Of a stretch of 64,000 nucleotides of DNA, positions 1 through 64,000 are shown one piece after another (the stretch's first letter is position 1; each line of letters opens with the position of its first letter). Position numbers and translations under genes: made by a program. The notes under the pieces are model-generated. The model was not told where the DNA came from. It worked only from the letters and a program-made list of their open reading frames with translations, and ran no database searches. The stretch is from Planctomyces sp. (lineage in GTDB: Bacteria; Planctomycetota; Planctomycetia; Planctomycetales; Planctomycetaceae), in NCBI GenBank assembly GCA_019636235.1, contig JAHBXW010000015.1, forward strand, positions 1 to 64,000, written 5' to 3'.

Positions 1-120
1 AAGCGGACGGCCCTTATGGTGCTATACTCGCAGTGTGTGGTGCCCTTTCATTGCGGCATCCCGCGCGTACGTTACTCTGGCTTGCTTCCGTTCGTCAAGA
101 ATCTTGACAGGATCAGGTGT

Positions 121-564
121 TCAAGAGGCGGGTGGCGACAGTGTTCGTGCGGACTGGTCAAGTATGTTGAGCAGGAGTTCTGCATCCTTCTCGCCGTGTG
201 AAATCGCCTGCATCAACCATTTTCGGGCCAAGACATAATCTTGCGACACGCCGAAGCCGCTCGCGTACATCATTCCCAAAAACAATTGTGCCAACGGGAC
301 GCCCTCCAGTGCACGGGCGCGCATCCATTGGGCGACCGACGCGTCATCAGTCGCCAGTTTCAAATGCCGTAGGCACGTTACGACCGCCCACAATCGCTCC
401 TTGGGAACATCGCTGCCAGCTTCCTGTGCCCAGGTAGCGAGCGCATCCTGATACAGGCCACCACGAGTCTTGGCGTCACCTTCCGAGCAATAGTCGCGTG
501 CCAGTGCTTCACGCGGAAGGAGAACGAAGCACAACAGCAGGCAGGCTCTAAATATCGGACTCAT
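121..564 (-). CDS. Secreted Sel1-like repeat protein behind the RHS toxin
   Basis: The protein is 147 aa when started at the ATG at 564. This start was chosen over longer in-frame options because the first ~22 residues (MSPIFRACLLLCFVLLPREA, then LA) form a clean signal peptide. The mature part has helical repeats of the Sel1/TPR kind: GLYQDALATWAQEAG, then RALEGVPLAQLFLGMMYASG followed by GVSQDY, then ARKWLMQAISHG. Sel1 proteins are protein-interaction scaffolds, and in several toxin systems they act as immunity or adaptor proteins. Its place second behind the RHS tip suggests such a role, but that is inference. It could simply be an exported scaffold. The last gene of this minus-strand group is here and upstream sequence is outside the window. 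Confidence 0.6.
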   Translation of the reverse strand: MSPIFRACLLLCFVLLPREALARDYCSEGDAKTRGGLYQDALATWAQEAGSDVPKERLWAVVTCLRHLKLATDDASVAQWMRARALEGVPLAQLFLGMMYASGFGVSQDYVLARKWLMQAISHGEKDAELLLNILDQSARTLSPPAS

Positions 565-677
565 GGGGCGTCGTGTGGAATGGCACTTGCTTGAAGTCGC
601 GCGCACACTCGCAGGGTTAGCGGATGGCGTGGGGGACAATTGCCCGGAGTCATTGGTCGCGGTGGTCCCAGGACCTG

Positions 678-1004
678 TCATGAGGAAGTGCTGACCGGTA
701 GTGGAAGCAGTCGTGATGTCCGCTCCCAGCCGACATCCACACAATACTGTCGTATGGCTTCTAATCCCGGTGGCTCGGCGTACCAATAAAAGTCGATGCC
801 GGCAACGCTGTCGGAAATAGCTTTGGGCTGTGGTGCATAGTCACCACCCAAACCTATAGTTAACTGACCATTTTTATCGAAGGCAATCGACCAACTTAAG
901 GCATACGCGTTCTCTTTTTGCAAGGCATCTGCAAAGTCGCGCATAACTGCCGTGGCCTCTTCGGTGAAGTACACGCCCTGGCGAGAGCGAATAAAATGGT
1001 GCAT
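678..1004 (-). CDS. Small protein directly after RHS tip, candidate immunity protein
   Basis: The product is 108 aa with no signal peptide or membrane segment, and I do not recognise the family. The ATG at 1004 lies only 6 bases after the RHS stop codon (TAG at 1013-1011), so the two are almost certainly co-transcribed and translationally linked. In polymorphic toxin loci the gene immediately after the toxin tip usually encodes the cognate immunity protein, and size and position fit. Visible features are an amphipathic N-terminal helix (EEATAVMRDFADALQKENAY) followed by a predicted beta-rich part (SWSIAFDKNGQLTIGLGG). The C-terminal ~15 residues look unstructured and may be an extension. Function is inferred from context only. 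Confidence 0.55.
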   Translation of the reverse strand: MHHFIRSRQGVYFTEEATAVMRDFADALQKENAYALSWSIAFDKNGQLTIGLGGDYAPQPKAISDSVAGIDFYWYAEPPGLEAIRQYCVDVGWERTSRLLPLPVSTSS

Positions 1005-1010
1005 CGGAGC

Positions 1011-3917
1011 CTATCGCAGTATGTTGATCGGCGTGTAAGGTTGGCCTTCGTGTGGCAGTATGAATGTCCGACATTGAAAGGCCCTTGATATTTCCTGCGC
1101 GCGCTGACCGCTTGCGCACCTGAAAATACAGGTTCTATTGCCGGGAGTGGTTAATTCCTCTGGCAGCTCTCGCAGAAAGGGACATGTGCCCTTTGGATTG
1201 TTGTCGTTTGCGGGGCAATTGCTTGGTTTGGACTCCTTTCCAGAGTCATCGAGTCCCATTGGCGTGCCGCCAAAGTCGAAGAGGCCGAAAATGTCTAGGC
1301 CCTTGGGATCGATGTATCGGATCGGGTTTGCCGGCGTGTAGTTATACAGCCCCATGCTGGCCTGCGTCGTTCCATCCAGTCCGATCGGATCGGTCTCGAT
1401 GTACCGGCCCATCGTCGAGTCGTAATCGCGGAAATAGTTGTAGTTCAGCGCGGACTCGCTGTCGGCAAAGTGGCCGGGGAATCGCAGGTTGTGGGTGATT
1501 GACGAGCTGAGGCTGTACTGCTCGCCGAACGGCTCGGCGATGCGATCCCAGACGATGTTCTTGCTCGCATCGGTGATCTTCTGCGGCGTGTTCAGGTGGT
1601 CGGGATGGATGTAATAGATCGACCCGCCGGATTCGATCTGGGCCAGCGGCATGTCGTCCAGCCAGACATATTCGCGGATGACGTTGCCCGTCGAGCCGTC
1701 GGACTCGGCGATTAGGTGTCCTGCCTCGTCGTAGTGGAAATGCGTGGTTGTGCTGCTGACCGTCTTGCTCACGCGCTCGCCGCGCGCGTTGTAGGCGTAG
1801 GTGGCTGCACCGGAGCCGCCGATGGATAGCGCGTCGTAGCGGTTACGGTGGCCGAAGGTGTAGGCGTAGCTGCTGGCACCCGCCCGGTCGTCGGTAGCGA
1901 CGTTGCCGTTGGCGGCATAGGTCATGTTACGGGTGGTGCTGCCCGAGTAATTGGTGATCGAAGTCAGGCGGTTTGTGCTTGTGGCATAGGAATAGGTCTG
2001 GGTCGTGCTGCTCTTGACCCGCGTGGCGCGGTTGCCGTTGTTGTCGTACGTGTAGTCGATGGTGCCGTACTTGCCGATGGCCTGGGTCAGCCGATACAGG
2101 TCGTCATAGGTAAAGTCCTGGTCGCGGGTCGAATCGAGGTAGTCGGTGATCGACGTGATGTTATCCACCCCGTTGTAGGCGATTTCGAGGTCCTGGATGT
2201 CGCCGCCCGATCCCGTGGTGACAATGGCAGTCAGGCGGAAGTCCTGGTCGTAGCCGTGCGTCCGGGCCAGGCCGTTGCCGTAATCAAGTGCGGCAAGGGG
2301 ACCGAACGCCTTGTACGTGACATCGGAGGCGAGCGCCGTTGCCGAACCTGACGGATTGAGCGTCACCGTTGCTATGCGGCCAGAGTCGTCACGGCCATAG
2401 CCGATGACGGTGCCCGACGGGTAGGTGATGCTGGTGATGTGGTCGGCAAGGTCATATGCGTATTCGGTGGTGTAGGATTCGCTGCCGATGGTCCTTGTCG
2501 TGCTGATGACGTTGCCGCGCTTGTCGTAGGTGAGCGTCGTGCTGCCGCTGCCGTCGGTGAAGGCGGTCATGTGGCCGATACCGTAATTCCCGCCGCTGGT
2601 GGAGTCGTAGGTATAGTCGATGTCCTCGCCGGAGGAGGAGGGGAAGGTCTCGGTCAGCACGCGGTCGAGCTTGTCGAACGTGCGGTTGGTGACAATGCTG
2701 CGCGCGTCGGTCTCGCTGGTGATGTTGCCCGCCTTGTCGAGCACATAGACGGTCGTGCCACGGTCTGGGCTGGTTTCCTGGATGACGCGGCCGAAGCCGT
2801 CATAGACGTAGCTGGTGACCAGGGAACGCGGGTCGGTGACTGACGTGCGATTGTCCTGGGCGTCGTAGGCGTAGCTCGTGGCATGCGTCAATGGATCGGT
2901 GATGGTAATCAGCCGGTTTAATGCATCGAAGGCGTACGATGTCGTGTCGTTGAGAGCATCCTTAACCGATGTGCGGTTGCTCTGCGAATCGTAGCCGTAG
3001 GTCGTGGTCTGACTGGACGCGCCGACCTGCGTCAGCATGCGGCCGATGATGTCAAAGGTGCGGCTTTGCGTTTTGACGATGCCGCCGCCGGAGTTCTTAA
3101 TATCCTGCTCGGTAATCTTGCCCGCATCGTCCAGCGTGTATTCGATACGTTCGCCGTCGTCATTCTCGACGGCGGTCAGGCGGTGGGCGTCGTCGTACTC
3201 GTAGTTCAGCTCGTAACCGTCCGGCAGCGTGATGGAGGTAACCAGCCCGGCGGCGTTGTAGCCGAAAGTGGTGGTCGCATCCGCGCCGCCATCATCGACG
3301 GTACGCGTCAGCAGCCTGCCGCGTTCATCGTAGGTGAAGGTCGTGACCATACCGTTGGGGTCGGTCATCTGCGTCGGCAGGCCACGGTTGTTGTAGCTGT
3401 CGATGGTCGAAACATGGTTTAGTGCGTCGGTAACCGTTTCCAGGTTGCCGGTCGTGGAATCATAGGTGTACGTGGTCGTCGCGGTCACGTCGGTGCGCGG
3501 TCCGGTGACGGTCAGCACGTGCCCCAGGCTGTCATAGGTGTAGGTCCATGTGCGGGTCTGACCGTTGGTGGAGTACGGGACGCTTTGCGAAGTCGTATCC
3601 GTCTCGGTGCGGGTTAGCATGTTGCCCGCGCTGTCGTAGGTGAACGTCGTGGTCTTGCGCGGCGCGGTGATCTGCGTCGGCACGGCGAGCGTCGAGTGCC
3701 AGGTGGTCGTGATCGTGCGAGCCAGGCCCGTCGTGTAGGCTTCGGTGCGGCTGGTTTCAAGACCGCGCGTATTGTTGACGTAGGTTGTCTTGTTGCCGTT
3801 CCAATCGGTCTCACTCGCAAGGAAGCCGTTCGTATCGTAGGTGAAAACGCGGTTTGCGGCCGGGATGCCCGTAGCCGCCAGCCGGTCCATGCGGCTTACC
3901 TTGGGCGCACCTTGCAC
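1011..3917 (-). CDS. RHS/YD-repeat polymorphic toxin, C-terminal part (severed by IS)
   Basis: This 968-aa reading frame is the 3' part of an RHS gene cut by the IS at 3933-4806. It is a long array of YD repeats (for example FTYDERGRLLTRTVDDGG, YAFDALNRLITITDPLTHAT) that build the RHS beta-cocoon. It ends in the RHS-associated core (YNYFRDYDSTMGRYIETDPI, then GLYNYTPANPIRYIDPKGL near 1290-1350). After the DPKG junction there is a short ~95-aa tip with five cysteines (NCPAN, GTCPF, RTCIFRC, FQCRT) and no toxin family that I recognise. The first codon shown is an internal GTG, so it has no native start or signal peptide. Removing the IS plus one TA joins ...EQIK to YTFATVQGAPKVS in frame. The severed part is probably not exported. 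Confidence 0.85.
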   Translation of the reverse strand: MQGAPKVSRMDRLAATGIPAANRVFTYDTNGFLASETDWNGNKTTYVNNTRGLETSRTEAYTTGLARTITTTWHSTLAVPTQITAPRKTTTFTYDSAGNMLTRTETDTTSQSVPYSTNGQTRTWTYTYDSLGHVLTVTGPRTDVTATTTYTYDSTTGNLETVTDALNHVSTIDSYNNRGLPTQMTDPNGMVTTFTYDERGRLLTRTVDDGGADATTTFGYNAAGLVTSITLPDGYELNYEYDDAHRLTAVENDDGERIEYTLDDAGKITEQDIKNSGGGIVKTQSRTFDIIGRMLTQVGASSQTTTYGYDSQSNRTSVKDALNDTTSYAFDALNRLITITDPLTHATSYAYDAQDNRTSVTDPRSLVTSYVYDGFGRVIQETSPDRGTTVYVLDKAGNITSETDARSIVTNRTFDKLDRVLTETFPSSSGEDIDYTYDSTSGGNYGIGHMTAFTDGSGSTTLTYDKRGNVISTTRTIGSESYTTEYAYDLADHITSITYPSGTVIGYGRDDSGRIATVTLNPSGSATALASDVTYKAFGPLAALDYGNGLARTHGYDQDFRLTAIVTTGSGGDIQDLEIAYNGVDNITSITDYLDSTRDQDFTYDDLYRLTQAIGKYGTIDYTYDNNGNRATRVKSSTTQTYSYATSTNRLTSITNYSGSTTRNMTYAANGNVATDDRAGASSYAYTFGHRNRYDALSIGGSGAATYAYNARGERVSKTVSSTTTHFHYDEAGHLIAESDGSTGNVIREYVWLDDMPLAQIESGGSIYYIHPDHLNTPQKITDASKNIVWDRIAEPFGEQYSLSSSITHNLRFPGHFADSESALNYNYFRDYDSTMGRYIETDPIGLDGTTQASMGLYNYTPANPIRYIDPKGLDIFGLFDFGGTPMGLDDSGKESKPSNCPANDNNPKGTCPFLRELPEELTTPGNRTCIFRCASGQRAQEISRAFQCRTFILPHEGQPYTPINILR

Positions 3918-3932
3918 GGTGGCGAATGTGTA

Positions 3933-3955
3933 GAAGCAGTCTCAAAACCCCTTGA
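3933..3955. repeat. Left terminal inverted repeat of the IS
   Basis: The repeat begins GAAGCAGTCTCAAAACC and ends CTTGA. It pairs with 4784-4806 with five mismatches, at repeat positions 3, 6, 9, 13 and 18. It is preceded by the TA target duplicate at 3931-3932. Confidence 0.88.
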
Positions 3956-3994
3956 ACTGCAAGCTTGCGCCAGCCCTGAAGTTACGTTACGAAC

Positions 3995-4020
3995 GCCATC
4001 GAAAGGAGCCTTTCGATGGC
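3995..4020 (+). promoter_or_regulatory. 12-bp perfect hairpin hiding the transposase start site
   Basis: Bases 3995-4006 (GCCATCGAAAGG) are exactly complementary to 4009-4020 (CCTTTCGATGGC) with AG between. The stem contains the Shine-Dalgarno AAGGAG (4003-4008) and the ATG (4016-4018). Any transcript entering from upstream could fold this hairpin and block ribosome access. This resembles the read-in protection known from IS10 and IS50. Folding in the cell is inferred, but the inverted repeat is seen directly. Confidence 0.7.
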
Positions 4021-4797
4021 CATCAGGGAAGTGTTGCTGACGGACGCCCAGTGGGAGAAGCTCCGGCCGTTGATCCCCCAGCGACCCCGCTCCCCCAGGG
4101 GCGGCCGGCCGCCGGCCGACGATCGGGCCTGTTTGGAAGGCATCCTGTGGGTGCTCAAAACGGGCGCCCGCTGGAAGGACCTGCCCGGCGAGTTCCCCTC
4201 CCCAGCCACGTGCTGGCGGCGGATGAACGAGTGGGCCGAGAGCGGCGTCCTGGAAGCCGTCTGGAGGGCCCTGCTGGACCAGCTCGACGACCAGCAACTG
4301 CTGGACTGGGACGAGGTGTTTGTGGACGGGACCTTCTCGCCCGCGAAAAAAGGGGGCTTTGCGTGGGAAACACCAAGCGCGGGAAGGGAACCAAGTGGAT
4401 GCTTCTGGTTGATGCGCAGGGTCTTCCTGTGGCATGCCGGACCGCGAGTGCTGCGCCTGCGGAGATCACGCTGGTCGAAGACCTCGCGGCGCAAGTGACC
4501 GTGGAGGGGGGCCCCGTGCCGCTGGTGGCCGACCGGGCCTACGACAGCGACCCGCACCGGCAGCGTCTGAAAGCGCGGGGGTTCGACCTGGTGTGTCCGC
4601 ACCGCCGGGGGCGGAAGCGTCCGGCGACGCAGGATGGTCGGAAGCTGCGGCGTTACCGGCGTCGGTGGAAGGTGGAGCGGACGATTTCGTGGCTGGGAAA
4701 CTACCGTCGCCTGCTGGTGCGTCACGAGTGCCATGTGCACATGTTCCAGGCGTTTATCACACTGGCCTGCCTGATGTTATGCCTCAAGCGGTTATGA
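4016..4797 (+). CDS. IS5-family DDE transposase, made by -1 frameshift
   Basis: Frame A starts at ATG 4016 (MAIREVLLTDAQWEKLRPLI) behind AAGGAG and carries the N-terminal DUF4096-type domain and the first catalytic Asp (DEVFVDGTF). Alone it runs into unrelated residues and stops at 4498. The frame one base back continues the homology from about 4350 to 4797 (GNTKRGKGTKWMLLVDAQGL), with the second Asp in VADRAYDSD and the Glu in RRWKVERTISWL. A run of six A followed by five G (4346-4356) lies at the switch. Frame A reads AAA AAA GGG, and slipping back one base gives AGG GGG CTT. The fused protein is ~260 aa, normal for the group. The coordinates span both frames. A simple loss-of-function frameshift is the alternative. 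Confidence 0.85.
4346..4356 (+). other. Candidate -1 ribosomal frameshift tract A6G5
   Basis: Six A (4346-4351) and five G (4352-4356) stand exactly where homology passes from the first to the second transposase frame. Two in-frame AAA lysine codons allow tRNA-Lys to re-pair one base upstream. Such A6-type tracts are known slippery sites in IS5/IS427 transposases. No downstream stimulatory stem was worked out. Confidence 0.65.
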
Positions 4798-4806
4798 AAC
4801 CGCCTC
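4784..4806. repeat. Right terminal inverted repeat of the IS
   Basis: Read on the minus strand from 4806 it begins GAGGCGGTTTCATAACC and ends CTTGA, matching the left repeat at 18 of 23 positions. The TA target copy follows at 4807-4808. Confidence 0.88.
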
Positions 4807-6029
4807 TACTTAATCTGCTCGCCAAGCGGGTAGGTCACCGTCTTCGTGCCATCCGTGTTGTAAGTGACCGTCGTGGCGTTGGCACCGCCTGCATGCTCGC
4901 TCGATGTAGTCTGGCCGGTCGTGGAGTCATAAGCCCAGGTAGCGTAGCGTTCGCCCAGCTCGTCGGTGATGCCGGTCAGGTATGTCGGGAAGTCCGTGTC
5001 CTCGTAGTGGTATTCGATCTCCGGGTAAGGCGTGGACGCAGCCGGATACGTGACATTGGTAAGTAGCTTGACGGTGGTCTGGGTCGATGGGTAGGCGTCC
5101 GTGTAGGTATAGGTGTAGTCGTTACCATCGGGATCGGTCATCGTGTCAAGATTGCCGTTGCCGTCATAGGTGAACTCCAACGTGCGGTCTTGATTATCTT
5201 CGACCTCGGTGAGTTGGCCTGAGGTATAGGTAAGGGTCTGCGTATAGCCGTTGGCGAAGTCGATGGATTGCAGTTTTCCGGCGGAATCGTAGGTCTCTAC
5301 CGTGCCGTCAATCTCGGTAAGCGTGTAGTCCGAGCCGCTCGCGGCAAGCTTCAGAGTTACGTCCTTGTCCCAAGTGAGCCAATTACCAGCGACCTTGCTG
5401 TACGACAATTCTTGGCCGTCTGGACGAATGACGCGTATTGACGACGAAGATATGATGACCAGCCGACGTTCCCAATTGTGCTGCCAACTGATACCGATGG
5501 CGCCTGCGTATTGGCTTTGGCTGTTGTAATGACGGCTGAATTCAAGAACGTTCGTGCCGGCACTGCGGAAATCAACGGCGGCCTGGTACTTGTTGCCGGT
5601 GCAAACGGTAATGGGATTGCCGGCAGTCGTGCAGCTATTGCCCTGCGTCTTGGGCACCGGTCCCTTCACGCATCCGTTGGCGGCAAAGATGTCCTGCACG
5701 TATCCAGACGGGCAAAACGCATGGATGTAGCCGGTGATAGTGACGGTGTTGGCAATGTACTTGCATACCCACGCGGGTTTGCCAAGGCCGTCAGTGCCTG
5801 GTCCAAGAGAAAGGAATGTGTGGTTGAGGTAGTACTCGTACTGCCCCGTGCAAGCAGCATCGGGGCTGATGCAATAAGTGTATCCCGAGCCGGTGCATCC
5901 GCCGCCGGCGCTGGTTCCCCCCGTGTACCAGTTGTATGGAATGGTCTGAGCTGCGCTGTTCGGCGGATAGATTAGAATTGCTGCGCCAGCGAGAACAACG
6001 GCGACAATAGCTGCGCGCAATAAGAGCAT
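4806..6029 (-). CDS. RHS/YD-repeat protein, N-terminal part (severed by IS)
   Basis: This is the 5' part (407 aa) of the interrupted RHS gene. The start at ATG 6029 is preferred over an in-frame GTG at 6068 because GGAG lies 8 bases upstream and the protein then begins with a signal peptide (MLLLRAAIVAVVLAGAAILI). A cysteine-containing secreted region follows, then a DUF6531-type domain (GNPITVCTGNKYQAAVDF, HYNSQSQYAGAIGISWQHNW) that caps many RHS proteins, and the first YD repeats (LEFTYDGNGNLDTMTDPDGN). The frame now ends at a stop made by the IS junction (IK then TAG). With the C-terminal part it would make a protein of about 1380 aa. The signal peptide argues for Sec export rather than direct T6SS loading. 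Confidence 0.82.
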   Translation of the reverse strand: MLLLRAAIVAVVLAGAAILIYPPNSAAQTIPYNWYTGGTSAGGGCTGSGYTYCISPDAACTGQYEYYLNHTFLSLGPGTDGLGKPAWVCKYIANTVTITGYIHAFCPSGYVQDIFAANGCVKGPVPKTQGNSCTTAGNPITVCTGNKYQAAVDFRSAGTNVLEFSRHYNSQSQYAGAIGISWQHNWERRLVIISSSSIRVIRPDGQELSYSKVAGNWLTWDKDVTLKLAASGSDYTLTEIDGTVETYDSAGKLQSIDFANGYTQTLTYTSGQLTEVEDNQDRTLEFTYDGNGNLDTMTDPDGNDYTYTYTDAYPSTQTTVKLLTNVTYPAASTPYPEIEYHYEDTDFPTYLTGITDELGERYATWAYDSTTGQTTSSEHAGGANATTVTYNTDGTKTVTYPLGEQIK

Positions 6030-6205
6030 GGGACCACTCCATGTTGTTGTACCCAGTGGCGGGGCCACGAATGGCTCACGTAGTATGAGCGCGTTGGCTT
6101 AACGAGTGGTTAATGCGACCACGATGTGAGTGGTGACGGAGAATCAACCGTCTGAAAGCAAACAAGAATGTCGTATAATTTATGTTATGGAAAAAAAGGT
6201 CCGTG

Positions 6206-7648
6206 TCAGCGGCTTCGTTCGGGCGCGTCGAACGACGGTGACGGCGGACGGCGGCGATGTGCGGGGTTCCGCTCCGCGACCTTCTCGGCATGCGACTTTC
6301 GCTGCCAGCGTTCGTAGTCGCGCTCCGCGACCTCGACGACGCGCGACACTTCGTCCGGCGACAAGGGCTGATAGCTGTTTTCGGTAATGAGCTGGTTGTA
6401 CCATTCGAGCAGGCCGCGAACCTGCCGTCCGGTGGGATACGTGTTGTCAGGGCGCTCCCATACTTTCAGCAACGCTGTTGCCGGCACGTTGTAGCCGCGT
6501 TGCGCACCGAGCGCGCAGATGTCCTCCAGTGCCATCGAAACATCGACCGCTTCCCGTAGCGATTGAAGCAGCGATGAAATGCGCGTCTTGCCGTCGATCC
6601 CAGCCACAACGTCGTGGGTTGTCGCGGTCAACTGGGAAGGCTGAAAACCAGCGGAGGCGACCATCGCGCTGAGTTGTTCGGGAGTCACCGGATCAGCCAG
6701 GCGGCCCTGGTTGAGGTGATGTACGGTGGCGATAAAGGACCGGAGCTTCTGGAGCGTTAGCTCCGTTCGGCCGAGGCGCCACGACGAAAGGTCTGATGGA
6801 CGAACGGCAGAACCGCCCGGCACGCTCAGGGTCTTGGCAACTTTCGTGAACTGGTACATGTTGACGCCCTGCGCGGCCATGTGGTCAATAACGTCGTTCA
6901 GGGCCTTTGTGAATGCCGTTGAGCGGATCGGATGCCCCAGCGGTATGGAGTCCGATGCGATTCCCCGTTCAAGTTCAGCAATCTGGTCCGGGTCAAGATG
7001 AACGTAGTGATAAAGGGCAGCTCGCTCCTTATGGTTGGCGGGTCGGTCATTGTGCGTGACGTGGAGAATGCGGGGTCCGGTTAGCTTTACGTCCGATGGC
7101 GCGAAGCGTTTTATCTCATTCGCGATTTCGCCCAATGAGCGGCGGCCGCCCTGGAGATGAAAGGAAAGTAGTTTCTCCATGATGTCGCCCCAGCGCGGTC
7201 GGGGTGCGTCTGGATGCGCTTCGACGAAACGCCGATGGCCCGCCAGGACTTCTCGATTCCACTCGCGGACGGATGCCGGCGTGACCTCGATCATGCCGGC
7301 GGCGGCAAACAACGCGACGCGCTGGTCACCGGAAGGCTGATCGCCCTGCTCCGGCCGAATGCGCTGCGGGTCAAGGTGAAGGAGATTCGTTGCGAGCAAA
7401 TCTTCAATGAACAGATACGGCGGCTGTCGCTCACCGATCCGATATTGCCGTACCCTGCCCTCAGTCCAGGCGGAGCGGCCGTGATCGTTGAGACTTTGCG
7501 CGAACCCGTTCGTGCTCGCGCCATTCGCATCAAGCAGTTCATCGAACAGGGCGGCGAAGCCGGGATAGGACGACCAGCGGTCCATGATTTGGTCGACCTG
7601 ACGCCGCACCTGACCGTGCGTGAGGGAGTCCCTTCCCTGTTTGGCCAT
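6206..7648 (-). CDS. Protein with four related HTH-like units
   Basis: The product is 480 aa, cytoplasmic, with a basic C-terminal tail. I do not recognise the full-length family. By eye it divides into four units of ~80-90 residues at about 30-120, 152-233, 245-336 and 355-444. Each looks like a helix-turn-helix core, then a W/Y-x-x-(x)-R/E-P/G segment (VRQYRIGERQPP, LSSWRLGRTELT, LKVWERPDNTYP), then a helix and a closing (L/H)xPxxxxxV/L motif (VTPEQLSAMVASAGF, LSPDEVSRVVEVAER). This resembles XRE-type DNA-binding domains strung together. It is divergent from the ParB-like operon, so a regulator or DNA-organising factor of the island is plausible. The start at 7648 has only a weak ribosome site. 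Confidence 0.6.
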   Translation of the reverse strand: MAKQGRDSLTHGQVRRQVDQIMDRWSSYPGFAALFDELLDANGASTNGFAQSLNDHGRSAWTEGRVRQYRIGERQPPYLFIEDLLATNLLHLDPQRIRPEQGDQPSGDQRVALFAAAGMIEVTPASVREWNREVLAGHRRFVEAHPDAPRPRWGDIMEKLLSFHLQGGRRSLGEIANEIKRFAPSDVKLTGPRILHVTHNDRPANHKERAALYHYVHLDPDQIAELERGIASDSIPLGHPIRSTAFTKALNDVIDHMAAQGVNMYQFTKVAKTLSVPGGSAVRPSDLSSWRLGRTELTLQKLRSFIATVHHLNQGRLADPVTPEQLSAMVASAGFQPSQLTATTHDVVAGIDGKTRISSLLQSLREAVDVSMALEDICALGAQRGYNVPATALLKVWERPDNTYPTGRQVRGLLEWYNQLITENSYQPLSPDEVSRVVEVAERDYERWQRKSHAEKVAERNPAHRRRPPSPSFDAPERSR

Positions 7649-8262
7649 CTGCCATCCATGTCAGTTGCTCATTCATGGATAGCGCAACCAATGGGATTGT
7701 CATCTGCAAAGTGGCGCTGGCACCGCCGCAGATAGCCCGGCTGGCCGGGAAATACTAGGTAACCCACTGAAAGACAGGCGCGTTTAAGTTTTGCGCCTAT
7801 GCCAACCGGGCGATCATGAAGAGTTTCGCCAATGTGGTGGCTGAGGCCGAACCTCGCTGCCGATCGGCGGTTGCGCTCACCAGATTAGGCTTGCTGCGGC
7901 GGGAACATCCGCTGAGAGAGACTCCCCGCGATTTTGCGGGCGTGTCGAAAGCCGCGTTGCCTCAATGGTTTAGTTGAACTCGCATCGCCTTGGCTACTTC
8001 GGATGGCACACCCATTGCCTGCGGCCAGCCGCGCGGCGAAGCACCCAATCAAGGAGCTATCCGCCCATGCTGCCTCCGGCCAGACCATTGTCCGCAGCGC
8101 CATTATACGCGCGTCGGCAATGGGTGAACGCGCAAAAGCCTACGGGAGTCCATGAGCTTTTTGATTAGGAGAGAAGGAACGGGGGGCACCTTCTGTCACG
8201 CTGACGACGGCCCAGGCTGAATTTGATGCGCCATCGCAGTTCCCCGCACGAAAGGATCGACC
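7649..8262. other. 614-bp gene-free region between divergent genes
   Basis: I found no convincing coding sequence here: the short frames at 7885-8168 show no recognisable protein features. It must hold the promoters of the minus-strand HTH-array gene and the plus-strand ParB operon. A 6-bp inverted repeat around an 11-base AT-rich loop (7776-7781 with 7793-7798) and a small GC hairpin near 7936 are the only structures I noticed. It may also carry a partition or transfer site for the ParB-like protein, but no repeated site is visible. Confidence 0.4.
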
Positions 8263-9054
8263 ATGCCGCAACTGACGAACAAGCCGCTGCCGTGGTTCAA
8301 GATCAACCCGCAGGCCCGCAAGGCATTCGACGACGGCGAGCTGCGCCTGCTGGGCGAATCGCTCAAGGTGAGGCAGCTCCAGCCGGTACTGGCGAGGCCC
8401 GACGGGACGCTGATCGCCGGCGAGCGCCGCCTGCGGGCGGCGAAACTGGCTGGGTTGGAATCGCTTCAGGTCATCGTGACCGATGAGCCGCTTTCCGACA
8501 GCCAGATTCGCACGATTCAGCTCACCGAAAACCTTCATAGGGCCGACCTGTCCGGGCATGAGAAATGGCAGGCATGCGCCGAGCTGATGTGCATGAACCC
8601 GGAGTGGCAACTGAAGGACCTGGCCGGCCACCTCAAGCTCGATCCGTCGATGGTGACGCGGCTGCTGTCGCCGTCGAAGTGTATCCAGGCAGTGCAGGAA
8701 GCGCTGGTCGCCGGCAGGATCGGCATCTCCGACTGCTATGCGATGTCGAAGGTGGATGCGAAGGAGCAGCACGAACTGCTCGCGCTGAAGCTGGACGGCG
8801 CCAGCCGCGACGAAATCGAGCATCGGGGCAGGAAGGCCCGCAACGCCCCTGCCCCCGCCGTGCGGCTGGCCCGCTGCAAGGTGCCGCTGTCGTCGGGGCT
8901 GAACGTCACAGTGAGCGGCGAGGAGCTGTCGCTCGACGAGCTGATCGACGCTCTGGGCGAAGCGCAGAAGGAAGCCAAGAAGGCCCGCGACCAGGCGCTC
9001 GATGTGAAGACGTTTCAGGCGGTGATGCGCGACAAGGCCAAGGCCGGAGTCTGA
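8263..9054 (+). CDS. ParB-like partition/nuclease-domain protein
   Basis: The product is 263 aa and starts at an ATG with AAAGGA upstream. The N-terminal ~95 residues form a ParB/sulfiredoxin-like domain: a helix before RLLGESLKVRQLQPVLARPD, the signature GERRLRAAKLAG (box II, residues ~50-61) and IQLTENLHRADLSGHEKW. A helix-turn-helix follows (WQLKDLAGHLKLDPSMVTRL), then a helical C-terminal region. In ParB proteins the GERR motif belongs to the CTP-binding, DNA-clamping domain. No ParA is present next to it. It is the first gene of the mobile-element operon and is followed after 4 bases by the VirD4-like ATPase, so it may mark or recruit the element DNA for transfer or maintenance. Confidence 0.85.
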   Translation: MPQLTNKPLPWFKINPQARKAFDDGELRLLGESLKVRQLQPVLARPDGTLIAGERRLRAAKLAGLESLQVIVTDEPLSDSQIRTIQLTENLHRADLSGHEKWQACAELMCMNPEWQLKDLAGHLKLDPSMVTRLLSPSKCIQAVQEALVAGRIGISDCYAMSKVDAKEQHELLALKLDGASRDEIEHRGRKARNAPAPAVRLARCKVPLSSGLNVTVSGEELSLDELIDALGEAQKEAKKARDQALDVKTFQAVMRDKAKAGV

Positions 9055-9058
9055 TGCC

Positions 9059-10501
9059 ATGTTTCTCAGGAAAGCAAAACCGCAGACGCGCGATGCGCTG
9101 GATGCCGTGCTCTTCAACTGGACCGAGCACGATGAATTCACCGTGCGCGACCTGCTGAACGGCGGCGTCGCCATCATCGGCCGGTCGGGGTCGGGCAAGA
9201 CCAGCTCTAGCGGCAAGATTCTGGGGCGGTCCATCGTCCGCCACGGCAACAGCGGAGGGCTGATCCTGTCGGCGAAGCCCGACGACCTTTCGATGTGGGA
9301 GGGGATTTTCCGCGAAGCGGGCCGTGAGGGCGATCTGATCGTCTTCAATCCCGAATCAGGCCGGCGGTTCAACATCCTGAACTACGTGATGCAGTGTTTC
9401 GGGCACACGCGCGAAATTACGAAGGTCATCACGACCATCGGCGAGACGCTGCGGTCGGCCGATGCGGATGCCACCGAAAACGCCGATTTCTGGTCCAAGG
9501 AACAAGAGCGGATGATCTACAACGCGGTCGAGGTCGTGAAGCTGGCGACCGGGACTGTGCACGCCCCTCACCTTCAGCGCTTCATCACAGGAGCCGCGCA
9601 TAGCCCGGAGCAACTCAAAAGCGAGGAGTGGCGCAAGGATTTCCACTGCGAGCTGATGCGCCGAGCGACGGACAAAAGCAAGTCGCCGATGGAAGAGCAC
9701 GACTTCGCGCAGGCGGCCGACTATTGGCTTAGCGAACTGCCCACGATGGCTGACAAGACGCGCTCGTCGATCACAACGGGCGTCATGGGCATACTGCACG
9801 TGTTTAACACGGGGATCGTGCGCGAACTGATGTCCACGGCGACGAATGTGTCGCCGGACGACATGTTCGCCGGCAAGTGGATCATCGTCGATATGCCCCC
9901 GTCGGAATGGGGCGATATCGGCTTGTTTGTCGCCGCGGCGTGGAAGTACATCACGCAGCGCCGCAACCTGCGGCGCGATGCACGGTCCGGCGATGCGATC
10001 AACGTCATCTGGTGCGATGAGGCGCAGCAGTTCGTAAACAGCCATGACAGCCGGTATCTGGCTCAGTGCCGCTCGCACCTGGGCTGCATGGTGTACCTGA
10101 CGCAATCGCTTCACAGCTATTACGCGACGCTACACGGAGAGAGCGGGCGGCATCAGGCCGACGCGCTGCTGGCCAACGCGGGCCACAAGGTCCTGCATGC
10201 ATTGGGCGATGTGCAGACCGCCGAATGGGCCAGCGGCCTGATCGGCAAGTCACTGCAGACTTTCACGGGCGGCTCGATGGCCCCGGTCATGGATGTGTGG
10301 GAGGAGCTGGCCGGCAAGTCGCAATACACCGGCAATTTTTCGCAGCACTACGAGCTGATCCTGCAGAACAACGTGTTCTTAAACGGGCTGCGGACCGGCG
10401 GCCATGCCAACGGGCTGATCTGCGATGCGATTGTGATTCGCTCCGGCGAGCCGTTTCGCTGGGGCGGCAACTACCTGCGCGTGGCGTTTTCCCAAAGGTA
10501 A
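9059..10501 (+). CDS. VirD4/TraG-like DNA-transfer ATPase
   Basis: This is a 480-aa P-loop ATPase of the VirD4/TraG/TraD coupling-protein class. Walker A is GRSGSGKTS at residues 41-49 and Walker B is INVIWCDEAQQF at about 314-325. Other family features are GLILSAKPDDLSMWEGI, FNPESGRRFNILNYV and the late VYLTQSLHSYYATL segment. Unlike classical VirD4 it has no obvious N-terminal transmembrane helices, so it resembles soluble TraG/TrwB-type forms; membrane contact may come from the small membrane proteins downstream. It follows the ParB-like gene by 4 bases. Such ATPases pump DNA or protein substrates through conjugation machines. No relaxase or VirB genes are seen nearby. Confidence 0.88.
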   Translation: MFLRKAKPQTRDALDAVLFNWTEHDEFTVRDLLNGGVAIIGRSGSGKTSSSGKILGRSIVRHGNSGGLILSAKPDDLSMWEGIFREAGREGDLIVFNPESGRRFNILNYVMQCFGHTREITKVITTIGETLRSADADATENADFWSKEQERMIYNAVEVVKLATGTVHAPHLQRFITGAAHSPEQLKSEEWRKDFHCELMRRATDKSKSPMEEHDFAQAADYWLSELPTMADKTRSSITTGVMGILHVFNTGIVRELMSTATNVSPDDMFAGKWIIVDMPPSEWGDIGLFVAAAWKYITQRRNLRRDARSGDAINVIWCDEAQQFVNSHDSRYLAQCRSHLGCMVYLTQSLHSYYATLHGESGRHQADALLANAGHKVLHALGDVQTAEWASGLIGKSLQTFTGGSMAPVMDVWEELAGKSQYTGNFSQHYELILQNNVFLNGLRTGGHANGLICDAIVIRSGEPFRWGGNYLRVAFSQR

Positions 10502-10504
10502 GCC

Positions 10505-10699
10505 GTGGACGCGGAACTTCAGCACGATGCGGCGGTGGCGATGGCCGTGGCCCTGGTCGAAATCATCGCGCCCTGCCTGCGGGAGGAAGAGCAGCGCGAT
10601 GCGTTTGAGGAGTTTTACCGGGTCTGTCATGCCGGAATCGAAGCCTATGTCGCGCAGGCAAGTCACAAGGAACGGCAGCTCCTACCGGGGAGGAATTGA
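10505..10699 (+). CDS. Small helical protein of the transfer operon
   Basis: The product is 64 aa from a GTG start at 10505, 3 bases after the ATPase stop, with AAAGG in the preceding codons. It is all-helical and acidic (ALVEIIAPCLREEEQRDAFE), with no membrane segment. The family is unknown to me. Tight spacing on both sides (the next gene begins 2 bases later) supports it as a real gene, perhaps an accessory subunit of the ATPase. Confidence 0.55.
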   Translation: MDAELQHDAAVAMAVALVEIIAPCLREEEQRDAFEEFYRVCHAGIEAYVAQASHKERQLLPGRN

Positions 10700-10701
10700 C
10701 G

Positions 10702-11262
10702 ATGAATGCGAATCCGATGGAATCGCCGCCCGACGACAAAGTCACGATGAAGGGCGGCTTCAATTTCCTGCTGTTCGCCGCGCAGGTGCATGCGGCCTGC
10801 ATCTGGCCGTTCCTGCGCTCGGGCATGGGCGTCGATGCGCTCCGGGCGCACGGTGCGCTGGCCTTCGTGCTGATGTTGCTGTGCGTGGCGGCGGGAGCTG
10901 AGTCGATGCTGATCTATACCGGCGTCTGGATCATCTTCGCCGCGCGGATGCGGGCGAAGGCCGACGAATCGCAGCACTCGCGCTACACGGGCTTTCCGTC
11001 GCTTGCGATCCGCATTCCGGGTTTCCGCACGGAAATGAAGGCCAAGGCGGCCGAGTGCCTGCTTTGCCTGTTCGTGGGCATCCTTCTGACGCCGCTCGAT
11101 GAGGCCGTCGGCCTCTTCGTCATGTTCGGCTGCCTGTCCCTTGGAATCCTTGAAGGCATTCACAGGGAAATGAATCGGATGCAGGTGCGTCGCATGCGCG
11201 ACGCGCATATCGAGCAGACCATGCTCGCGGAGCGGTTCCGCGGGGAGCGCCACGATTACTGA
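10702..11262 (+). CDS. Integral membrane protein of the transfer operon
   Basis: The product is 186 aa. The ATG at 10702 was chosen because GGGGAGGAA lies just upstream. About four hydrophobic stretches are visible: near residues 15-40 (GGFNFLLFAAQVHAACIWPF), 45-80 (LAFVLMLLCVAAGAESMLIY and following) and 115-150 (CLLCLFVGILLTPLDEAVGL, FVMFGCLSLGILEGI). A basic cytoplasmic loop (RMRAKADESQHSRYTG) and a charged C-terminal tail are also present. No family was recognised. As the main membrane protein beside a soluble VirD4-like ATPase, it could be its inner-membrane anchor or pore. This is inferred from position only. Confidence 0.65.
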   Translation: MNANPMESPPDDKVTMKGGFNFLLFAAQVHAACIWPFLRSGMGVDALRAHGALAFVLMLLCVAAGAESMLIYTGVWIIFAARMRAKADESQHSRYTGFPSLAIRIPGFRTEMKAKAAECLLCLFVGILLTPLDEAVGLFVMFGCLSLGILEGIHREMNRMQVRRMRDAHIEQTMLAERFRGERHDY

Positions 11263-11276
11263 AGGGAAGGTGAAAC

Positions 11277-11552
11277 ATGCCTGAAGAGACCGAACCGCAG
11301 GAACGTCCGCCGTCGTTTTCGGCGCCGCTGCTTGCCGCGCTGCGGCAGGGAGCGAAGGAGCTGGCGCAAGTGCTGCCGGCCTTCCCGGAAAGCGTCCGGG
11401 TCGTCGAAGAGCCGGGGATGATGGGTGTTCCCACTCAGTACGCGGTGAACAACCAGATGGGTATTGGACGTGACTTCGACAACATGCTCGACGGTTATGC
11501 CGCGCGTGGGCAGGACCGCGAGCAATCACAAGAGAAGGAGATGGAGCGATGA
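11277..11552 (+). CDS. Small acidic protein of the transfer operon
   Basis: The product is 91 aa, soluble, and begins at ATG 11277 behind GAAGGGAAGG. It has acidic ends (MPEETEPQE, REQSQEKEMER) and a central amphipathic part (LLAALRQGAKELAQVLPAFP). No family was recognised. Its last codons overlap the next start in an ATGA arrangement (11549-11552), so translation of the two is coupled. Confidence 0.55.
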   Translation: MPEETEPQERPPSFSAPLLAALRQGAKELAQVLPAFPESVRVVEEPGMMGVPTQYAVNNQMGIGRDFDNMLDGYAARGQDREQSQEKEMER

Positions 11553-11743
11553 ATTCGGTTCAGTTATTCCAGATCGTCCTGTGGCTCGTCCTCGGCTGGG
11601 TCATCTACATGATGACCTTCCGCACAAAGGACTGGCTGGAACTGGAGCGGTCCAACCGGGAGCGCAATGATCGGATGATGAAGGGTCTCGGCCATGCCGC
11701 CAAGGGCGGCCTCTGGCTTGCGGGCCGGTTCCTGAAGAAGTGA
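11549..11743 (+). CDS. Small single-pass membrane protein
   Basis: The product is 64 aa with one N-terminal transmembrane helix (residues ~4-22, VQLFQIVLWLVLGWVIYMM), then a basic cytoplasmic helix (WLELERSNRERNDRMMKGLG). Start and stop are fixed by the ATGA overlap with the preceding gene. It resembles small accessory membrane components of conjugation systems in layout only. Confidence 0.55.
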   Translation: MNSVQLFQIVLWLVLGWVIYMMTFRTKDWLELERSNRERNDRMMKGLGHAAKGGLWLAGRFLKK

Positions 11744-11785
11744 CTTGATCGCACGCGGAACGCAGCGTCTTCCAACTCGTGCCAC

Positions 11786-11810
11786 GCGGGCGGGGTTTGG
11801 CCCCGCCCGC
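11786..11810 (+). terminator. Strong GC hairpin inside the operon
   Basis: A perfect 10-bp stem (11786-11795 GCGGGCGGGG with 11801-11810) encloses TTTGG. The downstream sequence CCTTTAC has only a weak T run, so it may act as an attenuator or mRNA-stability element rather than a full terminator. It splits the upstream transfer genes from the downstream recombinase group. Confidence 0.5.
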
Positions 11811-11830
11811 CCTTTACAAAGGTGTCATCA

Positions 11831-12097
11831 ATGTCAGTTCATACCATTCTTCTGTTGCTCGGATGTGCAATGGTGTACTTCATCATCGAAGAACTCTTCC
11901 TCGCCATCTGGAATGCCATTGTCGTCAGGCAACGCGATGCAGAAGAGGAAGCGAAACTCCAACGCATCGAGAGAATCATCGCGGATGCCCGGCTGACGGG
12001 TACGCCGGTCATCGTCGAGGATCGGCGCGGCGCAATCGAGAGTTTTCAACCGGCGGGAACAGCATCGCCCTCCCCGCCACTTGATGGAGGCCGATGA
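11831..12097 (+). CDS. Small membrane-anchored protein
   Basis: The product is 88 aa from ATG 11831. It has one N-terminal transmembrane helix (HTILLLLGCAMVYFIIEELF) and a charged helical tail (RQRDAEEEAKLQRIERIIAD). The family is unknown. The stop TGA overlaps the ATG of a further tiny reading frame at 12094. Confidence 0.5.
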   Translation: MSVHTILLLLGCAMVYFIIEELFLAIWNAIVVRQRDAEEEAKLQRIERIIADARLTGTPVIVEDRRGAIESFQPAGTASPSPPLDGGR

Positions 12098-12174
12098 TGG
12101 ACATTCTGCTGGTCGCCTTTCTGCTGATTCTCGTCGCTTCCCCTGCTGATCCAAACGACTCAGAGCATGGATAG
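12094..12174 (+). CDS. Possible 26-aa hydrophobic peptide
   Basis: A short frame starts in an ATGA overlap with the preceding stop and reads MMDILLVAFLLILVASPADP followed by six polar residues and TAG. It is mainly one membrane helix or a lipoprotein-like leader without cysteine. The overlap suggests translational coupling, but at this length coding status is uncertain. Confidence 0.3.
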   Translation: MMDILLVAFLLILVASPADPNDSEHG

Positions 12175-12185
12175 ACGGTGTACTC

Positions 12186-12397
12186 ATGGCGCGCCGCTTG
12201 GATACGTCCGCTGGTCAAAACGTGGCTCCGGCCATGTTGCCAGCCGGCGCGCCGGCCTGGGTCACTTCTGAGCTGGTCGAGCTGACGATCTCCACCTGGC
12301 AGCGTTATTACGATGCGCCGTTGACCCCTGAGGATGCCCTCGCGATCATTATGACAGCCGGTCGCTTATTCGAGGTGCTCTCTCGGGGAACAGAGTC

Positions 12398-12401
<4 letters not shown>
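12186..12401 (+). CDS. Small protein coupled to the recombinase
   Basis: The product is 71 aa, soluble and helical, with a proline/alanine N-terminus and the segment LVELTISTWQRYYDAPLTPE. Its stop overlaps the recombinase start as ATGA (12398-12401), so the two are translated together. It may be a recombination directionality factor or accessory protein, but no HTH is clear and the family is not recognised. Confidence 0.5.
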
Positions 12402-13944
<1,543 letters not shown>

Positions 13945-14605
13945 TGTGTTTCGCGCGCCGAGCCTCCCCTGGCCGGATGCATCCGCACCCGAGCCGCAGG
14001 AACGACTTCGCCGAAGCTGTGACTGGACACTCGAGCCTGAGCAACGGCGTCCGGTCAACGATGTCGGGAGACACCGCCTCCGGCAACCGGTTCGCGAACC
14101 GTTCGCGGATTCTAGCGGCCGTGTCAGGGGGGTCAATGGCGACGCCCGATCGGCTCAGATCGGCCGACGCCCGCACGAAACCGTGCCGCCCCCGAGACCT
14201 CCCGGCGGCCGCGGGTCGGGCCTGCTGGCCGTTTCCCGGCGCCCGCATCCCGCAACCAGCGAAGCTCGGACCCGAGCGGTTTCTGACTGAATCTGCCCTC
14301 TCGCCGGGGCCCTCTCCCTAAAGTCGCACAGGGCCGCTAATCCTCTCCCGGCCCCCTCCCTACGCCGCGCAGGGCCGTATTCTCAAGCCGTCTCAGGCGG
14401 CGGTCCGCAGGTTCTGCCGGTACATGCACCAGGGCGCGGGATTTGCCACTGGCAGAATCCTCTTTCCGACCAGCCCCCGTGTGTGCTACAAGCCGCGCGA
14501 TGGCGGATCCGGGCGGGCGGTCGTGCGCCCCGCGCCCGGCTGCCCATTCGTCAGGGATGACGCGGCACAGTCCTGCCGTTGTCTGTGCGGGGGAAAGGAC
14601 TTCCC
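13945..14605. other. 660-bp gene-free region upstream of tRNA and DUF11 gene
   Basis: No supported gene lies here. It holds the tRNA promoter (minus strand) and that of the DUF11 gene. A 14-bp perfect palindrome CGGTTCGCGAACCG is at 14088-14101. Two imperfect copies of a GC-rich unit stand in tandem at about 14296-14341 and 14342-14382 (shared pieces CCTCTC, CTCCCTA and GCAGGGCCG or GCACAGGGCCG). The function of both is unknown. Confidence 0.4.
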
Positions 14606-17572
14606 ATGTCAGCGATGCTTTGGAAGACCGCGGCGCTCGTGGGCGTCATGGGCGTCGGTTCCGTTGTGGTCTGGCAGGCTCAAAAGGGCATTCAGAGCCT
14701 GCAGAGTTCCCGCAGCGTGGCGGACGAGTTTCCGCCATTCGACGCGGAAGGCGACGAGGACCTCGACGACCTCCTGGCCGATGTCGGAGGCCCCGCAGGC
14801 GACCTCACGACAGCTTCCGGGGCGAACGCCGGGGGCGCCGCCGCATCGTCCGGGCTGTCGGCCGCGGACGACGAGGCCGCCGGGCTTGCCCGACGCTCGT
14901 CCAGCATTCCCCGCAACACAGCCGCCGCCGCCCCGGCCGACATTGAAGACTTCGCCGACGGCGAATTCGACTGGGACAACTGGGGGCAGACCGAACCCGA
15001 AGTCAACACGGCGACCGCCTCAACCCCCAGCAGCGACAGCTCCGCAGCCAACGTCTCCCCCGCTTCGGGCGAAACCGCAGGCGGACCATCGTCGTCTCCC
15101 GCCCGGCTGAACTCGGTCGCTGGCGCTCCGGTCCTCCTCTCGACGCCCGGCGAACAGGACGACGACGAACCGCACGACAGCGGCAACCCCTTCGCCGGCT
15201 TCCCGACGCGCTCCGCCGCGACGTCCGTACCGGACACGTCCAGCAACCCGTTCGCGTTCCGGGCTGATCCGCTGGCGGTCGACGACGACGATTCCCCGGC
15301 GACGGACGTCCCGTCCGGCGAGGACGAAACCGACGGTTTGACGCCCGAGGAGTCGGCGGCTCTCGAGATCGGTCCGACGGATGACTGGAACTGGGACGGC
15401 CTGCCGGAGTCGGAGGATGCCGCGCCGGCCGCAGCCCCCGCGGCCATCCCACGATCGTCAATTCCTCCCGCCGACAATGCGAAGCCCGTCCCGGGGACGC
15501 CGGGCGCTCCCGCGGTGAATTCCGAGGAAGCCGGGCTGTCGTCAATTCCCCGCCGCAACGAGCCGGTGGAGATCGACGAGGACGGCCCGCAGATGGAGTT
15601 CGGCGACGAGCCGGAGACGTCGCTGACGTCGCCCCGCCCGCTGGCGCTCCCGGACGTTCCCGAGTCCCTGGATCCGGATGATGAGCCGATCGACCCTCCC
15701 ATGGCCAATTCGCCCCGGGACAACAAAAGCATCGATCAACCCGCGCAGCGGTCGACGATCGCGCTGCCGGGCGTGAACCTCGCCAGCGGAGACGACGAGG
15801 ATGAGCCGCTGGAGGTCTCCGAGATGCCCGAGATCCGGCCGAACGTGCGGTCCTCGATTCCGCAGGCGACGCCCGAGCCGCTGGGATTCGACCTCGATGA
15901 CGAACCGGCGGCGTCTTCCGCGCCCTCGGATTTTGAACTCGACGACGAACCGGCAGCGGCCCCTCCGCCGCGGTCGCGAAGCACCATTCCCAATTCGCCC
16001 CCCGCGACGGCGGTTCCCGAATTCGGTTCGCAGGACGATTCGCCCGCAACGGAACCCGCGCCCGAGCCCGCAGCATCCCCGCGCCGGAACCCGTCCCGCG
16101 TCTCGCCCGACCTCATTGGCGACGGCGTCATCGATCGGGAGGTTTCCACCGGCCCCGCGCAGCCGCAGCTGACAATCACCAAGCAGGCGCCCAGCGTGGC
16201 GGTCATCGGGCAGGAGCTGGAGTACTCGATACTCGTCCGCAACGCGGGGCGCTCGGCGGCGCATCATGTCGTCGTCGAAGATCAGATTCCCCGCGGCTCG
16301 GAATGCACGGCGACCGCGCCCAAGTGCGAGGCCGAGAACAAGAAACTGATCTGGAAGCTGGGCACGATCGCGCCGGGCGGCGAGCAGTTGCTGCGGGTGC
16401 GGATCACCCCCACGTCGTCCGGCGAAATCGGGAGCATCACGACGGTCAGCTTTTCCGCGGAAGTCGCGGCGCGAACGACGATCATCGAACCGCAGGCCGC
16501 TGTCGCGTTGACCGGTCCGAAAGATGTCATCGTCGGCGAATCGGCGCCGTTCCAGATCACGATCCGCAATCCGGGGGACATCGACCTTTCGGGACTGATC
16601 GTCCGCACACAGCTCCCTGAAGGGCTGAACCACGCGGCGGGCCGGGACCTGGAACTGGAGATCGACGAGCTGCCGCGGGGCAAGTCGCGGACGGTGCCCC
16701 TGGCGCCGCAGGCGACCACCAAAGGCAGCTGGCGGCCGGTTGTCGTGCTGCTGCATCGCGGCAAGGAGCTGGCGCGGGCGACGGCCGACCTGGAAGTCGT
16801 CGAGTCGCGGCTGGTGATCAGTCGGACGGGTCCGGCGCGGCGGTTCATCGGGCGGCCGGCGGCCTTCACGAACAGCGTAACGAACACCTCGGGCAAGCCG
16901 CTGACGGACGTTACGATCACCGAAACGATTCCGCCGGGGCTGGAGCTGGTGAAGACTCCCGAAGGGGGTCGCTGGGACGCCGCGCGGCGGACGGTCACGT
17001 GGGTGATCCGTCAGCTTCCCGCGGGAGCGACGCAGAACCTGACGTGCACGGTGGCGCCGAAGACGGCCGGGGCCCTGGAAGGCCGGGTCTTGGCGGCCGA
17101 CTCCGCCGGCAACCGGGCGGAGGTCGCAACGAGCCTGGAGGTCGCCGGCTTCTCGGCGCTGAACATCGACGTCAGCCATGATGGGCGTCCGATTCCGGTC
17201 GGCGACCAGGTTTCGCTGCGGTTCTCCGTCAAGAATCGGGGCACGGCCGCCGCGGAAGAGGTGCAGGCCGTGTTCGAGCTGCCGGATGAAGTCCGGTTCG
17301 TGAACGCCGAAGGGCCGACCGCGTTCGAGCGCGTCGGCAATCTGATTCAGTTCGACGCGATCCGCAGCGTGCCGGCCGGACAGGAACTGCAGTTCGACGT
17401 CGTGTTCCAGGCGGAAAAGCCCACCATCGCCGGCGATCGCCGCGTGCGGGTCAGCCTGCACAGTCATCAGCTCCCGAAGGACAAGCCGCTGGAACAACAC
17501 CAGCAGATCGTGATCTTCGACGAGGATCCGGCGGATGATGAAGTGATCCTCCAGACGAGCGGCCTCCGGTAG
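14606..17572 (+). CDS. Membrane-anchored acidic protein with DUF11-type repeats
   Basis: The product is 988 aa. ATG 14606 was preferred to an in-frame TTG at 14579 because GGGGGAAAGGA lies just before it and a membrane segment follows (LWKTAALVGVMGVGSVVVWQ). Residues ~35-520 are a low-complexity region rich in Asp, Glu, Ala, Pro and Ser with recurring DDEPxxxx and SSIPR-type phrases. The C-terminal ~460 residues carry several conserved-repeat (DUF11/OmcB-like) Ig-fold domains: APSVAVIGQELEYSILVRNA, GRSAAHHVVVEDQIPRGSEC, NTSGKPLTDVTITETIPPGL, VKNRGTAAAEEVQAVFELPD. Such proteins are common in planctomycete envelopes and cell surfaces. The precise role is unknown. Confidence 0.8.
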   Translation: MSAMLWKTAALVGVMGVGSVVVWQAQKGIQSLQSSRSVADEFPPFDAEGDEDLDDLLADVGGPAGDLTTASGANAGGAAASSGLSAADDEAAGLARRSSSIPRNTAAAAPADIEDFADGEFDWDNWGQTEPEVNTATASTPSSDSSAANVSPASGETAGGPSSSPARLNSVAGAPVLLSTPGEQDDDEPHDSGNPFAGFPTRSAATSVPDTSSNPFAFRADPLAVDDDDSPATDVPSGEDETDGLTPEESAALEIGPTDDWNWDGLPESEDAAPAAAPAAIPRSSIPPADNAKPVPGTPGAPAVNSEEAGLSSIPRRNEPVEIDEDGPQMEFGDEPETSLTSPRPLALPDVPESLDPDDEPIDPPMANSPRDNKSIDQPAQRSTIALPGVNLASGDDEDEPLEVSEMPEIRPNVRSSIPQATPEPLGFDLDDEPAASSAPSDFELDDEPAAAPPPRSRSTIPNSPPATAVPEFGSQDDSPATEPAPEPAASPRRNPSRVSPDLIGDGVIDREVSTGPAQPQLTITKQAPSVAVIGQELEYSILVRNAGRSAAHHVVVEDQIPRGSECTATAPKCEAENKKLIWKLGTIAPGGEQLLRVRITPTSSGEIGSITTVSFSAEVAARTTIIEPQAAVALTGPKDVIVGESAPFQITIRNPGDIDLSGLIVRTQLPEGLNHAAGRDLELEIDELPRGKSRTVPLAPQATTKGSWRPVVVLLHRGKELARATADLEVVESRLVISRTGPARRFIGRPAAFTNSVTNTSGKPLTDVTITETIPPGLELVKTPEGGRWDAARRTVTWVIRQLPAGATQNLTCTVAPKTAGALEGRVLAADSAGNRAEVATSLEVAGFSALNIDVSHDGRPIPVGDQVSLRFSVKNRGTAAAEEVQAVFELPDEVRFVNAEGPTAFERVGNLIQFDAIRSVPAGQELQFDVVFQAEKPTIAGDRRVRVSLHSHQLPKDKPLEQHQQIVIFDEDPADDEVILQTSGLR

Positions 17573-17712
17573 CGCGCCCGGGTGGGTGGGAGCGGAGGCG
17601 ATCGGCTAGACTGCCGGAGGCAGGATTCCGCGCGCGGGACGCGGCGATCCAACGCCTGCCGCCGGGCGTCACGACGCGGCCGGCCGACCGAACCCCACAC
17701 GGGAATTGTCCG

Positions 17713-18252
17713 ATGTCCGCTCTTCACCGCCCGACCCGCCTGCTGGCGCTGGCCGTAATCATGTGCGGTTGCGTCGGCTGCGATCAGGCGACGAAGGTCT
17801 ACGCGGTGCGGAATCTGAAGGGTCAGCCCCCCGCGGTCTATCTCAACGGGTTGCTGCGCGTGCACTACGTTGAGAACCCCGGCGCGTTTCTGGGACTGTT
17901 CGGCGGGCTTCCCCAGGAAGTGAAGTTCGGCCTGCTGGTCGTCGGCAATGCGCTCGTGCTGGGGGCCGTCGCGATTTATCTGCTGCGCGGCCGGCATCTG
18001 GACGCCTGGATGTTCCTGGCGCTGTCGCTGATTGTCGCCGGCGGGGTGGGGAACCTGATCGACCGCTGGCGGCTGGACGGGCGGGTGATCGACTTTCTGA
18101 ACGTGGGGTTCGGCGACAAGGTGTGGATGCGCACGGGAATCTTCAATGTGGCGGACGTCGCCATTACGCTGGGATTCCTGATGCTGCTGCCGCGGGTGTT
18201 TCGCTCGGAGACGCCGGACCGTCCGACGACGCCGACCGTGCCCGCGAGCTGA
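17713..18252 (+). CDS. lspA: Lipoprotein signal peptidase (signal peptidase II)
   Basis: The product is 179 aa with four membrane helices. LspA cleaves signal peptides from diacylglyceryl-modified prolipoproteins in the inner membrane by an aspartyl mechanism. The family signatures are present: HYVENPGAFLGLFGG, GGVGNLIDRW with catalytic Asp117, and FNVADVAITLG with catalytic Asp148. The early CDQATK segment corresponds to the usual DQxTK. Length is normal with a slightly long tail. It is downstream of the DUF11 gene (140-bp gap) and 39 bases upstream of the first beta-propeller gene. Confidence 0.95.
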   Translation: MSALHRPTRLLALAVIMCGCVGCDQATKVYAVRNLKGQPPAVYLNGLLRVHYVENPGAFLGLFGGLPQEVKFGLLVVGNALVLGAVAIYLLRGRHLDAWMFLALSLIVAGGVGNLIDRWRLDGRVIDFLNVGFGDKVWMRTGIFNVADVAITLGFLMLLPRVFRSETPDRPTTPTVPAS

Positions 18253-18291
18253 TCCGCCGCAGCGGAGCACATTCCCCGGGGGGGCCATCCC

Positions 18292-19773
18292 ATGCCGCGC
18301 TCGGCCAGGGCATTGACGTGGCTGCTCATCGCCGCCTGGGTCGGAATGGCGACCTGGGTTTGGCGCAGCACGGTCCCGGTCGTTCCCGAAAGCGTGCTCG
18401 ACATCGGCCGCCGCGCCGCCTGGTTTCCCGGACCCCCGGGCACGTTATTGCTGCATGAACAGCAGCACAGCGCAGTTCGACGGGGCATCGTGGCGCACGG
18501 ACCGCTGTCGATCTACGACGCCCGCGACGATCGAATCCACCGCTCGGTCCTGACGCGGGAGGATGAGATCCTGACGCTCATGTGGGGCGACCCGCCGCTC
18601 GCGGTGGTCCAGCGGATCGGCGGCGTGTTCGTCGTGAACCTGCAGCACGGCGCGGACGTCTGCCGCCTGCGCGATGCGCCTGTCTGCACGTCCGCGCGGC
18701 TGGTCGCCGACCGCGGCGTCGTCGTCGTCGACCAGGAGGGCGCGGTTGCCGCGGGCTACGACGCACGCTCGGGAGAACTGCTGTGGGAGGCCCCGGGCTT
18801 TCGCCTGCCAATTCGCGACGAGGACTATGAGGGAGTCAAGGATCACCTGCTGCTGTTTCAGTCCCGACAGCCCGTCACTGCCGGCAGCGTGATGATCGTG
18901 GGCCTGAGTTCCAGCACGCCGCGACAATTGAGGAACGTCCGAACGGGCGAAATCCTGAATCGCTTCGGCGATCTGACCGGGACGAACCGGCTGCATGTGT
19001 TTCCGGACAGCGGCCTGATGTTCGTGATGCGTTTCCCCACACTGGCCGGGGGCGTGAACGACGATCCTGCGGCGGAATTGTTTGACTTTGAAACGGGGGA
19101 GCGTCTGTGGTCCGGATTCGTGACATGGTTTCCCCGGTTTGCCAGCGACGACAGAGAGGAACTGCGGGACGAGTGGTGGGATCGGTCGAGCGGCGCGCTG
19201 CTGGCGATCACGTGGCGCCCGGGAACGCGGGGCGCGCTGGCAGCGCCCCCGGTCCGGCCGGAAGGCCCGGTCAGCCCTTTGGAGGGGCGCCGGGTCGGCG
19301 CGGGCCGCTACACGCTCAGGACATTCGCTCGCAGCCGGCATGGCCTGGCCCGGTGGCTGCTGCCGCAGGCGCAGCGCTGGAATCTCTCATGGCTCAGCCA
19401 GCAATTGTCGCAGACGGTTAATCAGACGTGGCTGATCGACCATGAACACGGCGGACGGCTGGGCCCGTTTCCGGACCATCCGGGGCAGGCGGCCGACGTG
19501 CCGGGCGGCAACGAATTTGTGGTGATCGTCGGCGCCGATGAACGGCAGTTGCACCGCTACCGGCTGCCGCCGCGGCGGAACTGGGCCTGGCTGTTCGGCT
19601 GGGGCCTATTGCCTCCAGTGGCGTTGTTCGCCCTCGGCTGGCGGTGGAAACTGAGAGGAACGAGCCGATCGCTGTCCCCCGGCGCACTGCCGAGCCCATC
19701 GGCGGCCGGACAGAAATCCACAGGCGATGCAGGAGACGCCCGTCAGTTCCCGCCTTCCCCTGCAACGCCCTGA
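18292..19773 (+). CDS. Membrane-anchored beta-propeller protein, paralogue 1
   Basis: The product is 493 aa. It has an N-terminal membrane anchor (LTWLLIAAWVGMATWVWRST), a large domain with PQQ/WD-like blades (GYDARSGELLWEAPGF, LFDFETGERLWSGF, VRTGEILNRFGDL), and a second hydrophobic stretch near the C-terminus (NWAWLFGWGLLPPVALFALG) followed by a basic tail. The same plan recurs in the next two genes and in the broken copy at 22726-24016, so this is a local gene family. The propeller is probably periplasmic between two anchors. Ligand and role are unknown. Confidence 0.7.
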   Translation: MPRSARALTWLLIAAWVGMATWVWRSTVPVVPESVLDIGRRAAWFPGPPGTLLLHEQQHSAVRRGIVAHGPLSIYDARDDRIHRSVLTREDEILTLMWGDPPLAVVQRIGGVFVVNLQHGADVCRLRDAPVCTSARLVADRGVVVVDQEGAVAAGYDARSGELLWEAPGFRLPIRDEDYEGVKDHLLLFQSRQPVTAGSVMIVGLSSSTPRQLRNVRTGEILNRFGDLTGTNRLHVFPDSGLMFVMRFPTLAGGVNDDPAAELFDFETGERLWSGFVTWFPRFASDDREELRDEWWDRSSGALLAITWRPGTRGALAAPPVRPEGPVSPLEGRRVGAGRYTLRTFARSRHGLARWLLPQAQRWNLSWLSQQLSQTVNQTWLIDHEHGGRLGPFPDHPGQAADVPGGNEFVVIVGADERQLHRYRLPPRRNWAWLFGWGLLPPVALFALGWRWKLRGTSRSLSPGALPSPSAAGQKSTGDAGDARQFPPSPATP

Positions 19774-19791
19774 TGGAGGGCCAGAGGTTCA

Positions 19792-21126
19792 ATGACGCTC
19801 ACGCAGCCCGCGCCGCGCCGCAGACGCCTGCTCTCGTCGGCGGCATTACTCGCCTGGTGTGCGATCGTCGGCCTGGGGTGGTGGAACAAGCCGATGACGC
19901 CGATCCGCACCGTCCAACTGATGGATGGCTGGTTGTTCGGGACATACACCAGCGACGGCAACGTCGTCCTGGCGACCTATGCCTATTGGGGGCAGGCGTC
20001 CGGCCCGATCCGCATCTGGAATCCCCGGTCCGGAACGGTCGTTCGCGAACTGCTTTCCAAAGAAGACTGGATAGTCAATTATCCCAATCATACCGACCAT
20101 GCTCTGGTCGTGCACGGTTTGAGGGACGTCTCGCTGATCGACCTGTCCGATGCCAGCATCCGCTGGACGCGCACCTTCTCAGTGCTGACTCCGCCCGTCG
20201 TGTCGCGGGACGGTTCGCTGATCGCGATCGCGTGGGAGACGCGTGTGACGGTCGTCGCCGCAGAGACTGGCGAGACCGTTTGGGAATCCGAGGGTTTCCA
20301 GAAGCCCGTCGAACCGGCGTTCGTTGGCCGGAACTGGTTGAGGATCAGGACCGCCGACGGAATTCTGACGATCCTGAACACAGAGGACTGGACACGCCGC
20401 CTGCCGGATTTGCCTTATCAAGTCGACGAAGTCAGCGACGATGGTCGGTACGTGACGTTTTCCGGGGCGCTCGACTTCAGTCGCAGAGGCGTCCTTGATG
20501 TCGAGACAAAGGACATCCTGCTGCAGGCTGAGGGCGTACGGCTGGTTGCCGGCGGCGCGGAGGCGATCGCGGTCGGCCGGGATCAGGGCGGAGAAAGACT
20601 TTTGCGATGGCGCATTTCGGATGGTCGGCAACTCCTGGGCACGCCGCCGCAGGTGTCCGAGTTGCCAATCCGCAATCTGCACAGGTTCATCGTCTCACCT
20701 GATGAACGACTCCTTGTCGTTCCGTCGGAGTCGACTTCCACGTTGACGACCGGACCGATCGCCAGTTTTCTCGTCGATCAAGGTTTGTTTCTGCCGCAGC
20801 ACTTTCCAGGATCGCACGCGCCCGCCAGAGTGCTGGATACAAACACGGGACAGGTTCTCGGAGTGATTCCTCATCGCCTGGTCGCGAATGAAACGAATCA
20901 GAATGTGCGTTATCAGGCGACGAACTCAACGATCATTGCGTATGGCCCCGACCATGTCTTGCGGGTGTTTCGCCCCCCGAATGGCCGAAACATCTGGTTG
21001 CTCCTGGGCTGGGCCCTGCTGCCGCCGGCGGCGGTGTTCGCCTTGTGCTGGCAGATTCGCCGCTGGAGGACGAGGAAACACCGACGGGTTCCGAGTTCGG
21101 CGACCGACGGGGCTCCTCCCGGATAG
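19792..21126 (+). CDS. Membrane-anchored beta-propeller protein, paralogue 2
   Basis: The product is 444 aa, starting 18 bases after paralogue 1. Its N-terminal anchor ends in WWNKPMTPIRTVQLMDGW, a phrase repeated almost exactly in paralogue 3. Blades include IRIWNPRSGTVVRELLSKED, VVAAETGETVWESEGFQKPV and VLDTNTGQVLGVIPHRL. It ends with the C-terminal anchor NIWLLLGWALLPPAAVFALC and the basic RRWRTRK. Close similarity to its neighbours indicates tandem duplication. Function is unknown. Confidence 0.7.
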   Translation: MTLTQPAPRRRRLLSSAALLAWCAIVGLGWWNKPMTPIRTVQLMDGWLFGTYTSDGNVVLATYAYWGQASGPIRIWNPRSGTVVRELLSKEDWIVNYPNHTDHALVVHGLRDVSLIDLSDASIRWTRTFSVLTPPVVSRDGSLIAIAWETRVTVVAAETGETVWESEGFQKPVEPAFVGRNWLRIRTADGILTILNTEDWTRRLPDLPYQVDEVSDDGRYVTFSGALDFSRRGVLDVETKDILLQAEGVRLVAGGAEAIAVGRDQGGERLLRWRISDGRQLLGTPPQVSELPIRNLHRFIVSPDERLLVVPSESTSTLTTGPIASFLVDQGLFLPQHFPGSHAPARVLDTNTGQVLGVIPHRLVANETNQNVRYQATNSTIIAYGPDHVLRVFRPPNGRNIWLLLGWALLPPAAVFALCWQIRRWRTRKHRRVPSSATDGAPPG

Positions 21127-21194
21127 GCCCTGCGGAGGCGACGTCATTTGCTGCACGGACGCGCGACATCCCTCGAATTGGAATTGAATTCCAA

Positions 21195-22499
21195 ATGACA
21201 GCCCCCAGCATCGCATCGCGCTGGAAACGACTCGCTTTTCTCGCAGCCTGTTTGTGCTGGTGTTCGATTGTCGCCGTGATGTGGTGGAACAAACCGATGG
21301 CGCCCATCCGGACCTTCCAGACACCGGAGGGATGGGTGAGATGGAGCGATGTCGCTGACGGCAGTCAGGCACTCATTGATGCGCATGGCATCGAGGAGCC
21401 GGATGATCCCAAAGGCCCCGTTCGAATCTGGAGCCCGATTTCGGGCGAGATCGTTCGCGAGCTCCTGGAGGCCGGCGACTCGATCCTGAATCGGCCGATC
21501 GGGGCGGACTCGCTGATCGTCGCTGCTCGATCCGGGGAAGTTCTGGCGGTCGACCTGCTGGACGAACGAATCCGCTGGAGAATGTCTTTCGCGATGCCGC
21601 ATTGCGCGGCCGTGTCTCGCGACAGTTCGCTGGTTGTTGTCTGCTCGGGAAGCCGGGTGACGGTCCTGGATGCGGAGCGAGGCGACGTCGTTTGGGAATC
21701 CGAGGACTTCGTCGAGCCCGTAAAGGCCCTGTTCGTGGGCCGGTTGTGGTTGAAGGTCGTCACTTCGGATGGCATCGCAACGCTGGCAATTCAAAACACG
21801 ACGGACTGGCATCGACGTCTGCCGCGACTCGACTTTGAGATCCATGACGTGAGCGACGATGGGCTGCGGGCGACGTTTGGCCGATATTATGACGACGGCC
21901 CAGTCGGCGTTCTTGACACGGAATCGCAGGAGGTCCTGGTCCGCGCGAAAGGAGTCCGGCTGGTTTCTGATGGAGCCGAGGCGCTGGCCGTCGCCCCTGG
22001 AGCGGGGGCCGAGAGCGGCGCCGTGCTGCGATGGAGGACATCGGACGGCCAGCAATTGTTGGGGCCGGAAGGCGCGGACACTGCTCCCTGGTTCGCTTTG
22101 TCTCCCGACGAACGCTTCGTTGTGGCCCGTGCGGGACCCGCGAGGTTCACAGGGGCAATTCCCGACTACCTTTTGAATTTGGGCCTGTTTTTTCCCCAGT
22201 GGGTTCCCTGGACTCATGCGCCCGCCCATGTGCTGGACGCCCAATCGGGCCGAACCCTGGGCGTGATTTCGAATCGTGTGATTTCGAATCGCCTCTATCC
22301 GGCGGAATCGTATTCCGCGACAAGCACGACCATCACTGTGTGTGGTCAGGATGGGTTTCTCCGCGTGTTCGCGGCGGACGGAGGACGCAGCCTGTGGGGG
22401 CTGTTTGTTTGGGCCCTGCTGCCGCCGGCGGCGTTGGCATGGCTCGTCTGGCGCATTCGCCGCTGGAGGACGAGGGCCGCTCCCGTCATCGCGCCATGA
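21195..22499 (+). CDS. Membrane-anchored beta-propeller protein, paralogue 3
   Basis: The product is 434 aa. ATG 21195 was chosen over longer in-frame starts because it places the membrane anchor (LAFLAACLCWCSIVAVMWWN) at the N-terminus, as in paralogue 2. Shared features are NKPMAPIRTFQTPEGW, VRIWSPISGEIVRELLEAGD, VLDAERGDVVWESEDFVEPV, VLDAQSGRTLGVISNRV and the C-terminal anchor LWGLFVWALLPPAALAWLVW with RRWRTR. It is followed directly by a decayed dxr fragment. Confidence 0.7.
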   Translation: MTAPSIASRWKRLAFLAACLCWCSIVAVMWWNKPMAPIRTFQTPEGWVRWSDVADGSQALIDAHGIEEPDDPKGPVRIWSPISGEIVRELLEAGDSILNRPIGADSLIVAARSGEVLAVDLLDERIRWRMSFAMPHCAAVSRDSSLVVVCSGSRVTVLDAERGDVVWESEDFVEPVKALFVGRLWLKVVTSDGIATLAIQNTTDWHRRLPRLDFEIHDVSDDGLRATFGRYYDDGPVGVLDTESQEVLVRAKGVRLVSDGAEALAVAPGAGAESGAVLRWRTSDGQQLLGPEGADTAPWFALSPDERFVVARAGPARFTGAIPDYLLNLGLFFPQWVPWTHAPAHVLDAQSGRTLGVISNRVISNRLYPAESYSATSTTITVCGQDGFLRVFAADGGRSLWGLFVWALLPPAALAWLVWRIRRWRTRAAPVIAP

Positions 22500-22584
22500 A
22501 GCGCCATCGACCTGCACAGAAACCTCCTCCGGCCAATCCGATGCGTCGACGCCAACTCGGGATCGATCAGCACGATCCGCACGC

Positions 22585-22740
22585 GTTGCTGTGAAGTCGT
22601 CGCTGCGCACGGATTGACGATGCGGACCGTCGGCATGACGACTCATGGCCGCTGGCAGGACCTGGCGACGGAGTGGTGGCCGCGCCGGCCGGGGCTGGCG
22701 GCGAATGAATTCGGACGAAGGGACGTCACGGCGGGGGCTG
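22585..22740 (+). pseudogene. Decayed copy of the 5' region of dxr
   Basis: The DNA from 22585 (GTTGCTGTGAAGTCGTCGCT) matches intact dxr from 24414 over about 115 bases with scattered changes, including a GACGATGCGGA piece, CATGGCCGCTGG and CCGGCCGGGGCTGGCG. Homology continues with a small gap through GGGACGTC to about 22740. The equivalent of the dxr start may survive near 22496 (ATGAAGCGCCATCG against ATGAAACACATCG). No open frame is kept. It is a relic of a duplication that included the dxr start, now separated from real dxr by the broken propeller gene. Confidence 0.75.
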
Positions 22741-24016
22741 GACTGAGCGAAGCCCACGCGTCAACGGGGTCGCCCGCGTCAGTCCGCGGTGTCGCATCGC
22801 CCGAGTCACCATCCCCGCGCCAATCAGCGGCCCCAGACTCCAGCCAAACAGCCAGGGCCAGTTCCGATGCGGTGGATAGGAGAAGTGGCGCAGCTCGCCG
22901 CTCGAAAACATCACGAACCCCTCATTCGTTTTCGCAAGCGGCACGGAATCGACCGTTGCGCCAAAACTTCCCAGTCCGACCTCAGTTGAAGTGTCCACAA
23001 CCTCCCAGCAGCCGTTTTCGATTCTGTACTGCCAGCTCCTGAAGCCCGGCACGTTCCGCAACCACTCTGCGATCGGAACCGCAATGGTGAATCCTCTGCG
23101 AACTTCCACTTCGAATCGACGCCTCGGTCGACGCCACGTCAACTCTTCAACGTCGGGCAGCGGCGCGAGTTCCAGGCCGTCCGCGGATCGCCAGCGGGCG
23201 ATGCCCCTGTCGCCGGTCTTCGTCTCGTATTCGTACCTCAATTCGCCGCCTGACTCGTCAAACGCCAACGGGACCTTTCGCGGGCAGGTCCACAGCAGCC
23301 GCCCGGTTTCAGCATTGTGAATTCGCCGGTCAATTCCGTCATTGACGAGCGCGTATCGTCGAAGAGGCGACAGCCTAAGATCCACGACTGCAGCCACGCC
23401 CTCAAATCGGGGCGCGGTTTCGCCTGTCCTGGCCAATACGAGTTCGGTGACCGTGGGGCCAGTCAACAGCAGCATGAATCCCGGCGCGGCCGGCAATCCG
23501 GAATAGACCCGACCGGCCCGATTCCAGAGTTGTTGTCCAGTCCGTACGTCGATGGCGACGACGTTGGTTGGTCCCGTCAGGAACGCCACGCTCGAGTGCA
23601 CTTCGAAGGCGCAGTTGTCGACTCGGGCATGGCCTGGATGCGATTCAGCGACTCGCCCGTGGCGAGATCGACGAACACGATTTCTCCGCCGCGCCGCGCC
23701 GCGACAAACGGATAATTGTCCGGGAGATCGGAGATCAGTTCATCGCCGGGTTCCAGGACTTGACGCAGAAGCTGACCCGTCCGAGCGTCCAGGGCGAACA
23801 GCGGGCCAAAGTGACCGCGGCGGCCCTGCCTCGCCGTAACATCAGAATCTCGCCTTCGACCTGCAAGCGGAGAAACGGGCCGACGCTGTCGCTGAGCGGC
23901 GTCGTGCGGTCGGGCACGAGCGGGACGCAGGTCCGCCAAAACACGAAAACGCACACCATCCAGGCCGAGGACACGGCAATTCCAAGAGAACAGCGGATGG
24001 AGTTTCTCGAGAACAT
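22726..24016 (-). pseudogene. Frameshifted beta-propeller paralogue 4
   Basis: Three consecutive minus-strand frames together give one protein of the neighbouring family. The N-terminal anchor (IAVSSAWMVCVFVFWRTCVP) comes from ATG 24016, then blades FALDARTGQLLRQVLEPGDE and IVFVDLATGESLNRIQ in a second frame, then VVAIDVRTGQQLWNRAGRVY up to the C-terminal anchor HRNWPWLFGWSLGPLIGAGM in a third frame. The switches fall at about 23815-23850 and 23600-23630. Both must be corrected to restore a ~430-aa protein. Its orientation is opposite to the other three copies. Sequencing error is possible, but two shifts beside another decayed fragment favour a pseudogene. Confidence 0.7.
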
Positions 24017-24367
24017 CGTCCGACAGAAATTCCCTGGCGAGGGCGATCAGCGGCGACGACTATGGCATGGTACGAGAATCGGCTGTCGTTTACTGGACCA
24101 ACCGGGGGTGAGATCTCCCGTTCTCAGCTGCTCGGCTCCCCTCGAACGCAGCATGGCGTCGCACTGAAACCGGCCCGCTTTGGCGCATTGCGGTCCTCAA
24201 AGGAGTGAGCTGCGGGCCGCGTCCAGCGCGGTGCAGCAGACGGCGCCGCGAGAACCGCCAACGGGCTACCCCGGTTGCCCCGGGACGGACTATCTTTCGC
24301 GATTCCCCGCACCGAACGTCGGCGACCGGACCAGTCGCCCGTCCGGGACGGCCGCGAATCGCTCCGC
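24017..24367. other. 350-bp gap before dxr
   Basis: No gene is supported here. It lies between divergent starts (the broken propeller gene and dxr) and probably contains the dxr promoter. I saw no clear operator, riboswitch or repeat. Confidence 0.35.
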
Positions 24368-25522
24368 ATGAAACACATCGCCATCCTGGGTTCGACCGGC
24401 TCGATCGGCACGAGTTGCTGTGAAGTCGTCGCTGCGCATGGGTCGACGATGCGGATCGTCGCGTTGACGACGCATGGCCGCTGGGAGGACCTGGCGGCGC
24501 AGTGCTGGCGGTTCCGGCCGGGGCTGGCGGTGATTTCCGATGGAGACCGCCGGCGGGACGTCGCCGCGGGGGCCTTTCCGCCGGAGACGGAGGTGCGGTT
24601 TGGACCGGACGCCGTCGTCGAGGCGGCGTCGCTGCCGGAGGCGGAGGTCGTCGTTTCGGGGATTGTCGGGGCGGCCGGGCTGCGCGGCGCCTGGGCGGCC
24701 CTGGAGGCGGGCAAGCGGCTGGCGGTGGCGAACAAAGAGACGCTCGTCGTCGCCGGGCCGCTGGTGATGGAGCTGGCCCGCCGGACGGGGGCCGAGCTGA
24801 TTCCTGTGGACAGCGAACACAGCGCGATTTTTCAGGCGCTGGCGGCGGGGCGGCGGCAGGACGTACGGCGGATCATTCTGACGGCCAGCGGGGGGCCGTT
24901 TCGGACCTGGCCGGCCGAGCGCCTGCGGTCGGCGACTCCCGCGGACGCGCTGTCGCATCCCACCTGGCAGATGGGCCCCAAAATCACGGTCGATTCCGCG
25001 ACGATGATGAACAAGGCCCTGGAGGTGATCGAGGCCCGCTGGCTGTTCGATCTGGACGCCTCGCAGATTGACGTGGTGGTGCATCCGCAGTCGGTGGTCC
25101 ATTCGCTGGTGGAATTTGTGGACGGGTCGGTTCTGGCTCAGCTTTCGCCGCCCGACATGAAGCTCCCGATTCAGTACGCGATCACGTATCCTGAACGGCG
25201 GACAGGGATTAGCCCGCGCCTCGATTTTCAGACCGCTTTTGCACTGGACTTCTCCCCCCCCGATCCCGAACGATTCCCGGCTCTCTCGCTGGGCTTCGAA
25301 GTGGCACGCCGGGGGGGCGGCAGCGGCGCGGTGCTGAACGCGGCCAACGAAGTTGCTGTCGCACGATTCCTCGGAGGCAGCCTATCCTTCCCCGACATCG
25401 CCCGCGCCTGCCGCGAGGTTCTGGACTGTCATCAATTCAACCCCGCCCCGACGCTCGCCGAGCTGATCCAGCTTGACGCGTGGGCCCGGGAGGAGATGCA
25501 ACGTTGGAAGCCGTCGTCTTAG
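24368..25522 (+). CDS. dxr: 1-deoxy-D-xylulose 5-phosphate reductoisomerase
   Basis: The product is 384 aa, normal length, from ATG 24368. The enzyme converts DXP to 2-C-methyl-D-erythritol 4-phosphate with NADPH, the committed step of the non-mevalonate isoprenoid pathway. The NADPH-binding loop [16 protein letters not shown] is at the start. The metal and substrate region is [12 protein letters not shown], and [33 protein letters not shown] and [12 protein letters not shown] are all present. Its end overlaps the start of the rseP-type gene. The dxr-rseP pairing is common in bacteria. Confidence 0.96.
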
Positions 25523-27504
25523 CCGCCATTCCCAGCGCCGATCGACTCTTGAGCATCGTCCAGAACATCGCCACCGTCGCGATCGGTCTGGGCCTGGTCA
25601 TCTTCTTCCATGAACTGGGGCACTTCGCCGTCGCCAAGTGGTGCGGCGTGTTCGTGGAGCGATTCAGCATCGGCTTCGGCCCGATCCTGTGGCGACGGAA
25701 GTGGGGCGACACGGAGTACGCGCTGTCGGCGATCCCCTTTGGCGGATACGTGAAGATGCTGGGGCAGGACGACATCGACCCCGGCCAGATGGCGGACGAG
25801 CAGGTGGCCGCCGATCCGCGGTCCTACACGTCGAAAACGGTCCCGCAGCGGATGGCCATCATTTCGGCCGGCGTGACGATGAACGTCATCACCGGCCTGT
25901 TGTTCTTCATGCTGGCGTTTCGCGCGGGGATCAAATCGCCCGAGCCGGAAGTCGGCCTGGTGCGGGCCGCCATGCCGGCCTGGCAACACGGCATTCGCGA
26001 TGGCGACGTGATCACCTCGATGAACGATCGCAGCATCGAGGAGTTCACCGACATCCTGCGGCAGACGGCCCTGTCGCGCGGAGACATCCGCGTGGTCGGC
26101 CTGCACGAGGACGGCACGCCCTTCGACGTGACGTTCGCTCCGGACGGCTCCGGCATCCGCAGGATGATCGGCATCGGCCCGCAGCACAGTCTGCAGGCGC
26201 CCCCCGTCCGGGACACGAAGAAATACCCGATCGTCCAGCCCGGCAGCCCCGCCGCGACCGTCGACTTCCAGCCGGGAGACCGGATCATCGCGGCTCAGGG
26301 GCAGTCGATTCAGCACTTCCGCGAACTCGAACGGCTGCTGGCCCAGTATCGCGACGAGCCGATCACGCTGGACGTCGAGCGTAAGGGGACGTCCGGCGCG
26401 AAGGAGCAGGTTCAGCTGACGCTCGCTCCACAGCCGTTCCGGGGCCTGGGTCTGCGGATGTCGATGGGCCGGATCGCGGCCGTGCGGAACGACTCCCCCG
26501 CCGCCCGGGCCGGGATTCAGAAGAACGACCTGATCACGCACGTCGATTCGCAGGACGTCGGTCGGGACATCGACCCGCTGCGGCTGCCGGACTACTTCTC
26601 CGAGCGGGCCGGGCAGGAGGTCGTGATCCGCGTCAAGCAGGAGCAGACCGGCAACGAGCCGCGGACGCAGGAGTTCACGGTCATTCCCGATGACCGTCTG
26701 CCGTGGTCCGAGCCGCCGTTCGAGGAAAAGGCGCCGTTGTCGATTCCCTCGCTGGGCGTGGCGTTCGATGTGCTGCCGAACATCCTGTCCGTTCGCGAGG
26801 ACGGGGCCGCGGCCAATCTGGGTCTGCAGCCGGGGGATTCCGTGGTGGGCGTCACCATCCCCCAGGATCCGGCGCTGAAGGGCTCGAAGTCGACGACCAT
26901 CAACGTCGGCACGGCCGGCTGGGCATACGCGTTCCACCGTCTGCAGCTGCAGCCGTCAGTGACGCAGGTGTCGCTGGAAGTCAAGAAGTCGGGCAAGGAC
27001 AACCAGACGTTCAATGTCGATGTGGAGCTGCAGCCGATTGAAGGCTGGAACCAGACGACGACGCGGGGGCTGCTGCTGGCCGGCATGACGGAGGACCGCA
27101 AGGCGGACAACCTGGGCGACGCGCTGGCGATGAGCTGGACGCACACCCGGAATTCGGTCGTCGACATCTATCTGACGCTGCGGAACCTGATCTTCGGCGA
27201 TCTGTCGATCAAGAGCCTGCATGGGCCGATCGGCATCGCCAAGGCGGCATCGGTGTTCGCCGAGGAGGGGCTGGCCGACTTCCTGCTGTTCCTGGGGCTG
27301 ATCAGCATCAACCTGGCTGTGATCAACTTTCTGCCGATTCCGGTGCTGGACGGCGGGCACATGGTGTTTCTGATCTGGGAGGCCATCGCGCGGCGGAAGC
27401 CGAGCGAACGGGTGATCGTGACGGCGACGTATGTCGGCTTCGCCCTGGTCGTGGGGCTGATGATCACCGTGATCTACGTCGACCTGTTCGAGGTCAAGAA
27501 GTAG
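25504..27504 (+). CDS. rseP: RseP-type site-2 zinc metalloprotease
   Basis: The product is about 666 aa. I favour the TTG at 25504, which has GGGAGGAGA 8 bases upstream and overlaps the end of dxr by 19 bases; GTG 25480 is an in-frame alternative. The catalytic motif is FFHELGHF (His36, Glu37, His40 from this start) and the second zinc site is [12 protein letters not shown] near residue 613. Between them are several PDZ-like segments ([53 protein letters not shown]), more than the two in E. coli RseP, hence the extra ~200 residues. The family cleaves transmembrane anti-sigma factors and leftover signal peptides. Confidence 0.93.
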
Positions 27505-27552
27505 CGACCTGGCGGCCGAGCCGGCCCCGCCGGAGCTTCAGCGGCCGAGACT

Positions 27553-30315
27553 TCAGCGGGGGTAGGCGGGATCAAACGCCGCCGTCGTGGGAGACGGCCG
27601 GTCGACGCGCGGCAGCGTCGCGGGAAACCGGGGCAGCGCCACATCCACGCCCGCGTCGGTGCGGCCGTCATCGGCCCCGGCGACTGGCGGATTCGAGGGG
27701 GAGGGCCGCAGCCGGAAATCCTGCGGCGTGACGCGCGTGAAATCCGCCTCGTTCCAGGCCGAGGGATTCTGGAACGGCTGGCTGGAAATCTTCACCTGCC
27801 GTTCGACGCGCCACAGGTTCTTCCAGCCCGCGAAGTCGTAGGTCGTCTGCCCGGAGATGCCCTGCCGCCCGGTGTAGTTGACCTCCCAGAAGGGCCCCTG
27901 AACGTCGTAATAAGTCGAATTGCCCCGCCACGAGAAAAGGTTGATGAAGCGGTCCAGGTCGCCAGGCCCGGACATGCTGATCAGCGACTTCTGCGGGCTG
28001 GAGACCCACAGGATGCTGTTCGAACCGTCGATATGAATCGGGGCCGAGTCTCCGGTGTCGCCCAGGTCGACGGCGACCAGCCCCTGCTCGAACACGCCCG
28101 TCACGAAATCGAGAAACATCTCGTTGCGATGGTCGGAAGCGGCCAGCCGGCTGGAAAACTGCCGCCCGGCGGGTTGCCGGTAGAACACGCCGTTGAGCGC
28201 GAAGGCCGACTGCCGGACGTCGAGCCGGAGCGGTTCCGGGGACATGTGAGAGATCAGGTCGGCCGGTCCGCGGATCAGGCTGAGCTCGAGGGCCATGTCG
28301 GTCGGTTCGCCTGCTCCGCGGGACACGCTGCCCATCATTTCGGTGCTGGCCGGCTGGCTGATCTCGAACACGGCGGCCGGCGCCCGGTCGGGGTTCACGA
28401 CGGTGACGCTCACGCCCCGGAGATCGACCTGCGATCCGGAAACGACGGAAAACAGCACCCAGCGATCGGTGATGCTGCCGGAGGAGATATCCAGCAGCAG
28501 GTCGACATCCAGCAGTTCGAGGGCCGCGCGTTCTCCCGACAGGCTGATCAGCCGGGGCTGTCGCTGGCTGCCGCTGCGCGCGGTTGCGGCGGGCAGCCCG
28601 AATGTCAGCAGGGGGCGGCGGCCGGCGGCCGAGCGAATGGTGATCTGCTTGCCCTGAATCTTCAGCGAGTCGATGCGTTCGACGGCCGGCCCGTCGAAAT
28701 CCAATTCGATGACGTCATTCGACATAGCCGCGGCGCACGCGGACTCCAGTCTCCGGAACCGCTGCGATTCGCCGGTCGAGGACACCAGTCGGAAGTTGCC
28801 GCCAGCGGTCGAGGACGCATCCGGGGGCAACACGCCGGACGGAGGCGTGGAGCGTCCGATGCCCGTGGATTCGGGCCCCGTGCGAAGGGGATCCCCGACG
28901 CCGCGCGAGGCGGCGATCCGCGTGCCGCTCGAGGCGTTCAGGTCCGGAGCGACAGCCGAGCCATCGGTCCGCAGCGTCCCCAGGCCGCGGGCCAGTCCTG
29001 TGCTGGATTCATCAGCCGGGGGCGCATCGGGGGCGACAGCCCCGGACGCCGCCGCCGTGGACGCGGTGTCGCCCGGCCGACCGCCCGTCCCGGCCCCGTC
29101 GCCCTTGGCTGACGTGCCGCTGGATATCTCGCTGTCACGTCCCTTCAGGGCGAGTTCGTCCGGCCGACGGCTTGTTCGATCGAGATACAACACCATCGCC
29201 AGCAAGCCGACGAAGGCGCCCAGCCAGCCCCAGCCGGCGCGCACCCGGCCGTCCCGGGCGCGGATCGTCACCCAGCCTCCGTGGCTCGCTGGCTGCAGCC
29301 CCAGCTCGATCGCCACGACGGTCAGGTCATGCACCACGGCCTCGGCCGTGGCGTAGCGCAGGGCCGGGTCGCTGGCCATCATCCGGCGGACGATTCGGGA
29401 CAGCTCCTCGGGGACCTGCGGATTGCGGTCCTGGGCGTCCGGCGGCTCGGCCCGATGATGGTCCACGACCTTCTGGAACATCGACCCCCGCGGATACGGC
29501 GGCTCGCCGGTGAGCATGTGGTACAGCGTGCAGCCCAGCGAGTAGATGTCGCTGCGGACGTCGACGTTGCGGGGGTCGACGGCCTGCTCGGGGGAGATGT
29601 AATCGAACGTGCCCAGCGTCGTTCCGGTCTGCGTCAGCTCCTGGGACATCTCGAGGCTGTTCTGGCGCGCCAGCCCCCAGTCGACGAGCTTCGCCCGCCC
29701 CTCCGGCGAAATGATGATGTTGGACGGCTTGATGTCGCGATGGACGACGTCGGCGGCCGCGGTTTGCCGCAGCGCATCGGCGATCTGCAGCGCATAGGAC
29801 AGCGCCTCTTCAACCGAAAACGCCCCCTGCCGCCGCAACAGCAGCTCGCGCAGGTTCGTGCCGGCCACGAACTCGAAGGCGATGTAGAACAGGCCCTGGT
29901 CGTGGCCGACGTCGTGCACCTGGGCGATGTTGTCGTGATCGAGACGCGCGGCGGCGCGGGCCTCGTTCTGAAACCGCTGGACGGCGGATCGATCTCGCGA
30001 GAGTTCCGGGGACAGGACCTTGAGGGCGACGATCCGGTCCAGCCGGTCATCGATCGCGCGGAACACGGCTCCCATGCCGCCGCGGCCGATCTGTTCTTCA
30101 ATCCGGTACGGCCCCAGCGCGATGCCCGTGACGGGCCGCGACGGACTGGCGTCCCGCGGGGCGAACAACGCGGACGCCGCCTCGGCCAGCCCCCCGCCCG
30201 GCAGCGGCAACGACGGCTCCTGCCGCCCCGTCTGCACCGAGGGCATCGGCTTGAGGAACGTATAGGCCGTCCCACTCCGCTCCGGATCCTGTTCGCGGCG
30301 GATGCTGCTGCTCAT
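27553..30315 (-). CDS. Transmembrane Ser/Thr protein kinase with extracytoplasmic domain
   Basis: The product is 920 aa. The kinase domain is at about 70-332: glycine loop GRGGMGAVF, Lys99 in VALKVL, catalytic VHRDIKPSNI (Asp194), metal-binding DWG at 212-214 in place of DFG, and SPEQ in the activation segment. A transmembrane helix (WGWLGAFVGLLAMVLYL, about 361-377) leads to a Ser/Thr/Pro-rich linker and then a beta-rich extracytoplasmic domain of ~450 residues, including VIELDFDGPAVERIDSLKIQ and GKQITIRSAAGRRPLL, which looks like a right-handed parallel beta-helix. The layout suggests a sensor kinase for surface signals. It is convergent with rseP and preceded by a small gene on the same strand. 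Confidence 0.88.
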   Translation of the reverse strand: MSSSIRREQDPERSGTAYTFLKPMPSVQTGRQEPSLPLPGGGLAEAASALFAPRDASPSRPVTGIALGPYRIEEQIGRGGMGAVFRAIDDRLDRIVALKVLSPELSRDRSAVQRFQNEARAAARLDHDNIAQVHDVGHDQGLFYIAFEFVAGTNLRELLLRRQGAFSVEEALSYALQIADALRQTAAADVVHRDIKPSNIIISPEGRAKLVDWGLARQNSLEMSQELTQTGTTLGTFDYISPEQAVDPRNVDVRSDIYSLGCTLYHMLTGEPPYPRGSMFQKVVDHHRAEPPDAQDRNPQVPEELSRIVRRMMASDPALRYATAEAVVHDLTVVAIELGLQPASHGGWVTIRARDGRVRAGWGWLGAFVGLLAMVLYLDRTSRRPDELALKGRDSEISSGTSAKGDGAGTGGRPGDTASTAAASGAVAPDAPPADESSTGLARGLGTLRTDGSAVAPDLNASSGTRIAASRGVGDPLRTGPESTGIGRSTPPSGVLPPDASSTAGGNFRLVSSTGESQRFRRLESACAAAMSNDVIELDFDGPAVERIDSLKIQGKQITIRSAAGRRPLLTFGLPAATARSGSQRQPRLISLSGERAALELLDVDLLLDISSGSITDRWVLFSVVSGSQVDLRGVSVTVVNPDRAPAAVFEISQPASTEMMGSVSRGAGEPTDMALELSLIRGPADLISHMSPEPLRLDVRQSAFALNGVFYRQPAGRQFSSRLAASDHRNEMFLDFVTGVFEQGLVAVDLGDTGDSAPIHIDGSNSILWVSSPQKSLISMSGPGDLDRFINLFSWRGNSTYYDVQGPFWEVNYTGRQGISGQTTYDFAGWKNLWRVERQVKISSQPFQNPSAWNEADFTRVTPQDFRLRPSPSNPPVAGADDGRTDAGVDVALPRFPATLPRVDRPSPTTAAFDPAYPR

Positions 30316-30385
30316 GGCGGGCTGTGATCAACCGGTCGACGCGCTCCGGCGCAGACCCTGGCCGATCCCCCTTCGGCTCCCACGG

Positions 30386-30679
30386 TCAGGTCGTTATGTC
30401 CCGGGTTTCCGCTTCGATCGACTGCAGAAATTGTCCCAGCGCCACGCACAGCCCGTGCGAGAAATCGTCGCTTTCCAGAACCCGGTCGACCGTGCTGCGG
30501 ACGGTGACATCCGTGACGTCCTCATGCTCCCCCTCGCTTCCCTGCCGGGTGATCCGGCGCAGGCCATGAATCCGGGGAGCGAACCCGCGCTCCAGGTGAT
30601 CCATCAGCTCCCGCGCCAGCTTGTCGGCCTCAATCAGCTTCTGCCGCAACGTCATTCCATGAGGCGAAGGCACGCGCAT
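30386..30679 (-). CDS. Small conserved-looking protein upstream of the kinase
   Basis: The product is 97 aa from ATG 30679, chosen because GGGAGA lies just upstream and the longer in-frame start adds only low-complexity residues. The sequence is helical at first (LRQKLIEADKLARELMDHLE), then RRITRQGSEGEHEDVTDVTV and a helix ending LGQFLQSIEAETRDITT. I do not recognise the family; the second half faintly recalls a BON-type domain. It ends 70 bases before the kinase and is probably co-transcribed with it. Confidence 0.5.
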   Translation of the reverse strand: MRVPSPHGMTLRQKLIEADKLARELMDHLERGFAPRIHGLRRITRQGSEGEHEDVTDVTVRSTVDRVLESDDFSHGLCVALGQFLQSIEAETRDITT

Positions 30680-30843
30680 CCGCGGACTCTCCCTTTGACG
30701 AGCGACTTTGACAGCCCCATGATTAGACTGGGCGGCGCTGTCCGGGGTCAAGTCGCCGGGTCCGGCGCGCCGCCGCGTCGTATCTGCAACTGTTGATCCG
30801 ATCGCCCTTTACGCCCCGTCACACCCGCCCCACTCGCCTGCCG

Positions 30844-31575
30844 ATGAAGGTCCTGCTGCTCGGCGACATTCACTCGAACTGGACAGCGCTCGCCGCCATC
30901 CAGGAGTCGTTCGACGCCTGCCTGGTCGTGGGGGACGTCGTGGACTACGGCTGCGATCCCCGCCCCTGCATCGACTGGACCCGGCGCCACGCGACGGCTG
31001 CCATCCGCGGCAACCACGACCACGCGGTCGCGCAGCGGGTCGCCCCCCGCGGCGGTGGAGGCTTCCGCAGGCTGGCCGCCGCCACCCGTCCCCTGCACTG
31101 GGACTGGATCGATCCGTTCCGCATGAAGTTCCTCGCCCGGCTGCCCCTGACGCAGCGGATCGTGCTGGGCGGCCACGCCTTCTTCCTCGTGCATGGCACG
31201 CCCCGGGACCCGCTGGATGAGTACCTGGCTCCGGATCGGGACGCCTGGCGCAGCCGCATCGACGATGTCGACGCCGATTTCATTTGCGTAGGCCACACGC
31301 ACCTCCCGATGGACCTCGACATCGACGGCCGGCGGGTCATCAACCCGGGCAGCGTCGGCCAGCCGCGCGACGGCGACCCCCGGGCCGCGTACGCCGTCAT
31401 CGAGGACGGAGCCGTGAGCTTTCGGCGCGCGGAGTACGACATCGACGCCGCCGTCCGGCAGATGCGGGAAGCCGGACTTCCCGAATGGGCGGTCGAACTC
31501 AACGAATCGGTGCTGCGGACCGGCGGTCGCCTCAGCCGCGAGGAAATGGACCGACTGGGTTTGGGCGACGGCTGA
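30844..31575 (+). CDS. YfcE/MJ0936-type metallophosphoesterase
   Basis: The product is 243 aa. ATG 30844 was chosen because the family motif begins at once (MKVLLLGDIHSNWTAL). The metallophosphoesterase set is complete: GDIHSN, VVGDVVDYG, RGNHDH, HGTP, and GHTH followed by NPGSVGQPRDGD. These residues bind two metal ions. Members hydrolyse phosphodiesters or act on small nucleotides, and the true substrate cannot be read from sequence. The gene converges on the kinase/WD40 gene and is divergent from the small gene at 30386-30679. Confidence 0.88.
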   Translation: MKVLLLGDIHSNWTALAAIQESFDACLVVGDVVDYGCDPRPCIDWTRRHATAAIRGNHDHAVAQRVAPRGGGGFRRLAAATRPLHWDWIDPFRMKFLARLPLTQRIVLGGHAFFLVHGTPRDPLDEYLAPDRDAWRSRIDDVDADFICVGHTHLPMDLDIDGRRVINPGSVGQPRDGDPRAAYAVIEDGAVSFRRAEYDIDAAVRQMREAGLPEWAVELNESVLRTGGRLSREEMDRLGLGDG

Positions 31576-31629
31576 GCGCGCGCCCTCCCGAAATGCAGCA
31601 CGTCGCTCTCGCGACCCGACCGCTGCGGC

Positions 31630-37062
<5,433 letters not shown>

Positions 37063-37302
37063 GGCTGGGATGCTCGCTTGCCTGGGCCGTCGCGGAGGAT
37101 CGCGGGCGGCGGCTCATCGTGTCCGCCGGGGCGGACGTCTGTTTCCAACTGCGGCCCGGGCCGAAAGGGCACGGGTTCCGCGGCGGCAGCATCCTGCGGC
37201 CTGCGGGCGATGTCGCGAGGGGTTCCTCCCACCCGCGTTTCGCCCGGGGACGCGCCTCCTGGCGTCCCCATTCCTGTTAATGACGGCGCTCGTTCGCCTC
37301 CG

Positions 37303-40300
37303 TCACCACGCGGCCCGGCGAGCCAGCCTGCGGGCCAGCCCCAGGGGATTGTCCTCTTCCAGACCGCGCGTCCGCAACAGGACGCGGATCCGGCCGGTCG
37401 CCGCGCCCACGTCCTCAACGTGTTCCGAGGTCGCCAATCGCGTCGGGTTCGCTTTGCCCGCATCCGCTGCGACCTGCGCGTCGGCGACGGCCGGGGCGTC
37501 CGGGGGCGGGGCGGCCGCGGCGTGACTGTCGAAGTCCGCGTCCTCGGTTTGAACCGTGTCCTGCGATTCCCGGATCGCCTCCTGAATCTCCTCGAGCCGG
37601 AGTTGCCCGCCGTCGAGCGGCTCCTCGGGAACGACCGGCCGGCCCGAGCGGATGTCGAACCGGATGATCGGGCGATCCTGGCCATCCCCCGTCCGCAGAA
37701 TGATGTCGTACGCCCCGTCCGGCAGCGCCATGAACAGCCGCTGCAGCCGATCCGCCTGGAAGTCGTCGTCGTTCAGCCGTTCTTCGCCGAGAACCTCGGG
37801 TTCGGGATCGGGAGACAGCGCGCGGAGGATGAACTCGTGGCGCCGGACCGACACCGTGGAGGACGGCACCGGATCGTCCGTGGAGACGATGTTCGTCAGA
37901 ACGACGACCGGCGGCGGCGGGGCGATGGCCGGCGCGACGAGCATCTGCGGCGTCGGCGGAGCCATCGGTTCGATGAAGGGCGGCAACTGCACATAGGTGA
38001 CCTGGATTTCGATCTCGCCGTTCACGAGATCGTCCGGCCCCTTGCCGCCGATGAACTGCGGCAGCGAGTTGTCGGCGGACACGTACGTGGTCGTGAACAC
38101 CCGCAGCGGATCGGCGACGTTGCCCACCGTCACGCCGTTCTGCGTCAATTGCTTGGCCTCGATGACAATCGACGGGTGATGCGACACCGCGAACTTGCCG
38201 TCGAATGTGTCATCCCCGCCGACGAGCAACTGGTTCTGGACGTCCAGGTCGGTGTAGGTGTGCTTCATCGACGCGTTCGTGCCTCCGGTCAGTCCGGAGA
38301 GCGTGCTTTCGCCGGTCGGCCAGCCCTCGGCGGCGGGGCCTTCGAACCGCTGGCTGTCGATGACGGTGTCGCCCCAGTCCATGTAAACCTGCAGCCCCTG
38401 CTCGGCGGGGAGTTCGGTTCCATTGGGGCCTTTGCCGGCCTGCGCGCCCTGACCGACGATGAACTGGAACGTGGCCACGTACTGATTCACGCCGGAGGCG
38501 ATGGCGGCGATCATGGCCGGGACCGTCGTCGAATCGTACAGGGCGGTGTTCGATTTGCCGGGCTCGGGGACCGGGACGAACGTGGTCGCGACGGCGTCGT
38601 ACTGGCCGGCGTTCAGGTTGGCTTTGACATGGAAGCCAGCGCCCAGCGAGAGGGCCCCGTTGGCGACGATGTGCACGCTGTTGTCCGCGCCGCTGTTGAC
38701 GACGACGTACGCGTTGTCCTGGAACGTGATGTTGTCGCTGGTCGCCTTGAACGTGTTCAGCGGAGTCGTTCCGCCGACGGGCGAACTGAACGTCGTCGAC
38801 TGGGCGTTGACGATCTGCAGATCCCCCTGGCCCACGGCGCCGCCGTCGATCGTCCCCAGAAACTGGATGTCCGTGCCGGCGGTCAGCTTTTGAGCGCCCG
38901 CGCCAACGAGCACCGGATCGCCGTATGTCTGGAATGTGGTCGTCGTGACGGACCCGCCGCTGATGACGGTCTTCCCCTTGTTGTCCGTCTCCAGGCTGAG
39001 GAGGTTGACGCCGCCGCCGAACGTCGTCGTGCCGCCGCCGGTCGTATTGACGTTCAGAGAGAACGCGCCGCTGAGCGTGCTGTTGAAGGAGACGTTGCCG
39101 GCCGCGCCGGACGTCGTGAGCGTCGTGTTGGCCCCGAGCGTGACGGGATCGCCGTAGGTCTGCGAGCCGGTGGTGGTGATCTGGCCGCCGTTGATGTGGG
39201 TCGTGCCGCCAGCGTTCGTCGCAAGGCTGTCGAGGGCATTGCCCGCTCCCTGGCCGACAGCTGCCTGGAAGGTTGTGATTCCCGTGGAATTCACGACGAG
39301 ATTCGAAGGCGTGCCGGCGGCGCCGTCATCGACGACTTCGCCGGTGAACGTGACCGCGCCGCTGCCGGCGTTGATCGTCAGGTTGGCCGCGAGCGTCAGC
39401 AAATCCGCGAACGAGACGAGGTTGTTCGTAGTCGACAGAACCGCGTCCTTGACGCCCACCGTGACGATGTCGTTGTACGACTGGGCGCCGGATGTGGCGA
39501 CCTTCCCGCCGTTGATGAACGTTGCGCCGCCGGCGTCGGTCGTGAGGCTGGCGAGGGGCGTCGTCCCTCCGACCGCGTCCTGGAAGGTGGTGTTTCCGCC
39601 GCCGGGCGTGTTCACGACGAGCGCCGAGGCCCCGTCGACCGTGCCGTTGAACAGGACATTGCCAACGGCCGCCTGGACCGTCAGGTTCTTCGCCAGCGTA
39701 ACGGACTGATCGAAGGTGACGTCTCCGCCCGCCGCCGTGGTTTCCAGCGTGGCGTTGTTCGTACCGACGGTGACGGCGTCGCCGTAGGTCTGCGCGCCGG
39801 TGGTGGTCACCTCGCCGCCATTGATGAAGGTCTGGCCGAACTTGTCCGTCGTCAGGCTGGCCAGGGCCGTCGAGTTGCCGACTTTGCCGCCGAAGGTCGT
39901 CGTGCCGCCCCCCGTCGTGTTGACGTTCAGGGAAAACCCGCCGTCCAGCGTGCTGGCAAACGTGACGTTTCCGGGATTGACGACCACCGCATTGTTCGAA
40001 GTCGTCAACACCGTGTTCGCGCCGAGTGTGACGGCATCATTGTAGGTTTGAGCGCCGGTCGTCGTGACCTTGCCGCCGTTGATCTCGGTGGCGCCAATCA
40101 AATCGGTGGTCAATGAGGCCAGCGCAGTTCCGCTTCCGACGTCGTTCTTGAATGTTGTCGTGCCGCCGCCGGTCGTGTTGACGGTCAAAGCGAACGCGCC
40201 GTCGACGGTGCTGTCGAACAGGACATCGCCCGTGCCCGCGGCGCCGGACGTCGTGAGTGTCGTATTGGCCCCGAGGAGAACCGCGTCGTTGTACGTCTGT

Positions 40301-43209
40301 GCGCCGCTGGTCGTCACCGCGCCGCCATTGATGAGCGTGTTCCCGCCGCCCGTCGTCGTCAGGCTGGTGAGCGCGCCTCCCACGCCGACAGCCGCCTGGA
40401 ACGTCGTGTCCCCCGAGGCGTCGACGGTGAGATTCGATTTCGTCCCGGCGACGCCATCGTCCTGCACCGCGCCCTTGAACGTGACGGCGCCGGTCCCGGC
40501 GACGATCGACAGGTCGGCGGCCAGCGTCAGCGTGCTGTTGAACGCGACGTTGGAATTAGTGGTCTTCAGCGTGACGGGATTCGTGCTGACGGTGACGGCG
40601 TCGTTATAGGTTTGCTCGCCGGTCGTCGTGACGTCGGCGCTGATCGTCGTCGTGCCGCCAGCGTCGGTCGTTGCCGATTTGGCGTTGACGGTCCCCAGGA
40701 AGGACGTCGCGCCGCCGGTGTTCACCGTGAGATTCGTGCCGGCCCCAGTGAACTGTCCCTTGAATGAAACCGCGCCGTTGCCTGTCGACGTGAATGCGAC
40801 ATCCGCATTCGCCGTGGTGACGTTGTCGCCGTACTCCTGTTTGCCGGACGTCGTGATGCTGGCGACGGCCGCGCCGAAGGCCGTCGTGCCGCCGGCGTTC
40901 GTCGTCAGGCTGGTGAGAGCCTTGTTGGCGCCCTCGCCGACATTGACCAGAAACGTCGTGGCGCCGGTCGTGTTGACGGTCAGGTTCGACGTCGTGCCGG
41001 CGACGCCGTCGTCCTGGACCGCCCCCTTGAACGTCACTGCGCCAGTGCCGGCGCTGATGGTCAGATCGGCCGCGAGCGTCAGTGATTTGGCGAAACTGAC
41101 GGCGCTGTTCGTCGTCGTCAGCGTGGCTGCGCCGGTGATCGTCACATCGTCGTTGTAGGCCTGTGCGCCGGTAGTCGTCACGCTGGCGCCGATCGACGTC
41201 GTGCCGCCGGCGTTCGTCGTCAGGCTGGTCAGGGCCTTGTTCGCTCCCTGGCCGACGGCGGACTGAAACTTCGTGGCGACGGTGCTGTTGACGGTCAGAT
41301 TTGATGTCGTGCCGCCGACGCCGTCGTCCTGGACGACCCCCGTGAACGTCGCCGCTCCCGCCCCGGCATTGATCGTCAGGTCGCCCCCCAGCGTCAGCGA
41401 GTCGTTGAACGTCACCGCGCTGTCCGTCGTCGCCAGCGCGATGGCGGCCGTGGTCGTCACGGCGTCGCCGTAGGACTGCGCGCCGGTCGTCGTCACGTTC
41501 GCGCCGATCGTCGTCGTCCCGCCGGCGTTGGTCGTCAGCGACGCGGCGCTCACGGCGCCCAGGAAGGACGTTGCGCCGCCGGTGTTCACCGTGAGGTTCG
41601 TGCCGGCTCCGGTGAACTGTCCCTTGAAAGAGACCGCGCCGTTGCCGGTGGACGTGAACGCGACATCCGCATTCGCCGTGGTGACGTTGTCGCCGTATTC
41701 CTGCTTGCCGGTCGTGGTGATGCTGGCGACGGCCGCGCCGAAGACGGTCGTCCCGCCGGCGTTCGTCGTCAGGCTGGTGAGCGCCTTGCCGACCCCCTGC
41801 CCGACATTCGCCTGGAACGTCGTGGCGCCGGTGCTGTTGACGGCCAGGTTCGACGTCGTGCCGCCGACGCCGTCGTCCTGCACGACGCCTCCGAACGTGA
41901 CCGCGCCAGTGCCGGCGCTGATCGTCAGATCGGCGCCCAGCGTCAGTGATTCGGCGAACGTGACGGCGCTGTTCGTCGTCGTCAGCGTGGCTGCGCCGGT
42001 GATGGTCACATCGTCGTTGTAGGCCTGTGCGCCGGTCGTCGTGACGCTGGCGCCGATCGACGTCGTGCCGCCGGCATTGGTGGTCAGCTTGGAGGCGGAC
42101 ACCGCGCCCTGAAACGTCGTTGCGCCGGTAGTGTTGACGGAAATGTTCGACGCCGCGCCGGTCAGCTTGGCTTTGAACGTGATCGCGTCGTTGCCCGTCG
42201 ATTCGAACGTGACGTTGGCGTTGGCCGTGGTGACATTGTCGCCATACTGCTGCGCGCCCGCCGTGGTGACCGTCGTCACGCCCGCGCCGAAGGCCGTCGT
42301 CCCACCGGCGTTGGTGGTCAGGCTCTTCGTGCTGACGTTGCCATTGAAAGCCGTGGTTCCCGTGGTATTGACCGTCAGGGCGCTGCCCACGCCCGTCACG
42401 GCTCCGTTGAACGTGATGTTCTGGTTGTTCGTCGACGAGAACGTGACGTTCGCCGGGGTGAGCTGGACGGCGCCGTTGAACGTCTGGGCGTCGAGCGTCT
42501 GGATGTTCCCCTGCACGGAGATCGTCGTGGCGGTCGCGGTCAGCGACTTCGCATTGGCGACGGGCCCCAGCTGCAGCGTGTTGGCGTCGACGAGCTGGAC
42601 GGCGCCCGCGGCCGTCACGGAGACGACGCCCTGAAAGTCATTGGCGGCGTTGGTCAGCGTGACGTCGGCGGCGTTCAGGCTGAAGTCGGCCGTCTGCAGC
42701 TTGCCCCCCTGAGTGACGTTGTTGACGCCCTGCAGGTCGACGACGTCGACGGCGGAGAAATCGAGGCCGCCGGCGTTTCCGAACACCACGTTCGGATTGA
42801 CGTCGTTGGTGTCGTTGATCTGCAGGCCGGCCGTGGCGATGTTGTCGAGGAAGTCCTTGTCGATATAGAGGTCGGCCCCGTCGCCTTCGGCGTCATCCCC
42901 CCCGGCGCCGTCGAGGTTCAGCAACCCGGCCTGGTTCCAGTCGCCGAGGTCGTTGAGGGTGAACTTGTAAGCCGCGACGTTGCCGGCCCCGAAATCGTGG
43001 GTCGTCTCGATGATCGTTACGCCGGGGGCTGCGCCGGGGCCGGTGAAGTTGTCGAGCTGGACCTGGTTGCCGACGAAGCCGACGTCGGCGTTGAGGACGA
43101 TGCGGGGTTCGAGGCCGCGGACGGCCAGGCGCACGAGGCGGCGTTGGCGCACCGTCTGAAACGGCCGGACCATGCGCATCAGACGCCGAGAAAGGGTCGC
43201 CAGTCTCAT
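37303..43209 (-). CDS. Giant LEPR-type surface protein with adhesin-like beta repeats
   Basis: The product is about 1968 aa from ATG 43209; an in-frame start 114 bases upstream would only add a polar basic stretch. The N-terminus is basic (MRLATLSRRLMRMVRPFQTV) and carries RGLEPRIVLNAD, the LEPR-XLL type motif found at the start of planctomycete exported giant proteins. Most of the protein is a tandem array of Thr/Gly/Ala/Val-rich beta repeats (ALTSLTTNAGGTTVFGA, VTTTGAQAYNDDVTITGAAT, LTLGADLTISAGTGAVTF), like autotransporter or hemagglutinin beta-helices. The last ~300 residues are a different, Pro/Asp/Glu-rich domain. It is probably a surface adhesin or envelope component. Repeat DNA shows an 864-bp higher-order unit. 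Confidence 0.82.
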   Translation of the reverse strand: MRLATLSRRLMRMVRPFQTVRQRRLVRLAVRGLEPRIVLNADVGFVGNQVQLDNFTGPGAAPGVTIIETTHDFGAGNVAAYKFTLNDLGDWNQAGLLNLDGAGGDDAEGDGADLYIDKDFLDNIATAGLQINDTNDVNPNVVFGNAGGLDFSAVDVVDLQGVNNVTQGGKLQTADFSLNAADVTLTNAANDFQGVVSVTAAGAVQLVDANTLQLGPVANAKSLTATATTISVQGNIQTLDAQTFNGAVQLTPANVTFSSTNNQNITFNGAVTGVGSALTVNTTGTTAFNGNVSTKSLTTNAGGTTAFGAGVTTVTTAGAQQYGDNVTTANANVTFESTGNDAITFKAKLTGAASNISVNTTGATTFQGAVSASKLTTNAGGTTSIGASVTTTGAQAYNDDVTITGAATLTTTNSAVTFAESLTLGADLTISAGTGAVTFGGVVQDDGVGGTTSNLAVNSTGATTFQANVGQGVGKALTSLTTNAGGTTVFGAAVASITTTGKQEYGDNVTTANADVAFTSTGNGAVSFKGQFTGAGTNLTVNTGGATSFLGAVSAASLTTNAGGTTTIGANVTTTGAQSYGDAVTTTAAIALATTDSAVTFNDSLTLGGDLTINAGAGAATFTGVVQDDGVGGTTSNLTVNSTVATKFQSAVGQGANKALTSLTTNAGGTTSIGASVTTTGAQAYNDDVTITGAATLTTTNSAVSFAKSLTLAADLTISAGTGAVTFKGAVQDDGVAGTTSNLTVNTTGATTFLVNVGEGANKALTSLTTNAGGTTAFGAAVASITTSGKQEYGDNVTTANADVAFTSTGNGAVSFKGQFTGAGTNLTVNTGGATSFLGTVNAKSATTDAGGTTTISADVTTTGEQTYNDAVTVSTNPVTLKTTNSNVAFNSTLTLAADLSIVAGTGAVTFKGAVQDDGVAGTKSNLTVDASGDTTFQAAVGVGGALTSLTTTGGGNTLINGGAVTTSGAQTYNDAVLLGANTTLTTSGAAGTGDVLFDSTVDGAFALTVNTTGGGTTTFKNDVGSGTALASLTTDLIGATEINGGKVTTTGAQTYNDAVTLGANTVLTTSNNAVVVNPGNVTFASTLDGGFSLNVNTTGGGTTTFGGKVGNSTALASLTTDKFGQTFINGGEVTTTGAQTYGDAVTVGTNNATLETTAAGGDVTFDQSVTLAKNLTVQAAVGNVLFNGTVDGASALVVNTPGGGNTTFQDAVGGTTPLASLTTDAGGATFINGGKVATSGAQSYNDIVTVGVKDAVLSTTNNLVSFADLLTLAANLTINAGSGAVTFTGEVVDDGAAGTPSNLVVNSTGITTFQAAVGQGAGNALDSLATNAGGTTHINGGQITTTGSQTYGDPVTLGANTTLTTSGAAGNVSFNSTLSGAFSLNVNTTGGGTTTFGGGVNLLSLETDNKGKTVISGGSVTTTTFQTYGDPVLVGAGAQKLTAGTDIQFLGTIDGGAVGQGDLQIVNAQSTTFSSPVGGTTPLNTFKATSDNITFQDNAYVVVNSGADNSVHIVANGALSLGAGFHVKANLNAGQYDAVATTFVPVPEPGKSNTALYDSTTVPAMIAAIASGVNQYVATFQFIVGQGAQAGKGPNGTELPAEQGLQVYMDWGDTVIDSQRFEGPAAEGWPTGESTLSGLTGGTNASMKHTYTDLDVQNQLLVGGDDTFDGKFAVSHHPSIVIEAKQLTQNGVTVGNVADPLRVFTTTYVSADNSLPQFIGGKGPDDLVNGEIEIQVTYVQLPPFIEPMAPPTPQMLVAPAIAPPPPVVVLTNIVSTDDPVPSSTVSVRRHEFILRALSPDPEPEVLGEERLNDDDFQADRLQRLFMALPDGAYDIILRTGDGQDRPIIRFDIRSGRPVVPEEPLDGGQLRLEEIQEAIRESQDTVQTEDADFDSHAAAAPPPDAPAVADAQVAADAGKANPTRLATSEHVEDVGAATGRIRVLLRTRGLEEDNPLGLARRLARRAAW
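40400..42130. repeat. Two copies of an 864-bp coding super-repeat
   Basis: Several landmarks recur exactly 864 bases apart. CGCGCCGTTG at 40771 corresponds to CGCGCC at 41635, both followed by an almost identical ~90-base stretch. GTCACATCGTCGTTGTAGGC at 41141 recurs at 42005. This equals 288 codons, so the protein repeats in blocks larger than the basic ~35-60-aa unit. The outer limits are approximate. Confidence 0.7.
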
Positions 43210-43523
43210 CGCTTCGACCTGAAGAGGGCGAGTCTGCGGATTGCGCGGAATGCGGCGGCGTTGTCCGGGATGACCGTCCCCCGAGTCATCATCGACGTCG
43301 CCGGAGCGCCCGCAATGTTTCAACTCTAGTCAGACTGGAGAAGCGGGTGCAATAAGCGAATTCGTTCCGGTTATTCCGTTCGATTCCGGTCTGCGGGTCG
43401 GACGGCGCGTAGCAAATTGTTTGGTGGGAGCGGGTTCTGCGATTCGATGAATGCGGATGACCGGGGCTGCGCGTTGCGGCGCGTCCGCCGTCCGTCACAC
43501 CGAACTGCCCAGGGAGTGGGACC
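43210..43523. other. Divergent promoter region, about 310 bp
   Basis: The stretch separates the minus-strand LEPR-type gene from the plus-strand cysteine-rich protein gene. It includes an AT-richer part (about 43320-43430) that probably holds both promoters. No specific boxes are assigned. The short sequence TTCCGGT occurs twice near 43366 and 43385. Confidence 0.35.
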
Positions 43524-44774
43524 ATGCCACGGATGGCGCGTCTCGTATTCTGCACGGTTATCGCCGTTTCCGGCGGGTTGCGAGCTGCCGACCCGGAGGG
43601 AGTCGCGCGGATTCAGGCCGACCGTGTTCTCTGGAGCGACGTTGAAGGCCGGGCGCGCGTCGGCTCGCTGGGCGTCTGGGTCGACGCCCGCCAGAAGGAT
43701 GAGGGAGTCGTCCGGGTCCGCAATGAATCGCCGCCGACCGCCCCGGGCGTGGCGCGGGTCTCCAAAGCGGTCGCTGAGACGCCCGTCCGCCCGATCCTCG
43801 AAGAAACCGGCCTGCCGCTCGGCGTCTGGAGACGCGAGATCGAGGCGACGGCCTCCGCGGCCAAGGGCGCTCCCGCCAGCAGCGGCCTGCCGATCCCCGC
43901 CGCTGCCTCCGCGCCGGGCCTTGCCGTCCGCGCCGAACGCCCCGCCCCCGTCGTCATCGAGTTGCCTCCGGCCCCGCAGACCGGATCATCGTCCGCGGCG
44001 CCGCGGTTTGAACTCGCCGCCCGGTCGACGCCCGCTCCTGGATTCGCGGCCGGCGCCCCGTTTCCTATGCCGCCGCTGGACCGGAACTCGGTGAGCGCCC
44101 CGGACGCCCCGGATGCGGCCGTCCCGGAACTCGAGTTTGTGGCGCCATCCGCGCCGCAGGCGACCGTCCGCGCGGTCAAGCGCGTGGCGCAGTTCGATTC
44201 CCTGCCCGAGCCCGCGTTCATCGATCCGGAGCCGCAGGTCGATCCGCTGGACCTCGCGCCGATCCCCGGCGCCGAGTCGGGCCCCGCCGCGGAGAGCCTC
44301 AGTTCCCGGTTGCGGTCGCTGAACCGGCCGGTGAATTCGATCGGACTGGTCGAACAGCCGATGGGGGACGAGCAGTCTCCGGAGAACATTGCGCGGCTCG
44401 CCGAAGGGGACCTGCCGGTGATTGCCGTCTGGGGCTCGCCGTATCCGGTGGGAGCGCCGGCCCGCTACACGTATTGCTTCACCCACAATCCGCTGTACTT
44501 CCAGGACGCCAATCTGGAGCGCTGCGGGCAGGGGCATGGCTGCTTCCAGCCAGTTGTGTCAGCCGCGGATTTTGTGGGACGGGCCTTCCTGTTGCCCTAT
44601 ATGATGGTCGTCCGTTGCCCCGGCGACTGCGAAACGACGCTGGGCGACTGCCCGACCTGCCATTCCTATCCGCACGGCTGTGATTGCCCGCACGGTTCGA
44701 TGGAGGCGGAGCTGGCCGGCGCGGCGATCCAGGCGGCGGCGGTCGTTGGGATTGTCGTCCTGCTGACGCTCTGA
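43524..44774 (+). CDS. Secreted cysteine-rich planctomycete protein
   Basis: The product is 416 aa. ATG 43524 has GGGAG nine bases upstream. It begins with a signal peptide (MARLVFCTVIAVSGGLRAAD). Residues ~90-270 are a Pro/Ala-rich disordered linker. The C-terminal ~120 residues form a compact cysteine-rich domain: YTYCFTHNPLYFQDANLERC, GQGHGC, MMVVRCPGDCETTLGDCPTC, HSYPHGCDCPHG. At least ten Cys suggest disulfides or a metal site in the periplasm. It ends in a hydrophobic helix (LAGAAIQAAAVVGIVVLLTL) with no charged tail. I know this arrangement only as an uncharacterised planctomycete family. It may tether to the envelope. Confidence 0.7.
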   Translation: MPRMARLVFCTVIAVSGGLRAADPEGVARIQADRVLWSDVEGRARVGSLGVWVDARQKDEGVVRVRNESPPTAPGVARVSKAVAETPVRPILEETGLPLGVWRREIEATASAAKGAPASSGLPIPAAASAPGLAVRAERPAPVVIELPPAPQTGSSSAAPRFELAARSTPAPGFAAGAPFPMPPLDRNSVSAPDAPDAAVPELEFVAPSAPQATVRAVKRVAQFDSLPEPAFIDPEPQVDPLDLAPIPGAESGPAAESLSSRLRSLNRPVNSIGLVEQPMGDEQSPENIARLAEGDLPVIAVWGSPYPVGAPARYTYCFTHNPLYFQDANLERCGQGHGCFQPVVSAADFVGRAFLLPYMMVVRCPGDCETTLGDCPTCHSYPHGCDCPHGSMEAELAGAAIQAAAVVGIVVLLTL

Positions 44775-44838
44775 ACCGCTCGACCGCGTGCACGGCGTCC
44801 GAGAGGGGAGCGGCAGGCAGCCCGCAGGTCCGGCGTCG

Positions 44839-46551
44839 ATGAGGACATTCCGCACCGCGCACGATGCTCCGCTCGAAGCGGCCTGCGAGGCCGTCCGACG
44901 CACGCTCGAACTGACTCCGTACGATTCTCAACGAACGGCCGCCCGGCTGCTGTTCGAGGGGCGCATCGTCGAACTCGACACGGGCGAGGGAAAGACGCTG
45001 GCCGGGGCGCTGGGCGCTCTCCTGCACGCGGACACCGGGGCCCGGGTCCGCATCGCGACGGCGAACGACTATCTGGCGCGGCGGGACGCCGAGTGGATGC
45101 GGCCGGCGTACGAGGCCCGCGGCCTGTCGGTCGGATGCGTCGTGGACGGGATGCCTCCCGCCGAACGCCGCGCAGCGCACCAACGCGACATCGTCTACGG
45201 CACGCTCCGCGAGTTCGGGTTCGACTACCTCCGCTCCCGGCTGACCGCGCGCGAGTCGGGACCGGCCGGCGGCGCCGCCGCGATCGTCGACTCCGCCCTG
45301 TTCGACAGCGTTCTGATCGTCGATGAAGCTGACAGCCTGCTGATCGACGAGGCGCGGACGCCGCTGATCATCAGCCGGGGCGCGCCGGCCGGGGAGGGAC
45401 TCGGCTCGGGCGATGAGGGCGCTCTCCGCTGGTGCGCGGAGCTCGCGCCGCAGTTCCGGGAGGGGGCGGACTTCGAGCGCCGCCCCGACAACCGCGAGGT
45501 CATGCTGACCGATGCCGGGCGACGGCGGTTGCTGTCGCTGCAAGCTCCGGACTCGGCACGTGCGCTGAGCCTCGACCGTCTGCACGCGGCGCTCGAACGT
45601 GCGATCTCCGTCGACCTGCACGCCCAGCGGGATCGCGACTATGTCGTGCGGGACGGGAAGCTGCTGATCGTCGACGAATACACCGGGAGGACGTCCGAAG
45701 GGCGCACCTGGAGCGAGGGGATTCACCAGGCGCTCGAAGCCCGGGAGGGGCTGGAGCTGACGCCGCGGACGCGAACTGCGGCGTCGATCACGGTGCAGGA
45801 GTTCGCGACCCGGTTTCGCCGACTGGCGGGCATGACGGGCACGGCGCTGGAGGCGCGCCACGAGTTTCGCGGCGTCTACGGGGCGCCGGTGCGGCGGGTC
45901 GCGCCGCACTGTCCCTCCCGCCGCCGGGCGGAGCGGACCGTCATCGTCGCCACGCTGCGCGAGAAATGGGAGGCGGTCGCCGGCGAGGCGGAGCGTCTCC
46001 GCGGCCTGGGGCGACCCGTGCTCATCGGAACCCGGACGGTGGAAGCGTCCGAAGCGCTGGCGGCGGTGTTTCGCGCGCGGGGGATTCCGCACGTCGTGCT
46101 GAGCGCCCGGAACCCCGATCAGGAGTCGGAGATTGTGGCGGCCGCTGGCGCAGCGGGACGGGTCACGATCGCGACCAACATGGCGGGACGGGGAACGGAC
46201 ATCCGGCTCGACGACGAAGTCCGCGCCGCAGGAGGACTGCACGTCATCGGGACGGAACTGCACGCTTCGGCGCGGATCGACCGCCAGCTTGCGGGTCGCT
46301 GCGCGCGACAGGGGGAGCCCGGTTCGCACCGCTGGTTCCTGAGCGCGGAAGACGAAGTTCTGCAGCGGGCCGAGCCCGACCGACAGCCGCGCGGGGCCGG
46401 GCTGCCGTCCCTGGGCCGGTTTCGCGCCGCGCAACGGGCTCTGGAACGCCGGCACGTCGAGGAACGGCTGCTGCTGCGGCTCGCCGGCGCGAACCTGGCG
46501 AAGTCGTACGCGACGCTGGGGCTGGACCCGGTGATCGATCGGATCGAATGA
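44839..46551 (+). CDS. Minimal SecA-like ATPase lacking the C-terminal half
   Basis: The product is 570 aa, against ~900 for housekeeping SecA. ATG 44839 was chosen because SecA-like sequence begins soon after. The motor is complete: Walker A DTGEGKTL (48-53), ATANDYLARRDAEWM, YGTLREFGFDYLRS, DEAD box VDEADSLLIDEARTPLIIS (162-165), EYTGRTSEGRTWSEGIHQAL, GMTGTA, IATNMAGRGTDI and the motif VI region GRCARQGEPGSHRWFLSAED. A shortened preprotein-crosslinking insert is present. The helical scaffold, wing and zinc-binding tail that contact SecYEG and the chaperone are absent. It is therefore a specialised paralogue rather than the essential SecA. It stands between the secreted Cys-rich protein and the T6SS cluster. 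Confidence 0.85.
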   Translation: MRTFRTAHDAPLEAACEAVRRTLELTPYDSQRTAARLLFEGRIVELDTGEGKTLAGALGALLHADTGARVRIATANDYLARRDAEWMRPAYEARGLSVGCVVDGMPPAERRAAHQRDIVYGTLREFGFDYLRSRLTARESGPAGGAAAIVDSALFDSVLIVDEADSLLIDEARTPLIISRGAPAGEGLGSGDEGALRWCAELAPQFREGADFERRPDNREVMLTDAGRRRLLSLQAPDSARALSLDRLHAALERAISVDLHAQRDRDYVVRDGKLLIVDEYTGRTSEGRTWSEGIHQALEAREGLELTPRTRTAASITVQEFATRFRRLAGMTGTALEARHEFRGVYGAPVRRVAPHCPSRRRAERTVIVATLREKWEAVAGEAERLRGLGRPVLIGTRTVEASEALAAVFRARGIPHVVLSARNPDQESEIVAAAGAAGRVTIATNMAGRGTDIRLDDEVRAAGGLHVIGTELHASARIDRQLAGRCARQGEPGSHRWFLSAEDEVLQRAEPDRQPRGAGLPSLGRFRAAQRALERRHVEERLLLRLAGANLAKSYATLGLDPVIDRIE

Positions 46552-46731
46552 ATCGATTGTGCGGCCGCCCGCGCCGTCGGCGCGGTTCACGGAACCGCCG
46601 CAATCGATCGGCCGGGACGGGGACGATGCGGACCGGGGGCGGGAACCAATTGCCCGGGGTCCGGACGCAGGGCAGACTTGAGCGGCTGGGATTCTGCGCT
46701 CCCGGTGTTCCCCGTCAACGGCGGATCGGTC

Positions 46732-47823
46732 ATGGCAAGTGCCCCTGTTCTCGATATCGAAAAGCTGTGTCGGCCTGTCAGCGATGAGGCGCCGACGGGG
46801 GCCCACCTGCGGTCCAGTCCCGACCTCGAAAAGCAGTGGTGGAAGTTCAGCGACCAGCTCGAGAAAGAGCGTGGCAAGGAAAAACGCCGGCTGTCCGGCG
46901 GCGACGACGGCCCGGACGCCAAGGACCTCGTGCCGCGCTGGCAGGAGGTGGTGTCGATCGGCGAGGAGATTCTGACGACCTCGTCCAAGGACCTGTGGGT
47001 CGTGGCGGGGATGATCGAGGCGCTCACTCGACAGTACGGTTTCAACGGGCTGCGCGACGGCTTGCGCCTGGCGCGGGAGCTGACGCAGAAGTATGGGGCG
47101 TCGATGTTTCCGCCTCTGGACGAGGACGACGCCGCCGACACGGGACTGCACACGGCCTTCATGCGGCTGGACGGAATCGACGCGGCGCTGCCGGACGTCA
47201 TCCGCCGGCTGCCGATCGTCGACTGTGCGGGGAGCCCCCCCTATTCGACGTTTGACCATGTGCGGATCTACGCGGGGCGGGGCGGCGACGACACGCCGGC
47301 GTCCCTCGAAGCGGCGGCCCGCGGCACGCCGCCGCAGGTGTTCCGGGACCTGATGGATGACACATCGACGGCGATCGACGAACTGCAACAGTTGACTGAG
47401 GCGGCGGATGCGGCGTCCGGCACGACGGAGGACGGGCTCAGCCTGGCGCCGTCGCTGGGGCGGATGAAGGAAACGTTGGAGGACTGCCTGCGCCGGATCC
47501 GGTCGCTGGCGGGGGATTCCGGCCAGGAGCAGGAATCGACGCCCGGCGAGGGGGGGCCGGCGACGTCCGGGGCCGCGGCGAAAGGGGCGCCGGCGGCGTC
47601 CGCGGACGCCATCAACACCCGCGAGGACGCCTACCGGGTGCTCGAAAAACTGGCGGTATTTTTTGAGCGCACAGAGCCGCATTCGCCGATGGCCGCCGCG
47701 TTGCGAGAGCTTGTCGGCTGGCGTACACTCAATTTTGCTGATCTGATGAAGCGTTTGATCGAGGATGCGAGCGCTCGCCGCGAGCTGTTCCGTCGAACGG
47801 GCGTGCCGAATGCGGAAGACTGA
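46732..47823 (+). CDS. tssA: T6SS baseplate/sheath-assembly protein TssA
   Basis: The product is 363 aa from ATG 46732. The N-terminal ImpA_N domain has the typical opening LDIEKLCRPVSDEAPTGAHL and GLRDGLRLARELTQKYGASM with FPPLDEDD. The C-terminal part carries NTREDAYRVLEKLAVFFERT and EPHSPMAAALRELVGW, the conserved TssA/VasJ-type end. TssA organises the baseplate and sheath polymerisation in the cytoplasm. A Ser/Gly/Ala-rich linker joins the two parts. It opens the T6SS gene run. Confidence 0.92.
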   Translation: MASAPVLDIEKLCRPVSDEAPTGAHLRSSPDLEKQWWKFSDQLEKERGKEKRRLSGGDDGPDAKDLVPRWQEVVSIGEEILTTSSKDLWVVAGMIEALTRQYGFNGLRDGLRLARELTQKYGASMFPPLDEDDAADTGLHTAFMRLDGIDAALPDVIRRLPIVDCAGSPPYSTFDHVRIYAGRGGDDTPASLEAAARGTPPQVFRDLMDDTSTAIDELQQLTEAADAASGTTEDGLSLAPSLGRMKETLEDCLRRIRSLAGDSGQEQESTPGEGGPATSGAAAKGAPAASADAINTREDAYRVLEKLAVFFERTEPHSPMAAALRELVGWRTLNFADLMKRLIEDASARRELFRRTGVPNAED

Positions 47824-47961
47824 GGAGAGCTCTGAAATCTCCAGCGGGTTCCGGGCGGGCATCGAGCCGCGCCGCGTCCGGTTCGGAGACTTGTGTTACA
47901 GGGGACTGTCTGGCGGCGGAATGTTCCGGGAATCTGCGGCTTAAGCATCAGGGGTCTGTCG

Positions 47962-48480
47962 ATGTCGTCCGAAAGCGTCCATCAGAAGCTGAATCGCGTG
48001 CGGAAGCCCCGCGTCCACATCACGTACGACGTGGAGACGGAAGGCGCCGTGGTCCAGAAAGAGCTGCCGTTCGTCGTGGGCGTGATGGGGGACCTGTCGG
48101 GCAACGCTCCCAGCGAGAAGCCGAAGCCGCTGCGCGACCGCCGGTTCGTGCAGATCGACCGGGACAATTTCGACTCGGTGATGCGGCAGATGGCCCCGGG
48201 CCTGAACATCCGCGTTGAGAACACGATCGCCGGAGACGGCAGCGAGATTCCAGTGCAGCTCAAATTCGACTCGCTGGAGTCGTTCGAGCCGGCGAAGGTG
48301 GCCGAGCAGGTTCCGCAGCTCAAGTCGCTGCTGGAAACCCGCAACAAGCTCCGCGATCTGCTGACGAAGATTGATCGCAGCGAGAACCTCGAAGAGATTC
48401 TGGAGAACGTGCTGAAGAACACCGACGAGCTGCAGAAGCTCTCGAAGGAACTCGGAGTGGAGCCGAAGGACGAGGCGTAA
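47962..48480 (+). CDS. tssB: T6SS contractile sheath small subunit TssB (VipA)
   Basis: The product is 172 aa from ATG 47962. Family signatures are [50 protein letters not shown] and [18 protein letters not shown]. TssB pairs with TssC to make the contractile sheath that drives the effector tube. Length and order (tssB then tssC) are canonical. Confidence 0.96.
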
Positions 48481-48507
48481 GTCCGGCGTCCGCCGCCGGA
48501 TCCGCGC

Positions 48508-48571
48508 AGTTGATTCCCCGCGCAGTTGATTCCCCGCAGCAGTTGATTCCCCGCAGCAGTTGATTCCCCGC
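48508..48571. repeat. Four-copy 16-17 bp tandem repeat between tssB and tssC
   Basis: The unit AGTTGATTCCCCGC starts at 48508, 48524, 48541 and 48558, with two or three linking bases (GC, CGC-type or AGC). It fills half of the 125-bp tssB-tssC gap. No hairpin forms from a single unit. It could bind a regulator, affect mRNA, or be a slippage product. Confidence 0.85.
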
Positions 48572-48605
48572 AGTAGACCCCGGAACCCGTTGACGAGAGC
48601 GAGTC

Positions 48606-50099
48606 ATGGCCAAGGCCGCAAAGGCGCAGACTGAAGGCGCTGCTGAGTCCGTGCAGTCCGAGAGCCTGTTGGAACAGGCGATCACCGCGACGAAGCAGAC
48701 GGAACGCTCTGAAGCGGAGGACCTGATCCGGACGCTGGTGGAACAGGTCAACCAGGGGACCGTGTCGGTCAGCAAGGACGTGCTGCGGACGATCCAGTCG
48801 GGCATCGACGCGATCGACGGCCTGCTGTCGCAGCAGCTCGGGGCGGTGATGCACCATCCGGAGTTCCAGAAGCTGGAAGGGGCCTGGCGGGGGCTGAACT
48901 ATCTGATCAAGAACTCGGAGACGGGCAACATGCTCCGCATCCGGGTGCTGAACCTGTCGAAGGACGATCTGAAGAAGGATCTGGCGCGGGCGACGGAGTT
49001 CGACCAGAGCGAGATCTTCAAGCGGATTTACGAGGACGAGTTCGGCATGCCGGGCGGCGAGCCCTACGGCGCGCTGATCGGCGACTACTATTTCCGGAAC
49101 CATCCGGACGACATCGACACGCTGGCCAAGATGTCGAACGTGGCGGCGGCGGCCTTCGCGCCGTTCATCACGGCGCCCTCGCATGAGCTGTTCGGCTTTG
49201 ATTCCTGGACGGACCTCTCCAAGCCGCGCGATCTGGCGAAGATCTTCCAGTCCAAGGAATACATCAAATGGAATTCGTTCCGGGAGAGCGAGGATTCGCG
49301 GTTCGTGGTGATGGCCATGCCGCGGGTGCTGTCGCGGCTGCCGTACGGGGCGAACACCGCGCCGATCGATGAGTTCGCCTTCGAGGAGGTCGCGCTCGAC
49401 GCCAAGGGGAACTCGGTCTCGGTCGGGCACGACGAATACTGCTGGATGAACGCCGCCTACGTACTCGGCGCCCGGCTGACGGACGCGTTTGCGAAGACGG
49501 GCTTCTGCACGGCGATTCGCGGTGCGGAGGGGGGCGGCAAAGTCGAGGGGCTGCCGGCGCATATTTTCCGCACCGACGAAGGCGACATGGACCTCAAGTG
49601 TCCGACGGAAATCGCCATCACCGACCGGCGCGAGAAGGAGCTCAGCGACGCCGGCTTCCTGCCGCTGTGCCATTACAAGAACAAGGATTACGCGGTCTTC
49701 TTCGGCGCGCAGTCGGCGCAGAAGCCGAAGCAGTACGACCGTCCCGAAGCGACGGCCAACGCGGCGATTTCCGCGCGGCTGCCGTACATGATGGCGACGT
49801 CGCGGTTCTCGCACTTCCTGAAGGTCATCGCCCGCGACAAGATCGGCTCGTTCATGGAGGCCACCGATTGCGAGGCCTGGCTGCACCGCTGGATTCACAA
49901 CTACGTGACGAGCGATCCCAGCCCCAGCGCGGAAACGAAGGCCCGCTGCCCGCTCCGCGAGGCCAAAATCCAGGTGCAGGAGATCCCGGGCAAGCCGGGC
50001 TCGTACCAGGCCGTATGCCACATGCGCCCCTGGCTGCAGATGGAAGAGCTGACGACGTCGATGCGGCTGGTGGCCCGCATTCCGCAGCTCGCCAAGTAG
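48606..50099 (+). CDS. tssC: T6SS contractile sheath large subunit TssC (VipB)
   Basis: The product is 497 aa. Signatures include HHPEFQKLEGAWRGLNYLIK, EFDQSEIFKRIYEDEFGMPG, PYGALIGDYYF, FAPFITAPSHELFG, EDSRFVVMAMPRVLSRLPYG, GFCTAIRGAEGGGKVEGLPA and a C-terminal RCPLREAKIQVQEIPGKPGS. It forms the outer sheath with TssB and is disassembled by TssH. ATG 48606 follows GACGAGAGCGAG. It is followed after 66 bp by a second TssC-like gene. Confidence 0.96.
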   Translation: MAKAAKAQTEGAAESVQSESLLEQAITATKQTERSEAEDLIRTLVEQVNQGTVSVSKDVLRTIQSGIDAIDGLLSQQLGAVMHHPEFQKLEGAWRGLNYLIKNSETGNMLRIRVLNLSKDDLKKDLARATEFDQSEIFKRIYEDEFGMPGGEPYGALIGDYYFRNHPDDIDTLAKMSNVAAAAFAPFITAPSHELFGFDSWTDLSKPRDLAKIFQSKEYIKWNSFRESEDSRFVVMAMPRVLSRLPYGANTAPIDEFAFEEVALDAKGNSVSVGHDEYCWMNAAYVLGARLTDAFAKTGFCTAIRGAEGGGKVEGLPAHIFRTDEGDMDLKCPTEIAITDRREKELSDAGFLPLCHYKNKDYAVFFGAQSAQKPKQYDRPEATANAAISARLPYMMATSRFSHFLKVIARDKIGSFMEATDCEAWLHRWIHNYVTSDPSPSAETKARCPLREAKIQVQEIPGKPGSYQAVCHMRPWLQMEELTTSMRLVARIPQLAK

Positions 50100-50165
50100 T
50101 CCCCGCCGGCCGCGTCCGGCGCGCCCGCGGACGCCTGATCCGCAAGTGATCCGCAAGGCCCAGCC

Positions 50166-51695
50166 GTGCCCAAGTCGTCCGGAGCCGCCGCCTCGCCGGG
50201 GAGCGCGCCGCCGCGGGACGCCCCTGCGGCGTCCGCATCGCTGCTCGAGGACATCCTTCAGCAGGCGGGCGCACTGACCGCCGCCGATGGCCGCTGGCGG
50301 CAGTTTCACGCCGCGCGCGACGCCGGCTCGCAATTGCGGGCGATCTTTGGCCGCGCGCTGCCGTCCGATCCGGCGCGGATCGTCGAGCTCCTGAACCGGC
50401 TCGTCGCCGAAATCGACGTGCTGCTGAACGGCCAGATCAACGCCATCCTGCACGCGCCGGAACTGCAGGCGCTGGAGGCCACCTGGCGGGGCCTGCGGTA
50501 TCTGGCCGATTCGATCGACCCCGAGCAGGAGGGGGACGTCCGCATCCGCGTCTGGAACTGCTCGCGCCGCGAGCTTGTCCGCGATCTCGAGCGGGCCGTC
50601 GAATTCGATCAGAGCCAGTTGTTTCAGAAGGTCTACGAAGAGGAGTTCGGCACGCCGGGCGGCACGCCCTATGGCCTGTTGATCGCCGACTATCAGTTCA
50701 CAAATCATCCCGGGGACGTGGACCTGCTGGAGAAGCTGTCGCAGGTGGCGGCGGCGGCCTTCGCCCCCTGCGTGGCTGGCGCCGCACCGGGCCTGTTCGA
50801 CCTCGAGTCGTTCAGTCAGCTCGAGCGGATCGGCAGCTTCGACGCGACGTTCGACCGGGCGAACTACGTTCGCTGGCGGGCGCTGCGGGAGTCGTCCGAT
50901 GCGCGGTTCATCAGCCTGGCCATGCCCCGGATTCTGATGCGGGCGCCCCATCCCGAAACCACGACTCGGACGGACGGGTTCGTGTTCCGGGAGGATGTCT
51001 CGGCTCCCAACCGCGAGGGCTTCCTGTGGGGCAACGCCGCCTGGGGATTCGGCAACGTGGCCATCCGCGCGTTTCAGTCGGCGGGCTGGCTGGCGTCGGT
51101 GCGAGGCGTCCAGCCCGGGCAGCGGACGGGGGGCCTGGTCGATCCGCCGCGAATCTACTGGTTCGAATCGGACGCGGCGGGGGTCGCCCCCCGGTGCATC
51201 ACGGAGGTCGTGATCACCGAGCATCAGGACCGGATGCTCAGCGAATGCGGCATCATGCCGCTGTGCAGTCTGCCGGGCGCGGGGCACGCGGCGTTCTACT
51301 CGACGCAGTCGCTGCAGAAGGCCCGGACCTATGACACGCCGGAGGCCACGCTGAATGCGAAGATGTCCGGCATGTTCCAGTACATGCTCTGCGTGTCGCA
51401 GTTCGCACGGTATATCAAGACGATGGCCCGGGATTATGTGGGCGCCTTCACCGAAGTCGAGGACCTGCAGCGGCGGCTGTCGAACTGGCTGGTGAAATAT
51501 GTGACGCTGGACGACGACGCGAGCCCGTCGTCGAAAGCGAGGTTTCCACTGCGGCAGGGGCGGATCCTGCTGAAGCCGCACGCCGACCGGCCGGGTTCGT
51601 ACGTGTGCACCATCCATCTGCAGCCGCATTATGAACTCGACGACCTGTCCGCGGCCGTGCAACTGACCACTGAACTTTCCGGCCAGCGCCAGTAG
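50166..51695 (+). CDS. Second TssC-like protein (ImpD type)
   Basis: The product is 509 aa from GTG 50166. It is clearly homologous to the neighbouring TssC: APELQALEATWRGLRYLADS, EFDQSQLFQKVYEEEFGTPG, PYGLLIADYQF, DARFISLAMPRILMRAPHPE, SGMFQYMLCVSQFARYIKTM. It has an extra ~55-residue Ala/Ser/Pro N-terminus with a helix (LLEDILQQAGALTAAD). In Imp-type T6SS clusters a second sheath-like protein, ImpD, follows ImpC; this gene matches that position. It may form a cap, adaptor or alternative sheath ring. Its function is not settled in the family. Confidence 0.85.
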   Translation: MPKSSGAAASPGSAPPRDAPAASASLLEDILQQAGALTAADGRWRQFHAARDAGSQLRAIFGRALPSDPARIVELLNRLVAEIDVLLNGQINAILHAPELQALEATWRGLRYLADSIDPEQEGDVRIRVWNCSRRELVRDLERAVEFDQSQLFQKVYEEEFGTPGGTPYGLLIADYQFTNHPGDVDLLEKLSQVAAAAFAPCVAGAAPGLFDLESFSQLERIGSFDATFDRANYVRWRALRESSDARFISLAMPRILMRAPHPETTTRTDGFVFREDVSAPNREGFLWGNAAWGFGNVAIRAFQSAGWLASVRGVQPGQRTGGLVDPPRIYWFESDAAGVAPRCITEVVITEHQDRMLSECGIMPLCSLPGAGHAAFYSTQSLQKARTYDTPEATLNAKMSGMFQYMLCVSQFARYIKTMARDYVGAFTEVEDLQRRLSNWLVKYVTLDDDASPSSKARFPLRQGRILLKPHADRPGSYVCTIHLQPHYELDDLSAAVQLTTELSGQRQ

Positions 51696-51747
51696 GATGG
51701 GTTCCGCTCTCTGGCGCCGCGGCATCGAACGACATCGACGAGGACGG

Positions 51748-52581
51748 ATGATGAGCGCTTCCGAACTGTTTCGCTCCGGGGACCTGGCCGGGGCCTTGAA
51801 CGCCGCGCTGGAAGCGGTCAAGGCCTCGCCGACCGACCTCGCCGCCCGCTGGCAGCTCGCGGAACTCGCGGCGATTTCCGGCGATCTGGAACGGGCCGAC
51901 CGGCAGGTCGACGCGATCTCCACGCAGAGCCCAGAAACGGGCACGGTCGCGGCCGTGTTCCGCCAGTTGATCCGCGCCGAACTCTCCCGCCGGGAGGTGT
52001 TCGACAAGGGCCGCGTCCCGGAGTTCCTGGGGCAGCCCGGGCCGGCGCTGCAGGACGCCTTGAAGGCGCTGACGCAACTCCGTTCCGGCCAGGCCGCCGA
52101 AGCGGCGGCCACGGCGGCGGCCGTCGAAGAGACGCGCAAACAGGTGTCCGGTCGGCATAACGGCCAGCCATTCGCGGACATCCGCGACCTGGATGACCTC
52201 CTGGCGCCGGTGCTCGAAGTCCTGACGACGACCGGAAAGTATTACTGGGTCGGCTGGGAGAACATCGAGCTGCTGGAGTTTCTGCCGTTCGAACGTCCGC
52301 GGGACCTGTTGTGGCGGCAGGCGCACATCATCGTGAAGGGGGGTCCGGACGGCGTGGTGTACGTGCCGGCGGTGTACGAAGGGACGGCGACGGTCGAGGA
52401 TCCGGCGCTCCGGCTGGCGCGGTCGACGGACTGGATCGAGGGCGCGGGCGGGCAGGTGCGCGGCGTGGGCCAGCGGGTGCTGCTGATCGGCGAGTCGGAC
52501 GTGCCGATTCTTGAGTGCGGCAAGTTCGAGTTCGACGATCCGGTGCGGGTCATCGGGCGCGGCGACGAAGCGGAGGCCTGA
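51748..52581 (+). CDS. tagJ: T6SS accessory protein TagJ (ImpE family)
   Basis: The product is 277 aa. Two adjacent ATG codons (51748, 51751) follow GAGGACGG and the first is used here. The N-terminal half is TPR-like (LFRSGDLAGALNAALEAVKA, DLAARWQLAELAAISGDLER). The C-terminal half has the ImpE core: FADIRDLDDLLAPVLEVLTT, GKYYWVGWENIELLEFLPFE, PRDLLWRQAHIIVKGGPDG, VYVPAVYEGT. TagJ/HsiE binds the TssB N-terminus and may modulate sheath disassembly by ClpV. Its presence beside ImpD is the Imp/HSI-I style arrangement. Confidence 0.9.
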   Translation: MMSASELFRSGDLAGALNAALEAVKASPTDLAARWQLAELAAISGDLERADRQVDAISTQSPETGTVAAVFRQLIRAELSRREVFDKGRVPEFLGQPGPALQDALKALTQLRSGQAAEAAATAAAVEETRKQVSGRHNGQPFADIRDLDDLLAPVLEVLTTTGKYYWVGWENIELLEFLPFERPRDLLWRQAHIIVKGGPDGVVYVPAVYEGTATVEDPALRLARSTDWIEGAGGQVRGVGQRVLLIGESDVPILECGKFEFDDPVRVIGRGDEAEA

Positions 52582-52584
52582 CGC

Positions 52585-53073
52585 GTGGCGCAGCCTTCGG
52601 GAGAAGGGACGGTCCGGCAGTCGCTGCTCGACCGGCTGATCGACGAGCGGGTCGACCCGACGCAATCATCGCGGCAGGCGCAGTCGGCGCGTGTGCTGCG
52701 GGAGTCGGTGCGCCGCGACCTCGAGGACCTGTTCAATTCCAAGCGTCAATGGCAGACGTGGCCGGACGCCTGGGAGGAATTGAACGAATCGCTGGTGAAC
52801 TACGGCCTGCCGGACTTTTCCGGCGTCGTGTACGCGGGTCCGCAATCGCAGGGCGCGCTGCAGCGGATCCTGGAGGAGACGATCGAACGGTTCGAGCCGC
52901 GGCTCAGCGACGTGCAGGTCGAGTTCCAGAAGCGTCGCCGCTCGCAGACCCGCAAGCTGATGTTCAAGGTCCGCGCGGTGCTGCGCATGGATCCCTGGAC
53001 GGAGCCGGTGGCGTTTGAATCGGACGTCGAACCGGGCTCGGGGGCCATTCGCATCCGGGAGACGCCGACATGA
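52585..53073 (+). CDS. tssE: T6SS baseplate protein TssE (gp25-like)
   Basis: The product is 162 aa from GTG 52585, 3 bases after tagJ. Typical elements are VRQSLLDRLID at the start, ESVRRDLEDLFNSKRQ, NYGLPDFSGVVYAG, ALQRILEETIERFEPRLSDV and VRAVLRMDPWTEPVAFESDV. TssE is the gp25-like lysozyme-fold baseplate wedge protein without lysozyme activity. Its stop overlaps the tssF start (ATGA at 53070-53073). Confidence 0.94.
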   Translation: MAQPSGEGTVRQSLLDRLIDERVDPTQSSRQAQSARVLRESVRRDLEDLFNSKRQWQTWPDAWEELNESLVNYGLPDFSGVVYAGPQSQGALQRILEETIERFEPRLSDVQVEFQKRRRSQTRKLMFKVRAVLRMDPWTEPVAFESDVEPGSGAIRIRETPT

Positions 53074-54923
53074 GCTCCGATCTCCTGCGTTACTACAACG
53101 AGGAGCTGCGGTTCTTGCGGCAGCAGGGGCGGGAGTTCGCCGAGCGGCATCCGCAGATCGCCGCGCGCCTGACCCTGGACGACGAGTCCTCGGACAGCGT
53201 CCGCGACCCGCACGTCGAGCGTCTGCTGCAGGGGGTCGCGTTTCTGAACGCGCGGACCCGGTTGAAGCTGGACGATGATTTTCCGGAGATCACCGAGGCG
53301 CTGTTGAATGTCGTGGCGCCGCACTATTCGAATCCGGCGCCGGCGATGGCGATCGCCGAGGCGCGGCTGGCGCCGGCGCAGGCGGGGATGACGCAGGGCC
53401 TGCATCTGCCGCGGGGCACGATTCTGGAGTCGGCGCCCCTGCCGGACGGCGAGCCGCTGCGGTTCCGGACGGCGTACGCGCTGTCGCTGTGGCCGGCGAC
53501 GGTCGCCGACGCCGCGCTCGAACATCGCCCGTTCGCCGCCCCGGAAACGCCCGCCGCCAGAAGCGCCCAGGCGGTGCTGCGCCTGCGGCTGCAGTCCTTC
53601 AAACCCGATCCCCCGCTGGGCGAGCAGGCAATCGCGCCATTGCGGCTGCATCTCAGCGGCCAGGCGCCCTTCATTTACGATCTGTACGAGCTGCTGTTGA
53701 CCGGCGTGACAGGCGTGTCGGTCGCGGCCCCGGGGGCGACTCAGGCGGTGCAACTGCCGGCCGCGTCGACCATTCGCCGGGTCGGCTTCGAGCCCGAGGA
53801 TGCGGCCATTCCGTCGTCGCCGCGGACGCTGCCGGGGCACACGCTGCTGTCGGAGTTCTTCATCTTCCCGCAGAAGTTCCTGTTCCTGGACCTGCACATT
53901 CCTCCGGAGGTGTGGTCGCGGCAGGGCGCGGAGGCGGAAATCCTGCTGTTCCTGGACCGGGAGGCGACGGAACTGGCGCCCAGCGTGTCGCGGACGACGT
54001 TCCGAATGGGCTGCACGCCGGTGGTGAATCTGTACTCGCAGACGGCCGAGCCGATCCGCGTGACGCGGATGCAATCGGACTACCGGATCGTGCCGGACGC
54101 GCGGCGGCCGGGCGTGCATGAAGTGTACAGCGTGGACCGGGTGACGGCCGTGGACTCCGCCGGCGCCTCCCGGGAGGTGCATCCGCTGTATTCCTTTCGA
54201 CGCGAGGACGCGACCGGAACCGGATGCTTCTGGATCGCGTCGCGGAGAACGCCGGCCGGAGCCCCGCGCGCCGAGGAGGGCAGCGACCTGCACCTTTCGC
54301 TGGCCGATCTGGACTTCCATCCCACGACCCCCGACGCCATCACCCTGAACGTCGAGACGACCTGCGTGACCCGCGATCCGCTGCGCCTGCGGGATTTCGA
54401 AGGCGGCCTGCCGCGGGTGCAGCCGGTGAAGCACGACCGCTCGCTGATGACGATGCAGTGCATCACGCGACCGACGTCCGTGCTGCGGCCGGCGCTGGGC
54501 CGGGGCACGCGCTGGCGGTTGCTGTCGCACCTGGCGGTGAACGGGTTGTCGCTGCAGGATTTCGAGGCCGGCGCGGACGGCCTGCGGGAGCTGCTGCGGT
54601 TGTACAACCTGCGGGACGACAAGCGGGCGTCAGAGATGATCGCGGGGATCGCCGGAGTGCGGTTCGAGCGGACGACGGGCCGCATCCGCGAAGTCATCGA
54701 TGGCCGCCGTCATGAGTTTCTGTGCCGCGGCCAGCACGTGACCGTGGACTTTGATGAGTCGCGTTACTCGGCGGGGGGGCTGTATCTGTTCGCCTCCGTC
54801 CTGGAGCGGTTTCTGGGGGCCTACTGTTCCTTGAATTCGTTTGTGCGGATGTCGGCGATTTCACGTCAACGGGGGATGATAGCGCAATGGCCGCGGCGGG
54901 CGGGCGATCAGGTCCTGCTGTAA
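53070..54923 (+). CDS. tssF: T6SS baseplate protein TssF (ImpG/VasA)
   Basis: The product is 617 aa, normal length. The N-terminus is canonical (SSDLLRYYNEELRFLRQQGR, EFAERHPQIAARLTLDD, DPHVERLLQGVAFLNARTRL, LLNVVAPHYSNPAPAM). Later parts include FRTAYALSLWP, EFFIFPQKFLFLDLHIP and a C-terminal RGQHVTVDFDESRYSAGGLY, LFASVLERFLGAYCSLNSFV. TssF forms the baseplate wedge with TssG, TssE and TssK. Its end overlaps tssG by 37 bases in a different frame. Confidence 0.95.
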   Translation: MSSDLLRYYNEELRFLRQQGREFAERHPQIAARLTLDDESSDSVRDPHVERLLQGVAFLNARTRLKLDDDFPEITEALLNVVAPHYSNPAPAMAIAEARLAPAQAGMTQGLHLPRGTILESAPLPDGEPLRFRTAYALSLWPATVADAALEHRPFAAPETPAARSAQAVLRLRLQSFKPDPPLGEQAIAPLRLHLSGQAPFIYDLYELLLTGVTGVSVAAPGATQAVQLPAASTIRRVGFEPEDAAIPSSPRTLPGHTLLSEFFIFPQKFLFLDLHIPPEVWSRQGAEAEILLFLDREATELAPSVSRTTFRMGCTPVVNLYSQTAEPIRVTRMQSDYRIVPDARRPGVHEVYSVDRVTAVDSAGASREVHPLYSFRREDATGTGCFWIASRRTPAGAPRAEEGSDLHLSLADLDFHPTTPDAITLNVETTCVTRDPLRLRDFEGGLPRVQPVKHDRSLMTMQCITRPTSVLRPALGRGTRWRLLSHLAVNGLSLQDFEAGADGLRELLRLYNLRDDKRASEMIAGIAGVRFERTTGRIREVIDGRRHEFLCRGQHVTVDFDESRYSAGGLYLFASVLERFLGAYCSLNSFVRMSAISRQRGMIAQWPRRAGDQVLL

Positions 54924-56077
54924 TCGATGTCCTGCGGGCGCAGCCCGAGCGGTTCGGCTTTTTTCAGGCCGTGCGGCTGCTGCTGCAGTCTGCGCGGGAT
55001 CGCGCGGGTGCATCGTCGGGGGACATCGGGACGACGGCGCCGCCGGAGCTTGAGCCGCTGAGGTTTTCGTCCGCGCTGTCGATGTCGTTTCCCGGGGCGG
55101 AAGTGGCGTCAATCGCCGAGTCGTCGGGCAGGGAAGGCGAGCCGCGTCTGGAAGTCCGGATGGCGTGTTTTGGCCTGGTCGGCGCGGCGGGCGTGCTGCC
55201 CAGCCATTACACGCGGCTGCTGATCGATCGCGTCCGGCGTGGGGACGAGGCGCTGCGGGATTTTCTGAATCTGCTGGACCACCGCGCGGCATCGTTCTAT
55301 TTCCGGTCCTGGGAAAAACTGCGGCTGACGGCGGCCTACGAGCGTGCCAACTCTGTGGAGACGGCCGCCGAGGACGTCGTCACGCAGGGGCTGTATGCGC
55401 TGCTCGGGCTGGGGACGAACGCGCTCAGTCCGACGGATCGACGGACGGGGACGCTGCGGGGTCGGATGAGCGTCCCGGACGAATCGCTGTTGTATTTCGT
55501 GGGACTGTTCGTTCACCGTCCGCGGAATGTGCGGTCGCTGCGGAACCTGCTGCGGGAGTTCATGGGGCTGGCGATCGACGTGGAGCAGTTCCGGGGTCAG
55601 TGGCTGCACCTGTCGCGGGAAGATCAGTCGCAGTTGCCGACGGCGACGTCGCCGCTGGGCGGGAACTGCGGTCTGGGGGACTCGGCGATGCTGGGCTCGC
55701 GGGTCTGGACGGGCGAATCGCGGTTTCGCATTCGACTGGGTCCGCTGACCTGGAAGGAATTTCAGGAACTGTTGCCGGGCGGCCGACGATTGCGGCAGTT
55801 GTCGGAACTGACCGCGCTGTACGCCGGAACCGAGTACGATTTCGACATTCAGCCGGTGCTGCGCGCCGCGGAGATTCCACAAACGGCGCTGGCAGGGACT
55901 GCGCGGCTGGGATGGAATACGTGGATGTTGAGCGGTCCGCGCGATCAGGACGGCGACGAGGCGGTGTTTCCCCCCGAGGGGCGGCTGGCGCCGCGCCCCC
56001 GAAACGAAGACAGCCCTGCAGGCGGCCAGCGGGCGGCGACGACGTCGACCGCGGCCACGGTTTCAATGCAGCCTTGA
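54887..56077 (+). CDS. tssG: T6SS baseplate protein TssG (ImpH/VasB)
   Basis: The product is 396 aa. It opens with VIDVLRAQPERFGFFQAVRL, the usual TssG start. Other conserved parts are EPLRFSSALSMSFPGAEV, MACFGLVGAAGVLPSHYTRL, LRDFLNLLDHRAASFYFRSW, LRNLLREFMGLAIDVEQFRG and LGPLTWKEFQELLPGGRRLR. The extra C-terminal ~45 residues are Pro/Ala-rich and low complexity. The 37-base overlap with tssF means the pair is translationally coupled, fitting the TssF-TssG complex. Confidence 0.94.
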   Translation: MAAAGGRSGPAVIDVLRAQPERFGFFQAVRLLLQSARDRAGASSGDIGTTAPPELEPLRFSSALSMSFPGAEVASIAESSGREGEPRLEVRMACFGLVGAAGVLPSHYTRLLIDRVRRGDEALRDFLNLLDHRAASFYFRSWEKLRLTAAYERANSVETAAEDVVTQGLYALLGLGTNALSPTDRRTGTLRGRMSVPDESLLYFVGLFVHRPRNVRSLRNLLREFMGLAIDVEQFRGQWLHLSREDQSQLPTATSPLGGNCGLGDSAMLGSRVWTGESRFRIRLGPLTWKEFQELLPGGRRLRQLSELTALYAGTEYDFDIQPVLRAAEIPQTALAGTARLGWNTWMLSGPRDQDGDEAVFPPEGRLAPRPRNEDSPAGGQRAATTSTAATVSMQP

Positions 56078-56089
56078 GGATCCCGGACG

Positions 56090-58759
56090 ATGTCACTGAA
56101 TCTGAAGCAGTTGATCGGCAAGCTCAACGACGACAGCCGGCGCTCCATGGAGGCGGCCGCCGGGCTGTGCCTGTCGCGGACGAACTACAACATCGAGATT
56201 GAGCACTGGCTGCTGAAACTGCTGGACCTGCCGCAGTCCGAGCTGATGTCGATCATCAAGACGTTCGGAATCTCGGTCGACCGGCTGACGGCCGACCTGA
56301 CGAAGTCGATCGACAAGTTGAAGACCGGCAACGCCCGGCCGCCGGCGCTCAGCAAGAATGTCGTGGACCTGATTCGCGAGGCCTGGCTGGGGTCGTCGAT
56401 CGAGTTTCTGGATCAGGTGATCCGGACCGGGCACCTGGTGTACGCGCTGGTCGCGGATGAGGGTCTGAACCGGCAGATCTCCAGCGTCACGGCGGAGTTC
56501 GACAAGGTGTCCGCCGAGGAACTGAAGAAGCAGTATCACGCGATCACGCACGACGCTTCCGAGGCAGGAGCGCCCGCGGCGGCTGCGGCGTCCGCGTCGG
56601 GCGCGGGAGCGACGGGAGGCGCGCCCGGTCCGCGCCCCGGGGGCGGACGCACGCCGTCGCTCGACCAGTACACGATCGATCTGACGGGCCGCGCGGCCGC
56701 CGGACAGATCGACCCGGTGCTGGGCCGCGACAGCGAAATCCGGCAGGTGATGGACATCCTCTGTCGTCGCCGGCAGAACAACCCGATTCTCACCGGCGAG
56801 CCGGGCGTCGGAAAAACGGCCATCGCCGAGGGGTTCGCGCTGCGGATCGCCGCCAGGGACGTCCCTCCTTCGCTGCAGAACGTTTCATTGCGCACGCTGG
56901 ATCTGGGCCTGCTGCAGGCGGGCGCGGGCATGAAGGGCGAGTTCGAGAACAGGCTGAAAGCCGTCATCGAGGAGGTCAAGGCGTCGCCGCAGCCCATCAT
57001 TCTGTTTATCGACGAGGCCCACACGCTGATCGGCGCGGGGGGCTCGGCGGGCCAGGGGGACGCGGCCAACCTGCTCAAGCCGGCGCTGGCCCGCGGGGAG
57101 TTGCGGACGATCGCCGCGACGACCTGGGCGGAATACAAGAAGTATTTCGAGCGGGACGCTGCGCTGGCCCGCCGATTCCAGGTCGTGAAAGTCGAGGAGC
57201 CGACGGAGGACTCCGCGGTGGCCATGATGCGGGGCCTGATCGGCACGCTGGAAAAGCATCATGGCGTCGAGATCCTGTCGGACGCCGTGGAAGACGCGGT
57301 GCGGCTGTCCAAGCGGTACATTTCCGGCCGGCTGCTGCCGGACAAGGCCGTCAGCCTGCTGGACACGACGGGCGCGCGGATCAACCTCGCGCTGAATTCC
57401 ACGCCGTCGGCGATCGAGGACTGCCAGCGGCAGCTCGAACAGAACGACGTCTCGCTGAAGATTCTCGAGCGCGAGGCCCGGACCGGCGCGGATCACACCG
57501 AACGGCTGGCCAAGCTCGCCGAGGATCGCACGGCCATCACCGCCCGGCTGACGCAGCTGCAGGAACAGCTCGACAAAGAGCGCGAACTCGTGGCGAAGAT
57601 TCGCGAGCTCCGCGCTCCGGCCGAGGAGAACGGCCAGCCGAATCAGGAGGGCGCCGCGGCCGTCGACCCCGCGAACCTCGGCGCGGAGCTGAAGAAGCTG
57701 GAGGCGGAGCTGCGGACGATTCAGGGCGAAACGCCGCTGATGCACCCCTACGTGGATTCCCAGGCGATCGCCGAGACGATCGAGAGCTGGACCGGCATTC
57801 CGGTGGGGCGGATGGTGGCGGACGAAGTCCAGACGGTGCTGCAGCTGCGGTCGCTGATGGAGGATTCGATCGTCGGCCAGTCGCATGCCCTGGAGCTGAT
57901 CTCGCAGAGCATCCGGACGTCGCGGGCGAAGCTGACCGATCCGCGGATGCCGATCGGCGTGTTTCTGCTGGTGGGGACTAGCGGCGTGGGAAAAACGGAG
58001 ACGGCCATCACGCTGGCGAACCTGCTGTACGGCGGCGAGCAGAACATGACCGTCATCAACATGTCGGAGTTCAAGGAGGAGCACAAAGTCTCGCTGCTGA
58101 TGGGTTCGCCTCCAGGCTACGTCGGTTATGGCGAGGGGGGCGTGCTGACGGAGGCCGTCCGCCGCAAGCCCTACAGCGTGGTCCTGCTGGATGAGATGGA
58201 GAAGGCGCATCCCGGCGTGCAGGACATCTTCTACCAGGTGTTCGACAAGGGGCAGATGAAGGACGGCGAGGGACGGGACATCGACTTCCGGAACACGATC
58301 ATCCTGATGACGTCCAACGCGGGCACCGACCTGATCAAGAGCCTGTGCGCCGATCCGGACACGATGCCGAACGTCGAGGGCTTCACTGAAGCGGTGTTTC
58401 CCGAGCTGCTCAAGACGTTCAAGCCGGCGTTTCTGGGGCGCTGCACGATCGTGCCGTATTACCCGCTGTCGGACGACGTGCTGAAGCGGATCATCCGCCT
58501 GAAGCTGGGGAAGATCGGTCAGCGGATTCGGGAGAACTATCGGGCAGCGGTGAGTTTCTCGGACGAGATGGTGGAGGCCATTGCCGCGCGGTGCACCGAG
58601 GTGGACACCGGCGCGCGAAACATCGACCACATTCTCCGCAGGACGCTGCTGCCGGAACTGTCGTCGGAGTTCCTGGCCCGGATGGGGGCGGGGGATCCGA
58701 TCTCGCAGGTGACGGTCTCGTCCGGGGCGGATGGGAAGTTTCTGTACACGATCGGGTGA
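56090..58759 (+). CDS. tssH: T6SS sheath-recycling AAA+ ATPase TssH (ClpV)
   Basis: The product is 889 aa. The ClpN domain (1-160) is followed by an Ala/Gly linker. AAA-1 has Walker A GEPGVGKT at 236-243 and Walker B ILFIDEAHTLIGAGG. A coiled-coil middle domain spans ~430-560. AAA-2 has GTSGVGKT at 629-636 and VVLLDEMEKAHPGVQDIFYQ. It lies in a T6SS operon and has the Ala/Gly-rich N-linker common in ClpV, which separates it from general ClpB. It extracts TssC from contracted sheaths. It starts 12 bases after tssG. Confidence 0.95.
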   Translation: MSLNLKQLIGKLNDDSRRSMEAAAGLCLSRTNYNIEIEHWLLKLLDLPQSELMSIIKTFGISVDRLTADLTKSIDKLKTGNARPPALSKNVVDLIREAWLGSSIEFLDQVIRTGHLVYALVADEGLNRQISSVTAEFDKVSAEELKKQYHAITHDASEAGAPAAAAASASGAGATGGAPGPRPGGGRTPSLDQYTIDLTGRAAAGQIDPVLGRDSEIRQVMDILCRRRQNNPILTGEPGVGKTAIAEGFALRIAARDVPPSLQNVSLRTLDLGLLQAGAGMKGEFENRLKAVIEEVKASPQPIILFIDEAHTLIGAGGSAGQGDAANLLKPALARGELRTIAATTWAEYKKYFERDAALARRFQVVKVEEPTEDSAVAMMRGLIGTLEKHHGVEILSDAVEDAVRLSKRYISGRLLPDKAVSLLDTTGARINLALNSTPSAIEDCQRQLEQNDVSLKILEREARTGADHTERLAKLAEDRTAITARLTQLQEQLDKERELVAKIRELRAPAEENGQPNQEGAAAVDPANLGAELKKLEAELRTIQGETPLMHPYVDSQAIAETIESWTGIPVGRMVADEVQTVLQLRSLMEDSIVGQSHALELISQSIRTSRAKLTDPRMPIGVFLLVGTSGVGKTETAITLANLLYGGEQNMTVINMSEFKEEHKVSLLMGSPPGYVGYGEGGVLTEAVRRKPYSVVLLDEMEKAHPGVQDIFYQVFDKGQMKDGEGRDIDFRNTIILMTSNAGTDLIKSLCADPDTMPNVEGFTEAVFPELLKTFKPAFLGRCTIVPYYPLSDDVLKRIIRLKLGKIGQRIRENYRAAVSFSDEMVEAIAARCTEVDTGARNIDHILRRTLLPELSSEFLARMGAGDPISQVTVSSGADGKFLYTIG

Positions 58760-58944
58760 TGGGACTCGCGACGCGTGGCCCGGCGGACGTCGCGCGAACG
58801 TCGTTCGACAAGGGTTTCCCGCCGGGAGTAGACTTCACTTCGAATTCCGCGCCGGCGGTCGCCGCGCTCGCCTTTCCCGCATCGGCGCGCGGCCGCGACC
58901 GGCCCCGGACTCGCTGATCGAGCCGCCGTTCCGAAGGGCTGACG

Positions 58945-61900
58945 ATGCCGTCCTGGCGAGATGGTCGGAAACCGCAGACTCCGCGCAGCACGGGCGGCGA
59001 TCCCGTACCTCCGCCCCGCGGCGCATCCGGCGCCTCGCGATCCGAGGCGGCCAAACCCAAAGGCTCCTGGCGCGGAGGCGGCGCGGACGCGGCCGCGGAA
59101 CCGGCTCAGAAATGGCGGCGGCAGGAGGCCAAAGCGGCGCCCGGACTGACGCGCGCCTTCTGGGTGCGGACCGGCGGCCTGCTGACGCTGGCGCTGGCGG
59201 CTTTCCTCATTTACACCGTGTTTCAACGCCCGCAGGCCACGCCCGTCTTCGCGCTGTCGATCCTGGACTACGACCAGACGCCGGAAGAACTCGCCTCGTC
59301 CCCCTGGCCGCCAAACGCCTGGGTCGCGGAGGACTTCACGCACCTCGCCGAGGTCAACACGGCCAACCTCAAGTTCCAGCCGGTCGCCGAGCATCGATTC
59401 CTGGCTCAGGACGCCGGCAACCAGGGACTGTTGAAGCGGCTGGAAGATCGCCTGAACTCGGGACGGCCGGGGCGTCCGGGCCGCGGCAAGCCCGAAGTGC
59501 TGCTGATTTACCTGAGCGCGCACACGGCCGAGAACTCCCGGGGCGAGCCCTGCCTGATCACCAGCGATGCCCATCCGCTGGACGATTCCACCTGGTTGAA
59601 GTTCGAGTCGGTGCTGGCGACGCTCCGCGGAACCCGTCCGGAGATCCAGAAGCTGGTGCTGTTCGACTGCGGGCGTCTGCACCATGACCCGACGATCGGC
59701 CTGACTTCGAACACGTTTGTGGAGCGGGCCGCGGCGCTTGTTGAAGAGAAGCATCTGGAGAAGCCGGAGGCGCTGGCCGTCCTGTTCTCCCACGCGCCCG
59801 GGCAGCAATCCTGGGGCGCGCCGGAACTGGGGGGCAGCGCGTTCGGCTTCTTTGTCGCCGAGGGACTGCGCGGACACGCGAACGACAACGGCGACAAGTG
59901 GGTGTCGCTCGACGAGCTGCACCGGTTCGTTCGCGCCCAGGTCAGCCACTGGTCCCGGAACCGCCGCGGCGAACGCGGCGAGCAGACTCCGATTCTCGCC
60001 CCGGCCGCGGCTCCGAAGCTCGATCTGGCCTACGCGCAGTCCGGCGCACTGCCGGAAATCGTGAATCGCCCGACGTCGAACCCGGACTTCCGCGAGCGGA
60101 TGGGGCGGCTGCAGGACGCCTGGAAGGCCTTCGACGAAGAACGCGGCTCGATCGCCGCGCCGGACCGCACGTCCGCGACAGCCCGCGGCGCCATCATCCG
60201 CAAGCTCTGCCAGTTGGAGCTTCGGAACCTCGCTGGCGGGCATTATCGGATCACTGACCCGCGGCAGGAGATCGAAGCCCTGCTGCGGCGACTGCGCGTC
60301 GAACCCGCACGTCCGGCCATACCGCCGACGAGTCTGCCGCAGCATCGCTGGGCGCGCCAGGAGCCGACCGACGCGGACCTGGCCGCGTGGACGGCCGCGA
60401 CGCAGGCCCCCCTGTCGCCGTCCGCCCTGGCGCCGTTGCTGGAGCCGGTCGCTGCGCCGATTTCGACGACGGAACTGGCGCTGGCGCGGATGATTGCGGA
60501 CGGGGCCGATCCGGAGACCCCGCCGGACCTTGTGCGCGCGGCGCTCCGCGCGCGGCAGGCCGCCGAAGACGCCGCCTGTCCGGCGCCGCCGGCCTCAAGT
60601 TTCCTTGATCTGCGGTTCCTGCCCTGGACCCGCGATGCGCTGACGCAACTCGACCGCCAGCGCCGCGCCTGCGACGACGACCTGTTCGCCAACCGCTGGG
60701 ACGGACTCGAAGGCCGATTCGATCAGCTCACGCGGGACTACGAGGCGCAGCGCGACCTGGCGCGGGACGTCGCTCGGGCCTACACGATTTCCGAGGAGGC
60801 GCTGGCCGAACTCATCGACAACGCGCGCTGGCCGCTGGGCCTTCCGCAGCTCCCCCAGAAGGACATCGAGGCGCGGCTTGAGGAACTGAACCGTTCGATC
60901 GAACGGCTGCAGTCGTTGTTGCAGAACCCCGCGTCGGACCCGGCGGCGTTAAGCGCGCTCGTCCGGGACGTGGAGCGGATGCGGGAAGCGCTGCGCGACG
61001 ATCGGGGCGACATCCGCAGCCGGCTGCAGCGGGAGCTGCGCGAGGCGAGCGTGGCAGTCGCGGAAGGCTCCCGCATGCGGAACGCACTGGCGGCGGTGTG
61101 CCTGCCCTCGCAGGCGCTCAGCCACGAAGACCGTCGGGCGTGCCGCGATTACATTTACGCCTACGCGTACGAGGCCCACGGGAACGTCGCCAAGGTCTCG
61201 ACCGTCGAGTTCGGCACTCTGGCTGAGGCGCCGACTTCGTCGGAGATTTCGTCGGCCGCGGAAAAGCTGGAGCGGCTCGAACTGGCGTGGCTGCGGCGGC
61301 TGCAGGCGGACCAGGACGACGGAGAAGCGGGCGGGGCGGCGCTGCGTTCGCAGCTGCGGGCGTTTGCAACACGCTACAACGCGCTGACTGGCGTCGTCAC
61401 GCGCGAGTCATCGGCGGGCAATCTGGAGACCGCGCTGCGCCTGGCGCAAGTCGCATCGGTGGGGCGGGACCTCAAACCGCTGCAGACCGATGAGGCCCGT
61501 GTCGTGCGAATGCTGCAGGAAGGCGAAGCGGGCGCCTATTTGAGCTGGCTGGTGCGGCGGACGGTCGAGGATTTCTGGGGTCCGCAGGAAGCGCCGTTTT
61601 TCGAACGGATCGCGCGACGGCAGTTGTCCGCATTCAACTCGCTGAATGCCCCGGCTGCACCGGAACTCGCGGCCGAGATCGACCGGGCCGTCGAGGCGGC
61701 GTCCGCAGGGACGGCCCGACTGGCGGCCAACGATCTGGCCTTCAACACCGATCCGAAATCTCCGCTGGATCCCGCGGCCGCCGCGGCGCTCCGCCTGACG
61801 CTCGGCGTCGATCCCCGCACCGACGACGATGGCGTCGTGCCGGCCGGCAGGCCGGCGGGAACGGGCGCGCTCTGGGTGGAAGGCCGACGGCCCGCCTCCG

Positions 61901-63978
61901 TCATTCCGCTGCGCAGTTCGCGGCGGCTGGCGTTTGATGTTCGCGCCAGCACTCCGCAGGAGATTGTCCGCGAGGAACTGAAGGACGGCGCCCTCGCCCA
62001 AAGCGGCGGCGGCGAACTCATCGCGTTCTACCGCGGCCACACCGTCCGCCGGCCCCTGCGAATCACGAGCGTCGAGGAGGAATCCGTCGACTGGGACTAC
62101 CGGCCGAAGCCCCCCGAAGCGGCCCGGATCCGCGTCGAAGACCCCGGCGGCGAGCGGCCGATCGTGTACTTCGTCATCGACTGCTCGGCATCCATGACCG
62201 AGAAAGACATCAAGGGCGAGCTCGGCGACGACAAGGTGGCCCGCTGGGACGTCGCGGTCCAGGAGCTGACGTCGCTGTTGCGGTCGCTGTCCACGGATTA
62301 CCCGCGCCAGTTCGACGTGGGGCTGATCGCGTTCGGCCACCGGTATTCATTCACGACGTCGTCGACCGGCCGCCGCCGGCTGCAGAACCAGCCCTCTCCC
62401 TATGCGACCCGGCTCGAGGCGAGGCAGCTGAACCAGCTGGCGACGCCCAACTCGTTCGATGGCGAAGACGCCGACGCGATTTGCGCCGCCGCGGACGAGG
62501 CGATGTTCCAGTTGTTCAACGTTGACGTCGAGGTGCTCGTCGAACCGCGCCCCCTCGACGCCCGGCAGTTCGATGACCTCCGCGGCATGTTCGGAAACGC
62601 CGGCCTGCAGCCCTGGGGACAGACTCCGTTGTATGGAGCGATCCAGAAATCAGTTCAGCAACTCAAGGCGCCCCGGCTGGCGTCGCGGCCGCGCCGGATC
62701 ATCGTGATCTCCGACGGCATGGATTACAGGCCATCGATGGCCGGATGGGGCGGCGAGGGAATCGACTTCAAAACGCTGCAGACGCAGGTCCGCGAGGCGG
62801 GCATCGCGATCGACGTCGTCGGCATCGGAGGCGAGTTTGGCGACGCAAAGGAGGGCCGCGGCAAGCCGGAGGCCAACGCCGCCTACAAGGAACTCGAGAA
62901 GATCGCGACCTGCTACTTCGCTGCGAACCGCCAGGAGCTGCTGGCGACGCTGCAGCGATCGCTGTCGCCGCTGTCATACCATGTCTCGGCGCTGGACGGG
63001 ACGCCGCTCAGCCAGGAGTTGGCGCTGGGCCAGGAGTGGCGGATCGACCCTCCGCAGGCGCCGCTGGACCTGCTGGTGCAGCTCATGTCCGGCGCAGAAG
63101 TGCTGGATCAAAAGCCGCTGCGCGTGGAAGGCGGGGAACAGATTTCGCTGGGCGTCGAACGGACGGGACAGTCGGCGGAGCGTTCGCTGCGATTGCGTCT
63201 GCCGCGGTACGGGTTCGAAGGAGATGCGGACCGCGACGACCCGGACGGCGTGCGCCTGAACCGGAATCCCGTCACGACGCTGGCGGCGCCGTATCGCATC
63301 TTTGGCGGGGCCCTGCCAGAGCCGGCGCTGGATTCGTGTGCGGTCCTCGTGCACCAGCCGAAGTTCGATGCGGCCGGCGCCGGCCGGATTTTCCCCATCT
63401 CGTTCCAGTCCGGCAGCGACGAGCTGTTCTCGCCGCGTCCGGCGCTGGTCTGGATTCGCGCGACGCCGCGGGCCGGCGCCCGGGAATTCACGACGCGTCA
63501 CACCCTGTACCGCGAGTTTCTGCCGAACCGCCCCGTGCCGGTTGTGCCCGTGGAATACCCGGACTGGCCGGGCGAGGCCGAGGAATGCCGGCTGGAGATC
63601 GGGTTCAGCTATGCGCCGGTCGCTCCGGATTTCTCGTCGCGAGAGCTGTCGCAGGGGTCGATCCAGGTCGCCGGATCGGACGCGGAATGGAGCATGCGAA
63701 TGGGCCCGCGCGACCCGCGGGGGTTTGTGGTCGTCGTGACGGAGCGGCATGCGGCGCTTCCCGCGGACCCGGTGACGGCCCTGGTGACGATGTCGCCGGC
63801 CCCGGAGAAAATCCGCCGGCGGGTCTTCTCGACCTCGCCTCGGGTCGATCACGAGTTCTACTATGCCTCAGACGCGCTGCCTGCGGATGCCGAACTGAAG
63901 ATTCTCACCCGCAGGACGTTTGAGCAGCGGGCGACGATTCTGCCGGGGGCCGCGCACGTCCGGGCCGCGGTGAACTGA
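58945..63978 (+). CDS. T6SS-linked giant protein: TM anchor, caspase-like domain, VWA domain
   Basis: The product is 1677 aa from ATG 58945. A basic, Pro/Ala-rich cytoplasmic head leads to a transmembrane helix (VRTGGLLTLALAAFLIYTVF, about 74-93). The next ~250 residues look like a caspase-like C14 fold: strand LLIYLSAHTAENSRGEPCLI places a His at 193, and KLVLFDCGRLHHDPTIGL places a Cys at 242. A coiled-coil-rich middle follows (~500-1000). A von Willebrand A domain has the metal site DCSAS (1079-1083) in IVYFVIDCSASMTEKDIKGE and continues with IIVISDGMDYRP. The last ~330 residues are beta-rich. It starts 185 bp after tssH on the same strand, so it is probably part of the T6SS cluster. Caspase-like activity is inferred from motif and spacing only. 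Confidence 0.78.
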   Translation: MPSWRDGRKPQTPRSTGGDPVPPPRGASGASRSEAAKPKGSWRGGGADAAAEPAQKWRRQEAKAAPGLTRAFWVRTGGLLTLALAAFLIYTVFQRPQATPVFALSILDYDQTPEELASSPWPPNAWVAEDFTHLAEVNTANLKFQPVAEHRFLAQDAGNQGLLKRLEDRLNSGRPGRPGRGKPEVLLIYLSAHTAENSRGEPCLITSDAHPLDDSTWLKFESVLATLRGTRPEIQKLVLFDCGRLHHDPTIGLTSNTFVERAAALVEEKHLEKPEALAVLFSHAPGQQSWGAPELGGSAFGFFVAEGLRGHANDNGDKWVSLDELHRFVRAQVSHWSRNRRGERGEQTPILAPAAAPKLDLAYAQSGALPEIVNRPTSNPDFRERMGRLQDAWKAFDEERGSIAAPDRTSATARGAIIRKLCQLELRNLAGGHYRITDPRQEIEALLRRLRVEPARPAIPPTSLPQHRWARQEPTDADLAAWTAATQAPLSPSALAPLLEPVAAPISTTELALARMIADGADPETPPDLVRAALRARQAAEDAACPAPPASSFLDLRFLPWTRDALTQLDRQRRACDDDLFANRWDGLEGRFDQLTRDYEAQRDLARDVARAYTISEEALAELIDNARWPLGLPQLPQKDIEARLEELNRSIERLQSLLQNPASDPAALSALVRDVERMREALRDDRGDIRSRLQRELREASVAVAEGSRMRNALAAVCLPSQALSHEDRRACRDYIYAYAYEAHGNVAKVSTVEFGTLAEAPTSSEISSAAEKLERLELAWLRRLQADQDDGEAGGAALRSQLRAFATRYNALTGVVTRESSAGNLETALRLAQVASVGRDLKPLQTDEARVVRMLQEGEAGAYLSWLVRRTVEDFWGPQEAPFFERIARRQLSAFNSLNAPAAPELAAEIDRAVEAASAGTARLAANDLAFNTDPKSPLDPAAAAALRLTLGVDPRTDDDGVVPAGRPAGTGALWVEGRRPASVIPLRSSRRLAFDVRASTPQEIVREELKDGALAQSGGGELIAFYRGHTVRRPLRITSVEEESVDWDYRPKPPEAARIRVEDPGGERPIVYFVIDCSASMTEKDIKGELGDDKVARWDVAVQELTSLLRSLSTDYPRQFDVGLIAFGHRYSFTTSSTGRRRLQNQPSPYATRLEARQLNQLATPNSFDGEDADAICAAADEAMFQLFNVDVEVLVEPRPLDARQFDDLRGMFGNAGLQPWGQTPLYGAIQKSVQQLKAPRLASRPRRIIVISDGMDYRPSMAGWGGEGIDFKTLQTQVREAGIAIDVVGIGGEFGDAKEGRGKPEANAAYKELEKIATCYFAANRQELLATLQRSLSPLSYHVSALDGTPLSQELALGQEWRIDPPQAPLDLLVQLMSGAEVLDQKPLRVEGGEQISLGVERTGQSAERSLRLRLPRYGFEGDADRDDPDGVRLNRNPVTTLAAPYRIFGGALPEPALDSCAVLVHQPKFDAAGAGRIFPISFQSGSDELFSPRPALVWIRATPRAGAREFTTRHTLYREFLPNRPVPVVPVEYPDWPGEAEECRLEIGFSYAPVAPDFSSRELSQGSIQVAGSDAEWSMRMGPRDPRGFVVVVTERHAALPADPVTALVTMSPAPEKIRRRVFSTSPRVDHEFYYASDALPADAELKILTRRTFEQRATILPGAAHVRAAVN

Positions 63979-64000
63979 CGGCGACCACGCATTCGCCCGC

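What the first reader, a model, noticed from the sequence alone, without database searches (positions are those of the whole stretch)
58945..63978. Caspase-like plus VWA giant membrane protein attached to a T6SS cluster
A single protein joins a transmembrane helix, a domain with caspase-type His (193) and Cys (242) in the right strand contexts (YLSAH, LFDCG), a long helical middle and a VWA domain with an intact DxSxS metal site. It is encoded after tssH in the same direction. No standard T6SS component has this build. It could be a proteolytic regulator, a maturation protease for effectors, or a self-destruction switch at the secretion apparatus. The caspase call rests on visual motif matching.
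Basis: partly seen in the sequence, partly recalled or inferred. Interest (0 to 1): 0.78.

Follow-up and report, generated by a model that had tools for sequence, protein, structure and literature searches.

The report
Giant pseudocaspase protein of planctomycete T6SS
This is a very large membrane protein of a bacterial 'spear gun' (type VI secretion system): it carries a caspase-shaped but probably inactive domain and an intact metal-binding adhesion-type domain, and it is probably one of the parts that replace the missing envelope-spanning half of the machine in planctomycetes.

Summary
In detail: one 1,677-aa ORF (58945-63978, +) between tssH and hcp encodes a basic tail, one TM segment, a true caspase fold (VIA Z 17.6), a helical middle and a VWA fold (Z 20.4) with intact MIDAS. 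The protease reading is not supported. Cys242 is one residue off: where caspases have D-x-Cys, this protein has D241-C242-G243, and 1 of 37 family members keeps both His193 and Cys243. More interesting: among 59 relatives, all 25 T6SS (TssK-positive) genomes carry this giant family and none of the other 34 does (score cut set afterwards), mostly as a homologous pair, VWA-bearing 'A' and VWA-less 'B'. In the same 25 genomes TssM has an N-domain, but the periplasmic PF06761 is 0/59, and complete copies stop just after TM3. TssJ is 0/59. A lipobox protein often encoded between B and A is detected in 20 of the 25 (14 strongly). Best reading: A, B and the lipoprotein replace the periplasmic half of TssM plus TssJ, a lineage-specific trans-envelope complex with the caspase fold as scaffold. 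Co-occurrence, truncation and folds are shown; assembly is inferred. New variant of a known kind.

The parts
58945..63978 (+). class A giant (TM - caspase-like - helical - VWA - beta domain), 1,677 aa
58951..58962 (+). SWRD in the basic N-terminal tail (residues 3-6); a W[RQKH] motif (defined after looking) occurs in 31 of 36 class A and 20 of 25 class B tails; the class B giant of the same genome also has SWRD
59155..59211 (+). single TM-like segment, residues 71-89; net positive before it (N-in, ectodomain periplasmic: inferred)
59230..60039 (+). caspase-like domain, residues 96-365
59521..59523 (+). His193 (catalytic-His column; His in 25 of 37 class A)
59665..59673 (+). D241-C242-G243: Gly in the catalytic-Cys column
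60082..61734 (+). long helical middle, about residues 380-930
   Evidence: DSSP on models; parts under pLDDT 50
62149..62976 (+). VWA domain, about residues 1069-1344, MIDAS D1079-S1081-S1083, T1227, D1257
62977..63975 (+). beta-rich C-terminal part
46678..47823 (+). tssA
47893..48480 (+). tssB (VipA)
48606..50099 (+). tssC (VipB) copy 1
50166..51695 (+). tssC copy 2
51697..52581 (+). impE/tagJ
52585..53073 (+). tssE
53070..54923 (+). tssF
54887..56077 (+). tssG
56090..58759 (+). tssH (ClpV-like)

Best explanation
The protein is a structural subunit of a lineage-specific T6SS trans-envelope complex. SHOWN: it lies inside a T6SS cluster; its family co-occurs with T6SS genome by genome; complete copies of the lineage's TssM end soon after TM3 and lack the whole periplasmic part; TssJ is not found; TssK and TssL are present; giants mostly come as a homologous pair A and B, often with short tssM or a lipobox-protein gene between them. 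INFERRED: A and B are anchored by one helix beside TssL and short TssM, contact them (or TssK) through the N-terminal S-W-R motif, and send ~1,500-residue ectodomains through the periplasm, where helical middles and beta/VWA ends build the channel or arches and meet the lipoprotein (TssJ substitute) at the outer membrane. The caspase fold is an inactive, possibly pairing scaffold; the VWA metal site of A is the working site, for example a divalent-metal contact with the partner giant, lipoprotein or cell wall.
For: In 59 genomes: TssK 25, TssL 25, IcmF N-domain 25, the same 25 genomes; TssC 24. Giant-family hits of 96 bits or more in all 25, and at most 73 bits in the 34 others (cut chosen after seeing scores). 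PF06761 0/59 and TssJ PF12790 0/59, E. coli control found each time. Of 11 named loci with a short-tssM match, the 9 complete copies end 2-53 residues after the last TM-like segment; the G000 copy (560 aa) ends likewise. Short TssM aligns with columns 95-463 of 1,139 of canonical TssM, Prob 98.9, E 1.5e-17. B - short tssM - A in that order in L089, L091, G001, G008, G022; in all five the downstream giant has the MIDAS motif and the upstream one lacks it. G039 has two T6SSs, each with TssK, TssL, short TssM, A and B. Two giants (or pieces) in 29 of 41 named loci, 25 of the 30 loci of 15 kb or more. Net charge around the TM +4.4 to -1.2 (A), +4.8 to -0.2 (B); TM in 34 of 36 and 25 of 25. Lipoprotein family at E<=1e-3 in 20 of the 25 T6SS genomes, over 50 bits in 14 of 25 and 0 of 34. 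Precedent: Bacteroidota TssNQOPR replaces TssJLM and TssR has a VWA-like domain (PMC10781749, passages).
Against: No sequence relation of giants to canonical TssM (hhalign Prob 0.8 and 0.7), so replacement is argued from position and co-occurrence only. The VWA form (A) was not found in four f2 genomes (G046, G050, G052, G055), which carry one shorter B-like giant, nor in G036 (78% complete; only a 405-aa B piece at a contig end). The lipoprotein was not found in 5 of 25 T6SS genomes, 6 of the 20 hits are under 50 bits, and 6 of 34 T6SS-free genomes give hits up to 48.7 bits. Phylum-wide, the class A middle region was found in 12 of 16 own-class TssK genomes (two candidates scored per genome) and once without a TssK match (G346). 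In the window genome the parts lie on four contigs. Co-occurrence ignores phylogenetic relatedness, and at least six named loci come from genomes that are also among the 59 (equal contig lengths), so the two surveys are not independent. PF12790 may miss a divergent TssJ.
Confidence: 0.66

Rival explanations
1. Active caspase-type protease that regulates the T6SS, matures effectors or kills the cell.
For: Caspase fold, His193 in place, a cysteine next to the catalytic column (C242), 13 of 37 members have H193+C242.
Against: Catalytic column is Gly; 1 of 37 has H193+C243; 17 of 37 have no Cys at either column. In 20 other planctomycete caspase-like proteins Cys falls at 243 in 9 (all with the His) and at 242 in 2. 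The domain faces the periplasm by the charge rule.
Confidence: 0.07
2. Regulatory envelope sensor: a VWA/pseudocaspase receptor that, like PpkA (kinase with VWA, recalled, not looked up), triggers firing through kinases and the FHA protein encoded nearby, without building the channel.
For: Kinase genes upstream in the window (27553-30315, 31630-37062), genes similar to the window's kinase-WD40 protein beside giants in several relatives (which part is shared was not examined), FHA protein downstream, VWA metal site intact.
Against: The giants are as widespread as TssK/L/short M in the 59 genomes and mostly paired; a regulator alone leaves the missing TssM periplasmic half unexplained.
Confidence: 0.16
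3. Surface adhesin or exported T6SS cargo merely encoded in the cluster.
For: The VWA region resembles pilus adhesins PitA and SpaC; often near vgrG (17 of 41 named loci).
Against: N-terminal TM segment with basic tail, no toxin family found by Pfam or NCBIfam in the window protein, presence in all 25 T6SS genomes, homologous partner B.
Confidence: 0.06

Closest known systems
TssJ-TssL-TssM membrane complex (T6SS-i)
   Same: TssK, TssL and the TssM cytoplasmic domain with its TM helices are retained; a candidate lipoprotein is present
   Different: TssM periplasmic part and TssJ not found; two giants and another lipobox protein instead, giants without sequence relation to TssM
TssNQOPR membrane complex of Bacteroidota T6SS-iii
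   Same: lineage-specific replacement of the canonical complex; TssR carries a VWA-like domain placed in the periplasm (PMC10781749, passages)
   Different: there tssJ, tssL and tssM are all absent and TssR is a lipoprotein of about 790 residues; here TssL and half of TssM stay and the VWA protein is a 1,677-aa TM protein with a caspase fold
Bacterial caspase homologues (Peptidase_C14, orthocaspases and pseudo-orthocaspases)
   Same: fold; loss of the dyad is known in bacteria (PMC6426788, start of abstract in the listing), Cys-His conservation is 64% in Planctomycetes (PMC3501461, passages), and 11 of 20 other planctomycete caspase-like proteins here lack Cys at the column
   Different: giant TM-VWA architecture in T6SS clusters; 'von Willebrand' and 'VWA' have 0 occurrences in the main text of PMC3501461
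VWA-bearing pilus adhesins (PitA, SpaC)
   Same: VWA with adjoining beta domains
   Different: Gram-positive pilins; no caspase domain or T6SS link known to me (recalled)

Membership tests
Active Peptidase_C14 (caspase) peptidases | caspase fold | tested here: met
   Pfam above gathering score; VIA Z 17.6, rmsd 3.3, 214 aligned
Active Peptidase_C14 (caspase) peptidases | catalytic His | tested here: met
   His193 in the column; 25 of 37 in class A
Active Peptidase_C14 (caspase) peptidases | catalytic Cys (D-x-C) | tested here: not met
   Gly243 in the column; C243 in 3 of 37
VWA with MIDAS | DxSxS...T...D on a VWA fold | tested here: met
   for the window protein. Conservation figures are partly circular: named loci were found by a pattern holding the first motif, and class A was set apart by its VWA; T/S1227 and D1257 (38 of 38) are outside the pattern. 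In the 11 class A rows, found without the pattern, D and first Ser are 11 of 11, second Ser 9 (Thr 2)
T6SS-i membrane complex | TssL (DotU) | tested here: met
   25 of 59 genomes incl. own C14:58548
T6SS-i membrane complex | TssM with periplasmic domain | tested here: not met
   PF06761 0 of 59; 9 complete short TssM end after TM3
T6SS-i membrane complex | TssJ lipoprotein | tested here: not met
   PF12790 0 of 59, control positive; a divergent TssJ could be missed
TssM homologue (is the giant itself a TssM?) | profile similarity to canonical TssM | tested here: inconclusive
   hhalign Prob 0.8 (A) and 0.7 (B) against 9 canonical TssM; folds not compared directly
T6SS-iii TssR | lipoprotein with periplasmic VWA, with TssN/O/P/Q | not tested
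   TssN/O/P/Q/R not searched; architecture differs (TM anchor, 1,677 aa)

The most novel reading that the evidence does not exclude
Planctomycetia use an undescribed T6SS subtype in which TssM is halved: only its cytoplasmic part survives, and the envelope-spanning half has been replaced by a pair of giant single-pass proteins (pseudocaspase + VWA 'A'; pseudocaspase + VWA-less, beta-domain-ending 'B') plus a cysteine-rich lipoprotein, docked by a shared N-terminal S-W-R motif. A caspase fold would here serve as an architectural part of a secretion nanomachine.
Probability: 0.54. Interest if true: 0.86.

Novelty: new variant of a known kind. Interest (0 to 1): 0.74.

Why it matters
A replacement of TssJLM is described for Bacteroidota (PMC10781749, passages). 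A second, independent solution in a phylum with unusual envelopes would show that the sheath/baseplate is a module that can be mounted on different envelope complexes, would suggest why detectors that list 14 mandatory canonical components (PMC4793230, passages) may miss these systems, and would give a non-proteolytic job for a caspase fold. It is directly testable: A, B, short tssM and the lipoprotein are named genes.

Tried and rejected
Giant = diverged TssM: profile comparison gave nothing. Catalysis through Cys242: rejected as the family function after register checks; not excluded for this one protein. PDB sequence search with the caspase region alone: only phosphoglucomutase chance hits at E about 0.9; with profile A1 VWA-type and a few other chains, no caspase. 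ORF 37303-43323 (-), 2,006 aa: repetitive, no Pfam match, unrelated. First gene caller by GC3 chose antisense ORFs and was replaced by a codon model, which still misses genes in low-GC relatives. Fold searches tested chiefly the caspase and VWA parts; the helical middle and the beta end were barely tested and nothing is claimed on their fold. The class A middle-region search over 392 genomes scored two candidates per genome and is only a lower bound.

Literature (open PMC library only): searches listed no paper that I recognised as describing a planctomycete T6SS membrane complex or a caspase-VWA T6SS protein; listings seen; passages read of PMC10781749, PMC3482391, PMC3501461, PMC4793230, PMC4452313; of PMC6426788 only the start of its abstract in the listing.

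Full report
WHAT IS IN THE WINDOW. One long ORF (58945-63978, +, 1,677 aa) follows tssA-B-C-C-impE-E-F-G-H, and beyond the window's end the same cluster continues with two hcp, vgrG, an FHA gene and a PAAR gene (locus L031). So the gene is inside, not at the edge of, a T6SS cluster.

THE CASPASE DOMAIN IS PROBABLY INACTIVE. In 37 class A proteins aligned over the domain, Asp241 is nearly invariant (35 D, 2 E) but His is at 193 in 25, Cys at 242 in 18, Cys at 243 in 3. In 20 other caspase-like proteins of fetched planctomycete loci (one of them, L026, a piece of a T6SS-linked giant) Cys falls at column 243 in 9, all with the His, and at 242 in 2. The D-x-C-R/H motif (recalled) therefore puts Gly243 of the window protein in the nucleophile place; Cys242 is its neighbour. 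Only one class A member (L071) has His193 plus Cys243. Pfam C14 matches 2 of 10 members, VWA_2 10 of 10. The metal site of the VWA is kept: T/S1227 and D1257 in 38 of 38. This is partly circular: those loci were found by a pattern holding the first motif, and class A was set apart by its VWA, so it says that where the first motif is present the rest of the site is too.

THE FAMILY IS A PART OF THE T6SS. In 59 related genomes TssK, TssL and the TssM N-domain are found in the same 25, TssC in 24. A profile of full-length class A proteins scores 96 bits or more in all 25 and at most 73 bits in the other 34 (cut set afterwards; the best hits of the 34 fall on the caspase-like or the VWA part). Of 41 named loci (all carry planctomycete titles except L076 'bacterium' and L086 'Deltaproteobacteria') 16 hold a clear tss gene, 9 only vgrG or hcp, 4 only a divergent tssC-like gene (89-123 bits), 12 none; 10 of these 12 are held stretches under 17 kb. 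29 of 41, and 25 of the 30 of 15 kb or more, hold a second giant or piece of one. Class B is homologous to A over the tail, TM, caspase-like part and helical middle (Prob 100, E 3.4e-54); in three B proteins examined Pfam finds no VWA and weak, below-cut-off matches to carboxypeptidase-regulatory/Ig-type beta domains at the end. G000 has its B on another contig (C42:236926-241743).

WHAT IS MISSING TELLS WHAT IT DOES. PF06761, the TssM region beyond the N-domain, is found in 0 of 59, while the IcmF N-domain is found in 25 of 59. The short TssM has TM1-TM2, a cytoplasmic part and a last TM, then stops: 2-53 residues later in the 9 complete copies of the 11 named loci that have it. It aligns with columns 95-463 of 1,139 of canonical TssM from other Planctomycetota (Prob 98.9, E 1.5e-17). 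TssJ is 0 of 59. So the machine keeps the baseplate dock and lacks a recognisable envelope crossing. In L089, L091, G001, G008 and G022 the order is giant - short tssM - giant; in all five the downstream giant has the MIDAS motif and the upstream one does not, although the upstream giants of four of them score slightly better with my class A than my class B profile. In G039, which has two T6SSs, each has its own K, L, short M, A and B. In nine other loci a 294-573 aa protein with a lipobox (recognised by eye) lies between B and A; the family is cysteine-rich, with weak HEAT matches in up to 5 of 10 and a parvulin-type domain in 2 of 10. It is detected in 20 of the 25 T6SS genomes (14 over 50 bits) and in 6 of the 34 others (all under 50 bits). 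Both giants carry a basic tail with a W[RQKH] motif (31 of 36 A, 20 of 25 B; motif defined after looking) and one TM segment, net charge falling across it from +4.4 to -1.2 (A) and +4.8 to -0.2 (B), as expected if ~1,500 residues are periplasmic.

MECHANISM. I infer that A and B, held by TssL/short TssM on the inside and by the lipoprotein on the outside, form the periplasmic tube or arches that TssM and TssJ form elsewhere. The VWA may make a metal-dependent contact in that assembly; the caspase fold may give an A-B or A-A contact, as caspase domains pair (the best structural match, 3h11, is the caspase-8:c-FLIP-L complex; that c-FLIP is inactive is recalled). A purely regulatory role remains the main rival.

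LIMITS. No experiment; co-occurrence is not corrected for kinship; the 59 genomes and the 41 named loci overlap (at least L059, L064, L066, L078, L082, L091 by equal contig length); four related genomes (f2) have only a short B-like giant; 5 of 25 lack a lipoprotein match. Outside this class 34 of 66 TssK-positive genomes have PF06761 and 32 do not (counted by hand from the tables), so other envelope solutions probably exist. The class A middle is found in 13 of 392 genomes of the phylum: 12 of the 16 own-class TssK genomes and one genome (G346) without a TssK match.

PRECEDENT. Bacteroidota T6SS-iii replaces TssJLM by TssNQOPR, and TssR has a VWA-like domain (PMC10781749, passages). The present case keeps TssL and half of TssM, and uses unrelated giants. 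I found no description of it in the searched open library; subscription papers and preprints were not searched.

Noticed in passing
window 44788-46551 (+): A 587-aa SecA-like ATPase lacking the C-terminal part of SecA, upstream of tssA; a homologue (468 bits) lies between PAAR and tssA in G009 (L131:10348-12345). Secondary SecA_DEAD proteins of planctomycetes are described beside T1SS-like genes (PMC4452313, passages); 'type VI' has 0 occurrences there.
   Followed up: partly
L096:11206-12888 (G000:C14): The G000 short TssM lacks the Walker A loop that is invariant in the 9 canonical TssM of other Planctomycetota (alignment).
   Followed up: no
G000 contigs C7, C14, C15, C42: T6SS parts of this genome are spread over four contigs: tail/baseplate + A (C7), K-L-short M (C14), lipoprotein family match (C15:77005-77598), B (C42).
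   Followed up: partly
phylum sample: 32 of 66 TssK-positive genomes outside the class have neither PF06761 nor a class A match: further uncharted T6SS envelope complexes are likely.
   Followed up: no
L031:14922-16067 (G000:C7): FHA domain and (below cut-off) DUF4123 in one protein between vgrG and PAAR; similar genes near vgrG in several relatives.
   Followed up: no
window 27553-30315 and 31630-37062 (-): Two Ser/Thr kinases, one with a long WD40 repeat part, upstream of the T6SS genes; genes similar to the latter sit beside giants in G002, G046, G050, G052, G055 (which part is shared was not examined).
   Followed up: no
window 37303-43323 (-): 2,006-aa TTG-started, Thr/Asn/Gly-rich repetitive protein, no Pfam match.
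   Followed up: partly
window 48606-50099 and 50166-51695: Tandem tssC paralogues; a tandem pair is also found in several relatives.
   Followed up: no
L086 (NZHD01000028.1): The A/B pair occurs in a MAG labelled Deltaproteobacteria (MED660); mislabelled bin or transfer not resolved.
   Followed up: no
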